37,067 nucleotides of DNA from positions 1 through 37,067 of IMG/VR virus record IMGVR_UViG_3300029448_007991; one strand, 5' to 3'. The notes beneath the pieces were generated by a model. It was not told the origin of the DNA. It made no database searches and was given only the letters and a program-made list of their open reading frames with translations. Shown piece by piece: positions 1 to 37,067 of the stretch. Both the position numbers and the translations under genes were made by a program. Source of the stretch: a virus. Each line of letters starts with the position of its first letter. Within the stretch, counting starts at the first letter, position 1.

Positions 1-1
1 T

Positions 2-148
2 AGAAAATTACAAACAGATGTGCTACCCGAATACCGAAAATTAGCGGCAAATCTAATAGATAAATTTATAAACGAGTTCGAAGCACAGGGCGGACGTAGG
101 ATAGAGATAACAGAAAAATTTGAAAGGATGTACAAATGGAAACAATAA
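2..148 (+). CDS. C-terminal end of an unidentified phage protein (partial)
   Basis: An open frame runs in from the left edge and ends at TAA 146-148, giving 48 residues. The visible part is charged and probably helical (LPEYRKLAANLIDKFINEF) and ends in YKWKQ. It overlaps the next gene by 13 nt in another frame, as is usual in this compact genome. The start lies outside the window and no family can be named from the fragment. Confidence 0.55.
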   Translation, partial: RKLQTDVLPEYRKLAANLIDKFINEFEAQGGRRIEITEKFERMYKWKQ

Positions 149-330
149 CAATCACATGCACAAACAACGATAAGACAAAGGAAGCAGAAGTATTAGAAAG
201 AAACGACAAGTATATGAAGGTACAAGTACCTGGTACCCAGTTATTCATTGAGCTGTTCAGAGATGACGTAAATATTCCGTATACAGGAAGGACCGCAGGA
301 CTGGAGTTTGAATGGCAACCGAAAAATTAA
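136..330 (+). CDS. Small conserved-type phage protein, 64 aa, unknown function
   Basis: ATG 136 opens a 64-residue frame that overlaps the preceding gene by 13 nt and the following gene by 19 nt. The protein is acidic and looks rich in beta strands (METITITC at the start, FIELFRDDVNIPY in the middle). It has no signal peptide, membrane segment or recognisable motif. The overlaps on both sides and a codon choice like its neighbours (ACA, AAC, GAA) support it as a real gene. Function unknown. Confidence 0.6.
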   Translation: METITITCTNNDKTKEAEVLERNDKYMKVQVPGTQLFIELFRDDVNIPYTGRTAGLEFEWQPKN

Positions 331-794
331 AATTCAAGTTAGAATTACATGCCACAATGTGGGATAAGCCTCCTCATGCAGAAATAATGATAAACGACAA
401 ATGTTTTTTTGCAGGCGATATCACAGGTACAGACGTAAAGCCTGACACCATCGTATTCGAAACCGAATTAGAAGAAGATAAAGATTACAATTTTACAATT
501 ATTAGATCAGGCAAGAACAAGAATCAGACCATAGTCAACGACAAAGGTGATATACTGAAAGATCAGCTCTTGCACATTAAAAGCATAGAAATAGATGAGA
601 TAGACATAGGTGGTTTGGTGTATGAGGGCATCTACACTCCTAAGTATCCTGAACCATGGGCAACACAACAACGTGATTCTGGCAAAGAACTGCAAAAATC
701 ATTCAAAAACGTTACACAAATGGGCCATGATGGAGAATGGCAATTCAAATTCGCATCACCATTTTACATGTGGCTTTTAGAGAACCTTTACTAA
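312..794 (+). CDS. Beta-rich protein, possible carbohydrate-binding-like module, 160 aa
   Basis: The N-terminal 100 residues alternate hydrophobic and polar positions as in a beta sandwich (KLKFKLELHATMW, AEIMINDK, IVFETELEE, YNFTIIRSG). The segment around residues 92-103 (LHIKSIEIDEID) resembles the same region of the N-terminal domain of the SGNH-like protein at 14316-15386. The C-terminal part ends in an aromatic stretch (SPFYMWLLENLY). By analogy with phage proteins of this build it may bind glycans or be a virion accessory, but that is inference. A late promoter octamer begins at its last codons and serves the next gene. Confidence 0.6.
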   Translation: MATEKLKFKLELHATMWDKPPHAEIMINDKCFFAGDITGTDVKPDTIVFETELEEDKDYNFTIIRSGKNKNQTIVNDKGDILKDQLLHIKSIEIDEIDIGGLVYEGIYTPKYPEPWATQQRDSGKELQKSFKNVTQMGHDGEWQFKFASPFYMWLLENLY

Positions 795-800
795 TAAATA
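793..800 (+). promoter_or_regulatory. T4-type late promoter octamer AATAAATA
   Basis: The octamer differs from the T4 late consensus TATAAATA at one position. It overlaps the stop codon of the upstream gene and lies 7 nt before ATG 808, so transcription would start at about the start codon. No Shine-Dalgarno sequence lies between. Confidence 0.6.
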
Positions 801-807
801 TGCTTAT

Positions 808-1164
808 ATGAGAGCATCACAATTCATTTCAGAGCAAATAGACTCAGACGCAGTCAACGAGCTGGATACGTATATCATGAACAATGAAGACCTGTATCGT
901 AGACGTTTCATGCCGATCATTTCAAACATCAAGAGAAAAGTAGCAAAGAACGTGTACGATCACGAGAAGGCACAGAAACTTTGGATGTACCTCGTGGATG
1001 ATGCCGCAAAGGAGTACGTCAAAGAGTTTGGATCAACACAAGACGATGTCAGCAACATGTTTCCAAAGGAAACAAGACAACAGGTTGCGAGAGTCATATC
1101 AGACAGAGAACTAGAAAACATAAAACAAGGCGAGTACGATGCACCTCAGGGAACTGTTTCTTAA
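808..1164 (+). CDS. Putative head-internal protein with capsid-targeting-like N-terminus, 118 aa
   Basis: The protein begins MRASQFISEQ. This matches the pattern of T4 internal-protein capsid-targeting peptides (basic residue, hydrophobic FI, then I-S-E at residues 7-9, which fits the gp21 protease rule [L/I]-x-E). The rest is helical and charged, with a region like YRRRFMPIISNIKRKVAKNVYD at residues 30-51. No enzymatic motif is visible. It lies directly under a late octamer and overlaps the next gene by 26 nt. The family is unknown to me; packaging in the head is inferred from the N-terminus and late expression. Confidence 0.7.
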   Translation: MRASQFISEQIDSDAVNELDTYIMNNEDLYRRRFMPIISNIKRKVAKNVYDHEKAQKLWMYLVDDAAKEYVKEFGSTQDDVSNMFPKETRQQVARVISDRELENIKQGEYDAPQGTVS

Positions 1165-2317
1165 GGAAGACGATCGTTCAACAGCAGTCTTTGCCTTTGG
1201 CCGATTTAATCCTCCCACAATAGGACACGAAAAATTAATTCAGAAGGTACAATCAACGGCCGCAAACGTGAACGGCAAGGGATATGTTTTCCTTTCACAG
1301 ACAGGTGGCACAGAAAAAGACCCATTAGATTTCACAACAAAATTATCATACCTAAGACAGCATTTCCAATCAGATCCTAAATTATCCTTTGGTGATATCA
1401 GGGCAAACACGATAATCAAAGTGATGAAACTGCTTGAGGCAGAAGGTAGAACAAAAGTTATAATGATAGCCGGTGACGACAGAGTCATGCAGTTCCAGAA
1501 ATTGCTTAACCAGTACAATGGCCAACCAACCAAGGCTGGTAATGTTGAATACACATTTGACAGCATACAAGTGATCAGTGCAGGACAGAGAGATCCAGAT
1601 GCAGATGACATCACCGGTGTGTCGGCATCAAAGGCCAGAGAGCTTGCCATGAAAGGTCAGGAACATGAATTCAGTAAAATTGTCATGGGTGGAGACAATG
1701 GTAAAGTTTTGTATGATAAGATTCAAGATCAATTTGGTAAGCAAGTTGACGAAAACAACAAAAAGTTGTATAATGAAGACATGGAAGACGCGAAGCCAAC
1801 TGTATATCTTGACATGGACGGAGTACTGGCAGACTTCTTTGGTGGCATTGAAAAGATGTACGGAGTAGAAAACTGGAAACAACTTACAAACGATAAAACA
1901 AAAGATCTCAAAAAAGAAGTTATTGACAGGATAACCGGCACAGACTTCTTTGCAACACTACCTAAATTCCAAACAGCAGATGCTTTGATAGATATGGTCA
2001 AGAAATTCACAGGCGGCACATTTAGTATTAACACATCACCTTTACGTGGTGATCACGAAAACTCAGGCAAATACAAGAAAGTATGGATTTCGAATAACAT
2101 CGAAAAGCCAGCAGAGATAATTGTTACTGGTAGGAAAGAAACATACGCCAAGGATAAAGGAACAGGAACACCTAACATCCTTATAGACGACAGGCCTGTA
2201 AACATACAAAAATGGCAATCGGCCGGGGGATACGGCATCCTATATCAAGCAAACAGGGATTCACTTAACAAAGTAAAACAAGCACTTGATCAATATGGAA
2301 AAGCCGATGAATCATAG
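1139..2317 (+). CDS. Bifunctional nucleotidyltransferase - HAD phosphatase fusion, 392 aa
   Basis: Residues 16-190 form a cytidylyltransferase-like (NMNAT/NadM-type) domain. The nucleotide-binding GRFNPPTIGH is at 21-30 (the T/HxGH motif), and GVSASKARE near 160-168 corresponds to the family ISxxxxR motif. Residues 220-385 form a HAD domain with DMDGVLADF at 225-233 (D225 nucleophile, D227 acid/base) and LIDDRP near the end, most like 5'(3')-deoxyribonucleotidases. The combination suggests NAD- or nucleotide-related metabolism; the substrate is not known. The N-terminus MHLRELFLKED looks like a capsid-targeting peptide with LKE at 8-10. The start overlaps the preceding gene by 26 nt. Confidence 0.85.
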   Translation: MHLRELFLKEDDRSTAVFAFGRFNPPTIGHEKLIQKVQSTAANVNGKGYVFLSQTGGTEKDPLDFTTKLSYLRQHFQSDPKLSFGDIRANTIIKVMKLLEAEGRTKVIMIAGDDRVMQFQKLLNQYNGQPTKAGNVEYTFDSIQVISAGQRDPDADDITGVSASKARELAMKGQEHEFSKIVMGGDNGKVLYDKIQDQFGKQVDENNKKLYNEDMEDAKPTVYLDMDGVLADFFGGIEKMYGVENWKQLTNDKTKDLKKEVIDRITGTDFFATLPKFQTADALIDMVKKFTGGTFSINTSPLRGDHENSGKYKKVWISNNIEKPAEIIVTGRKETYAKDKGTGTPNILIDDRPVNIQKWQSAGGYGILYQANRDSLNKVKQALDQYGKADES

Positions 2318-2981
2318 GTTCGTGCATTTTGGACCTGTACTTGCGGCAACTACTGTTGACTCAACATTACTGAAAGAACTGCTCGACAGGGGCAACAAGA
2401 CCACAGAATCACACGTCCAGCACCTTGCAGGACATTTAGAAACAGAAAACAAATTCACAGTCGACGACATGGTGTGGTTCGTTGATAACTTTGGAAAATA
2501 TTTTGTTCCATACTTTAAGAAATTACAAACCGAAGAAGACAATAGTTACTATTATGGCATGAAGCCTTTCAACAGGGTTCTACTGCAAAGTTTGTGGATC
2601 AATTTCATGCAAAAGAATGAATTCAACCCCCCACACAGACACGGCGGTGCGTTTTCATTTGTTGTTTATCTCGATGTGCCAAAAAATATACAACAGGAGA
2701 ATATAGATTTCAAAGGACAGGGAGTAGGACCCGGAGCAGTAAGTTTCTATTATGGCGAAGAACAAGTAGGTATAAAGACAGCCCATGCGATTGTGCCAGT
2801 CACAGGAGACCTTTGGATGTTTCCTGCTTCACTAAAACACATGGTACCACCTTTCAAATCTGACGTCACCAGAATTTCAGTATCTGGAAACTTTTTTATT
2901 ACAGATCAATTAAATAGAAAAGCACCTATACAAAAAGGAGAATTTTTAATCGACAACCAGAAGGAGACAATAAATGCCTAA
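2295..2981 (+). CDS. 2-oxoglutarate/Fe(II) oxygenase-like protein
   Basis: The core PPHRHGGAFSFVVYLDVP, the segment MFPASLKHMVPPF and the end motif VTRISVSGN match the double-stranded beta-helix of phage 2OG-Fe(II) dioxygenases. Candidate iron ligands are the His residues of PHRHGG and LKHMV, and the Arg of TRISV would bind 2-oxoglutarate. Such enzymes hydroxylate proteins or small molecules; the substrate here is unknown. The frame extends upstream to a TTG at 2286. ATG 2295 or ATG 2307 is more likely the start, and all of them overlap the previous gene slightly. It ends overlapping the next gene. Confidence 0.8.
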   Translation: MEKPMNHRFVHFGPVLAATTVDSTLLKELLDRGNKTTESHVQHLAGHLETENKFTVDDMVWFVDNFGKYFVPYFKKLQTEEDNSYYYGMKPFNRVLLQSLWINFMQKNEFNPPHRHGGAFSFVVYLDVPKNIQQENIDFKGQGVGPGAVSFYYGEEQVGIKTAHAIVPVTGDLWMFPASLKHMVPPFKSDVTRISVSGNFFITDQLNRKAPIQKGEFLIDNQKETINA

Positions 2982-3153
2982 ATTTAGCGGAATAAACAGA
3001 CCTTACGCTACAGGTGAAATACCCAAAACGCCACAAGAGCTACAAAGAGAATTAGACGAAAAAATGAAGAAGTTCCTGGCCAAGGGTGGCAAGGTGGAGA
3101 AAGTTAAAGCACACAAACCTACCAAGCAACAGTTGAAGGATTGGACTATCTAG
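2974..3153 (+). CDS. Small basic protein, 59 aa, unknown function
   Basis: ATG 2974 follows an AGGAG Shine-Dalgarno at about 2962 and overlaps the upstream stop by 8 nt. The 59-residue product starts MPKFSGINRPYATGEIPKTP, continues as a charged helix (QELQRELDEKMKKFLAKGGK) and ends at TAG 3153. It is lysine-rich like other proteins of this region, so a head-associated role is possible. No known family is recognised. Confidence 0.6.
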   Translation: MPKFSGINRPYATGEIPKTPQELQRELDEKMKKFLAKGGKVEKVKAHKPTKQQLKDWTI

Positions 3154-3359
3154 TGGACGAGTTAGAGAGGATAAAGCAATTGGCAGGTGTGGCTAACACA
3201 CAAGAGCCATCAATGGGAGAAAACCTCTCTTACACAGGCACAGAAAAAGCAAAATATCAGAGAAAGCACAACATAAGATCGGGTTCAGATGAGTGGTTTA
3301 AATTATGGTTCGCAAGACCGAAACTCACTGGCGAGAACCCAATGCCCAAAAACAAATAA
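3141..3359 (+). CDS. Small phage protein with TTG start, 72 aa
   Basis: The frame starts with TTG at 3141 inside the end of the previous gene and gives MDYLVDELERIKQLAG. The acidic amphipathic N-terminal helix is followed by a basic region (KAKYQRKHNIRSGSDEWFKLWFARPKLTGENPMPKNK). The overlap suggests translational coupling. The helix-plus-RSGSDEWFKLWFARP layout suggests a small virion or packaging-related protein, but no function can be assigned. A late octamer overlaps its last codons. Confidence 0.6.
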   Translation: MDYLVDELERIKQLAGVANTQEPSMGENLSYTGTEKAKYQRKHNIRSGSDEWFKLWFARPKLTGENPMPKNK

Positions 3360-3362
3360 ATA
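3355..3362 (+). promoter_or_regulatory. T4-type late promoter octamer AATAAATA
   Basis: The octamer overlaps the stop codon of the upstream gene and ends 8 nt before ATG 3371 of the superoxide dismutase gene. This places sodC and the following overlapping genes under late transcription. Confidence 0.6.
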
Positions 3363-3370
3363 CTCGCAAT

Positions 3371-4105
3371 ATGCGAGCCAAAGAATTCACAGAAACAAGT
3401 TGTCCTAGAACACGAGCCAAAGAATGCACGTGTGAGCAAATTAACACAATTACCGAAGCACAAGACACTGTGGTTGCACAGTGTATGTTGGAGCATTCTG
3501 ACACCGTTAAGGGGTCAATCCTGCTTATACAGGCACCAGGAACAGCAACACTGATAAAAGGCACCATCACAGGACTAACACCTGGAGAACACGGTTTCCA
3601 TATACACGAATTTGGCGACATGTCAGATGGTTGCAAGTCAATGGGTGGACATTACAATCCCGATGGCGTTGACCATGGAAGCATAGATGAAGGACATGTG
3701 GGAGATCTTGGTAACATAACAGCCGACAAATCAGGTATAGCAAAATTCACAATCCAAGCAAAAAGAGTTGACCTTATAGGCGAACGTTCTGTAATAGGAA
3801 GAGGATTTGTTGTCCACTCAGACAAAGATGATTTAGGCAAGGGTGGAGATGCAGAAAGTTTGAAAACGGGTAACGCAGGTGACAGGTTGGCCTGTGGAGT
3901 CATCGTTACAAGGTCCGAAGAAATGAAAGAAGCACATGGCGGAGAACACAGCTCAACAGGCAGGAGCATGACCAAAAGTGAAAAAGGTAAAAGAGAAAAA
4001 ATTGTTAAGGGCATGAAAAAAGACAAAGCAGGATTTAAAAAGAGATATGGCAAAGACGCAGAAGCAGTGATGTATGCCACAGCAACAAAACAAGCGATGA
4101 ACTAA
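3371..4105 (+). CDS. sodC: Cu/Zn superoxide dismutase with capsid-targeting-like N-terminus and basic tail, 244 aa
   Basis: Residues 31-180 are a full Cu/Zn SOD domain. Expected copper ligands are H77, H79, H94 and H149, zinc ligands H94, H102, H109 and D112, and C88/C175 can form the conserved disulfide, so it should convert superoxide to H2O2. The frame is open upstream to 3305, but ATG 3371 just after a late octamer is the likely start. The N-terminus MRAKEFTE is not a secretion signal. It resembles a capsid-targeting peptide, and I-T-E at 27-29 would allow gp21-type cleavage just before the SOD domain. Residues 200-244 are a lysine-rich tail (KKDKAGFKKRYGKDAEAVMY) of a kind seen on other marine phage proteins. 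Confidence 0.93.
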   Translation: MRAKEFTETSCPRTRAKECTCEQINTITEAQDTVVAQCMLEHSDTVKGSILLIQAPGTATLIKGTITGLTPGEHGFHIHEFGDMSDGCKSMGGHYNPDGVDHGSIDEGHVGDLGNITADKSGIAKFTIQAKRVDLIGERSVIGRGFVVHSDKDDLGKGGDAESLKTGNAGDRLACGVIVTRSEEMKEAHGGEHSSTGRSMTKSEKGKREKIVKGMKKDKAGFKKRYGKDAEAVMYATATKQAMN

Positions 4106-5040
4106 TGAAATTCATAATATTCAACGGCACACTAAAACCCGACGCAGAGTCAAACACTTCCGCAGTGTGTAAGATGTTGCAACTGGCATTTCAGAAAATA
4201 GGTGATGAGTGTGAAATCGTAACCCTAAGAGATCTTAAGTATGAAGCAGTTACAAAAGACGTGGATGACGAATTAAAACCTCACATCATGGACATATTCA
4301 AAAGTGATGGCATCGTATTCGCAACACCTATATGGTGGGGCGGACACAGTTCCCACATACAGTCAATGTTCCAGAGACTTGATCCAATATACAGTTGGGG
4401 GAAAGACAACAAGTATCAACCCTTCTACAACAAAGTTTTTGGCACACTGGTTTCAGGAGGAGGCGATGGATTCCAACACATACATGGAAACTGTTACAAC
4501 TTTGCAACAAACCTAGGTTTCACTGTGCCACCTAGTTGTAACATTGAATCTAAAGCACAAGGCATGGACGAAATCATAGATGACCAACAGACCCTGGACC
4601 AGGTGAAAAACTGTGCAGTGAATATGTCTACTTGGGCAAAAGTACTTAAAGAAGGCAATCCAACAATTAATGCAAGGCACGGTACAGTCGATGTAAGTTC
4701 AGTTGGTGGAGAAACAGATTATGCTTTCAGTGACAGTGTTAATGAAGGCAAAAGGATACCACGAAAAAAAGGACAAAAAGCAAAATCTAAAAAACACAGC
4801 GACTTGTACACAGACGAAGATCCAAAAGGCACAATACATGGACTAGGCTTCAAGGACGATGCAAGTGCAAAAGCAAGTGTCACAAAGATAAGAAAGTCCG
4901 GACGTTCACATGCACACAAGATACAGGCCGCAGTGGCAATGGAGCAAAGAGCGAAAGCGGCAGGAAAGTCAGGGCCGGCGGCCATTTACAGAAAATTCAT
5001 TAACTCAATGAAGAAAAAGACCAAAGCAAAAAACAAATGA
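4105..5040 (+). CDS. Flavodoxin-fold NAD(P)H/FMN reductase fused to basic phage module, 311 aa
   Basis: The first 185 residues have the flavodoxin-like fold of NADPH-dependent FMN reductases: beta strand MKFIIFNGTLKPDAESNTSA with the phosphate-binding loop, ATPIWWGGHSS near 73-83 and TLVSGGGDGFQ near 114-124. It should bind FMN and reduce quinones or flavin. From about residue 210 the protein becomes a lysine/histidine-rich module (HSDLYTDEDPKGTIHGLGF, then KSGRSHAHKIQAAVAMEQRA and KKKTKAKNK) that recurs in marine phage proteins and could bind DNA. It begins on the last base of the sodC stop codon, so the two genes are coupled and may act in the same redox task. Confidence 0.8.
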   Translation: MKFIIFNGTLKPDAESNTSAVCKMLQLAFQKIGDECEIVTLRDLKYEAVTKDVDDELKPHIMDIFKSDGIVFATPIWWGGHSSHIQSMFQRLDPIYSWGKDNKYQPFYNKVFGTLVSGGGDGFQHIHGNCYNFATNLGFTVPPSCNIESKAQGMDEIIDDQQTLDQVKNCAVNMSTWAKVLKEGNPTINARHGTVDVSSVGGETDYAFSDSVNEGKRIPRKKGQKAKSKKHSDLYTDEDPKGTIHGLGFKDDASAKASVTKIRKSGRSHAHKIQAAVAMEQRAKAAGKSGPAAIYRKFINSMKKKTKAKNK

Positions 5041-5264
5041 GAATTAAAGAGATACTAGCCACAAAATACGTGCATCCGGACGTAGACAAGATGCTTAACA
5101 AATACCAGAGACAGGCCAAGGGCAGGGCCACAATGGGCTATCATTCAAGCATGGCATACCCATACAGGGTTGAGGGTTGGAGTAAAAAATACAAAAAGTC
5201 GATCAACTGTAGCAATCCAAAAGGATTTAGCCAGAAGGCCCACTGTGCAGGTAAGAAAAAATGA
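5037..5264 (+). CDS. Small basic Cys-containing protein with capsid-targeting-like N-terminus, 75 aa
   Basis: It begins MRIKEILATKY, matching the N-terminal pattern of nearby genes, and ends with SINCSNPKGFSQKAHCAGKK, a two-cysteine lysine-rich motif that I recognise as recurrent in marine phage proteins. The overlap with its upstream neighbour is ATGA. The high charge and absence of catalytic motifs point to a nucleic-acid-binding structural or internal head protein. No clear [L/I]-x-E site follows the N-terminal motif. Confidence 0.7.
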   Translation: MRIKEILATKYVHPDVDKMLNKYQRQAKGRATMGYHSSMAYPYRVEGWSKKYKKSINCSNPKGFSQKAHCAGKKK

Positions 5265-6052
5265 AGATACGAGAATTCATAATAATGCCACACACGGCAG
5301 ACACAATGGGTCTCATACACAAACCCGGAACAGGCCCAAACAACAGATTTGGTTTTAAAAATCACAGCAACAACAGAGCAAACGAGATTGAAAAAGAAGA
5401 AGCCGCGGGTGTTGGCATAGTGACCAAACAGAACGCCACAAAGGATGTTCCTGTGGGTGGTGAGTACATGAATGTAAAGAAATTGGGATTGGGCAAGGGC
5501 AAGCCAAAAACAATGAAAGAAGAATTTGCTGAATTCCTAGAAAACATTGATCCAAAAGTGTGGACTGAACTACGGGCAAAAGGACTCGTGAGGCCAATGC
5601 ACTTTGATAGTCCCGAGGTCAGAGCGGCATACAAAGAAAAAGGACTACCTTACAAACCCGACATCAGTATTATCACCAAAGATAACTTGGATCAGTTTAG
5701 AACAAAAGAGCCGGAGAGATTAAAACAATTGAAACCAATCCAAGTAAGTGATCAGCAGTGGATTAATTACATGGATAAGTGGTGGAGGACTGAAAGGTTG
5801 AAACCTAAGGCAAAAGATAAAGTGCAACAGATAAAAAATGCCTATAAACTTTTATATAAAAAAGATATGGTGGAGAACTTCGCAGATGGTAAAAAGAAAG
5901 GCAAGAGCAGACCAGGACGTGTTAAACGTGCAGGTGCCAGTTGCAAAGGATCCGTAACAAGTTTGAGAAGCAAAGCGAAAAAAGCCAGCGGTGAACGAGC
6001 TAAGATGTACCACTGGTGTGCCAACATGAAGTCCGGCAGGAAAAAAAAATAA
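5261..6052 (+). CDS. Putative internal head protein with basic cysteine tail, 263 aa
   Basis: It begins MKIREFIIMPH, again the region's N-terminal pattern. Residues 80-95 contain a second similar segment, KTMKEEFAEFLENIDP. The middle is helical and charged. The last 55 residues are a strongly basic module with three cysteines (RVKRAGASCKGSVTSLRSK, then ASGERAKMYHWCANMKSGRK; the third Cys is absent in some copies of this module elsewhere, which I cannot check here). ATGA overlap with the gene before. Likely virion-associated and DNA-binding; function otherwise unknown. Confidence 0.7.
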   Translation: MKIREFIIMPHTADTMGLIHKPGTGPNNRFGFKNHSNNRANEIEKEEAAGVGIVTKQNATKDVPVGGEYMNVKKLGLGKGKPKTMKEEFAEFLENIDPKVWTELRAKGLVRPMHFDSPEVRAAYKEKGLPYKPDISIITKDNLDQFRTKEPERLKQLKPIQVSDQQWINYMDKWWRTERLKPKAKDKVQQIKNAYKLLYKKDMVENFADGKKKGKSRPGRVKRAGASCKGSVTSLRSKAKKASGERAKMYHWCANMKSGRKKK

Positions 6053-6080
6053 TCAAGTCATTTACCTGAATAACTAGTTT

Positions 6081-6782
6081 ATGCCTTATACCTTGGGTAT
6101 ATCCATTGAATACTACAAATACAAGCACGATGCTATCATGAGAATTTTTGCGGATAATCGCTTGATTGACGAAGTTTCTTTAGACAATCATGTAAAATTA
6201 AAATGTATTAATCTGCAAGGGGTGCCAGACTTTAAGCATGATTGCGGCCCCCTTAATCTTAGTCGCGTTATGTTCGTACCTGAAAAAATTTTTACCTATC
6301 GTATTGATGAACAATACCTAAAGAAAAAATTAAGAATCGAGATAAAAAACGATAACAACAATTACACAAATGGATTTATGACTGATTATTCATATATCAA
6401 TTTCCATCGAATATTTCTTATACCAGAATCTTTATTAGAGGAATCGGGTTGGTCTCGCCTGAACAAATTTGATAACCGATTTGTAAAGTGGCACGCTGAT
6501 ATACAATATTTTCCGCATGATTTTAACGAGCTCCTTTATGTTCCAAATCACAATAGTTCATATCCATATGAGAATTTGCCCGACAAAGGCAAGGTGATAA
6601 AAAACGATTCACAGCATAATTTGTATTACACAAAGAGAGGCGGTAGTTTTTCTGTACAAATAGAATTAAGTAAAAAGCACAACATCACCCATCTTGGAAA
6701 ACCACGGCCAGGAAAGATGTACCTTGCCCGTAAAGTAGAACGTTTGTTATGGGCTTACGGTCTGCTAAATATTACTAAATGA
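6081..6782 (+). CDS. Beta-rich protein of unknown function, 233 aa, possible acquired gene
   Basis: The protein alternates short hydrophobic strands (LGISIEYYKY, AIMRIFADNRLIDEVSL, LRIEIKND) in a way similar to the N-terminal domains of 312-794 and 14316-15386, and may be a carbohydrate-binding-like sandwich. The base composition looks more T-rich than the genes around it, with runs such as GCATGATTTTAACG, and it interrupts the series of proteins with capsid-targeting-like starts. It overlaps the next gene by ATGA. No family recognised. Confidence 0.6.
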   Translation: MPYTLGISIEYYKYKHDAIMRIFADNRLIDEVSLDNHVKLKCINLQGVPDFKHDCGPLNLSRVMFVPEKIFTYRIDEQYLKKKLRIEIKNDNNNYTNGFMTDYSYINFHRIFLIPESLLEESGWSRLNKFDNRFVKWHADIQYFPHDFNELLYVPNHNSSYPYENLPDKGKVIKNDSQHNLYYTKRGGSFSVQIELSKKHNITHLGKPRPGKMYLARKVERLLWAYGLLNITK

Positions 6783-7051
6783 AAATAAGCGAAGTAATCA
6801 TACGTAGAGTGCAGGAACAGGCAACTGCCGGCGCCACAAGTGCGGGTAACATAGCAACTGTAACTTCACCACACATTGCCATAGGCAAGGACAGGGGCAA
6901 CAAGGCCTACACAGGAACACCTGGCAGGTCAGGCACAAGAGCACCTAGATTACCAAAAATTGTACAACCAAAAAATCCAGACGGTACCGCCAAAGGTGCA
7001 CACAATTTACCTGGCGTTAACCTAATGGGTGGACCACTGGTAAAGAGATAA
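6779..7051 (+). CDS. Small Gly/Pro-rich protein with capsid-targeting-like N-terminus, 90 aa
   Basis: MKISEVIIRRVQEQ at the start fits the regional motif, with V-Q-E at 11-13 as a weak gp21-type site. The rest is low-complexity, Gly/Pro/Ala-rich and basic (AGATSAGNIATVTSPHIAIG, PGRSGTRAPRLPKIVQPKNP), suggesting an extended, unfolded internal head or DNA-associated protein. ATGA overlap upstream and TAATG overlap downstream show coupling. No enzymatic motif. Confidence 0.7.
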   Translation: MKISEVIIRRVQEQATAGATSAGNIATVTSPHIAIGKDRGNKAYTGTPGRSGTRAPRLPKIVQPKNPDGTAKGAHNLPGVNLMGGPLVKR

Positions 7052-7212
7052 TGCAAACTTTAATTTTGAAAAAAGATTGGATAGTCAAATGCCTAAACTG
7101 CGGACACGACGCACACGACAGGCCATTATACAGGACCGAGAAGGACTACGACGGCAGAGAGTACCAAATAGAGGTGTGTAGGCACTGCAGGTACGAAGAC
7201 GAAGCCGCCTAA
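7051..7212 (+). CDS. Small zinc-ribbon protein, 53 aa
   Basis: The ATG overlaps the previous stop (TAATG). The product has CLNCGH at residues 14-19 and CRHCRY at 43-48, a classic two-knuckle zinc ribbon, so it should bind zinc and perhaps nucleic acid. It starts MQTLILKKDW and ends EDEAA. The following gene begins right after its stop codon. The role is unknown; small zinc ribbons are common among phage transcription or recombination accessory proteins. Confidence 0.65.
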   Translation: MQTLILKKDWIVKCLNCGHDAHDRPLYRTEKDYDGREYQIEVCRHCRYEDEAA

Positions 7213-7782
7213 ATGATCTATGTATGCGGAGATAGTTTTGCGGCAGGTGATCCAGAGAGCAAAATAAAACCTTGGCATGAACAATTGACGTGTACTAATC
7301 TCGCACGGACAGGAGCAACAAACACCCAAATAAGTCAACAGGTAGACCATGCACTGGAAAATGCAAGTTTTATTGTTGTGCTTTTTACGACATGCACCCG
7401 TTTCGAATACGGCCCAAATGATTATTACACTTTACATAACGTGGCTAGAAGCAATCTTACTAAAATACAACAAGACATAGTTACAGAACATGCAAAACAT
7501 TTTTTTGATTTAGAATTGGAAATATACAAAAACAAGTGTATAATAGAAAGTGTATTACAACGATTAGTTGACAGTGAAATTCCATTTTTATTTGACCAAG
7601 GTGGATTCGAACATCCAAAATTTGGAGTTTCGGAAAAATATTTTGGAAAATACAATGCATATCGAAGTGGGTATAACTTATGGGACTGGGGAGATAGTAA
7701 AGTATATAGGCCTTATTTTCATATCACAGATCAAAATGTACACAACAAAATAGCAGATTATTACCGTAAACAAACACTATAA
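7213..7782 (+). CDS. SGNH/GDSL-type hydrolase, 189 aa
   Basis: The N-terminal strand runs into CGDSFAAGD, the block I motif with the nucleophile Ser at residue 8. ARTGATNTQISQQV near 34-47 fits the glycine-containing block II. Near the C-terminus DQNVH (D173, H177) supplies the usual DxxH pair. It is probably an esterase or acetyl-hydrolase acting on a sugar or lipid ester; substrate unknown. ATG 7213 follows the previous stop directly. Composition is T-rich compared with the surrounding genes. It is one of three SGNH-like proteins in this window. Confidence 0.75.
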   Translation: MIYVCGDSFAAGDPESKIKPWHEQLTCTNLARTGATNTQISQQVDHALENASFIVVLFTTCTRFEYGPNDYYTLHNVARSNLTKIQQDIVTEHAKHFFDLELEIYKNKCIIESVLQRLVDSEIPFLFDQGGFEHPKFGVSEKYFGKYNAYRSGYNLWDWGDSKVYRPYFHITDQNVHNKIADYYRKQTL

Positions 7783-7796
7783 GCCATCTGTGAGAA

Positions 7797-7804
7797 CATA
7801 AATA
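7797..7804 (+). promoter_or_regulatory. T4-type late promoter octamer CATAAATA
   Basis: Seven of eight positions fit TATAAATA. It is intergenic and ends 5 nt before ATG 7810, with no ribosome binding site in between. Confidence 0.6.
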
Positions 7805-7809
7805 TTGAT

Positions 7810-8160
7810 ATGAAAGTTAATGAAGTATTAAGAGAAGGCGCAGATTTTTACGGTTACTACAAAGATCCCAAAGATCCAGAAGGTAGAACAATGACATACC
7901 CAAAAGATATGGAATTTAAGACACCACACAGATCAAATGCAAACGCAAGAATGTTGCTATCAAGGATAGGATTAGATCCAGACTTTGAAAACACAGGTTC
8001 TACACCAATAGATAATTTCCTTGGCGCAACAGACAAATATCTAAGAATGAATGTTAGCGACAAAGACGATCCATTCTACGACGAAGTAGAAATGTACGAC
8101 ATGGAAGCAAAGAGATTCAAAAAAGAACATCCAGAAATTACACACGTGGGATTCAATTAA
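7810..8160 (+). CDS. Putative head-internal protein with capsid-targeting-like N-terminus, 116 aa
   Basis: It starts MKVNEVLREGADFYGYYKDP: the regional motif followed by L-R-E at residues 7-9, a good gp21-type cleavage site. The remainder is acidic and soluble (DKDDPFYDEVEMYDMEAKRF) with no enzymatic signature. It is the first gene behind a late octamer, and the next gene follows after one base. Family unknown; virion location inferred. Confidence 0.7.
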   Translation: MKVNEVLREGADFYGYYKDPKDPEGRTMTYPKDMEFKTPHRSNANARMLLSRIGLDPDFENTGSTPIDNFLGATDKYLRMNVSDKDDPFYDEVEMYDMEAKRFKKEHPEITHVGFN

Positions 8161-8161
8161 A

Positions 8162-9370
8162 ATGAAGTTCAACGAATTACAGCACATACAAAAACCTCAA
8201 CCAGAGCCAGACACATATGAGGCAGGCATGGCCCAAAACCAATTGCTCAAGATTGGATCACACGCAGTAAGATTGCATAACATGTTGGACGATGACCAGG
8301 AGATGGAATCATGGGTGGCCAAGAAGATCGACCTAGCATCAAACTACGTGAAGAGTGTACACGGTTACACAGCAGGACAGAAGGCAGGCACATACGACGA
8401 CGATGGCATGTCAGAAGAGAAAGAATGTCCCCCGGGACAGTACTACTGCAAGATGTCAGGCAAGTGTAAACCAATACAGGAAGACGCCTCTGGTTTCAAA
8501 TTGGTTTCACAAGCAAAAGACATAGCCAAAAAGATGGCGGGCAATTACACCGGTGCTGTGAGACAGATTGAGAAACTACAGAAAGATCTATCAAACAACA
8601 GTTCAGTGAAACAGGCACTACTACAATTCAACGAAGACGCAGGCGAGGGACACATGAGCAAGAGCCAGTTGTACCAGACTGCGAAAATGGCGATAGAATT
8701 ATTAGACATGATTAAAAAAGGTGATGACCTGGAGGGTTGGGTGCAGACCAAACTTAATCTAGCGGCGGACTACCTACAGGCAGTGTACCACTACGAGGAC
8801 TACCAGAAACTTAATCCATACAGGGAAGATCTTGACAGTGCATTGATGCAAAGACACGCAGGTGTGATACAGAAGCATCTAGATGAGATATTGGCTAAAG
8901 AAACAAAGACAGCGGACGTTGACACCAAACCTGGCATGATGCGAATACTGAAAAAGAGAGTGAACGAAGTTGAAAAAGAAATAGCCAAAGAGAACAGGAA
9001 AGAATCAGAACAGACATCTGAAGCAATAGATCTAGAAGAAGGCATAAAAGAATGGGGCAAAAGATTAGCAATGGCAGGAGTCATTGTGGCAGGATTGGCC
9101 GGAGTCAACTCGATCAACAACGCAATAGACAATTCTGTACCGGCAATCAGTGCAATGAACACTGCATTAGAGATGGCACAGGACTCTGGCAACACAGAAT
9201 TGGCAAAAATGATTGAAAAAGACCTATCAGATGCCAAAGTTAGACTGAGTTCTGGCAAAGATCTCGGTGCTGTGGCAGACATGCAGGACAAGTACGCAAA
9301 ATTCATGAAGACAGAAGGCTTGGCCTATGAGTCAAGACTGTTAGTAAGCCTAAAACAACAACTTAAATAA
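8162..9370 (+). CDS. Large helical protein with internal repeat, likely virion-associated, 402 aa
   Basis: The start MKFNELQHIQ fits the regional N-terminal pattern. Two copies of a helical repeat are visible, around residues 28-70 (LLKIGSHAVRLHNML, then ESWVAKKIDLASNYVKSVHGY) and 169-216 (LYQTAKMAIELLDMI, then EGWVQTKLNLAADYLQAVYHY). A cysteine-rich insert CPPGQYYCKMSGKCKP lies near 90-105. A hydrophobic Gly/Ala stretch near residues 300-320 may insert in a membrane or form a buried helix. I know similar repeats from marine T4-like phages, where function is not established. Confidence 0.7.
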   Translation: MKFNELQHIQKPQPEPDTYEAGMAQNQLLKIGSHAVRLHNMLDDDQEMESWVAKKIDLASNYVKSVHGYTAGQKAGTYDDDGMSEEKECPPGQYYCKMSGKCKPIQEDASGFKLVSQAKDIAKKMAGNYTGAVRQIEKLQKDLSNNSSVKQALLQFNEDAGEGHMSKSQLYQTAKMAIELLDMIKKGDDLEGWVQTKLNLAADYLQAVYHYEDYQKLNPYREDLDSALMQRHAGVIQKHLDEILAKETKTADVDTKPGMMRILKKRVNEVEKEIAKENRKESEQTSEAIDLEEGIKEWGKRLAMAGVIVAGLAGVNSINNAIDNSVPAISAMNTALEMAQDSGNTELAKMIEKDLSDAKVRLSSGKDLGAVADMQDKYAKFMKTEGLAYESRLLVSLKQQLK

Positions 9371-9382
9371 AACTGTAACAAT

Positions 9383-9390
9383 TATAAATA
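9383..9390 (+). promoter_or_regulatory. T4-type late promoter, perfect TATAAATA
   Basis: An exact match to the T4 late consensus in the short gap between genes. It ends 6 nt before ATG 9397, where the expected start site of transcription would be. Confidence 0.75.
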
Positions 9391-9396
9391 CTTCAT

Positions 9397-10227
9397 ATGA
9401 GCACATCAGACAACAGTTTCGCAGACCTAGTAAAGAGATTAAACGCAATGAGTAACCTTACTCCGGAAGAAGAACGTGCATCTTTGATGGAATCTGTTGG
9501 AAAAGCACCTAAAGTGCTAGATGACAAAGAAGTAACACTTTCAGATATTGCCAAATTAGCAGGTATCAAGGAATATGTAGAACCTGTAAAGCATTCAAAA
9601 AAAGCAGAAGCACTAGTTGAGTCAATCACTGCACCACAGAGTTCAATATCAAAAGCGATAGCGGAATCAGACGCTGATGATTCTATTGCCACTTCAATCA
9701 AGAAAGAAGTGAATGAAGAAGTAAACAGACTAGACAAGATAGCAGAACTAGAGGCACAGTTGGCAGAACTGAAGACGGAACAAAAAGAAGAACAGACATA
9801 TGACTCAAAATCATTCAGAGAAGTTATCACAAAGGATATCGCGGAGTACATCAAAGGCGCGGAAGACACTGCTCTCGTGGAACTTTACAACACAATCTCA
9901 GACAATGAAGCAGTTTACAATGAAGAATCATCAAACATTCTCATCAAGACTCCAGAGACTACTGAGATCATAGCAGACGCTGAACAGGCCGAAGCACCAG
10001 CAGAAGAAGTTCTTGCAGATGCAGAAGCAGACAAAAGAAATATGCAAGAGCCACACTCACCAGAGAAAGACGGTGAAGAGGACGCAGAAGACAAATCCGA
10101 CGAAAAAGACACAGACGGCGAAGTGGACATATTAGACCCAGAGTTTGACGAAGGTGAAGAAGTAGAAATAGAGGCACCTGCAGAAGACAAGTTCACAAAC
10201 GACCTAGATCCAGCAGACAAAAAATAA
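9397..10227 (+). CDS. Very acidic, partly coiled-coil protein, 276 aa
   Basis: The N-terminal half is helical, with a likely coiled coil around residues 105-130 (NEEVNRLDKIAELEAQLAEL). From about residue 185 it is dominated by Glu, Asp and Ala (PAEEVLADAEADKR, EDAEDKSDEKD, DEGEEVEIEAPAED). It has no cysteine or catalytic motif. It sits alone under a perfect late promoter. The acidic, low-complexity nature recalls scaffold or prohead core proteins, but there is no direct evidence for that. Confidence 0.65.
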   Translation: MSTSDNSFADLVKRLNAMSNLTPEEERASLMESVGKAPKVLDDKEVTLSDIAKLAGIKEYVEPVKHSKKAEALVESITAPQSSISKAIAESDADDSIATSIKKEVNEEVNRLDKIAELEAQLAELKTEQKEEQTYDSKSFREVITKDIAEYIKGAEDTALVELYNTISDNEAVYNEESSNILIKTPETTEIIADAEQAEAPAEEVLADAEADKRNMQEPHSPEKDGEEDAEDKSDEKDTDGEVDILDPEFDEGEEVEIEAPAEDKFTNDLDPADKK

Positions 10228-10235
10228 TCTAAAAA

Positions 10236-10243
10236 ATTAAATA
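10236..10243 (+). promoter_or_regulatory. T4-type late promoter octamer ATTAAATA
   Basis: Six of eight positions fit TATAAATA, including the conserved TAAATA core. It lies 5 nt before ATG 10249, in the 21-nt gap after the preceding gene. Confidence 0.5.
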
Positions 10244-10248
10244 AGTGT

Positions 10249-10890
10249 ATGCAACTACACTTGACCGACAACAAGTTCAATACGGATCCGTATTGGAAAG
10301 AGCGTATCACAAACGTGTTCGCATGTCCGCCAAAAGAGGTGGTGGCAATGTTCGACCAAAACGGGTATGATCTCACAAGACTAGAACAGATGTATGCGGT
10401 GGCCAACGGAGCGGAGACCACCAAACACAGGAACAGTGAACACATCACATTGAGAAAAAATTGGTTCACATCAGATGACACCGAGCAAGGTCCACACATC
10501 AACCATGCGTACATGTTTGAGCGTAAGGGCTATTCAGGTGATGCCTTAGAGCAACTTACAGCATGGGCCGAATACAGACCACACTTCCATAAACTTATAG
10601 CCATGAGACCCAAGTGGGGACTTGATTTCAGCATAGACTACTGTGACAGGCAGGGCAACGTGTTGGAACTGCTTCACTGGGAGTACGACGGGTTCGACTA
10701 CAACGAAGTGGCCACAAAGAAAGAGATCATGGACGAGTTCCTTTTAAACCAAGACTGGGACGAACGGGCACAGACCATGCTGGAACGCAAGGATGAATGG
10801 CATAAACTGGGCTTTTTTGAACAGAGCGAGTGGAAAACTAAATTCTTTGGCATTGACAAAGAACGTTTCAAGATGGTGCTGTGGAAATAA
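10249..10890 (+). CDS. Conserved-type phage protein of unknown function, 213 aa
   Basis: A globular protein rich in Trp, His and aromatic residues (HKLIAMRPKWGLDFSIDYCD, LELLHWEYDGFDYNEV). It has no signal peptide or membrane segment and no catalytic motif that I recognise. The region RKNWFTSDDTEQGPHINHAYMF is notable for its density of aromatic and polar residues. It has its own late octamer upstream and another overlapping its stop codon, so it is probably transcribed as a single late unit. Confidence 0.65.
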   Translation: MQLHLTDNKFNTDPYWKERITNVFACPPKEVVAMFDQNGYDLTRLEQMYAVANGAETTKHRNSEHITLRKNWFTSDDTEQGPHINHAYMFERKGYSGDALEQLTAWAEYRPHFHKLIAMRPKWGLDFSIDYCDRQGNVLELLHWEYDGFDYNEVATKKEIMDEFLLNQDWDERAQTMLERKDEWHKLGFFEQSEWKTKFFGIDKERFKMVLWK

Positions 10891-10893
10891 ATA
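10886..10893 (+). promoter_or_regulatory. T4-type late promoter octamer AATAAATA
   Basis: It overlaps the stop codon of the upstream gene and ends 6 nt before ATG 10900. Seven of eight positions match the T4 consensus. Confidence 0.6.
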
Positions 10894-10899
10894 CTGCAT

Positions 10900-11820
10900 A
10901 TGAGCTCAATACCTTACAACTACAAGCCATACATAGATGCTAAAGTGTCAATGACTGACAACGGAACTGTGGATGCAGGCCGACAGATGCAGTCCCCAGC
11001 AAGTGCAGGTAGCAGAGGGATGGCAAAAACAATGCAATTCTCAAAGAATAAAACACAGATGCAGTTGGGACAAGAAACCATAGCAGAATCAATGGTTGAG
11101 ATCAGAAGTATACTAAACAGGATCGACGGTGTGAACGCACCGGTGCAGGAAGACGCAGGCGAGAAGATTGCCAACATGGCACAGAACATGACCAAAGACC
11201 AGTTCATGAGTCATGCTGATGAATTAGGTTTAACTCCAGAAGAGGCCGCGGAACACTATGAAAAAATGCAGGGCGGTGCACACGTACAGGAAGCACCAAA
11301 ACAAAGCGATATAGATTACACAAAATTAATGTTAGATATTTCGGCTATGAAAGACAGGATAGCAGAACTGCCTATAGACGATGACGCAAAAACATCGGCT
11401 CTCACAGCATTGGGACAGGTTGAAGACGACCTATCAATGGATGAACACGAGTATACACCATTCCCAGAAGGTGATGAGTTTGACATTGAAGAGGACGAGG
11501 ACTTCGAAGAAGTGTTAGGTCCATTAGGTTTTCCAGAAGACGAGACGGAATTATTTGACGCAGAGTACCAAGGAAGAAAAGTTCCACTTAACAAACCAAT
11601 GAGAGGTGATGTTAAAAAATTTAAAGTTTACGTTAAAGATCCAAAAACCGGCAACGTTAAAAAAGTTAACTTCGGACATGGTGGTACAAGTGCAAAAAGA
11701 CCAACTATGAGAATAAGGAAGTCAAACCCGAAAGCAAGGAAAAGTTTCAGGGCAAGACACAACTGTGCAAACCCAGGTCCAAAAACAAAAGCAAGATATT
11801 GGTCTTGCAGGAAGTGGTAA
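10900..11820 (+). CDS. Acidic protein with basic DNA-binding-like C-terminal module, 306 aa
   Basis: Residues 1-215 are acidic and helical with a strongly acidic stretch near 185-215 (EGDEFDIEEDEDFEEVLG). From residue 225 the character flips to a basic module: YQGRKVPLNKPMRGDVKKFK, then VKKVNFGHGG, RKSFRARHNCANPGPKTKAR and the end YWSCRKW. I recognise this module as recurrent in marine phage and some large-virus proteins; two cysteines could bind metal. It does not carry the capsid-targeting-like start. It heads a late unit with the next three overlapping genes. Function unknown; likely virion or packaged-DNA associated. Confidence 0.7.
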   Translation: MSSIPYNYKPYIDAKVSMTDNGTVDAGRQMQSPASAGSRGMAKTMQFSKNKTQMQLGQETIAESMVEIRSILNRIDGVNAPVQEDAGEKIANMAQNMTKDQFMSHADELGLTPEEAAEHYEKMQGGAHVQEAPKQSDIDYTKLMLDISAMKDRIAELPIDDDAKTSALTALGQVEDDLSMDEHEYTPFPEGDEFDIEEDEDFEEVLGPLGFPEDETELFDAEYQGRKVPLNKPMRGDVKKFKVYVKDPKTGNVKKVNFGHGGTSAKRPTMRIRKSNPKARKSFRARHNCANPGPKTKARYWSCRKW

Positions 11821-11821
11821 C

Positions 11822-12022
11822 ATGTTTGGCTGGTTAAAGAAAGTTTTTAGTGCTGGCGGAGACTCAGTAGCAGAACCAAAGAGAGCTAGGGACAAAGGCA
11901 GATACAAAGCAGACGACAAGTCCACTCCAGATGTAAATGAAGCATGGGAAGGTGGCAAGGCGCCCATGACTGCAAAACAAAAAAGGATAGCGGCAAAAAA
12001 AGCACTTCTAGGAAGAAAATGA
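11822..12022 (+). CDS. Small basic protein, 66 aa
   Basis: The frame is open upstream to 11765, but ATG 11822, just after the previous stop codon, is the natural start: MFGWLKKVFSAGGDSVAEPK. The C-terminus is lysine-rich (MTAKQKRIAAKKALLGRK). The N-terminal amphipathic segment FGWLKKVF could associate with a membrane or another protein. It ends overlapping the next gene by 4 nt (ATGA). Function unknown. Confidence 0.6.
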   Translation: MFGWLKKVFSAGGDSVAEPKRARDKGRYKADDKSTPDVNEAWEGGKAPMTAKQKRIAAKKALLGRK

Positions 12023-12204
12023 AAGTAAACGAAGTTTCAGGAATCACAGAAGAACAATTTGATGTATTGGCGGAAAAGAAAGATGCCTGCTATCACAAAG
12101 TCAAAGCAAGATACAAAGTATGGCCTTCGGCCTATGCCTCTGGTGCTCTAGTACAGTGTCGTAAAAAGGGTGCGGCCAACTGGGGTAACAAGAGCAAAAA
12201 ATGA
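12019..12204 (+). CDS. Small Cys/Lys-rich protein with capsid-targeting-like N-terminus, 61 aa
   Basis: ATG 12019 (not the further-upstream in-frame ATG at 11944) gives MKVNEVSGITEEQFDVL, the regional motif with I-T-E at residues 9-11 as a candidate gp21 site. The remainder is a compact module CYHKVKARYKVWPSAYASGA followed by LVQCRKKGAANWGNKSKK, which resembles a basic, two-cysteine module common in marine phage proteins. ATGA-type overlaps on both sides. Likely packaged DNA-binding protein; inference only. Confidence 0.7.
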   Translation: MKVNEVSGITEEQFDVLAEKKDACYHKVKARYKVWPSAYASGALVQCRKKGAANWGNKSKK

Positions 12205-12953
12205 AGATAAACGAAATACAAGAAGGATCTGACAGAGAATATCTCAATCTTCCAAAGGAAGACATCGAGAGATTACGGGCAAAGTTCCTTCCAGATTGGG
12301 AGTACAAGGATAACAGCCTGCAGAAAAGATACAAGTTTGAAGATTACTTCGAAGTGATCAGATTCCTGATCAACACAATAAAGCCTCAAGAAAAACTAGA
12401 TCACCATGCGGACCTTGGTGTGTTCTATGATGAGGTCCTAGTGAAAATTTACACGCACAGGACAAATGACGTTTCCGATTACGATTTCATGGTAGCCATG
12501 CAAATGGACGCGATAGCGAAAATGAAACATGGTGCAATAAATCCCAACTACGATCTAAACGCATTGGTCGACGAGGGCACTAGATGTTGGAAGGGCTACA
12601 CCAAGAAGGGCATGAAGACCATGTTCGGTAAGAGAGTGCCCAACTGTGTCAAAAAAGAACACGTTGACTTTTGTGTAAACTGCGGAGACATAGTGTTAGA
12701 TGAGTCGCTGAATGAGAATCTCAAAAAATGGTTCAAAGACAAATGGGTAAGAGTTGGACCAAAAGGAAAAATTAGAGGTGCATGCGGTGGCAAGAGCAAA
12801 GGCGAAGGTAAACCCAAATGCTTACCAGCCAAGAAAGCATATGCACTAGGTAAAAAGGGTAGGGCAAGTGCGGCCAAAAGGAAGAGAAGAAAAGATCCTA
12901 ATCCCAACAGACGTGGTAAAGCAATAAACGTCAAAACTAAAAAGAAAAAATAG
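12201..12953 (+). CDS. Multi-module basic protein with capsid-targeting-like N-terminus, 250 aa
   Basis: It starts MKINEIQEGSDREY, with I-Q-E at residues 6-8 fitting a gp21 site. Residues 15-125 are a folded acidic domain without recognised motif. Then come basic modules: CWKGYTKKGMKTMFGKRVPN near 133-152, a cysteine pair CVNCGD near 161-166, and the final RGACGGKSKGEGKPKCLPAK, then KRKRRKDPNPNRRGK and a poly-Lys end. This tail pattern recurs in marine phage proteins and suggests nucleic-acid binding. Last gene of a coupled four-gene late unit. Confidence 0.72.
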   Translation: MKINEIQEGSDREYLNLPKEDIERLRAKFLPDWEYKDNSLQKRYKFEDYFEVIRFLINTIKPQEKLDHHADLGVFYDEVLVKIYTHRTNDVSDYDFMVAMQMDAIAKMKHGAINPNYDLNALVDEGTRCWKGYTKKGMKTMFGKRVPNCVKKEHVDFCVNCGDIVLDESLNENLKKWFKDKWVRVGPKGKIRGACGGKSKGEGKPKCLPAKKAYALGKKGRASAAKRKRRKDPNPNRRGKAINVKTKKKK

Positions 12954-12971
12954 TATCACTGCTAATACCTA

Positions 12972-12979
12972 ATTAAATA
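12972..12979 (+). promoter_or_regulatory. T4-type late promoter octamer ATTAAATA
   Basis: Carries the TAAATA core in the 31-nt gap between genes and lies 5 nt before ATG 12985. Confidence 0.5.
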
Positions 12980-12984
12980 GTTCC

Positions 12985-13713
12985 ATGGACTGGAAGTTTT
13001 GGTACACCCTCAAGAAACAAATCAACGACGGCAAGACTTTTGATGAAATCAAGGAAGACACCATGTACTTGCCTTACCGATTTGTTGATTATCTGTTGTT
13101 GAATAAGATCATGCATAATTTCACACCAACTAAAGTTGGTTGGATAGGTGGATTTTCAAATCTAGATTTTTTCATATCTCAACACGGAGTGGACAGCATA
13201 AGAGAATGCATCAATGTTGACGGATGTCCTGCAAATACATGGCTCAGTAAAAAACACAAGCAATACACAAAACTATACGGATATCAAGGCAAATACACAT
13301 TCCATAATCATTGGTATGAAAACAAATATTTCGATGGCGTTGACTTGCTTGTTTCAGGTACCATCCAACATGATCAAATAGATCCCAAGATCTTGGAGGA
13401 GGTGCATACCTTAATTTTTGACCATCACTCAAATCCAACTCACTTTGATCGACTCAAAGAGTCTTACCATGGACTAGAACGTAGAATACTCACGGAAAAC
13501 TTTGCTGTGTTCACATCAAAGAATTGCGATGCGTTGTTTGACGATATCAAGGAGTTTGGTAAAATTATCAACTCAGACTTTCGGTACAAGTCCAAGTCAG
13601 GGAGTACCTGGAATAAGTTTACCAAAGATGTGGATACCAACACTGTTGCCGAGTGCTCTATATTTGAATCAAGCATGGAATGGAATGACAGGATAAAATT
13701 TATACTGGATTAA
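12985..13713 (+). CDS. Unknown phage protein, 242 aa
   Basis: A soluble protein with a hydrophobic-core strand pattern (KVGWIGGFSNLDFFISQHGV, GVDLLVSGTIQHDQ, VHTLIFDHHSN). The DHHSNPTHFDRL segment is His-rich and could bind metal, but I do not see a complete known site. The GWIGG and LLVSGT turns are reminiscent of a Rossmann-like fold. It stands alone behind a late octamer and before the sigma70-type promoter of the replication region. Not recognised. Confidence 0.6.
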   Translation: MDWKFWYTLKKQINDGKTFDEIKEDTMYLPYRFVDYLLLNKIMHNFTPTKVGWIGGFSNLDFFISQHGVDSIRECINVDGCPANTWLSKKHKQYTKLYGYQGKYTFHNHWYENKYFDGVDLLVSGTIQHDQIDPKILEEVHTLIFDHHSNPTHFDRLKESYHGLERRILTENFAVFTSKNCDALFDDIKEFGKIINSDFRYKSKSGSTWNKFTKDVDTNTVAECSIFESSMEWNDRIKFILD

Positions 13714-13725
13714 CAAAGAAAATAG

Positions 13726-13754
13726 TTTACACAAACAAGAAACTGTATTATAAT
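13726..13754 (+). promoter_or_regulatory. Sigma70-type promoter TTTACA-17-TATAAT
   Basis: The -35 box TTTACA is at 13726-13731 and the -10 box TATAAT at 13749-13754, with a 17-nt spacer. It lies in a 67-nt intergenic gap and is followed by a GGAG ribosome binding site at about 13771 and ATG 13781. It marks the switch from late to host-polymerase-type early transcription. Confidence 0.8.
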
Positions 13755-13780
13755 AACTTTCATAACAACAGGAGAAACAA

Positions 13781-14038
13781 ATGGCAGTAAGAAACTTTAA
13801 CGACGCTGAGAAACAGAAACTAATCCAGATCATATCGCAAGGTTCACAGGTACTAGGTGAGGTAGAAGATCTGAAAGGTGGATTGAAAGACACAGTAAAA
13901 GCAATATCAGAAGAACTAGAATTAAAACCAGCATTGATCAACAAAGCGATATCCGTTGCACACAAAGGCAACTACCAAAACATCGCTGACGAGATGGACA
14001 CGCTGGAAAGCATACTGAACACAGCCGGCAAACTTTAG
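13781..14038 (+). CDS. Small DNA-binding protein, DsbA-like, 85 aa
   Basis: An 85-residue helical protein (DAEKQKLIQIISQGSQVLGE, then LKPALINKAISVAHKGNYQN). The size and the pattern of an N-terminal helix, an EVEDLKGGLKDTVKAISEEL helix and the LKPxxxNKAI motif resemble the dsDNA-binding protein DsbA of T4-like phages, which in T4 binds near late promoters. It has a strong sigma70-type promoter and a GGAG ribosome binding site and precedes the replication genes. The family assignment is by pattern only. Confidence 0.6.
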   Translation: MAVRNFNDAEKQKLIQIISQGSQVLGEVEDLKGGLKDTVKAISEELELKPALINKAISVAHKGNYQNIADEMDTLESILNTAGKL

Positions 14039-14319
14039 TGATAAAATTACTCAAAGAATTTTGGGTAACCAGTTACAACACAGATTCAACAGCATTCTAT
14101 CTAGAATTGTTTTCTGTTGTGGTCACGGTGGCCGGATCCGCAGTATTGACTTTTACATCACCAGAGCCTATAATGAGTACGGTGTTTCCACTGTACTGGT
14201 TAGGATCTAGCACCATGTGTTGGGCAGGATTCAGACGAAGGCTAGTTTGGATCTCATGTCTCACAGGCTGGTTCACAATAATGAACACAATAGGATTATA
14301 TAAAGTATTCATACAATGA
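14038..14319 (+). CDS. Small inner-membrane protein, 93 aa, GTG start
   Basis: The GTG start overlaps the previous TAG. Three hydrophobic segments are visible: around residues 20-38 (FYLELFSVVVTVAGSAVLTF), 45-60 (STVFPLYWLGSSTMCW) and 68-88 (LVWISCLTGWFTIMNTIGLY). Similar small membrane proteins are found next to replication genes in marine T4-like phages; their role is not known. It ends in an ATGA overlap with the following gene. Confidence 0.7.
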   Translation: MIKLLKEFWVTSYNTDSTAFYLELFSVVVTVAGSAVLTFTSPEPIMSTVFPLYWLGSSTMCWAGFRRRLVWISCLTGWFTIMNTIGLYKVFIQ

Positions 14320-15386
14320 TTTCAACAGGAGATGCACATTTAAGTTTCACACTGGATGGACACACCCATTTGACTGTTCAATGTAACGATAAAATAATAT
14401 CGCAAGATTATTTTGATGCAGGTAGTCACAAAATAAATTTTGGTCATGGATTAAGGAAAGACATAGAAATAAAAATTTATAAAAAAGGGGCACAATTATT
14501 GGAAAATAAAAAGGTATCTAATCAACTTATGCGTATTGACGAGTTGATAGTTAATGGAATTGACTGTTTAGAAGGCAAGCCAGGAAAATTCAAAATTACT
14601 AATAACTTCTACGTAGAAGATCATACACTCGACACTGACGAATTATTCCTCGACGGAATGTGGAGCAAAATCCTACCCTATTTTGATTATTTTTCAGATG
14701 TCCCTTACACCACCGTCTCTGAAAATCGATTTGATTTAAACACATTTGAGAACGTGGACATCGCTCTGTTTGGTGCTAGTTTCCTGGAAAATGGCGATGA
14801 AGTGGAGATCGAAGACCGTTGGTTTCATAAAATGGCCAATAGCCTAAAATGCACTTATCAAATCTATTCGGTGCCTGGGGGGTCGAATCAACAGGTATTT
14901 AGACTTTATAAAGAATGGCAAAAAAAATGTAAATCAAAGATTGTAATTTTTGCTCCCACAACTTTCAGCAACCTGTGTATGTGTATTGAAGGCAAACCAA
15001 CTATGTACAACGTAAATAGAAAACTAAAAGAACTTCTCAAAGATGATATTGATACAGTACAAGGGAAAAGTGTGAGACAAATAACCGACACGCTATTTTG
15101 GAGTGGACTAGAGAGGGTAATGGCTTTGCAGATTCCCTTACTACACAATTTTTTTTCTAGTATTGATAAAAAATCTAAGTTCTATGTGATGCCAAGTATT
15201 TTTGCTGAAAGAAAATTTTTTTCCAAAACAATACTTCATAAATTTTTGCTTCCGGAATGGGACTATGATCAGTCGAGACAACACTGGGAAGAGAAAACAG
15301 CATATCCGTCAGTGTTAGATAACCAAAAATATTTTCAAAATTTAATAACAAAAAAAATTATTGACCAGATGCAAAAATACATATGA
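14316..15386 (+). CDS. Beta-sandwich domain fused to SGNH-like hydrolase with altered motif, 356 aa
   Basis: Residues 1-110 form a beta-rich domain (AHLSFTLDGHTHLTVQCND, IEIKIYKKGAQLLENKK, RIDELIVNGID) resembling 312-794 and possibly carbohydrate-binding. Residues 145-350 look like an SGNH hydrolase: IALFGASFLENGD, where the block I GDSF appears as GASF (A154, nucleophile Ser155 kept), and VPGGSNQQVF as the block II Gly region. A clear DxxH is not obvious. It may be an active esterase with a variant motif or a binding protein. T-rich composition; coupled by ATGA to the next, also SGNH-like, gene. Confidence 0.6.
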   Translation: MISTGDAHLSFTLDGHTHLTVQCNDKIISQDYFDAGSHKINFGHGLRKDIEIKIYKKGAQLLENKKVSNQLMRIDELIVNGIDCLEGKPGKFKITNNFYVEDHTLDTDELFLDGMWSKILPYFDYFSDVPYTTVSENRFDLNTFENVDIALFGASFLENGDEVEIEDRWFHKMANSLKCTYQIYSVPGGSNQQVFRLYKEWQKKCKSKIVIFAPTTFSNLCMCIEGKPTMYNVNRKLKELLKDDIDTVQGKSVRQITDTLFWSGLERVMALQIPLLHNFFSSIDKKSKFYVMPSIFAERKFFSKTILHKFLLPEWDYDQSRQHWEEKTAYPSVLDNQKYFQNLITKKIIDQMQKYI

Positions 15387-15922
15387 AAATTTTAATAATA
15401 GGTGATAGTTTTTCAGCAAATAATAACGGATGGCCCTCGATGCTAGGACACGAAGTGGTCAATAAAAGTGAAAATGGAATAGGTGAGTACAAGATATTTG
15501 CCAAATCCAAAAACTCTATGTCCTTTGACAAATTTGACAAAATTATATTCAATCACACCAGTCCGTGGAGAATACATACAAGGGTACACCCAGTACATAA
15601 AAATAATCCAGAAAGAAGTAATAACGATTTCCTATTGAATGATGTTGAATATCATAGTAAAATAAACAAAGACATGAAAATTGTTAACGAATATATTAAA
15701 AAATATTATGATCCAGAATACCAGCAAGACGTTTACAATTTGCTATTGAAGGAAATCATGTGTATACCAAATTCTATACACATAACATTTCATAATCCTG
15801 AAGATACACAACAAATAACACACAACTACAATCAGGTTTACACCCAACACCCCGGAAACATTAACCACATGTGTTATGAGGGGAACAAATTAATTGCTAA
15901 TTTTATCGGAAAATTATTATGA
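15383..15922 (+). CDS. SGNH/GDSL-like hydrolase, 179 aa
   Basis: It starts MKILIIGDSFSANNNGWPSM, a clear block I with Ser9 as the nucleophile. NKSENGIGEYKIF near 28-40 occupies the block II position, and HMCYEGNKLIANFI near the C-terminus fits the block V His followed by a helix. A His-rich middle (RIHTRVHPVHK) is unusual. Likely an esterase; substrate unknown. ATGA overlaps join it to the upstream SGNH-like gene and to the DNA polymerase gene, a placement that looks like an insertion in the replication operon. Confidence 0.68.
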   Translation: MKILIIGDSFSANNNGWPSMLGHEVVNKSENGIGEYKIFAKSKNSMSFDKFDKIIFNHTSPWRIHTRVHPVHKNNPERSNNDFLLNDVEYHSKINKDMKIVNEYIKKYYDPEYQQDVYNLLLKEIMCIPNSIHITFHNPEDTQQITHNYNQVYTQHPGNINHMCYEGNKLIANFIGKLL

Positions 15923-18582
15923 GTTACATAGATGCATTATTTAAAAAAGACGAGGACAAGATATACGTCGTAGAACGTGATCCCAAGAAGGGCAGAATAT
16001 TCACGGAGTATGATGCTAGGTATGTGTTCTACTACGAGGACGCAAGGGGCAAACACAGGTCAATGACTGGTGCACCTTTACAGAGAGTGCAGTGTGCCAC
16101 ACACAAAGAATTCATTAAGGAGCAGAGGATTAGATCCAACAAACAACTGTACGAGAATGATATCAATCCTGTGTTCAGGTGTTTAGAAGAGAACTACTTG
16201 GGCAAGGAGACACCCAAATTAAATGTTATGTTTTTTGATATTGAAGTGGACTTCGATCCAGATCGAGGTTATTCAACAACAGATGATCCGTTCATGCCCA
16301 TAACTGCCATAAGTTGTTACATGAGCTGGACGGACCAACTGGTCACCTTCGCCGTGCCACCAAAGACAATCAGCATGGACGATGCCAAAGAGCTCACAAA
16401 GAGATTTGACAACACCATGTTGTTCGAGAAAGAAAAGGATATGTTGGACGCTTTCCTTGAACTGGTACAAGACGCGGACATCTTGTCTGGATGGAACAGT
16501 GAGGGTTACGATATCCCATACACAGTGGGTAGGATACAGAAAGTGTTGAGTTCAGATGACACAAGAAGATTGTGTTTCTGGGGTGAAAAACCCAAGAAGA
16601 GGGTATTTGAGAAGTATGGCAGGGAACAGTTGAGTTTTGACCTGGTAGGACGTGTACACTTGGACTTGTTGGAACTATACAGGAAATACACATATGAGGA
16701 AAGACACAGTTTCAGGTTAGACGCAATAGGCGAACATGAGTTGGATGAAAGGAAAACAGTTTACGAAGGATCGCTCGATAACTTGTACAAGAACGACTTT
16801 GGATTGTTCATAGAATACAACAGACAAGATACTGCACTATTGGCCAAACTAGAGAAGAAATTGAAGTTCATAGAACTGGCCAATGAGATCGCACACCAGA
16901 ACACTGTGCTACTACAGACAACGATGGGTGCTGTGGCGGTCACAGAACAGGCAATTGTGAATGAAACACACAGACGTGGCATGCAGGTGCCGGGCAGGAA
17001 GTACAAAAAAGACGGTGAGGAAAATCAACCGGCGGCAGGAGCCCACGTGGCAACCCCACAAAAAGGCATACACGATTGGATAGGATCTGTTGACATAAAC
17101 TCACTGTATCCAAGTGTGATTAGGGCCTTGAACATGGGTCCTGAGACCATAGTGGGACAGATAAGGCCAGTGATCACTTCTGCAGAGATCAACAGGGCCA
17201 AACACGCCAAGAAATCATTCGCGGCGGCGTGGGATAGTCAGTTTGGCAGTTGGGAGTACCAGGCTGTGATGAACCAAGAAAAAGGCACAGAGATCATAGT
17301 GGACTGGGAGGACAAGACCAGTGTGCGTATGAGTGCCGCACAACTGTACGAAATCGTATTCGACGGCAACAACAAATGGATGTTGAGTGCCAATGGCACC
17401 ATATTCACATACGAGTACGAAGCGATCATTCCAGGTTTGTTGAAACGTTGGTATGCAGAGAGACAGGACATGCAGAAAAAGATGCGTGAGTGCGGAGACA
17501 ACGAGATCGAAAGGGAATATTGGGACAAGAGACAACTCGTGAAGAAAATTAATCTAAACAGTCTTTATGGTGCGATCCTGAACCCAGGTTGTAGATTCTT
17601 TGACATAAGGATCGGACAGAGCGTGACACTGACAGGCAGATGTATCACCAAACACATGGCCAGCAAGGTAAATGAGATTGTGGCGGGCAAGTATGACCAC
17701 AAAGGTGAGAGCGTGGTGTATGGAGACACAGATTCCGTTTACTTCTCGGCATACAAGACACTACAGAAAGAGATCAACGAGGGTGTGATCCCATGGACCA
17801 AAGATTCAGTCGTGGCACTCTACGATAGGATAGCAGACGAGGTCAATGGATCATTCAAATCATTCATGACCAAAGCATTCCACACACCAAGCACACGTGG
17901 AGAGGTTATAGCGGCGGGCAGAGAACTTGTTGCATCAAAAGGATTGTTCATCACAAAGAAGAGATATGCTGTGTTGTACTACGACAAGGAAGGTAAACGT
18001 GCAGATGTCGACGGCAAGGATGGCAAGATGAAAGCGATGGGTCTCGATCTAAAACGTTCTGACACACCAGTTTTCGTGCAAGACTTCTTGAGTGATCTTC
18101 TATACATGGTCCTACAAGGCAAGGACGAGAAAGAAGTACTAGAAAAAATCAGCGAATTCAGGGCAGAATTCAAATCCAGACCAGGATGGGAGAAGGGATC
18201 ACCCAAGAGGGCAAACAACATGACCAAATACACAGCGGCCGAGGAAAAGGCCGGAAGGGCAAACATGCCTGGACACGTGAGGGCCAGCATGAACTGGAAC
18301 AGGTGCAGGGAGATGTATGGTGACAAGTATAGTATGCCAATAACGGATGGTGCGAAGGTAATCGTGTGTAAACTCAAACAGAATCCATTGGGTTACACTA
18401 GCATAGCATACCCGGTGGATGAGATGCGTATACCGGAATGGTTTAAGGAACTGCCGTTCGATGGTGATGCCATGGAGGCCACAATACTTGATCAGAAGAT
18501 AGACAACCTGATAGGTGTGTTGGGGTGGGACGTGCAAAGCACAGAAACCACGAATACATTCAACAAACTTTTTGAATTCTAA
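15919..18582 (+). CDS. 43: T4-like family B DNA polymerase (gp43), 887 aa
   Basis: The replicative polymerase of the phage. Exonuclease motifs: FFDIEVDFD near 106-114 (Exo I), WNSEGYDIPY at 192-201 (Exo II) and YNRQDT near 300-305 (Exo III). Polymerase motifs: DINSLYPS at 392-399 (A), KKINLNSLYG at 542-551 (B) and YGDTDS at 601-606 (C); KKRY follows in the thumb region. All catalytic acidic residues are present and the length is close to T4 gp43 (about 900 aa), so it should be active with proofreading. It overlaps the preceding gene by ATGA. It works with the gp45 clamp encoded downstream at 19416-20153. Confidence 0.98.
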   Translation: MSYIDALFKKDEDKIYVVERDPKKGRIFTEYDARYVFYYEDARGKHRSMTGAPLQRVQCATHKEFIKEQRIRSNKQLYENDINPVFRCLEENYLGKETPKLNVMFFDIEVDFDPDRGYSTTDDPFMPITAISCYMSWTDQLVTFAVPPKTISMDDAKELTKRFDNTMLFEKEKDMLDAFLELVQDADILSGWNSEGYDIPYTVGRIQKVLSSDDTRRLCFWGEKPKKRVFEKYGREQLSFDLVGRVHLDLLELYRKYTYEERHSFRLDAIGEHELDERKTVYEGSLDNLYKNDFGLFIEYNRQDTALLAKLEKKLKFIELANEIAHQNTVLLQTTMGAVAVTEQAIVNETHRRGMQVPGRKYKKDGEENQPAAGAHVATPQKGIHDWIGSVDINSLYPSVIRALNMGPETIVGQIRPVITSAEINRAKHAKKSFAAAWDSQFGSWEYQAVMNQEKGTEIIVDWEDKTSVRMSAAQLYEIVFDGNNKWMLSANGTIFTYEYEAIIPGLLKRWYAERQDMQKKMRECGDNEIEREYWDKRQLVKKINLNSLYGAILNPGCRFFDIRIGQSVTLTGRCITKHMASKVNEIVAGKYDHKGESVVYGDTDSVYFSAYKTLQKEINEGVIPWTKDSVVALYDRIADEVNGSFKSFMTKAFHTPSTRGEVIAAGRELVASKGLFITKKRYAVLYYDKEGKRADVDGKDGKMKAMGLDLKRSDTPVFVQDFLSDLLYMVLQGKDEKEVLEKISEFRAEFKSRPGWEKGSPKRANNMTKYTAAEEKAGRANMPGHVRASMNWNRCREMYGDKYSMPITDGAKVIVCKLKQNPLGYTSIAYPVDEMRIPEWFKELPFDGDAMEATILDQKIDNLIGVLGWDVQSTETTNTFNKLFEF

Positions 18583-18585
18583 ATA
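18578..18585 (+). promoter_or_regulatory. Candidate late promoter octamer TCTAAATA
   Basis: Contains the TAAATA core, overlaps the gp43 stop codon and ends 5 nt before ATG 18591. Two mismatches to the T4 consensus. Confidence 0.45.
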
Positions 18586-18590
18586 AGGGT

Positions 18591-19385
18591 ATGCTGAGCA
18601 TTGAAGAAATAAAATTATTGATAGAGAAACTTGAACGTGTAAAGAAAGAAGACCTGCAGGAACTTATAGACACTAATTTACAGATACTCAAGGACCTTGC
18701 ATTGGCAGTTGATGCCAACAACAAGCAAATGATCGACAGATTAGACAAAACAACAAAATGGTTTCAACGTGATCTTGAAGAAAAACAGCAAAATCCTTTT
18801 GTTGACCCTGTGATACAAAGGCAAGTACAAACCAAGATATTCCAGTTTGCAAGGACAAACATTTATAACAGTCTAGAGATAGGACCAGGAAATGGTATGT
18901 TCTCTATGGATTTCCGGGCATGGAGATTAAACTTTTTTCTAGATGTGCTGGATAAGGAAAAACATATTAGGAAAAAATTTCCAAGTAAGCACCAAAAGTA
19001 TTTAAAGTTCTACATGACACGTAACACAGAGTGTTCGAACATTCCACAAGGCAGTTGTAATTTTGTATTCAGTTGGGACACTTTTGTGTTCTTCACACAA
19101 CAGCACGTGCAACAGTACCTACATGACATCAAGCGGATATTGATCCCGGGAGGTTACGTATTCATACAATACGCCGACTGTCATTATGATCAAGAACTAG
19201 ATCTAGCCAAGAGGGGATATTGGAACTACAACACAAAAACTGCAATGACACAGATGATCAAGGACGAAGGTTACGAAGTTGTGGAAATGCATCAATTCAG
19301 GCCTGGTTGCAGTTATGCTATATTTCGTAAACCTGGTAAACAAAATCCAGTTGTGTACAACATAAATGAAATAACACTAGACTAA
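18591..19385 (+). CDS. SAM-dependent methyltransferase-like protein, 264 aa
   Basis: An N-terminal coiled-coil-like helix spans residues 5-55 (IEKLERVKKEDLQELIDTNL). The methyltransferase fold follows: motif I LEIGPGNGMFSMD at 95-107, then VFSWDTFVFF near 160-169 as the motif IV region and RILIPGGYVFIQYADC near 182-197 as the post-motif strand. This is the class I, methyltransferase-11-like type; it has no DPPY-type DNA methylase motif, so a small molecule, protein or glycan substrate is as likely as DNA. Located between polymerase and clamp. Confidence 0.8.
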   Translation: MLSIEEIKLLIEKLERVKKEDLQELIDTNLQILKDLALAVDANNKQMIDRLDKTTKWFQRDLEEKQQNPFVDPVIQRQVQTKIFQFARTNIYNSLEIGPGNGMFSMDFRAWRLNFFLDVLDKEKHIRKKFPSKHQKYLKFYMTRNTECSNIPQGSCNFVFSWDTFVFFTQQHVQQYLHDIKRILIPGGYVFIQYADCHYDQELDLAKRGYWNYNTKTAMTQMIKDEGYEVVEMHQFRPGCSYAIFRKPGKQNPVVYNINEITLD

Positions 19386-19387
19386 GA

Positions 19388-19406
19388 CCTAAATATCATA
19401 TACAAT
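19388..19406 (+). promoter_or_regulatory. Candidate promoter region before the clamp gene
   Basis: A late-type CCTAAATA lies at 19388-19395, and a TACAAT (-10-like) at 19401-19406 has TAGACT 17 nt upstream at 19378-19383. ATG 19416 follows 9 nt later without a clear ribosome binding site. Either element could serve; neither is strong. Confidence 0.4.
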
Positions 19407-19415
19407 TAGAACATT

Positions 19416-20153
19416 ATGATAGATATCTTGAAAGACATCGTTAAACACACGCATGGACTGGGATTCTTGGATCTTGTTAAAATCACTGGAGACGATAAGG
19501 AAACTACAATCGACTCTATGGCTGAAGACAGATCTGTGATCCTACAAGGATCTTTTCACAAGCCACAGACGGAGATGACAGGTACGTTTGGTATGCCTCA
19601 AATGGGCAAACTAGACATACACTTGAAGTGTCCGGAGTACAAAGAGAAGGCAAACATAACTGTGTTGTCCGGTGAGAGAAACGGTGCAACAATTCCAACA
19701 GGGATCCATTTCGAGAATGAAAAGGGTGACTTCAAGAATGACTACAGATTTATGAATGCCGAGATTATCAACGAGAAACTTAAGACCGTTAAGTTCAAAG
19801 GTGTTAAGTGGGACGTTGAGATCGAACCTTCGGTGGCAAGTGTACAAAGATTCAACTTCCAGGCAACTGCAAACACTGAACACAACTCATTCGTTGTGAG
19901 AACCGAGGATGGAAACTTGATTTTCACTTTTGGTGATCAAGCATCGCATGGTGGTGAGTTTACGTTTGCAACTGACGTTAAGGGTACACTTAACAAAGGT
20001 TGGAGTTGGCCAGTAGGACAGGTGCTACAAATACTTAAACTTTCAGACTCGGCAAAGGTCACATTACACTTCTCTAACGAGGGTGCTATGCAGGTCTCTG
20101 TTGATTCAGGATTGGGCAAGTATCAATACATCATACCAGCACAGGCGCAATAA
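19416..20153 (+). CDS. 45: T4-like DNA polymerase sliding clamp (gp45), 245 aa
   Basis: The sequence matches the T4-like marine phage clamp: LKDIVKHTHGLGFLDLVKIT at the start, the core FMNAEIINEKLKTVKFKGVK near 109-128, and the ending MQVSVDSGLGKYQYIIPAQ. Length about 245 aa versus 228 for T4. It forms the ring that tethers gp43 to DNA and, in T4, also activates late transcription, which fits the late octamers in this window. Its stop TAA overlaps the ATG of the next gene by one base. Confidence 0.93.
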   Translation: MIDILKDIVKHTHGLGFLDLVKITGDDKETTIDSMAEDRSVILQGSFHKPQTEMTGTFGMPQMGKLDIHLKCPEYKEKANITVLSGERNGATIPTGIHFENEKGDFKNDYRFMNAEIINEKLKTVKFKGVKWDVEIEPSVASVQRFNFQATANTEHNSFVVRTEDGNLIFTFGDQASHGGEFTFATDVKGTLNKGWSWPVGQVLQILKLSDSAKVTLHFSNEGAMQVSVDSGLGKYQYIIPAQAQ

Positions 20154-21601
20154 TGACGACGAACAATAACAAGCAGGAGCACTTAGGAGACTTGAGCAGA
20201 GACTTTGCAGTGTTCTTGCCTGCTATTTCAAACTTCTACAACACGTTTATCAGTAAGCAGAGAGTTTCGGAAGGCAAACACATCGCAGAAGAGAGGATAC
20301 CACAAGGATTTGAAAATGGTGTAGAAGGGTTGAACTTCATTAATCCAGACAAGGGTATGTTCACTTATCCCACAGCACTGTACTCGGCGGGACACGCCTG
20401 CCTAGACATGGAAAAAGTCAATGACCGGGATCACATGTTCGTAAACAGAGATAGGAAGTTCAGCACAATAGTAGGTGACTCAGGTGGATATCAGATAGGA
20501 AAAGGCGTGATCAAGTTTGATTGGAAGGACTTCGAGGGTAACAAAGCAAACAAAGTGAGATCAGATATTCTCAATTGGTTAGAACTTACAAGCGACTGGG
20601 CAATGACGCTAGACGTACCCACATGGGCGGCAGATGATCTCAACAGTCCAAAGACAGGACTAACAAGTTTCCAAGACACACTGGACGGAACAATATACAA
20701 CAACAAGTTCTTCCAAAAGAACAGACTAGGACAAACAAAATTATTAAACGTGTTACAAGGCGATGATTGGAACACAGCACAGATATGGTATGATGCCGTG
20801 AAGGATTTTGAATTCGAAGGTTGGGCCATGGGTGGTATCAACATGTGTGATATGGAGGTCATGCTGAAACGTCTGATCATAATGAGAGATGAAAAAAAAC
20901 TAGACGGCAAAGATTGGATGCACGTACTAGGAACATCACAAATGGATTGGGGTTGTTATCTTACACAGGTACAAAGGCAAGTTAGAAAACATATAAATCC
21001 TAACTTCACAATAAGTTTTGACAGTGCATCTGCATTCTTATCAACTGCTAATGGACTTGTATATACACACAACTCATTTACGCCAGACAGGTGGTCATTT
21101 GTAATGGACAAGGCTCCAGATGATAAAACATTGAAAGGATCTGAAATACAATTTCCATTTGATAGCGGTATTGGACGTAGATTAAAAATGAAAGATGTCT
21201 GTTGGTATGGTGAACAGGATATGAATAAGAATGGCAAAATTGGTGCTACTAGTTGGGACAGTTTCAGTTACGTGTTAATGATGGCACACAACGTATACAA
21301 TCAGATCAGAGCGATACAGATAGCAAACGATTTGAATGACATAGAATCAAGGAAATACAGACCAGAAGTAAAACACTGGAGAAAAACAAAAGCAAGTGAC
21401 AAGACTGACGAACCAAGCATATACGTTCCGAGGAACATACTGTACTTCAACACTTTAGTGGAAGAAGTGTTTACCAGTGAGAAGCCAATGGACGTAATAT
21501 CAAACGCATCAAGTTATCTGGCAGACATAAGAGGTAACAGATGGGCTAGAGCTACGGGCGGTGGCAAAGGCACAAACAATTTCAGTTCTTTATTTGAATA
21601 G
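20153..21601 (+). CDS. dpdA: DpdA-like DNA-guanine transglycosylase homologue, 482 aa
   Basis: A TIM-barrel protein of the tRNA-guanine transglycosylase superfamily. Diagnostic segments: DSGGYQ at 109-114 (substrate-binding Asp), MTLDVPTW at 151-158, LQGDD at 201-205, WAMGGI at 224-229 (the TGT GG loop), HVLG at 257-260 and ISFDSASAF at 287-295, with D290 at the expected nucleophile position. The C-terminal zinc site of tRNA-acting TGTs is not seen. Phage homologues of this type (DpdA) exchange guanine in DNA for a 7-deazaguanine. It is joined to gp45 by a TAATG overlap; folE, queE and a yhhQ-type gene downstream could supply the base. Confidence 0.85.
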   Translation: MTTNNNKQEHLGDLSRDFAVFLPAISNFYNTFISKQRVSEGKHIAEERIPQGFENGVEGLNFINPDKGMFTYPTALYSAGHACLDMEKVNDRDHMFVNRDRKFSTIVGDSGGYQIGKGVIKFDWKDFEGNKANKVRSDILNWLELTSDWAMTLDVPTWAADDLNSPKTGLTSFQDTLDGTIYNNKFFQKNRLGQTKLLNVLQGDDWNTAQIWYDAVKDFEFEGWAMGGINMCDMEVMLKRLIIMRDEKKLDGKDWMHVLGTSQMDWGCYLTQVQRQVRKHINPNFTISFDSASAFLSTANGLVYTHNSFTPDRWSFVMDKAPDDKTLKGSEIQFPFDSGIGRRLKMKDVCWYGEQDMNKNGKIGATSWDSFSYVLMMAHNVYNQIRAIQIANDLNDIESRKYRPEVKHWRKTKASDKTDEPSIYVPRNILYFNTLVEEVFTSEKPMDVISNASSYLADIRGNRWARATGGGKGTNNFSSLFE

Positions 21602-21610
21602 GAGGACCAC

Positions 21611-21814
21611 ATGAAGATAGCAAAGAGAAGAAGCAAAAAACTTAAGAAACTTGAGGAAGAACACACATACCTCGACAAGAAGGTAAAACAACTTACCAAA
21701 GACAGGCTCAAAGATAGAAGTACCGAGAGCAAGGATATTTTGTCAAGATTAAAGAGAACCAAATTATTGGTCAAGGATGCCATTGCAAAGGCAAAAGCCA
21801 CGTTGACAAACTAG
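21611..21814 (+). CDS. Small coiled-coil protein, YdcH/DUF465-like, 67 aa
   Basis: ATG 21611 follows an AGGAGG ribosome binding site. The protein is a charged coiled coil: KKLKKLEEEHTYLDKKVKQL, then LSRLKRTKLLVKDAIAK. The EExHxxLDxxVxxL and LKRxKLxxKDxI pattern resembles the YdcH/DUF465 family of small helical-hairpin proteins, whose role is unclear. Its last codons contain the -35 box of the promoter for the next gene. Confidence 0.6.
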   Translation: MKIAKRRSKKLKKLEEEHTYLDKKVKQLTKDRLKDRSTESKDILSRLKRTKLLVKDAIAKAKATLTN

Positions 21815-21831
21815 TTAAAAAATATTATAAT
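21803..21831 (+). promoter_or_regulatory. Perfect sigma70-type promoter TTGACA-17-TATAAT with start codon at +1
   Basis: Both hexamers match the bacterial consensus exactly: TTGACA 21803-21808 and TATAAT 21826-21831. ATG 21837 begins only 6 nt after the -10 box and there is no Shine-Dalgarno sequence, so the transcript would start at about the A of the start codon. Confidence 0.85.
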
Positions 21832-21836
21832 AAGAT

Positions 21837-22364
21837 ATGGACAGAGATTACAAAACAGGCAAGAGTGATAGTGTAGGTGTGTTTTCAGGTCTGGAGATAG
21901 AACACACTCCGGCATTTGGTAAACAAACATTGTTTCTGGCTAGGAATGATTTAGTTTTTGATCAAATTGAGACATTGGCAAAAAAGGTCAAAGCAGAAGC
22001 AATATATTTTGGTGCCAACAGAACATTCATGCCACATATTGTAACACAACTTACACAAATGATGAAACTGTTAGATAAAGGTTACTGGGTGACAATCGAC
22101 TATCCACATTCAATACACGAACAAGTTAAAAAGAATTTCCAGTCTGTTTGGACACACGAGAAGTTCATACCTTTCTGTTCAGTTATATTTCCCAAGTCTG
22201 AGGATGATGACAATCTATGCATCAAAGTCGATGATGTTGACTTCAACAGTACCAATCCGGGTGTATGGACGATGACCATGGATCACTTCAAGCAAACAGC
22301 AGGTTTCACATCCTGGGATCAGTACAAACAAGACGAGCCAATAGAGGAGGAAGAAGTTGCCTGA
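21837..22364 (+). CDS. Unknown phage protein downstream of dpdA, 175 aa
   Basis: A soluble alpha/beta protein (VGVFSGLEIEHTPAFGKQTL, AIYFGANRTFMPHIVTQLTQ, GYWVTIDYPHSIHEQVKKNF) with an acidic end (PIEEEEVA). No signature that I can tie to a known enzyme; the GLEIEHTPAFGK segment is distinctive and might mark a conserved family. It is the first gene after a perfect promoter, 235 nt from the end of dpdA and ahead of a possible QueD-like gene, so a role in the base-modification pathway is possible but not shown. Confidence 0.65.
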   Translation: MDRDYKTGKSDSVGVFSGLEIEHTPAFGKQTLFLARNDLVFDQIETLAKKVKAEAIYFGANRTFMPHIVTQLTQMMKLLDKGYWVTIDYPHSIHEQVKKNFQSVWTHEKFIPFCSVIFPKSEDDDNLCIKVDDVDFNSTNPGVWTMTMDHFKQTAGFTSWDQYKQDEPIEEEEVA

Positions 22365-22533
22365 TAAAGAATACAAAGAAGGTGTTGCAATTTACAAGGA
22401 ATGGCTTAAAGACAATAAAAAAATGGAGAAGATGGGATTCCACGGAGCAGATTACTACGTCAAGAAAGTTACAGAGCTAGAAGCAAAAGTAAAAAGACTA
22501 GAAGAAAAATTAAAAAGAAAAGGAAAAAAATGA
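22357..22533 (+). CDS. Small basic coiled-coil protein with TTG start, 58 aa
   Basis: TTG 22357 lies behind a strong AGGAGG ribosome binding site (about 22345) and overlaps the previous stop by 8 nt. The product starts MPDKEYKEGVAIYKEWLKDN and ends in a lysine/glutamate coiled coil (VKKVTELEAKVKRLEEKLKR). It overlaps the next ATG by ATGA. Unknown function; too short to carry an enzymatic fold. Confidence 0.55.
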   Translation: MPDKEYKEGVAIYKEWLKDNKKMEKMGFHGADYYVKKVTELEAKVKRLEEKLKRKGKK

Positions 22534-22973
22534 ACACAGAACAGGCAAGAGACCAAGCACTGAAAGAACAAGCAAACAAAGGAACCAAGATGATTTGGGT
22601 AACTTTCCGTAAGGAAGGCATTCACAAGTATCCCGCGGCACTTGATGATCCTAAACTGGCAACAGGTGACGAGTATGATGTAAGTTTCCTAGGACATCCA
22701 CACAGACACATATTCCATTTCAAAGTGGCAATAGAAGTTTTCCATGATGACAGAGATATCGAGTTCATCCAGTTCAAAAGATGGATGGAGAATATGTATG
22801 CAGACGGCACAATGAAACTAGACTTTAAAAGTTGCGAAATGATATCAGATGATTTATACGTGGCAATCACAAAAAGATATCCCGGCAGACATATCGAAAT
22901 AGATGTTTCCGAGGACGGTGAGAATGGTTCACACGCAGTTTACGAAAAACCAGCACCAGTAAGTGGTATATAA
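22530..22973 (+). CDS. Possible divergent QueD/6-PTPS-like T-fold protein, 147 aa
   Basis: I recognise this as a family seen in marine T4-like phages. Seen in the sequence: GIHKYPAA near 32-39, LGHPHRHIFHFKVAIEV near 57-73, DDRDIEFIQFKRWMENMY near 76-93, SCEMISDDLYVAITKRYPG near 103-121 and IDVSEDGENG near 126-135. The order His, HxH-strand, D/E-F-xx-LK helix, E-N/D helix, V-x-E strand mirrors QueD/6-pyruvoyl-tetrahydropterin synthases. The usual catalytic Cys before HGH is absent, so activity is uncertain. Near dpdA, it could be the missing QueD step or a related pterin-binding protein. Confidence 0.6.
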   Translation: MNTEQARDQALKEQANKGTKMIWVTFRKEGIHKYPAALDDPKLATGDEYDVSFLGHPHRHIFHFKVAIEVFHDDRDIEFIQFKRWMENMYADGTMKLDFKSCEMISDDLYVAITKRYPGRHIEIDVSEDGENGSHAVYEKPAPVSGI

Positions 22974-23293
22974 TGAAAGAAATAACATTCAAAGAATCAA
23001 GAGCAACTACGAGAATGGGATATCTCCCTATAGGTGGGGGTGGTCTAAATGCTTCTTACACCACAGTTGATGCAGTGGCTAATATTTGTGCCACAGCAGG
23101 CAATCTTGGTTTGAAGTATGGCAAAGACTTCATCTGGTCGCACCAAGGGTACGATGACAGCGATGATGACTGTGTGACTCTGTTGGTTAAGGAAGACAAG
23201 TATGAAACTTTCTTACACCTAGCCCTACAGAATGAACACAGGATCAAACACACTAACAAGGGCGGCATTAAACTAATCAAGGAGAGAAGATAA
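22973..23293 (+). CDS. Unknown small phage protein, 106 aa
   Basis: ATG 22973 overlaps the previous stop (TAATG). MKEITFKESRATTRMGYLPI is followed by a Gly-rich GGGGLNAS turn, CATAGNLGLKYGKDFIW and an acidic DDSDDDCVTLLV stretch. No family is recognised. It sits between the QueD-like candidate and a peroxiredoxin gene in a tightly packed operon; the next start is 2 nt away. Confidence 0.6.
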   Translation: MKEITFKESRATTRMGYLPIGGGGLNASYTTVDAVANICATAGNLGLKYGKDFIWSHQGYDDSDDDCVTLLVKEDKYETFLHLALQNEHRIKHTNKGGIKLIKERR

Positions 23294-23294
23294 G

Positions 23295-23849
23295 ATGAAA
23301 GTACCATATACTAACTTTAAAACAAGAACAGGTGACACTGACGAAGTCGGCGGTTGCACATTTATAGGTGGTGAATGGAAAGACGTTGATACAACGGAAA
23401 TATTTGACAATAAAGTGGTTGTTGTGTTTGCACTTCCAGGAGCATTTACACCAACGTGTTCCAGCCAACAAGTTCCAGGGTTTGAAAAAAAGTATAACGA
23501 GATGAAAGCAGAGGGTGTGAACGAAATATACTGCTTATCAGTCAATGACTCATTTGTAATGAACGCATGGTTTAAAGACACTAATATTAAAAAGGTAAAA
23601 CCAATAGGAGATGGCGAAGGTGTGTTCACACAAGGAATGGGCATGTTAGTCAACAAGCCAGGGCAAGGTTTTGGAATGAGATCTTGGAGATACTCCATGA
23701 TAGTTGAGAATGGCAACATTGTAAAAGTGTTTGAGGAGCCAGGTAAAAATAACTCAAGTGATGACAATGATCCATTCGAAGTATCTGACGCTCAAACGAT
23801 TTTAAACTATCTAAGGAGCCATGAATGGTCGCATAGGAACGATGAGTAA
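23295..23849 (+). CDS. Peroxiredoxin, Prx5 type, 184 aa
   Basis: The peroxidatic motif PGAFTPTCSS puts the reactive Cys at position 55, with the family Pro and Thr at 48 and 52. KYNEMKAEGVNEIYCLSVND, MGMLVNKPGQGFGMRSWRYS and the C-terminal NDPFEVSDAQTIL fit the Prx5/AhpC-TSA fold. It should reduce H2O2 and organic peroxides using thiols from the host. Length is near that of bacterial Prx5. It is transcribed with the deazaguanine and unknown genes and not with sodC, but the pair could act in sequence on superoxide then H2O2. Confidence 0.9.
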   Translation: MKVPYTNFKTRTGDTDEVGGCTFIGGEWKDVDTTEIFDNKVVVVFALPGAFTPTCSSQQVPGFEKKYNEMKAEGVNEIYCLSVNDSFVMNAWFKDTNIKKVKPIGDGEGVFTQGMGMLVNKPGQGFGMRSWRYSMIVENGNIVKVFEEPGKNNSSDDNDPFEVSDAQTILNYLRSHEWSHRNDE

Positions 23850-24048
23850 TTGGGACGGGAAATCCAGACCAGTTAACAAAAAGTATCGTGAGAACTATAA
23901 TGAAATCTTCAAAAGCAAAACAACACGGGTGGATGGAAGCAAAACAGTCGACAGGAGCAGTCTACGAGTTAGGAGTCAAGGAGTCAAAAAAAAGCAAGGC
24001 GATAAGGAGAATTACCCAGCCTCTAACGGACAAACATTGGAGAGATAG
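23842..24048 (+). CDS. Small phage protein, N-terminus MSNWDGKSR, 68 aa
   Basis: ATG 23842 overlaps the peroxiredoxin stop by 8 nt, the normal coupling here, and is preferred over ATG 23821. MSNWDGKSRPVNKKYRENYN at the start looks like a genuine phage protein N-terminus. After about residue 26 it shares DNA with the next frame for some 150 nt, and its C-terminal half (TTRVDGSKTVDRSSLRVRS) looks less convincing. It may be a real gene with a long overlap or the first part of one frameshifted gene. Confidence 0.4.
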   Translation: MSNWDGKSRPVNKKYRENYNEIFKSKTTRVDGSKTVDRSSLRVRSQGVKKKQGDKENYPASNGQTLER

Positions 24049-24127
24049 TGGACAGAGTGTTACAAAATTGCATAGGATCAATAGGATTGCTGAATATCTT
24101 TATAGCAGAACAAAAAGGCACAAATAA
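23900..24127 (+). CDS. Basic small protein, about 75 aa
   Basis: The frame is open from a GTG at 23888, with ATG 23900 the better start: MKSSKAKQHGWMEAKQSTGA, then ELGVKESKKSKAIRR and HRINRIAEYLYSRTKRHK. Its stop overlaps the ATG of the SET-domain gene by one base (TAATG), which supports this frame. It overlaps 23842-24048 by about 149 nt. The composition is lysine/arginine-rich; function unknown. Confidence 0.5.
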   Translation: MKSSKAKQHGWMEAKQSTGAVYELGVKESKKSKAIRRITQPLTDKHWRDSGQSVTKLHRINRIAEYLYSRTKRHK

Positions 24128-24447
24128 TGTATAAACCATTGCCAGACGGATTAACAATAAAAAATTCCGACGTGCAAGGACTTGGCCTGTTTGCTACACA
24201 AGATTTTGATGCAGATGTAGTGTTAGGTATTGTTCATGTACTCAATAAGAACTTTCCTCATGGCAGTATCAGGACCGCCTTGGGAGCATTCTACAACCAT
24301 TCAGACAACCCTAACTGCAAAAATGTTGCTGGGTTTTGGCATCAATTGCCAGTAAAATACCTAATTACATCTAAACCAATAAAGGAAGGAGACGAATTAA
24401 CTGCCAACTACACTTTGTACAAAGATTTTAATGACAAAGGTGAATAG
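24127..24447 (+). CDS. SET-domain protein (putative lysine methyltransferase), 106 aa
   Basis: The main SET motifs are present in order: GLGLFATQDF at 18-27 (the SET-I/GxG region), AFYNHSDNPNC at 54-64 (the NHS core of the active site and SAM-binding) and GDELTANY at 88-95 (the catalytic Tyr strand). At 106 residues it is a minimal SET domain. SET proteins transfer methyl groups to lysine side chains; the target in a bacterial virus is unknown. It is coupled by TAATG to the frame before it and precedes the glycosyltransferase gene. Confidence 0.85.
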   Translation: MYKPLPDGLTIKNSDVQGLGLFATQDFDADVVLGIVHVLNKNFPHGSIRTALGAFYNHSDNPNCKNVAGFWHQLPVKYLITSKPIKEGDELTANYTLYKDFNDKGE

Positions 24448-24459
24448 TTGTGTTATAAT
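24431..24459 (+). promoter_or_regulatory. Sigma70-type promoter ATGACA-17-TATAAT with start codon at +1
   Basis: The -35-like ATGACA is at 24431-24436 (5 of 6) and TATAAT at 24454-24459, spacer 17. ATG 24466 lies 6 nt after the -10 box without a ribosome binding site. The promoter overlaps the end of the SET-domain gene. Confidence 0.75.
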
Positions 24460-24465
24460 TGCAAT

Positions 24466-25635
24466 ATGAAAATATTTTATATGGGCCTAGAGCCTTACGA
24501 AGGCAGATACACATTACAGTTACAAGACTGGACAGAAAGAGCATACGACAAGAGAGGTATAGAATACGTGGTTGTGCCAGGAACAACCATCGACGACACC
24601 AAGGCAATCAGTGTTGGTCAAGTCTTAGATGCACACGGTAGATCATACTTTGGCATGAGTCAGATGATGAACCTTGTCCAGATGATGCGTAATGGTGAGG
24701 TGACCAGCAATGACGTGGTGTTCTTTGAGGACATGTTCCAACCTGGAATGGAATCACTGCCTTACATATTGAATCAAGTTGATGCCAAACACAGACCAAA
24801 AATATATCTTAGATGTCTTGCACAGGCTATAGATCCAGATGATTTCGTGCATGTTTGGGGCATGAGCAAATGGATGAGCATGTATGAACAGATGTGCAAC
24901 GAGATTCCCAATGTAGCAGTACTGGCAACAAACGAGGAGATGGTGGCACATATGCGGATAGCAAATTGGCAGGCACCTATATACAACATTTCAGGATTAA
25001 GTTTTGGCAAGGAAGAAGTGCAAAGCAGAGTAGAAAAGATCAAACCATTTATTGAGCGTAAAAATAGAGTTGTGTTTGGAGCAAGATGGGATCAAGAAAA
25101 ACAGCCACAGTTCTACATGGACTTGGCAACAAAATACAAAGAGAAGCACCCAGACGTTGAATTTGCTATATGCCAGGGTGGGCCTTTGAGATCAAACAAC
25201 CAATTTTATGTTGACGAAGCCAAACACTTGGCAAAAGAAGGCATACTAACAATACATGAAAATTTGAAGAAGAATGAATACTACGAGATACTTACAGATT
25301 CAAGAGTGATGTTCAATTGTGCATTACAGGACTGGGTGTCAAACACTGTGTCAGAGGCAGACTCACTTGGATGCAACACACTGTTTCCTGCGTACAGATC
25401 ATTTCCGGAGACATTTGCAAATGACCATACAAGGATGTACGTTCCGTGGTCACAACAAGACGCAATAGAGAAACTAGAAGTATTATTAAGCAAACCATCC
25501 CCTAGTATAGGCAAGATTTCAGATTGGACCGACGGTACAATAGACAGAATGATTGACATTATGACAGGCAAGGGAGAACAATGGAGAAGAGATGGAAGAC
25601 ACTACAGGACACCAGTTTCAGAAGCCAAGTATTGA
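24466..25635 (+). CDS. GT-B-type glycosyltransferase-like protein, 389 aa
   Basis: The frame opens further upstream at 24448, but ATG 24466 directly after the promoter -10 box is the likely start: MKIFYMGLEPYEGRYTLQLQ. The order of an N-terminal Rossmann domain, a linker near 200-215 (RKNRVVFGARWDQEKQPQFY, the GARWDxxKxP motif typical of group 1 glycosyltransferases) and a C-terminal nucleotide-sugar domain with SNTVSEADSLGCNTLFPA (E-x7-G-type) supports a retaining GT-B enzyme. The acceptor is unknown. GalE follows with a 44-nt overlap and could supply UDP-galactose. Confidence 0.75.
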   Translation: MKIFYMGLEPYEGRYTLQLQDWTERAYDKRGIEYVVVPGTTIDDTKAISVGQVLDAHGRSYFGMSQMMNLVQMMRNGEVTSNDVVFFEDMFQPGMESLPYILNQVDAKHRPKIYLRCLAQAIDPDDFVHVWGMSKWMSMYEQMCNEIPNVAVLATNEEMVAHMRIANWQAPIYNISGLSFGKEEVQSRVEKIKPFIERKNRVVFGARWDQEKQPQFYMDLATKYKEKHPDVEFAICQGGPLRSNNQFYVDEAKHLAKEGILTIHENLKKNEYYEILTDSRVMFNCALQDWVSNTVSEADSLGCNTLFPAYRSFPETFANDHTRMYVPWSQQDAIEKLEVLLSKPSPSIGKISDWTDGTIDRMIDIMTGKGEQWRRDGRHYRTPVSEAKY

Positions 25636-26629
25636 GGGCCTAAGCAAAGCAGTATTAGTCACGGGCGGAGCAGGATATGTGGGTTCACATACTTGCAAGT
25701 TCCTAGCCAAGAATGGCTTTACACCAATAACCATAGACCGAGACCTTAAGACCAAGTTTAAACCAGTGAACTTTGGGCCTAGTTTTGACATAAACCTACC
25801 GCAGGAGATAGAACGACTTGAAGAGATAATAAAACGTTTCAACATTACAAGTTGTATACATTTTGCCGGCAGTGCCTCTGTTGCTGAGTCTGTGAAGAAC
25901 CCATCGGAATACTACAGGAATAATGTGATAACCACAGTAGTACTATTAGACAAGTTGATTGAATGTGGCGTTAAGACATTCGTGTACAGTTCTAGTGCGG
26001 CCACGTACGGTGATCCAGGATTTAGGAAGTGCAGAGAATCAGACGTTCCTAATCCTATCAGTGCATATGGTGGAAGCAAACTGATGATGGAGATGATCTG
26101 CAAAGATTATCTGAGAGCATACGGACTTTCTAGTGTTGGTCTGAGATATTTCAATGCCGCTGGCGCAGATCCAGAAGCAGAAGTAGGGGAATTGAGAGAA
26201 AACGAAACACACATAGTACCTTTGGCCATTGATGCCGCGAGACAGGGAAGAACATTCAAGATGTTTGGTGACAAATACGACACACCAGATGGATCTTGTG
26301 TCAGAGATTACGTCCACGTTATGGACCTAGCAGATGCACACGTCAAAGCATTGAATTATGCATCAGCAAATCCTGTATCTGAAGTATTCAACCTGGGATC
26401 AGGTGCACCAGCATCTAACAAAGAACTTCTAAATGCAGTGCAAAAACATGTAGGCGAAATGAAAATTGAGATACACGACAACAGACCAGGTGATCCTGCA
26501 TACTTGGTGGCAGACATAGACAAGGTAAAGAAAGAGTTAGGTTGGGATCCAGCACAGAGTTCAATTGACAACGTGGTGGCGACTGCTGTACAATGGTATA
26601 ATAAGACACACAAGAAGGAAATACAATAA
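25592..26629 (+). CDS. galE: UDP-glucose 4-epimerase (GalE-like), 345 aa
   Basis: A complete short-chain-dehydrogenase-type epimerase: NAD-binding TGGAGYVGSH at 24-33, catalytic Ser in YSSSAATYG at 132-140 and the YxxxK pair Y159/K163. LRYFNAAGADP and VRDYVHVMDLADAH follow, both typical of GalE. It interconverts UDP-glucose and UDP-galactose. The first 19 residues before the fold overlap the preceding glycosyltransferase gene by 44 nt; no closer start is available except non-standard ATT. Ends coupled to folE. Confidence 0.93.
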   Translation: MEDTTGHQFQKPSIEGLSKAVLVTGGAGYVGSHTCKFLAKNGFTPITIDRDLKTKFKPVNFGPSFDINLPQEIERLEEIIKRFNITSCIHFAGSASVAESVKNPSEYYRNNVITTVVLLDKLIECGVKTFVYSSSAATYGDPGFRKCRESDVPNPISAYGGSKLMMEMICKDYLRAYGLSSVGLRYFNAAGADPEAEVGELRENETHIVPLAIDAARQGRTFKMFGDKYDTPDGSCVRDYVHVMDLADAHVKALNYASANPVSEVFNLGSGAPASNKELLNAVQKHVGEMKIEIHDNRPGDPAYLVADIDKVKKELGWDPAQSSIDNVVATAVQWYNKTHKKEIQ

Positions 26630-27342
26630 TGAGCGAAGATATTTTAAAAGATAGTTGGGTACCCGAAGGGCCAATCAGTAAAACTATAAAAGACAGGCTA
26701 AAGAAAGCAGGCAAGAGATTCCATTCCAATGACAACATCTCAGAATACATAGAAGATGGTGAGATGGATCAGTTGCAGGCAGAGGTGCAGGAAAAACTGC
26801 AAGGTGTATTAGACAGCCTAGTAATTGACACAGAAAACGATCACAACACACAGGAGACCGCGAAACGTGTGGCAAAAATGTACATCAGAGAAACATTTGG
26901 GGGCAGATTCAAACCAGCACCTAGGGTTACAAGTTTCCCTAACATGGGGTACAAGAGCATGTACACTAGTGGTCCAATATCAATTAGATCAACGTGTGCC
27001 CATCACTTCCAGAACATTGTGGGCAAGGCATGGGTTGGCATCATCCCCAACGGAGAAGTAATTGGATTGAGTAAATTCAATAGGATCGTACATCACATCG
27101 TGGAACGACCACAAATACAAGAGGAGATGACAACTCAGATTGCAGATGAATTGAAAAAATATGCCAAGACTGAGAATCTTGCAGTAGTTGTAAAAGCAGA
27201 ACATCACTGTATGACGCATAGGGGCGTCAGAGAACACGAATCTGACATGACTACGGCAATTATGCTAGGTGCATTCAAAGATGATCCTGCCACAAGAGAT
27301 GAATTTTACAAAATCTGTATGAGTATGAAGGGTCATGGCTAA
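26629..27342 (+). CDS. folE: GTP cyclohydrolase I (FolE), 237 aa
   Basis: Zinc ligands C123 and H126 in STCAHH and C194 in HHCMTHRGV are all present, as is the core VGIIPNGEVIGLSKFNRIVH. It converts GTP to dihydroneopterin triphosphate, the first step of folate and of 7-deazaguanine (queuosine/archaeosine-type) synthesis. In this window, with dpdA, queE and a yhhQ-type gene, the second role is likely. An AAGGA ribosome binding site precedes ATG 26629. The N-terminal 45 residues are an extension absent from the catalytic core. Confidence 0.95.
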   Translation: MSEDILKDSWVPEGPISKTIKDRLKKAGKRFHSNDNISEYIEDGEMDQLQAEVQEKLQGVLDSLVIDTENDHNTQETAKRVAKMYIRETFGGRFKPAPRVTSFPNMGYKSMYTSGPISIRSTCAHHFQNIVGKAWVGIIPNGEVIGLSKFNRIVHHIVERPQIQEEMTTQIADELKKYAKTENLAVVVKAEHHCMTHRGVREHESDMTTAIMLGAFKDDPATRDEFYKICMSMKGHG

Positions 27343-27634
27343 AACAAAAAAACAATTAAAACAAGAACAAGCAAATATGCAATCGGATAACCTACAAATG
27401 AGTTCAGACGGAGTACAGTACACTGGAGATTTCACTTATTCGTTTGCAGATCTTGATAATGACTTTGATAATCTCAATGTGAACACCGTATCAACAGGGT
27501 TCACTGTAGACGGAATAGCGTTCGATAACGAAGAAGGACTAAGAACAAAGTATCCTGCACTACAAGACGCATGGAATCACTACAAGAACATAAAACATAT
27601 GTGCGAACAGAAGGAAAAAGAAGATGAGGATTAA
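27335..27634 (+). CDS. Small acidic phage protein, 99 aa
   Basis: Begins MAKTKKQLKQEQANMQSDNL and becomes acidic and beta-rich (YTGDFTYSFADLDNDFDNLN), ending LQDAWNHYKNIKHMCEQK. It overlaps folE by 8 nt and the GMP reductase gene by 11 nt. The LQDAWxHYKNIxxMC end is distinctive and probably a family signature among marine phages, but I cannot assign a function. Confidence 0.6.
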   Translation: MAKTKKQLKQEQANMQSDNLQMSSDGVQYTGDFTYSFADLDNDFDNLNVNTVSTGFTVDGIAFDNEEGLRTKYPALQDAWNHYKNIKHMCEQKEKEDED

Positions 27635-28673
27635 CACAGAACCAAAACTTAACTTCGAAGATGTATTGCTACAGCCAAAACGTAGTACATTGTCTAGTCG
27701 TAAAGATGTAGACATGACAAGGAAATTTACTTTCCGTAATTCAGGCAAAGTCATGGACTTCCTTCCTATATTTGCAAGTAACATGGACGGTGTCGGAACA
27801 TTCTCTATGGCAAGGGCTATGCAGGAACACAAGATGATGACTGTGATAACAAAAACAACAACACCAGAGCAATGGAAAGAGGCCGCAGGCACAGGCTTGA
27901 GAATGCAAAGCGTGTCAGTGTGTACTGGAACAAATGTCATGTGGGATCCAGATGCACCTGACTGGGCAAACATGAAAAAAGTATTAGAGATGTTTCCAGA
28001 TGTTAAAATGATCACTATTGATGTTGCAAACGCATACCATCAAAACATGGTAGACTTCATTAAAAAGGTTAGGGATCAATATCCGAACAAAGTTATAGTG
28101 GCAGGTAATGTAGTCACACCAGAGATGACCGAAGAATTGATTATAAACGGTGCTGACGTTGTTAAAATAGGAATAGGACCAGGTAGTGTTTGTACAACAA
28201 GGACAATGACTGGTGTCGGCGTACCACAGTTCTCAGCAATAGTGGAATGCTCCGATGCCGCAAATGGCGTTGGCGGACACATAATGGCAGACGGTGGTTG
28301 CGTGTATCCCGGTGATATTGCAAAAGCATTTGGTGGCGGTGCCCACATGGTCATGATTGGTGGCATGTTGGCCGGGCATGATGAATCAGAACAACCAGTT
28401 GTAGACGGCAGGGTAGAATTTTATGGCATGAGCTCGGACAAGGCTCGAGAAGTACACGGCAAACGTAAAGACGGATACAGAGGTAACGAAGGCAGGCTTA
28501 TATCATTACCACACAGAGGACCTGTTACAAACACATTGGAAGACATACTAGGCGGAGTGAGAAGTGCTTGTACATACATAGGTGCGAGGAGACTCAAAGA
28601 CATGGCCAAGTGTGCAAGTTTTGTAACAACTAACAATGTAATAAACAGAGTCTATGAACGATACACAAAATAA
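27624..28673 (+). CDS. guaC: GMP reductase (GuaC), 349 aa
   Basis: The catalytic loop KIGIGPGSVCTTR (C190) and the segments ADGGCVYPGDIAKAFGGGA, FYGMSSDKAREVHG, EGRLISLPHRGPV and ILGGVRSACTYIGARRL are specific for GuaC rather than IMP dehydrogenase, and no CBS domains are inserted. It reduces GMP to IMP with NADPH, releasing ammonia. This is unusual cargo for a phage. Together with the phosphoribosyltransferase two genes later it could return guanine to the common purine pool. Confidence 0.95.
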   Translation: MRINTEPKLNFEDVLLQPKRSTLSSRKDVDMTRKFTFRNSGKVMDFLPIFASNMDGVGTFSMARAMQEHKMMTVITKTTTPEQWKEAAGTGLRMQSVSVCTGTNVMWDPDAPDWANMKKVLEMFPDVKMITIDVANAYHQNMVDFIKKVRDQYPNKVIVAGNVVTPEMTEELIINGADVVKIGIGPGSVCTTRTMTGVGVPQFSAIVECSDAANGVGGHIMADGGCVYPGDIAKAFGGGAHMVMIGGMLAGHDESEQPVVDGRVEFYGMSSDKAREVHGKRKDGYRGNEGRLISLPHRGPVTNTLEDILGGVRSACTYIGARRLKDMAKCASFVTTNNVINRVYERYTK

Positions 28674-28986
28674 AATAGAACCAATCAAAGAAAAACTAGA
28701 TGAAAAGATTAAAAAACTTAATTCGTCTAGGGTAATAAAAAAAGTAACGCCTAAGGGTGATCTATCTTGGTATGTAAAATGGATCTCTGTTTTCTTTATA
28801 TTAATAGCCACCGCGGCGAGAAGTGTAGGAACGGTACCACACATTGACATGTGGTTTGGTTTAATAGGCACAATAGGATGGGCATGGGTAGGATACCTAT
28901 GGCATGACCGAGCATTGTTGTTCTTGAACGCAGTACTGGTTACACTACTGATAATAGGACTGATGAACTACTATTTTGGAATATGA
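28654..28986 (+). CDS. Small inner-membrane protein, 110 aa
   Basis: The first 45 residues are charged (IEPIKEKLDEKIKKLNSSRV). Three hydrophobic segments follow near 46-60 (WISVFFILIATAARS), 65-83 (IDMWFGLIGTIGWAWVGYLW) and 88-108 (LLFLNAVLVTLLIIGLMNYY). It overlaps guaC by 20 nt and the next gene by ATGA. The LIGTIGW-VGYLWHDRALLFLN pattern resembles small membrane proteins of unknown function in marine bacteria and phages. Confidence 0.7.
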   Translation: MNDTQNKIEPIKEKLDEKIKKLNSSRVIKKVTPKGDLSWYVKWISVFFILIATAARSVGTVPHIDMWFGLIGTIGWAWVGYLWHDRALLFLNAVLVTLLIIGLMNYYFGI

Positions 28987-29447
28987 GCGAAGAAGTTAAA
29001 AAAAATTATTTCACAACAGGTCAGATGCGTAACGCACTGATACAGATCGAAGATAAGATGGTGCATTCCAATTGGATGCCTACTGTGATTTTAGGAATCA
29101 ACAGGGGTGGTTGCATACCAGGTGTGTATCTTTCTCACAGGTTAAACACAGCACACGAAGTTTTAGACATAAGATTAAGAGACCACACTGCCAAACCAAA
29201 TTTAAGTGTGCTTGAAAAAGCATTCGCTTTCCAAAAGAAGATACTGATCATAGACGACATCAACGACTCGGGTGCCACGTTCCAATACATTCTTGACAAC
29301 TTTGGCAAACACGAGCAAAGGATAAGATTCGCCGCACTCATCCACAACAAGCCAAGCAAGGTAAAAGTAGATTACCACGGATATGAGATAAACAAAGACG
29401 AAGTACCTGCTTGGATCGTTTTCCCATGGGAAGACTGGGACAAATAA
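28983..29447 (+). CDS. Purine phosphoribosyltransferase, xanthine/guanine type, 154 aa
   Basis: The PRPP-binding loop ILIIDDINDSGATF lies at 87-100 and the hood motif WIVFPWED near 145-152 is characteristic of xanthine-guanine/hypoxanthine phosphoribosyltransferases. LGINRGGCIPGVYLSHRL near 37-54 is the PPi-loop region. It should join guanine, xanthine or hypoxanthine to PRPP to make the nucleotide. Next to guaC and in the same region as dpdA, recycling of free guanine is plausible. ATGA overlap upstream. Confidence 0.85.
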   Translation: MSEEVKKNYFTTGQMRNALIQIEDKMVHSNWMPTVILGINRGGCIPGVYLSHRLNTAHEVLDIRLRDHTAKPNLSVLEKAFAFQKKILIIDDINDSGATFQYILDNFGKHEQRIRFAALIHNKPSKVKVDYHGYEINKDEVPAWIVFPWEDWDK

Positions 29448-29460
29448 ACTAAAGGTTGTA

Positions 29461-29489
29461 TTGACCTTATTTCATTATACTGCTACAAT
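29461..29489 (+). promoter_or_regulatory. Sigma70-type promoter TTGACC-17-TACAAT
   Basis: TTGACC 29461-29466 and TACAAT 29484-29489 are spaced by 17 nt in a 75-nt intergenic gap. An AGGAGA ribosome binding site at about 29513 and ATG 29523 follow, giving a normal leader. The YhhQ-type gene therefore has its own promoter. Confidence 0.7.
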
Positions 29490-29522
29490 TACGGACATTT
29501 AAATTAACCTATAGGAGATTAA

Positions 29523-30131
29523 ATGTTTAAAAACATAGATAAATCAATGCTGATGAAATTAGTGTTATTACATGTTGTAGTAATCATAGTTTCAAATGCG
29601 TTAGTGGCAATTCCAGTAGAAATACTTGGGGTGAAACTTACGTGGGCGGCATTCACATTCCCATTAGTAGTAATCGCGACTGACTTGACTGTCAGACTAT
29701 TGGGCAAACAAATAGCAAGGGCCACAATAGCGGCGGCTTATCCATTAGCAATAATCGGATCAATCGCAGTTGTCTTGGCAGAAGGAGCACCGCAATCGGT
29801 TGCATTAAGAATTGGTTTCGCAAGTGCCACTGCTTATGCAGTTGGTACTTTACTTGACGTGTACGTATTCCAATACATTAGGGATTCAAAAACATACGGC
29901 AAGAACTGGTGGTTGGCTCCAGCGTTATCCACTATCGCGGCTAACATCATTGACACTTACACATTCTTCGCAGTTGCATTTAACAACAGTGCAGACGAGT
30001 ACATGGCAATGAACTGGATGGAGATCGCAGGATCTCAAGTTGTAATAAAAATTGCAGTTGGACTATTAGTATTCTTACCAGCATATGGTATCTTACTGAA
30101 ACAACTACAAAAAACTTACAAACTGAAATAG
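29523..30131 (+). CDS. yhhQ: YhhQ/QPTR-type queuosine-precursor transporter, 202 aa
   Basis: A membrane protein with about six helices. The segments LTWAAFTFPLVVIATDLTVR near 38-58 (the family FPxxxxxTD signature), YAVGTLLDVYVFQYIRD near 101-117, KNWWLAPALSTIAANIIDTY near 124-144 and FFAVAF fit YhhQ, which brings preQ0/preQ1 into bacteria. Length is near the bacterial protein (about 220 aa). In a phage with dpdA, it would import or retain 7-deazaguanine bases for DNA modification; that role is inferred from context. Own promoter and strong ribosome binding site. Confidence 0.88.
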   Translation: MFKNIDKSMLMKLVLLHVVVIIVSNALVAIPVEILGVKLTWAAFTFPLVVIATDLTVRLLGKQIARATIAAAYPLAIIGSIAVVLAEGAPQSVALRIGFASATAYAVGTLLDVYVFQYIRDSKTYGKNWWLAPALSTIAANIIDTYTFFAVAFNNSADEYMAMNWMEIAGSQVVIKIAVGLLVFLPAYGILLKQLQKTYKLK

Positions 30132-30132
30132 T

Positions 30133-30216
30133 ATGATGAACAAAGTCTACACAGGCGCCGGTATACTAGCAGTAGTACTAGCGGTAACGGCTGTTGTGGC
30201 ATTCACTTTACTATAA
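30133..30216 (+). CDS. Single-pass membrane micropeptide, 27 aa
   Basis: ATG 30133 (ATGATG) directly follows the YhhQ gene and gives MMNKVYTGAG followed by a hydrophobic helix ILAVVLAVTAVVAFTLL. The stop at 30214-30216 precedes the hairpin at 30223-30242. The position between a transporter gene and a terminator-like hairpin, and the clean transmembrane helix, suggest a real small membrane protein, possibly a transporter partner. Evidence is limited by its size. Confidence 0.5.
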   Translation: MMNKVYTGAGILAVVLAVTAVVAFTLL

Positions 30217-30222
30217 AATCAT

Positions 30223-30242
30223 TGGGGGATTTTATTCCCCCA
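30223..30242 (+). terminator. GC-rich hairpin after the yhhQ operon
   Basis: TGGGGGA (30223-30229) pairs with TCCCCCA (30236-30242) around a 6-nt loop TTTTAT: a perfect 7-bp stem. There is no U-run after it, so it is terminator-like rather than a classic rho-independent terminator. The next promoter's -35 box starts at the following base. Confidence 0.6.
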
Positions 30243-30271
30243 TTGACAAATCATCTAAATACATTTATAAT
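30243..30271 (+). promoter_or_regulatory. Perfect sigma70-type promoter TTGACA-17-TATAAT overlapping a late octamer
   Basis: TTGACA 30243-30248 and TATAAT 30266-30271 match the consensus exactly with a 17-nt spacer. A late-type TCTAAATA sits inside the spacer at 30254-30261. ATG 30279 lies 7 nt after the -10 box with no Shine-Dalgarno sequence. Confidence 0.85.
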
Positions 30272-30278
30272 AAAACAT

Positions 30279-30674
30279 ATGGGGAACAAAGCAGGAAAAA
30301 TTTGGGGTGAAACAGAACTTATACTGTCTAACAATGCCTGTGAATTTCACAGAATAGATTACAAAAAAGGCGGCGTGTGTTCTAAACACCTGCATGAATG
30401 GAAATGGAACGGTTTCTACTGCATGAGCGGTCAACTTAAAATTAAGGTTTGGCAAAAAGATTATGACCTCGTAGATGAAACAATTCTTAATCCAGGAGAT
30501 TTCACAGCAGTAAAGCCAGGACTATACCATTCATTCGAAGGCTTGGATGATGGCGTTGCATTTGAATTATACTGGGCACACTTCTCACCTCTTGATATAC
30601 AAAGAGAATCTGTAGGACATCTGAAAGATACAGACAACAAGATCGTAAGGCTAGACAAAAACAAGAAGAAATAG
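30279..30674 (+). CDS. Cupin-fold protein, 131 aa
   Basis: The frame is open from 30222, but that start lies within the hairpin and upstream of the promoter; ATG 30279 is the likely one. The cupin motif 1 region CSKHLHEWKWNGFYCMSGQL and motif 2 NPGDFTAVKPGLYHSFEG are clear, with His residues suited to metal binding. Cupins of this size include sugar epimerases, isomerases and dioxygenases; the function is not clear here. The ends are lysine-rich (LDKNKKK). Confidence 0.8.
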   Translation: MGNKAGKIWGETELILSNNACEFHRIDYKKGGVCSKHLHEWKWNGFYCMSGQLKIKVWQKDYDLVDETILNPGDFTAVKPGLYHSFEGLDDGVAFELYWAHFSPLDIQRESVGHLKDTDNKIVRLDKNKKK

Positions 30675-30675
30675 T

Positions 30676-31098
30676 GTGAACATATACACAATATACGCAG
30701 ACCACAAGGACAACATTACCGCACAGGACTTTGTAGCCAAGATGAGTCTTTTCCTAGACGAGATAGTGGAACATGGTAAAATGGTTGCCTACAGAATCAC
30801 CAGGATGAAGTTGGGTTTCAGATCAATGGACATGCCAGAATTCAGGATAGACATGGAGTTTGAAAACATGCAACAACTCGACGACGCCATGACCATAACC
30901 ATCGCTGACAAAGATGTTGATAAAGTACATGTGGGATTCAACCAATATGTAGATGTTGACACAATACAGCATTTCCTTTACAGAGATTATCCTGATCTAA
31001 ATAAACCAAAGTTGACTGAAAAACAAAAATCATATACAATACAAGATGTAGTAAAGGCAACAAAAGATATAGATCCGGGTCTATGGAAAAACAAATAG
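30676..31098 (+). CDS. DUF6614-like protein, 140 aa, GTG start
   Basis: GTG 30676 follows the cupin gene. It reads MNIYTIYADHKDNITAQDFV, then AYRITRMKLGFRSMDMPEFR, FNQYVDVDTIQHFLYRDYPD. This strand-helix-strand order with YRITRxKLGF and LYRDYP matches, as far as I can tell, a bacterial family of ferredoxin-like folds of unknown function (DUF6614). There is no HxH zinc motif, so I do not call it QueD despite its place just before queE, which it overlaps by 16 nt. Confidence 0.65.
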   Translation: MNIYTIYADHKDNITAQDFVAKMSLFLDEIVEHGKMVAYRITRMKLGFRSMDMPEFRIDMEFENMQQLDDAMTITIADKDVDKVHVGFNQYVDVDTIQHFLYRDYPDLNKPKLTEKQKSYTIQDVVKATKDIDPGLWKNK

Positions 31099-31988
31099 AA
31101 AAAAAATATTACTATTCAGAGATATTTCACAGCATACAGGGTGAAGGACACTACACGGGCGTCCCTACTGCATGGATAAGATTTTTCCTTTGCAACTTGC
31201 AGTGTAGTGGATTTGGACAGATTGATCCAACTGACCCTGACACATATGAATTGCCTTTTGAAGACTTTGATGTTGACAGTGTAAAAAGAGTTGAGGACTT
31301 ACCTGTATGGGAAAAAGGTTGTGATTCCAGTTACACTTGGGCAAAGAAGTTCAAGAAACTAATGGGACACGAAACACCTACAGTACTAGCAGATAAAATT
31401 GTAGACATACTTAAAACTGACACAAACATGAATGGATTGTTCCTGCATCCAAACTCAAGACAACATCAACACTTGTGTTTCACAGGCGGAGAACCATTAA
31501 TGATCACCGGACAAGCCGCGAGCATGGGCATATACAAATCATTAGAAGAGCGGGCAAACTTGCCAAGTTCTATGACCTATGAAACAAATGGCACACAAAA
31601 ACTGACAGAACCGTTCAAACAATGGGTCAAGGATATTCCAGAAGAAATATTCTTCAGTGTAAGTCCTAAACTATTCACAGTATCGGGTGAGAAGACAGAG
31701 AAAGCAATTAAACCTGAGAACGTAAAAGAGTATGCAGAATGCAGTAACAGAGGACAGTTGAAGTTTGTGGTAGGAGCAAGTAGTAGAGAATGGGAAGAAC
31801 TTGAAAACACAGTGAGAAAATTTAGAGAGGTTGGGATAGATTGGCCTGTTTGGATAATGCCCACTGGTGCAAGGGAAGAAGAACAATCCGCTAGTGCTGG
31901 TAAAGTGGCAGAGGAGGCATTTAAACGAGGCTATAACGTGGCGGCCAGAGTTCACGTTTATCTATTTGGTAATGCAATTGGCACATAA
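31083..31988 (+). CDS. queE: 7-carboxy-7-deazaguanine synthase (QueE), radical SAM, 301 aa
   Basis: FHSIQGEGHYTGVPTAWIRF at 15-34 and the SAM-binding TGGEPLM at 134-140 mark QueE. The iron-sulfur cysteines are C37, C41 and C80 (C-x3-C-x38-C): the third lies in CDSSYTW (the family CDTxYxW) after an insertion of about 36 residues, compared with C-x3-C-x2-C in most radical SAM enzymes. It makes 7-carboxy-7-deazaguanine from carboxytetrahydropterin. The long insertion is typical of this phage-type QueE as I remember it. Works with folE. Confidence 0.9.
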   Translation: MEKQIEKKYYYSEIFHSIQGEGHYTGVPTAWIRFFLCNLQCSGFGQIDPTDPDTYELPFEDFDVDSVKRVEDLPVWEKGCDSSYTWAKKFKKLMGHETPTVLADKIVDILKTDTNMNGLFLHPNSRQHQHLCFTGGEPLMITGQAASMGIYKSLEERANLPSSMTYETNGTQKLTEPFKQWVKDIPEEIFFSVSPKLFTVSGEKTEKAIKPENVKEYAECSNRGQLKFVVGASSREWEELENTVRKFREVGIDWPVWIMPTGAREEEQSASAGKVAEEAFKRGYNVAARVHVYLFGNAIGT

Positions 31989-31991
31989 GAG

Positions 31992-32020
31992 TAGACGAAA
32001 AGGTAAAAATAAGGTATAAT
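31992..32020 (+). promoter_or_regulatory. Sigma70-type promoter TAGACG-17-TATAAT with start codon at +1
   Basis: TAGACG 31992-31997 (4 of 6) and TATAAT 32015-32020 with a 17-nt spacer lie just after queE. ATG 32027 is 6 nt after the -10 box and has no ribosome binding site. Confidence 0.7.
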
Positions 32021-32026
32021 AATATT

Positions 32027-32362
32027 ATGAAGGTAAAGAAAACAGCAAAGACAACTATCAAGAAAAAGAATCTTAAAGACAAAAAAGGCAAGAAGAAGAG
32101 CGAAGAGCCAATTGTAAAAGTTCTCAATCTTAATGTTAATCCAGAAAATCCTAGAAATGGTTTCTTTGAACTAGACTGGAATCCAGAATTCGTAAACATG
32201 TTGAAACAGTCTGGTTATGAAGGTGCAAGTGAAGAAGAGATCGTAGACAGATGGTTCCAAACACTTTGTAAAACTATCGGCAACGAACAAGGCATCGACG
32301 TCACTGGATCTGGATACGTACAGATAAACAGGAGAGACGACGGCAAGACTGAGGTATCGTAA
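32027..32362 (+). CDS. Conserved-type phage protein with basic N-terminus, 111 aa
   Basis: A lysine-rich start (KTAKTTIKKKNLKDKKGKKK) is followed by a folded domain FELDWNPEFVNMLKQSGYEG, then SEEEIVDRWFQTLCKTIG and an end VQINRRDDGKTEVS. The DWNxEFVxxL-xxGYxG-xxEEIVDxWF pattern is one I associate with marine T4-like phages, without known function. Its stop overlaps the next start (TAATG). Confidence 0.65.
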   Translation: MKVKKTAKTTIKKKNLKDKKGKKKSEEPIVKVLNLNVNPENPRNGFFELDWNPEFVNMLKQSGYEGASEEEIVDRWFQTLCKTIGNEQGIDVTGSGYVQINRRDDGKTEVS

Positions 32363-32496
32363 TGGGATATTTTTTACTTGGTGTTTTGATTGGTTGGATG
32401 GTTCCGAGACCTAAGTTCATAGGTAAGGCCGAAACGGCCATATGGGCTCCTATCAAAAAGAAACTTCCCAAATTCACACAGAACTGGTGGGGTTGA
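32362..32496 (+). CDS. Single-pass membrane protein, 44 aa
   Basis: Starts by TAATG overlap. The hydrophobic helix YFLLGVLIGWMV spans residues 3-14, then PRPKFIGKAETAIWAPIKKK and a tryptophan-rich end (FTQNWWG). A short N-terminal anchor with a basic cytoplasmic tail. The next gene starts one base after its stop codon. Small membrane proteins of this type occur in marine T4-like phages; function unknown. Confidence 0.6.
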   Translation: MGYFLLGVLIGWMVPRPKFIGKAETAIWAPIKKKLPKFTQNWWG

Positions 32497-32497
32497 T

Positions 32498-33490
32498 TTG
32501 GCACACATACTAGTAGACACTGCAAACACATTCTTTAGAGCAAGGCACGTGATCAGAGGAGACACATCTGAGAAGGTGGGCATGGCCATACACATCATGA
32601 TGAATTCAATCAAGAAAGCATGGCAGGATTTTGGCGGCACCCATGTCGTGTTCTGTCTCGAAGGTAGGTCATTCAGGAAAGACATGTATGCACCCTACAA
32701 AAGAAATCGTAAGGAAATGGCCGATGCCATGACAGAGAAAGAAAAAGAAGAGAATGAAGTTTTCTGGGAAGTGTATGATGACTTCTGCGACTTCATTAAA
32801 ACAAAAACAAATGCCACTGTGTTAAGAAATGGCAGGACTGAGGCAGATGATCTTATTGCAAGATGGATAGACAAACATCCTGATCAAGAACATGTTATAA
32901 TAAGCACAGACAAAGATTTAAATCAGTTGATTACACCACGTGTGAAACAATACAACGGTGTGAACGAGACCACACTAACACATGAAGGTTGGTTTGACGC
33001 TAAATCAGGCAAGCCTGTTGTAGACAAGAAATTGAAGGCACCCAAGCCTGCACCGGATACGGAATGGATCGTATTTGAGAAGGCCATGAGGGGTGATCCC
33101 AGTGACAACATATTCAGTGCATACCCAGGTGTGCGTACCAAGGGCACTAAGAACAAGATAGGCCTACAGGAAGCATTCGCAGACCGTAACGAAAAAGGCT
33201 ACACATGGAACAATCTGATGTTAAGCAAATGGTTAGATCATGATGGAAACGAACACAGGGTAATGGAAGACTACGAAAGGAACAGGGCACTGGTAGATCT
33301 ACACGCACAGCCAGAAGCGATCATAGAAGAACTAGACCAAACGATTGCACAGGCCAAGTCCGAGAACAAGAGCATAGACCAAGTTGGAATCAGATTCATG
33401 AGGTTCTGTGGCAAGTATGATTTAAATAGAATTAGTGAGCAGGCACAACTGTATGTTGAGCCTTTTAATGCGAGATTAAATGATATATAA
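32498..33490 (+). CDS. rnh: T4-like RNase H / FEN-1-family 5'-nuclease, 330 aa, TTG start
   Basis: TTG 32498 gives MAHILVDTANTFFRARHVIR, the 5'-nuclease N-terminal strand with the metal-binding Asp7. YAPYKRNRKEM, EADDLIARWI, STDKDLNQLI and RGDPSDNIFSAYPGVRTKG (the helix-hairpin-helix region) complete the FEN/XPG-family pattern. In T4 the homologue removes RNA primers of Okazaki fragments. Length is near T4 RNase H (305 aa). It precedes several unknown genes. Confidence 0.92.
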   Translation: MAHILVDTANTFFRARHVIRGDTSEKVGMAIHIMMNSIKKAWQDFGGTHVVFCLEGRSFRKDMYAPYKRNRKEMADAMTEKEKEENEVFWEVYDDFCDFIKTKTNATVLRNGRTEADDLIARWIDKHPDQEHVIISTDKDLNQLITPRVKQYNGVNETTLTHEGWFDAKSGKPVVDKKLKAPKPAPDTEWIVFEKAMRGDPSDNIFSAYPGVRTKGTKNKIGLQEAFADRNEKGYTWNNLMLSKWLDHDGNEHRVMEDYERNRALVDLHAQPEAIIEELDQTIAQAKSENKSIDQVGIRFMRFCGKYDLNRISEQAQLYVEPFNARLNDI

Positions 33491-34589
33491 TGCCAAATTC
33501 AGCGACATAATATATAAAAATTTTAAAAATTCTCCACAATCATACACGTATGATTTGATATTTGAGTTACATTTTGAAAACTTTGTAGAGGATGATTTAA
33601 GAATAATCAAAAACAAATCAAACGATCGCAAGAAGTGTTTCATTATAAATGGAGCAGTTGAGCCACACTGGTACGATCATGGTGCCATGGTGAGTAGGCA
33701 ATTCCAAGAATTTTTAACTCTACTCAAGAAACACCAAATTTTTAATGCTGATTTTTTTATCCCATCTTTTGGAGACATGTACCAACATGATTTTGAAATA
33801 ATGAACAATAATCATGCCGGGTGGAATTTCATTAGGTTTGACATGGATATACCATATTGTACAAATGATGTTTTCGATATTAAAAACGAGGAAGAAGACG
33901 ATCTACATGTAGAACGAATATGTTTTAATTTCCATCACATGAACTTCACCCACAGAATGCATAGACAATTATTCAGTAAATTTATTTTAGACAAGAAACT
34001 GCATAAAACAAACTGCGTGGCTATTAACATAGGATCATATGAGGATTTTTTGAACTCTAATTCTTCAAGTTTGATGTCTGGTAGGGACGGAAACATTGGT
34101 TCTGGATGCATCAGTGTAGATGCTAATGACTATTGGCAATTTAATAACAATCTAAAGAAACTATGGAGAGATGTTGAGTTGCATCAGGTAGATCATCCAG
34201 ACATTGACCAAACACCATCCATAAAAAATAACTTTGTGAAAAAATCTGGAGTGACCGTCATTTCGGAATCTGTATTCAATCATCCGTATCCTTATTTTAC
34301 AGAAAAGACAGTAAGTGCTCTCATGACTCAAAGACCTTTTGTGGTAATCGGACCACAGGGCAGTTTAAACACATTGCGGCAAAAAGGTTTTAAGACCTTT
34401 GATGATATTTTTGACGAATCATACGATAAAATAAAGGATCCTAGTGCTAGATTAGAGGCAGTATTTGAATTGGTAGAACAAATTCACAGAAGATCACTAG
34501 ACCAAATTAAGGAAAATGTGTTACAATGCAGAGATAAGTTAAACCATAATAAAAAATTAATGATCAAAAGGATTCAAACATACGCATGA
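33480..34589 (+). CDS. Glycosyltransferase-like protein, 369 aa
   Basis: The C-terminal part VISESVFNHPYPYFTEKTVS, RPFVVIGPQGSLNTLRQKGF and FDDIFDESYD resembles the fucosyltransferase/exostosin-type domain (FxTEKTxxAL..PFVxxGPxGSL..LxxxGFxTF..ExYD) found in marine phage glycosyltransferase-like proteins. The N-terminal 200 residues show no known motif (SFGDMYQHDFEIMNNNH near 96-112). T-rich composition and longer runs of T than the neighbours suggest separate origin. It overlaps rnh by 11 nt and the next gene by ATGA. Acceptor unknown. Confidence 0.65.
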   Translation: MIYNAKFSDIIYKNFKNSPQSYTYDLIFELHFENFVEDDLRIIKNKSNDRKKCFIINGAVEPHWYDHGAMVSRQFQEFLTLLKKHQIFNADFFIPSFGDMYQHDFEIMNNNHAGWNFIRFDMDIPYCTNDVFDIKNEEEDDLHVERICFNFHHMNFTHRMHRQLFSKFILDKKLHKTNCVAINIGSYEDFLNSNSSSLMSGRDGNIGSGCISVDANDYWQFNNNLKKLWRDVELHQVDHPDIDQTPSIKNNFVKKSGVTVISESVFNHPYPYFTEKTVSALMTQRPFVVIGPQGSLNTLRQKGFKTFDDIFDESYDKIKDPSARLEAVFELVEQIHRRSLDQIKENVLQCRDKLNHNKKLMIKRIQTYA

Positions 34590-35089
34590 CAATTAGAGCA
34601 AAGACCCTGGTTAAGGATAAGTTCTGGATAGTGGAGCAAAACGGTCAGAAGTTGGGCACCCTACAGAAACAGGCGGACAATGGTTGGATATTCCTTAGTA
34701 AAAAACAAAGCAAGGAAGTTTTTCACACGCAGGAGAGCCTGTTCACAAAGTTTGGTTTTGGCATGTTTGATGAATCAAACATTAAGAAACCGGAAGAAGA
34801 AGTACAAACAGATAATTTTGATGTACACGGTTACCCATGTGGTCAACACCCATACAATCCTATGTTTGATGTGCAGAAACAACTGCCGGTGTACACAAAA
34901 ACACCAAAATCAAAAAGCCAATTCTGTGCAGGTTACTACATAATCTGTTTTGAGAAGGGTTGGAGAAAGGCCTACTGTCCAAAGATGATAACACTTTCGA
35001 GGTACGATTACAAAGGGCCGATCAAGACCAAATTAGAAATGCAACAGGTACTAAATGACGCAGTCAAAAAATTCCAAGATTCAAACTAG
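34586..35089 (+). CDS. Conserved-type phage protein with Cys residues, 167 aa
   Basis: Begins MTIRAKTLVKDKFWIVEQNG; the N-terminal half is strand-rich (LGTLQKQADNGWIFLSKKQS). The middle VHGYPCGQHPYNPMFDVQKQ and SQFCAGYYIICFEKGWRKAY contain four Cys in a pattern that could bind a metal or be structural. Found next to rnh in marine T4-like phages as I recall. Function unknown. ATGA overlap upstream and 35-nt overlap with the next gene. Confidence 0.65.
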   Translation: MTIRAKTLVKDKFWIVEQNGQKLGTLQKQADNGWIFLSKKQSKEVFHTQESLFTKFGFGMFDESNIKKPEEEVQTDNFDVHGYPCGQHPYNPMFDVQKQLPVYTKTPKSKSQFCAGYYIICFEKGWRKAYCPKMITLSRYDYKGPIKTKLEMQQVLNDAVKKFQDSN

Positions 35090-35315
35090 ACCTATTGAGG
35101 ACCTCATAGGTAGGATCAGAACACTAAGACAAAAGGGTGAACGGCAAATAATCATCCCTGCCAAGGAAGCAGATCAACTGGTTGACAGTCTTACCCAGGT
35201 GATGACCCGTATGGTCACGATCCAAGAGGAAATTATAGAGGCTTTAAAAACTGCCAAGGAAGCACAGACTGTGTCCATTGAGATGGACGGTGGTGAATTC
35301 AAGGATGGTACATAA
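35055..35315 (+). CDS. Small helical phage protein, 86 aa
   Basis: The start overlaps the previous gene by 35 nt; no later ATG before the structured part is available. It reads IEDLIGRIRTLRQKGERQII, then KEADQLVDSLTQVMTRMVTI and IQEEIIEALKTAKEAQ, a long amphipathic helix likely to dimerise. The end overlaps the next ATG by 8 nt. Unknown function. Confidence 0.55.
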   Translation: MTQSKNSKIQTRPIEDLIGRIRTLRQKGERQIIIPAKEADQLVDSLTQVMTRMVTIQEEIIEALKTAKEAQTVSIEMDGGEFKDGT

Positions 35316-36105
35316 AAAATTCAAAATCCTATTCGAAGATAGAGATAACAAGATACTAGATATAGACTATTCACTCAATGACACAACATTGGCTGTAAAA
35401 TGGTTTTCAAAAATCAAACATCTTAGTAAAATACCGATCGATGCAGTCGAATCAGATCTCGAAGATCTTTCAAACCTTGACCTAATCTACGATAAGTTTT
35501 GCGATTTTGCTGGACTAAACAAGATGCCCTTGAATCAAATCCCAGATCAGCACGTGTGCAATCAATTACATAAAATCTTTGAAGACAATCATGAGAGACT
35601 CTCTAACAAAAGTAATAACAGTATCCTGTACAAATTTCATCACGCCATACACGATGCAGAGCCGGGTCAGTGCAAGACGAGGCGAAAAATTAACATAGGT
35701 TGGGGGATCAAAGAAGGCCCGTTGACCTATAAAATGAATTGCAACCCCTTTTATGAAAAATGCATAAAGAAAAATAACCTATACCTTCCATGGGCAGAAT
35801 TGGGTAAACAACCTTACAAATATTGGATTGACAAAGAGCCTGCAGATCAGACAAGATTTAATTCACTGTGTAAACCACACGTCACTTTTAAGGCCAAATT
35901 TTTTGTGGCACTTTTTGATATGGAAAAGCCTAAAACTTTTCCTAACCAATTCAATCAATATTTCAACCAATTCAGATCCCAATGGTTTGAAACTTACAAC
36001 ATAGCCGAATGGACCGAAAAAGACGAATGGTGTGCTCCGTTGTTAGCATACACCAATCACGACGCTGAGCTGGACAACCTGCACCTCAAAAAAATTATCG
36101 TGTAA
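35308..36105 (+). CDS. Unknown phage protein, 265 aa
   Basis: The frame is open from 35278, but ATG 35308, overlapping the previous stop by 8 nt, is the likely start (MVHKKFKILFEDRDNKILDI). Recognisable only by layout: an N-terminal sandwich-like 90 residues, HHAIHDAEPGQCKTRRKINI near 110-130 and aromatic-rich TFPNQFNQYFNQFRSQWFET near 210-230. Lower-order family unknown. Composition is T-rich as in other possible late arrivals, and it precedes a late octamer. Confidence 0.6.
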   Translation, partial: VHKKFKILFEDRDNKILDIDYSLNDTTLAVKWFSKIKHLSKIPIDAVESDLEDLSNLDLIYDKFCDFAGLNKMPLNQIPDQHVCNQLHKIFEDNHERLSNKSNNSILYKFHHAIHDAEPGQCKTRRKINIGWGIKEGPLTYKMNCNPFYEKCIKKNNLYLPWAELGKQPYKYWIDKEPADQTRFNSLCKPHVTFKAKFFVALFDMEKPKTFPNQFNQYFNQFRSQWFETYNIAEWTEKDEWCAPLLAYTNHDAELDNLHLKKIIV

Positions 36106-36110
36106 TTTTT

Positions 36111-36118
36111 GGTAAATA
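36111..36118 (+). promoter_or_regulatory. Candidate late promoter octamer GGTAAATA
   Basis: Contains TAAATA six bases after the preceding stop codon; ATG 36140 is 21 nt further on and has an AGAGGA ribosome binding site. Weaker match than the other late sites. Confidence 0.4.
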
Positions 36119-36139
36119 CTGCTTGTAAAGAGGATTAGT

Positions 36140-36427
36140 ATGAGCAGACCAAAACCCACAGTGCTGTTGCAACACAGCAACAAAGCCACCTTCAAAATGG
36201 ACGAGGTCCTGGCGGCGGAGGGCATCTGGGCGGTGTTCTATGATGGCAAACCCATCAATCTGAAAAGTTCAAGTTTGGTGGCAAACTACCCAGGTCCAAA
36301 GTACAAGAAAGTGTCATTCTCCAACCCAGGACACGCAGAGAACCTGGCCAAGAAACTGAACACACAGCACAACACAGACAAGTTTGGTGTTTACCTTTTA
36401 AAATCCGGCGACAAATTCACTAGATAA
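36140..36427 (+). CDS. Small conserved-type phage protein, 95 aa
   Basis: ATG 36140 follows AGAGGA. The product MSRPKPTVLLQHSNKATFKM continues with WAVFYDGKPINLKSSSLVAN, PGPKYKKVSFSNPGHAENLA and GVYLLKSGDKFTR. A compact alpha/beta protein with basic charge. GHAENLAKKLNxxHxTxxFxVYxL looks like a family signature of unknown function. Confidence 0.6.
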   Translation: MSRPKPTVLLQHSNKATFKMDEVLAAEGIWAVFYDGKPINLKSSSLVANYPGPKYKKVSFSNPGHAENLAKKLNTQHNTDKFGVYLLKSGDKFTR

Positions 36428-36438
36428 TTAACTACACA

Positions 36439-36834
36439 ATGGATCGCAAAACAGCCTACACCCGGACCTTCCTTGAACTGCTGGAACAACCCACGCACGA
36501 CGAGAGCATAAAGACCAATTACTACACTTGGTGGCAGAATGTACGTGAGAGTTATCAAGCAAGATCATTAAGATTGACCAAACCAGGGTTGGAAATGTTA
36601 GAAAAACTGGATATAAAATCCTATGACATCAAGTTTCCAGCAAAAGTGATATTCACACCCCAAACATACCTTTGGTTGGATGAGTTTGTTGACTGCCCAT
36701 ACTACGTAGACAAGAAGAAAATTATAGTGACCATGGAAAAAATGGCGTTACAACTCATGCTTTTTGCTGGAGATATCACAAAATACGGACTTGCACGTGC
36801 AATGAGCAAGATGGACGAACAAAAAGATCAATAA
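36439..36834 (+). CDS. Conserved-type phage protein, 131 aa
   Basis: Begins MDRKTAYTRTFLELLEQPTH. A helical protein with YYTWWQNVRESYQARSLRLT near 28-47 and an internal WLDEFVDCPYYVDKKKIIVT near 78-97. Without recognised motif. It starts 12 nt after the previous stop codon and lacks a clear ribosome binding site. It is the last gene before the promoter of the AAA+ ATPase gene. Confidence 0.6.
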   Translation: MDRKTAYTRTFLELLEQPTHDESIKTNYYTWWQNVRESYQARSLRLTKPGLEMLEKLDIKSYDIKFPAKVIFTPQTYLWLDEFVDCPYYVDKKKIIVTMEKMALQLMLFAGDITKYGLARAMSKMDEQKDQ

Positions 36835-36864
36835 AACTGCGACTTTTTAGCCATAATTACCAGG

Positions 36865-36892
36865 TTGACGCATAACACTTTTCTGCTATAAT
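36865..36892 (+). promoter_or_regulatory. Sigma70-type promoter TTGACG-16-TATAAT
   Basis: TTGACG 36865-36870 and TATAAT 36887-36892 with a 16-nt spacer lie in a 92-nt gap. An AGGAGTG ribosome binding site at about 36914-36920 and ATG 36927 give a conventional leader of about 28 nt. Confidence 0.8.
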
Positions 36893-36926
36893 CGTATTAT
36901 AAACATTTTAAACAGGAGTGTACAAA

Positions 36927-37067
36927 ATGGCAAGAGCTAATAAAAACAAAGAGGCGGCAATAGGCAGTCAAAACAGAACAGTTTCACCCAACGAGGCGAA
37001 ATCAGCATTAACACATTGTATCAAATTACAGAGACCCATAATGATGTGGGGTGCACCAGGTATTGGT
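36927..37067 (+). CDS. N-terminus of MoxR-type AAA+ ATPase (partial)
   Basis: The 47 residues visible before the window ends start MARANKNKEAAIGSQ and reach PIMMWGAPGIG, the beginning of a Walker A motif in the form found in MoxR-type AAA+ ATPases. T4-like marine phages encode such an ATPase, whose partner is often a VWA-domain protein. Strong promoter and ribosome binding site. The rest is beyond the right edge. Confidence 0.75.
   Translation, partial: MARANKNKEAAIGSQNRTVSPNEAKSALTHCIKLQRPIMMWGAPGIG

Follow-up and report, generated by a model that had tools for sequence, protein, structure and literature searches.

Ten products of one gene cluster in this 37,067-nucleotide viral sequence (the window; IMG/VR record IMGVR_UViG_3300029448_007991) begin with a T4-like head-loading tag, and it is therefore probable that the marine giant phage encoding them loads several proteins into its head and delivers them to the bacterium together with the DNA. 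In what we consider the likely reading, these genes specify precursors of internal (cargo) head proteins that are docked through the tag, cut by an S77 protease and ejected with the DNA. At the N-terminus of each precursor there would be an exchangeable T4-type capsid-targeting peptide, with a Met-basic start, two hydrophobic positions three residues apart and, usually, an [L/I/V/M]-x-E end. The peptide would dock on the prohead core during assembly and be removed by the phage's S77 (gp21-type) prohead protease; the mature part would remain in the DNA-filled head, leave it together with the DNA and presumably act in the host. The putative cargo comprises an NMNAT/cytidylyltransferase-nucleotidase, a Cu/Zn superoxide dismutase (SodC), a pterin carbinolamine dehydratase and very basic small proteins and modules (Table 1), perhaps joined by an FMN reductase.

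Table 1. Candidate cargo genes and module-bearing neighbors in the window (slash, predicted cleavage site).
Positions	Strand	Product	N-terminal tag and candidate cut	Matches and conservation
808..1164	+	118-aa protein, fold not known	MRASQFISE/Q	Orthologues keep I-x-E
1139..2317	+	NMNAT/cytidylyltransferase-like domain fused to 5'-nucleotidase-like (NT5C) domain	MHLRELFLKE/D	PHROG cytidyltransferase 2.9e-48; PHROG 5'-3' deoxyribonucleotidase 2.7e-24
3371..4105	+	SodC, basic C-terminal module	MRAKEFTET...	PF00080 2.9e-44
4105..5040	+	FMN reductase	No N-terminal tag	PF03358 2.1e-13
5037..5264	+	75-aa basic protein (pI 10.1), KGFSQKAHCAGKKK module	MRIKEI, no clear [LIV]xE cut	
5261..6052	+	263-aa basic protein (pI 10.1)	MKIREF, no clear N-terminal cut	
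6779..7051	+	90-aa very basic protein (pI 11.4)	Propeptide MKISEVIIRRVQE, then QATAGATSAGNIAT	
7810..8160	+	116-aa protein	MKVNEVLRE/G	
8162..9370	+	402-aa protein, GC119-type module and hydrophobic stretch	MKFNEL, no clear N-terminal cut	
10900..11820	+	C-terminal module RARHNCANPGPKTKARYWSCRKW	Untagged	phrog_7595 7e-14
12019..12204	+	61-aa basic module protein	MKVNEVSGITE/E	
12201..12953	+	Pterin-4a-carbinolamine dehydratase domain, then CWKGY and basic modules	MKINEIQE/G	PF01329 7.2e-16, residues 17-105

All ten tagged open reading frames named in the original prediction are real and begin as it stated. For two of them the longest frame starts further upstream (3305 for SodC, 11944 for the 12019 gene), and aligned orthologue starts support the inner ATGs (3371 and 12019). 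The pattern M[KRH][IVLFAYTM]x[EQ][FLIVM] is found in 10 of the 20 cluster genes and in 0 of the 40 other genes in the window (Fisher p=2.5e-6), which agrees with the earlier claim that no gene right of 13 kb begins in this way; shuffling residues within each N-terminal column (20,000 shuffles) gave 1.0 matches on average and never more than 6, against the 10 observed. The pattern was chosen after the window had been seen, yet it holds in contigs on which the prediction had not drawn: pooled over eight related contigs, it occurs in 57/182 genes of the cluster or head module and in 3/886 elsewhere. Five of these contigs (G001, G005, G009, G026 and G029) have 6-11 matches each within the cluster or head module and 0 elsewhere, and the outlying matches are confined to G014 (two) and G015 (one). 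The short propeptide (about 10-20 aa under the T4 rule) with its hydrophobic targeting positions, present in the ten window genes, is retained in orthologues, and the tag persists where the protein bodies diverge, as in the 7810 family, where it is kept in 12 of 14 homologues with body identity down to 27%. Across homologues the constant tag residues are encoded by two to four different codons, a variation that rules out shared starts as a DNA-level feature. Numerous gene starts in the cluster overlap the preceding stop codon. The proposal that these genes lie under late promoters was not borne out: TATAAATA occurs once in the window (9383) vs. 1.6 expected, which is chance level.

At the sequence level, the predicted propeptides of seven products end in hydrophobic-x-Glu. 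The motif positions given in the original prediction are correct, namely ISE at residues 7-9 (808), LKE at 8-10 (1139), LRE at 7-9 (7810), ITE at 9-11 (12019), IQE at 6-8 (12201) and, in SodC, ITE at 27-29; the prediction overlooked a further candidate cut, VQE at 11-13 of the 6779 product. The SodC candidate, TITE/A, has its Glu at residue 29, and the orthologues examined keep TITE/A or LTE/S. No clear site of this kind was seen near the start of the 5037, 5261 and 8162 products; a short relative of the 5037 product in G009 reads MRYYEFISE/KWSGKYKRSINC, and NEIEKE/EAAGVGI of the 5261 product aligns with MKIREIVHRE/DAAGVGI of its G009 relative. A link to the capsid is provided by the 6779 family, whose propeptide ends in [IVLM]-x-E in all 20 distinct N-termini (P1 Glu 20/20, P3 hydrophobic 20/20, P2 variable), followed by xA[TS]AGATS. 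The major capsid protein's own predicted cleavage, LSE/QATAGATSAGN, is in the same register, and QATAGATSAGNIAT of the 6779 product equals the capsid protein's predicted post-cleavage sequence. Likewise, the I-x-E of the 808 family admits S, K, L, T or N at x (7 distinct N-termini).

These data also bear on whether the products are simply cytoplasmic auxiliary proteins whose starts came to resemble one another by chance, duplication or translation-start constraints. An auxiliary metabolic role is plausible for SodC, FMN reductase and NMNAT, the overlapping starts would suit a translational constraint, and co-purification with virions is possible, a caveat that the S-CREM2 authors apply to the enzymes of that virion. 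The distribution p-values and column shuffles, the two to four codons used for constant residues, a P3 and P1 that stay constant while P2 varies freely, and the placement of an enzyme domain precisely behind the tag in the 12201 product nevertheless make this account very unlikely.

The S77 protease and T4-type head proteins lie outside the window and are found on G029 and G026, which belong to the same group and carry the same cluster, and also in Phosso and Atu_ph07. On a contig from the same genus, whose DNA polymerase is 92% identical, the cluster is accompanied by a T4-type head module with S77 prohead protease, portal, gp22 and capsid genes. Neither S77 nor gp23 turned up on the contigs of the relatives searched first, and longer contigs with the head module settled the matter; the Phosso/Atu_ph07 capsid protein as query retrieved mainly close relatives of those two, whereas a marine-type capsid query succeeded. 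The cluster itself sits between ClpA and the DNA polymerase, distant from the head genes, and the packaging route in this phage is a predicted one, so that the N-terminus might instead be a docking signal for the tail, the baseplate or a replication compartment. We give this very little credence, since the N-termini match both the predicted cut in the capsid protein and the propeptides of T4 internal proteins (IPs) and gp24, and since the motif was not found among tail genes on contigs that carry the cluster or head module.

T4-type capsid targeting with prohead cleavage, as originally proposed, is thus supported by the confined motif, the constant P3 and P1 with variable P2, the copy of capsid sequence in the 6779 product and the protease and head module within the genus. 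Further support comes from cyanophage virions: published mass spectrometry of S-CREM2 virions detected proteins homologous to the products of 1139, 12019 and 12201, among them ORF154 (1139) and ORF160, which matches the 12019 product at 75% over 53 aa, and NMNAT-like proteins occur in virions of other cyanophages too. The S-CREM2 virion SAM hydrolase, kinase and cytidylyltransferase begin MKxFxxFLxE (cf. T4 MKTYQEFIAE), and the homologues ORF160 and ORF137 start without a tag; the passages of the S-CREM2 paper that were consulted do not mention a targeting sequence. Applied to S-CREM2, a broad regular expression gave p=0.037, with 9 matches of which 4 are non-virion, and narrower forms gave p=0.003. 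The persistence of three such homologues in finished virions, together with the lack of an evident scaffold role for SodC, the dehydratase and the NMNAT-nucleotidase, weighs against the idea that most tagged proteins dock on the prohead core to serve in assembly or as scaffold and are then degraded or lost from the particle. T4 core proteins (gp22, gp67 and gp68) are indeed substrates of the protease that cuts the IPs and are largely lost from the head, and tagged small proteins also adjoin the portal and capsid genes in G029 (104948, 112764); on balance, we regard such a scaffold role as improbable.

Among known systems, the cluster most resembles T4 IPI-IPIII and Alt, whose capsid-targeting sequence is cut by gp21 (peptidase S77): both sets have a short N-terminal propeptide with hydrophobic targeting and processing positions and a hydrophobic-x-Glu end (here in seven of the ten), mature parts that are unrelated and have the leader alone in common, several basic mature parts, and an S77 protease, here in the same genus but outside the window. 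While T4 itself has Alt and three IPs, and its relatives reportedly have at least ten IPs (PMC12373910), this phage has about ten candidates in one cluster, metabolic enzymes included; its C-terminal modules are exchanged, and often its leader is shorter by one residue and has Glu/Gln at position 5. The inner-body ejection proteins of phiKZ, 201phi2-1 and SPN3US are also numerous, head-packaged, subject to gp21-related processing and ejected with DNA, properties that we infer here from the genes, but their propeptides are mostly far longer (>100 residues for several) with the motif A-x-E or S-x-E (PMC5694885, PMC7411985); the 6779 and 808 families, in contrast, have 8-13 residues and [LIVM]-x-E. 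Propeptide length and cleavage motif thus rule out a phiKZ-type assignment. The earlier remark that so large a set was undescribed misses the bigger, long-propeptide sets of phiKZ/SPN3US-type phages (PMC5694885). The class, T4 internal proteins, is known; what is new is the large, modular, enzyme-bearing set.

Tags and domains have been exchanged between proteins, as for SodC in L022 and for the dehydratase of the 12201 product, whose orthologues lack that domain and begin MRASEIITE/KCWKGY. Modules of the T4-GC119 family (KDACYxKV, CWxGY and basic), which cyanophages encode in the structural gene region, are common to the 12019 and 12201 products, the FMN reductase C-terminus and part of the 8162 product; the KDACYxKV and CWxGY modules and the cytidylyltransferase family are also shared with T4-GC119 and the S-CREM2 virion enzymes (SAM hydrolase, APH-like kinase, cytidylyltransferase and Cas9). 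Cyanophages combine several of these modules in a single long protein, whereas here they are separate tagged genes. The FMN reductase module is also seen in S-SM2 SSM2_109, orthologues in G001 and G005 lack it, and the enzyme is possibly cargo through it. The 12019 product has matches in 365 cyanophage and related records, but G014 and G015 yielded no match to its module, and the modules are therefore not universal in the wider group. By tblastn, the 8162 product weakly matches structural-region proteins of cyanophages; a relative of it is fused to the 12019 module in G009, and the RARHNCANPGPKTKARYWSCRKW-type module of the 10900 product carries its own tag (MKINEIVNKI...) in G026 (163975).

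The tag provides a sequence rule for predicting which uncharacterised proteins of abundant marine phages travel in the particle and are delivered at the first moment of infection. It also offers an explanation for the presence of Cas9, SAM hydrolase, kinases and NMNAT in the virion proteomes of cyanophages, for which co-purification could not be excluded. There is perhaps an even chance that one modular cargo-loading code is common to marine T4-like phages, cyanophages and giant phages alike. In it, interchangeable tags and basic head modules would load almost any enzyme and, in cyanophages, part of the set would be one long protein that may be cut by the prohead protease. If so, head cargo could be read from genome sequence alone. 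Enzymes that such a code would cover include SodC, the dehydratase, NMNAT/nucleotidase, a zeta-like kinase and an endolysin, with SAM hydrolase, kinase and Cas9 in S-CREM2.

The virus record of 37,067 bases carries 60 called genes, all on the plus strand, and a DNA polymerase whose closest relatives in named phages are those of Sinorhizobium phage Phosso (50%) and Agrobacterium phage Atu_ph07 (47%), both of them jumbo phages. The ten T4-like capsid-targeting N-termini (tags) listed in the original prediction are correct, and the pattern M[KRH][IVLFAYTM]x[EQ][FLIVM] is confined to their cluster, matching 10/20 genes at 808-12953 vs. 0/40 others (p=2.5e-6), with a mean of 1.0 and a maximum of 6 matches upon column shuffling of the N-termini. 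As this pattern was set after the window had been read and is thus post hoc, related viral contigs served as the test: in five of them (G001, G005, G009, G026 and G029) all matches lie in the syntenic cluster or the T4-type head module. Nor is the motif equally common elsewhere, since eight contigs pooled give 57/182 cluster or head-module genes vs. 3/886 others, a comparison whose p-value overstates the case because orthologues are not independent. Two of the three outside matches are homologous proteins of a different kind (MRIVEFDIIFLSY, MKTIEFDVIFLSY) and probably due to chance. The tagged families number about fifteen.

Orthologues retain the tag though protein bodies differ: those of gene 7810, with bodies down to 27-60% identity, start MKVNEVIREG, MRAQEFIREG, MKANEFISEG and MRSEEFIREG. 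Constant tag residues use up to four different codons, so the constraint acts on the protein. Tags and modules are also mobile, with residues 1-42 of the 5261 family fused ahead of SodC in contig L022, 8162 joined to the 12019 module in G009, and a pterin carbinolamine dehydratase (PF01329, 7.2e-16) lying between tag and CWKGY module in 12201, whose dehydratase-free orthologues join the two directly (MRASEIITE/KCWKGY; a slash marks candidate prohead-protease cuts).

The strongest case for a cleavage signature is the 6779 family, where 20/20 distinct N-termini (8-13 residues) end in hydrophobic-x-Glu, the middle residue varying freely, and continue with xA[TS]AGATS past the predicted cut. The major capsid protein carries matching sequence in equal register after its own hydrophobic-x-Glu, with predicted cuts at KKYLSE/QATAGATSAGNVAT (G026), RYLAE/QSTAGATSAGNVAT (G029) and PLME/TATAGATSAGNVAT (Phosso). 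The prediction is by analogy with T4, where gp21 removes a 65-residue propeptide from gp23 (PMC9026906), the end of which falls at FGSFLTE/AEIGG. In the 808 family, the central residue of I-x-E is S, K, L, T or N. T4 IPIII is targeted mainly via residues 4 and 7 and processed via 8 and 10; its tag type, MKTYQEFIAE, aligns with MRASQFISE of 808 upon a shift of one, and the T4 gp24 start MAKINELLRE resembles MKVNEVLRE of 7810. T4 IPI (MKTFKEFTSTTTPVSTITE, cut at this site) resembles window SodC, MRAKEFTET...TITE/A. Together, the tagged proteins most likely act like T4 internal proteins, their presence in virions, cleavage and ejection being predicted for this phage from sequence; the proposed membership stands on tag and candidate cut site for 7/10, and only on the tag for 5037, 5261 and 8162. 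With SodC, NMNAT/nucleotidase and dehydratase, the cargo would point to control of redox state and cofactors as infection begins, and its basic modules to DNA association.

Virion mass spectrometry of Synechococcus phage S-CREM2 detected a cytidylyltransferase (ORF154), ORF160 and the Cas9-like ORF12 (PMC10665884, Table 3). ORF154 is matched by window 1139 (30% over 172 aa), and ORF160 by 12019 (75% over 53 aa) and 12201 (56% over 34 aa). We inspected all S-CREM2 N-termini: the virion SAM hydrolase, kinase and cytidylyltransferase start MKDFDSFLEE, MKRFDAFLTE and MKNFSSFLTE, and ORF13 and ORF136 MKDLHSFLTE and MQTFSMFFSE. A pattern built on T4 tags, fixed only after these N-termini were seen, gives six hits, of which five are virion proteins (p=0.003); the ratio is 4/4 (p=0.003) for a strict pattern derived from T4 and window tags, and 5/9 (p=0.037) for a looser one. 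The T4-like site of ORF12 suggests a head-delivered nuclease. The S-CREM2 authors allow for co-purification of virion enzymes, and the parts of their paper covered here do not mention targeting sequences (PMC10665884); in the open-access literature, the scope of our search, 'capsid targeting' and 'cyanophage' co-occur only in a T4 review. NMNAT or cytidylyltransferase is also reported from S-SCSM1, S-CBWM1 and S-SM1 virions (PMC9602691, PMC3037559).

G029 unites a window-type cluster with the head genes and a DNA polymerase that shares 92% identity with that of the window, and G026 resembles it; an 80-aa protein (MKLMEFFTY start) adjoins the portal in the position of T4 gene 67. In the sister group G014/G015 (polymerase 65-67%), the cluster encodes a cytidylyltransferase and a GH19/LysM endolysin (MRASEFITE/N), both tagged, and the 6779 propeptide in 8-residue form (MKISELLE/TATAGATSAGN), with one more tagged gene close to the head module; other relatives have a tagged zeta-like P-loop kinase (MKIKDITE/G; PF06414 4.6e-14). 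The 147-aa acidic protein of G029 and G026, with relatives not found in the sets compared, is a candidate tagged core protein; T4 61.1 is possibly an additional internal protein, and the Gly/Ala-rich stretches could serve membrane passage at ejection.

Features and their coordinates
Feature	Sequence	Position	Description
Head genes	G029	103-110 kb	portal, S77 protease (PF03420, 7.8e-26), gp22-like, capsid
Acidic protein	G029; G026	112764-113207; 55439-55885	147 aa, MRYKEIDINIKAI start, directly downstream of capsid gene
Tagged protein	L022	5842-6126	94 aa, MKISEIISELNRRDFLKKVGKGAAATAAFGAGALVPSTAWP; twin-arginine-like motif and hydrophobic stretch immediately after tag
Gly/Ala-rich hydrophobic stretches in tagged proteins	window; G014; G015	8162-9370; 82279; 114226	KRLAMAGVIVAGLAGVNSI; AIGRGLAKGIGGVAKGVGMIGG
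Gene 61.1	T4 NC_000866	18966-19130	54 aa, annotated hypothetical; MKTFKEFIKED start, very near internal-protein tag
ORF12, Cas9-like	S-CREM2 OR473000	7704-10313	T4-like site RFASFMAE/AAV (RFASFMAE, residues 18-25)
FolE-, YhhQ/QueT-, QueE-like genes	window	26629-27342, 29523-30131, 31083-31988	judged by eye
85-aa protein	window	13781-14038	weak T4 DsbA match (PF11126, 7.6e-4, below cut-off)

Between gp16 and gp17, S-SM2 SSM2_109 (T4-GC119) joins in one long protein modules that are separate in the window (12019, 12201, the end of 4105 and part of 8162), and S-RIM8 gp114 likewise unites several. Some cyanophage module junctions look like internal tags: FQQFQE/KCWKGY (S-RIM8, S-RIM2), LTEEQFDEAAGEKDACY and KTFEEFRE/SWSNKYKKS (S-SM2 SSM2_108). 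The motif was not found at the other junctions examined (S-SM2 CWPGY, S-SCSM2R), and we thus make no general polyprotein claim.

Elsewhere in the window, the FolE-, YhhQ/QueT- and QueE-like genes point to 7-deazaguanine (preQ0/queuosine) chemistry; in Phosso, similar positions are taken by folE-like and queE-like genes. The 85-aa protein is conserved directly upstream of the DNA polymerase, Phosso and Atu_ph07 included.

Follow-up and report, generated by a model that had tools for sequence, protein, structure and literature searches.

The window analysed here, i.e. the whole 37,067 nt stretch of the IMG/VR virus record IMGVR_UViG_3300029448_007991, contains on its plus strand a genuine open reading frame (ORF, 3371–4105) which is confirmed as a Cu/Zn superoxide dismutase (SOD) of the eukaryotic type; this rests on sequence and model comparisons, and dismutase activity is inferred. 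While the open frame reaches further 5' to an upstream ATG at 3305, we placed the start at the Met at 3371, because relatives have an equivalent start Met and because of the ATAAATA box in front of it (Table 1). The protein matches the full-length Pfam Sod_Cu domain (PF00080, positions 1–133 of 133, E = 3.5e-44), its best-matching solved structures are eukaryotic SOD1 proteins, its electrostatic loop (DDLGKGGDAESLKTGNAG) has the eukaryotic form, and AlphaFold models the core (residues 33–180) as an ordered barrel. The Cu ligands (H77, H79, H94 and H149), Zn ligands (H94, H102, H109 and D112), the disulfide pair C88 and C175 and the active-site R172 are invariant in the 39 aligned phage relatives, which agrees with the complete set of metal ligands claimed in a preliminary description of this stretch; the absence of a secretion signal, also claimed there, was supported by inspection by eye, which found neither a signal peptide nor a hydrophobic signal, so that the protein does not look like a secreted bacterial SodC. 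Bacterial or prophage SodC was rejected as nearest kin, with 31% identity for Gifsy-2 SodC and at most 45% for the sampled alphaproteobacterial SodC proteins (full-length alignments), versus 53–55% for human and bovine SOD1. The rejection is based on identity, loop and the cysteine motif described below, without a tree; the bacterial relatives L110–L112, which are SodC proteins from MAGs, do carry a signal peptide, are 47–52% identical over 120–124 aa, and have neither the eukaryotic-type loop nor the cysteine motif.

Searches of IMG/VR gave at least 247 relatives of the window SOD (159 in another search), and no close relative was found among cultured phages in the phage collection searched. 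Clustering of the SOD ORFs to at most 85% identity between representatives resulted in 50 representatives. The SOD-carrying relatives appear to be marine T4-like phages: all three SOD contigs holding a head module (3/3) encode gp23 together with a Peptidase_S77 (gp21-type) prohead protease, while neither was found in ten other SOD contigs searched, as expected of fragments. Since the window, a fragment of 37 kb, includes no head genes itself, the gp21-type protease of its phage is inferred from these relatives. The DNA polymerase is T4/jumbo-like, with best matches of about 50% identity. Phage contigs are binned in MAGs named Pelagibacter, Rickettsiales and Betaproteobacteria, but as bin names are weak evidence, no host is claimed. 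On the two long contigs G001 and G002 (221 and 172 kb), ORFs resembling A-type iron-sulfur carriers (...CGCG...) were seen by eye near the SOD gene (68683–69015 and 77196–77531, respectively).

Table 1. Features of the SOD gene and surrounding gene cluster in the window (a slash marks a predicted cut; CTS, capsid targeting sequence)
Position	Strand	Feature	Basis
808..1164	+	Cluster protein, CTS-like start MRASQFISE/Q, ATAAATA box	
1139..2317	+	Cytidylyltransferase/NMNAT + 5'-nucleotidase protein, start MHLRELFLKE/D; T4-GC190 homologue	
3356..3362	+	ATAAATA, T4-type late promoter core, ending 8 nt 5' of SOD start	Placement
3371..3397	+	Capsid-targeting-like start MRAKEFTET, pattern M-x3-[EDQ]-[FILMVY]	Shared by representatives
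3401..3433	+	Cysteine pro-motif CPRTRAKECTC = C-x-R-T-x4-C-x-C (C11, R13, T14, C19, C21)	Alignment, motif search
3449..3460	+	Predicted gp21-type cleavage site ITE/A, residues 27–29/30, E29/A30 (nt 3449–3457/3458)	Site conservation, model
3458..3931	+	Predicted mature Cu/Zn SOD, A30–E187, eukaryotic SOD1 type, ligands intact	Pfam, structure matches, alignment, AlphaFold
3923..3934	+	Predicted second cleavage site MKE/A, residues 185–187/188, enzyme/tail border	Site conservation
3932..4102	+	Lysine-rich helical tail module AHGGEHSS...KREKIVKGMKKDKAGFKKRYGKDAEAVMYATATKQAMN, residues 188–244	AlphaFold, relatives
4105..5040	+	FMN reductase-like enzyme, overlaps SOD stop codon; SVNE/G + basic tail module	
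5037..5264	+	Small basic module protein, CTS-like start MRIKEILAT	
5261..6052	+	Basic multi-module protein, CTS-like start MKIREFIIM, contains MVE/NFADGK	
6779..7051	+	90-aa ORF, CTS-like start MKISEV, then VQE/QATAGATSAGNIAT	
7810..8160	+	CTS-like start MKVNEVLRE/G, ATAAATA box	
8162..9370	+	Protein with CTS-like start MKFNEL	
9397..11820	+	Three cluster ORFs (9397, 10249, 10900); ATAAATA boxes 5' of 9397 and 10900	
12201..12953	+	Pterin-4a-carbinolamine dehydratase, CTS-like start MKINEIQE/G, lysine-rich basic tail	

The start pattern of the SOD precursor is present in 33/35 stand-alone SOD representatives, compared with 6.4% of internal Met residues, and resembles the capsid targeting sequences of T4, short propeptides at the N-terminus which gp21 cuts (PMC9026906). 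It is short and degenerate, and many SODs lack a clean site immediately behind it. Within the window, CTS-like starts are confined to the gene cluster at approximately 800–12,500 (8/21 ORFs vs 0/35 ORFs in the remainder). With regard to the predicted cleavage sites, an [ILV]xE sequence is located 4–5 residues past the last Cys of the CxC pair in all 50 representatives and has a small or polar residue directly behind it (the background for the [ILV]xE site is about 2% per position), and the close relative L017 has a Met in the hydrophobic position of this N-terminal xE site. At the other border, C-terminal extensions are present in 16 representatives, and in each of these (16/16) an [ILVM]xE lies no more than 18 aa from where the enzyme ends, compared with 23% of background windows. 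Both predicted cuts fall within linkers which are disordered in the AlphaFold model (residues 17–29 and 183–197, pLDDT below 50), and the tail behind the second site contains a helix (residues 202–243). This tail module also trails other proteins in relatives, and is present in Synechococcus phage BUCT-ZZ01. In T4, gp22 is the scaffold degraded by gp21; the gp22 proteins of SOD phages contain 3.4–4.1 gp21-type sites per 100 aa (ITE/A in one), and their gp23 proteins have LAE/A, LQE/T or LSE/Q ahead of the conserved N-terminus. As the start pattern, the cleavage site and the tail junction all recur in divergent relatives, we do not regard them as chance similarities. The capsid-targeting-like peptide, the possible gp21 site before the enzyme, the mature start near residue 30 and the lysine-rich tail put forward in the preliminary description have thereby all gained support, while its reading of the pro-region holds for the CTS-like start but not for a targeting peptide alone, as an SOD-specific C-x-R-T-x4-C-x-C motif lies inside. 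This motif, the MKE187/A188 site and the polyprotein setting were all absent from that description.

The ATAAATA sequence is found five times in the window, always on the plus strand (794–800, 3356–3362, 7798–7804, 9384–9390 and 10887–10893) and each time 5–8 nt upstream of the start of a cluster gene (808, 3371 for SOD, 7810, 9397 and 10900), and there is none in the replication/nucleotide half of the window. Enrichment of the sequence in the window was considered and rejected (5 found vs 8.2 expected), and only its placement is striking. In the relatives, ATAAATA or [AT]AAATA is located just 5' of the start in 28/39 SOD representatives with a usable Met. A T4 late promoter query used previously was TATAAAT (PMC3037559), and from the promoter core we infer, in the absence of transcript data, that the SOD gene is expressed late. 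Leaderless late transcripts of the cluster genes are possible. On G001, many structural genes have 15–31 nt between box and start, versus the 5–8 nt seen in the window.

The SOD gene is surrounded by other genes with CTS-like starts and predicted sites (Table 1). The basic tail module of the FMN reductase-like protein is common to cyanophages and pelagiphage Mosig, while the multi-module protein at 5261–6052 had no cultured-phage match. The VQE/QATAGATSAGNIAT sequence of the 90-aa ORF is almost the same as the junction at which the gp23 pro-region meets the mature protein in SOD phages (YLSE/QATAGATSAGNVATLNR in L340), and the pterin-4a-carbinolamine dehydratase is probably a further cargo enzyme. 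The shuffled basic module NFADGK directly follows a Glu in each of its 23 distinct contexts, and in 21 of these the second residue ahead of the Glu is hydrophobic, while most of the surrounding sequence shows no other relationship; some module types, such as RARHNC, have no cleavage site. A cyanophage protein (L301, 7989–10115; S-SM2 SSM2_109, T4-GC119) is made up of the basic modules seen in the window cluster and additionally contains DUF192 and DUF6321. Outside the cluster, the window encodes a peroxiredoxin of the Redoxin family (23295–23849), which could clear the peroxide that SOD makes. The region 26629–31988 encodes a GTP cyclohydrolase, a QueE-like radical SAM protein and, judging by eye, a membrane protein resembling YhhQ, possibly representing a deazaguanine pathway for modified DNA.

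In relatives, the SOD cassette is also found inside longer ORFs (2475 aa in L266, 2406 aa in L214, 1148 aa in L279, 1084 aa in L213, and others), and SOD thus appears to be a shuffled module which can form part of polyproteins as long as 2475 aa. Pfam partners in these fusions are CTP_transf_like, NT5C, DUF5661, DUF5824 and DUF6267, and in one relative a GH19-like domain, just below the Pfam cut-off. The two longest (L266 3633–11057 and L214 6118–13335) combine SOD with a ParB-like motif, and SOD is the sole domain recognised by Pfam in the L266 polyprotein. Such embedding in CTS-started polyproteins would not be expected of an ordinary auxiliary metabolic gene, for which the product would be a cytoplasmic SOD shielding the infected cell, the start and the [ILV]xE sequences would be incidental, and the basic tails would bind nucleic acid. 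Auxiliary metabolic genes are common in marine phages, and the missing secretion signal, the peroxiredoxin gene in the same window and the location of the SOD gene apart from the cargo cluster on G001 and G002 all fit with this explanation, but it leaves unexplained the T4-type late promoter core which directly precedes the SOD gene, both in the window and in the majority of stand-alone relatives, as well as the conservation of the sites at both enzyme borders, and we consider it unlikely.

The cysteine motif in the pro-region is invariant in 39/39 aligned relatives and present in 119/119 viral SOD ORFs, while the two SODs without it are bacterial SodC proteins. A motif search of IMG/VR, and then of all loci, gave 134 distinct proteins, of which 129 have an SOD signature, one (L220) runs on into SOD-like sequence, and the remaining four resemble chance frames; no other ORF in the window, G001 or G002 contains the motif. 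A role as general capsid-targeting tag was rejected, since the motif is found only with SOD, and as it is missing from the other cargo proteins of these phages, a general targeting or docking function is unlikely as well. This also weighs on the possibility that the SOD is virion cargo which is neither cut nor assisted by the cysteines, where the motif would be a zinc knuckle or a prohead-core docking element and the SOD would remain fused or structural. The three invariant cysteines could bind zinc, and many forms have no clean site right behind the CTS-like start; against this, the [ILV]xE behind the motif is better conserved than other linker positions, and overall we give this possibility little credence. 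The motif itself is in a low-confidence part of the AlphaFold model. We propose, by analogy with domain III of the copper chaperone for SOD (CCS), the CXC of which is involved in transferring copper and in making the disulfide (PMC6383938), that the cysteine pro-region may aid metallation or disulfide formation of the SOD, an inference which we hold only tentatively. A structural component outside the head, i.e. a tail or baseplate protein decorated with SOD, is very improbable: a late promoter fits any structural gene and one relative has the fusion to a GH19-like domain, but the CTS-like start and the gp21-type sites relate to the maturation of heads, and the other SOD fusions have no tail domains.

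We consider it probable that the SOD of this marine T4-like phage is head cargo which is released by cleavage, with both packaging and cleavage inferred without virion proteomics. This reading is well supported, albeit only indirectly as there are no virion proteomic or SOD activity data for these phages, and is based on five independent lines: the CTS-like start, the predicted gp21-type sites flanking the enzyme, the late promoter core, the presence of a gp21-type protease and gp23 in SOD phages, and a neighbouring CTS-type gene with a cyanophage homologue that was detected in virions (PMC3037559). In the proposed sequence of events, the SOD precursor would be expressed late and be taken into the prohead core by its CTS-like N-terminus, where the C-x-R-T-x4-C-x-C pro-region may hold or transfer copper and/or aid formation of the C88–C175 disulfide in a host that lacks CCS. 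Inside the head, the gp21-type prohead protease would then cut after ITE29 and MKE187, thus releasing an active SOD1-like enzyme (A30–E187) from the pro-region and basic tail. The enzyme is further inferred to be ejected with the DNA, and would remove superoxide at the start of infection, while it may also protect the packaged DNA. The wider proposal, that one group of marine T4-like phages packs a set of enzymes into its heads as CTS-started polyproteins which are cut into modules by the prohead protease, and that the SOD module comes with a disposable in-cis substitute for CCS in the form of the cysteine motif, is more speculative, and we put it forward as a possibility which may well not hold in full. 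If true, an antioxidant enzyme is injected along with the phage DNA, giving superoxide a direct part in how ocean phages enter their hosts, head maturation proteases free active enzymes from polyproteins, and an SOD is able to bring its own removable metallation aid. As far as the open-licence PMC literature shows, the cysteine pro-motif and the polyprotein context of SOD have not been described, and nothing relevant was found there on Cu/Zn SOD of marine phages or on cyanophage prohead protease with polyproteins.

Finally, we compared the SOD with known systems. The Salmonella prophage SodC proteins (Gifsy-2 SodCI and Fels-1) are also phage-borne Cu/Zn SODs, but are of the bacterial type with about 31% identity to the window SOD, and we know of no virion-targeting features in these proteins. 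The T4 internal proteins IPI–III and Alt are basic head proteins with a targeting propeptide which is cut after Glu, and many are ejected into the host (PMC9026906). They share with the window SOD the short N-terminal propeptide and the cut after Glu in a short motif (predicted for the SOD), but include no SOD and no cysteine pro-motif, whereas SOD phages have the M-x3-[EDQ]-[FILMVY] start and several modules strung together. As in the phage pro-region, the CXC pair of CCS domain III is located on a flexible arm beside an SOD-like fold; however, it is C-terminal and acts in trans, whereas the phage motif lies N-terminally and in cis, and its removal by cleavage is predicted, and the phage SOD has no domain I (MXCXXC) and has kept all its active-site ligands, so that this remains an analogy only.

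The nearest experimental evidence for entry of cluster proteins into virions comes, by homology, from cyanophage S-SM1, where the cytidylyltransferase T4-GC190 was detected by mass spectrometry in purified virions (PMC3037559). We located its gene, the product of which has a CTS-like start (MKKFSAFLNE/A) and is 39% identical to the window protein at 1139–2317 over 162 aa, although this is a different enzyme from SOD and the alignment covers only about 160 aa. For SOD itself, the Cu/Zn SOD1 of PBCV-1 (A245R) is, like the window SOD, of the eukaryotic type, and both late expression and packaging into virions have been reported for it (PMC7019647). While PBCV-1 is a chlorovirus of a green alga rather than a phage, and none of the cited passages mentions CTS- or gp21-type processing of its SOD1, it is the best and closest precedent for a virion-packaged SOD.
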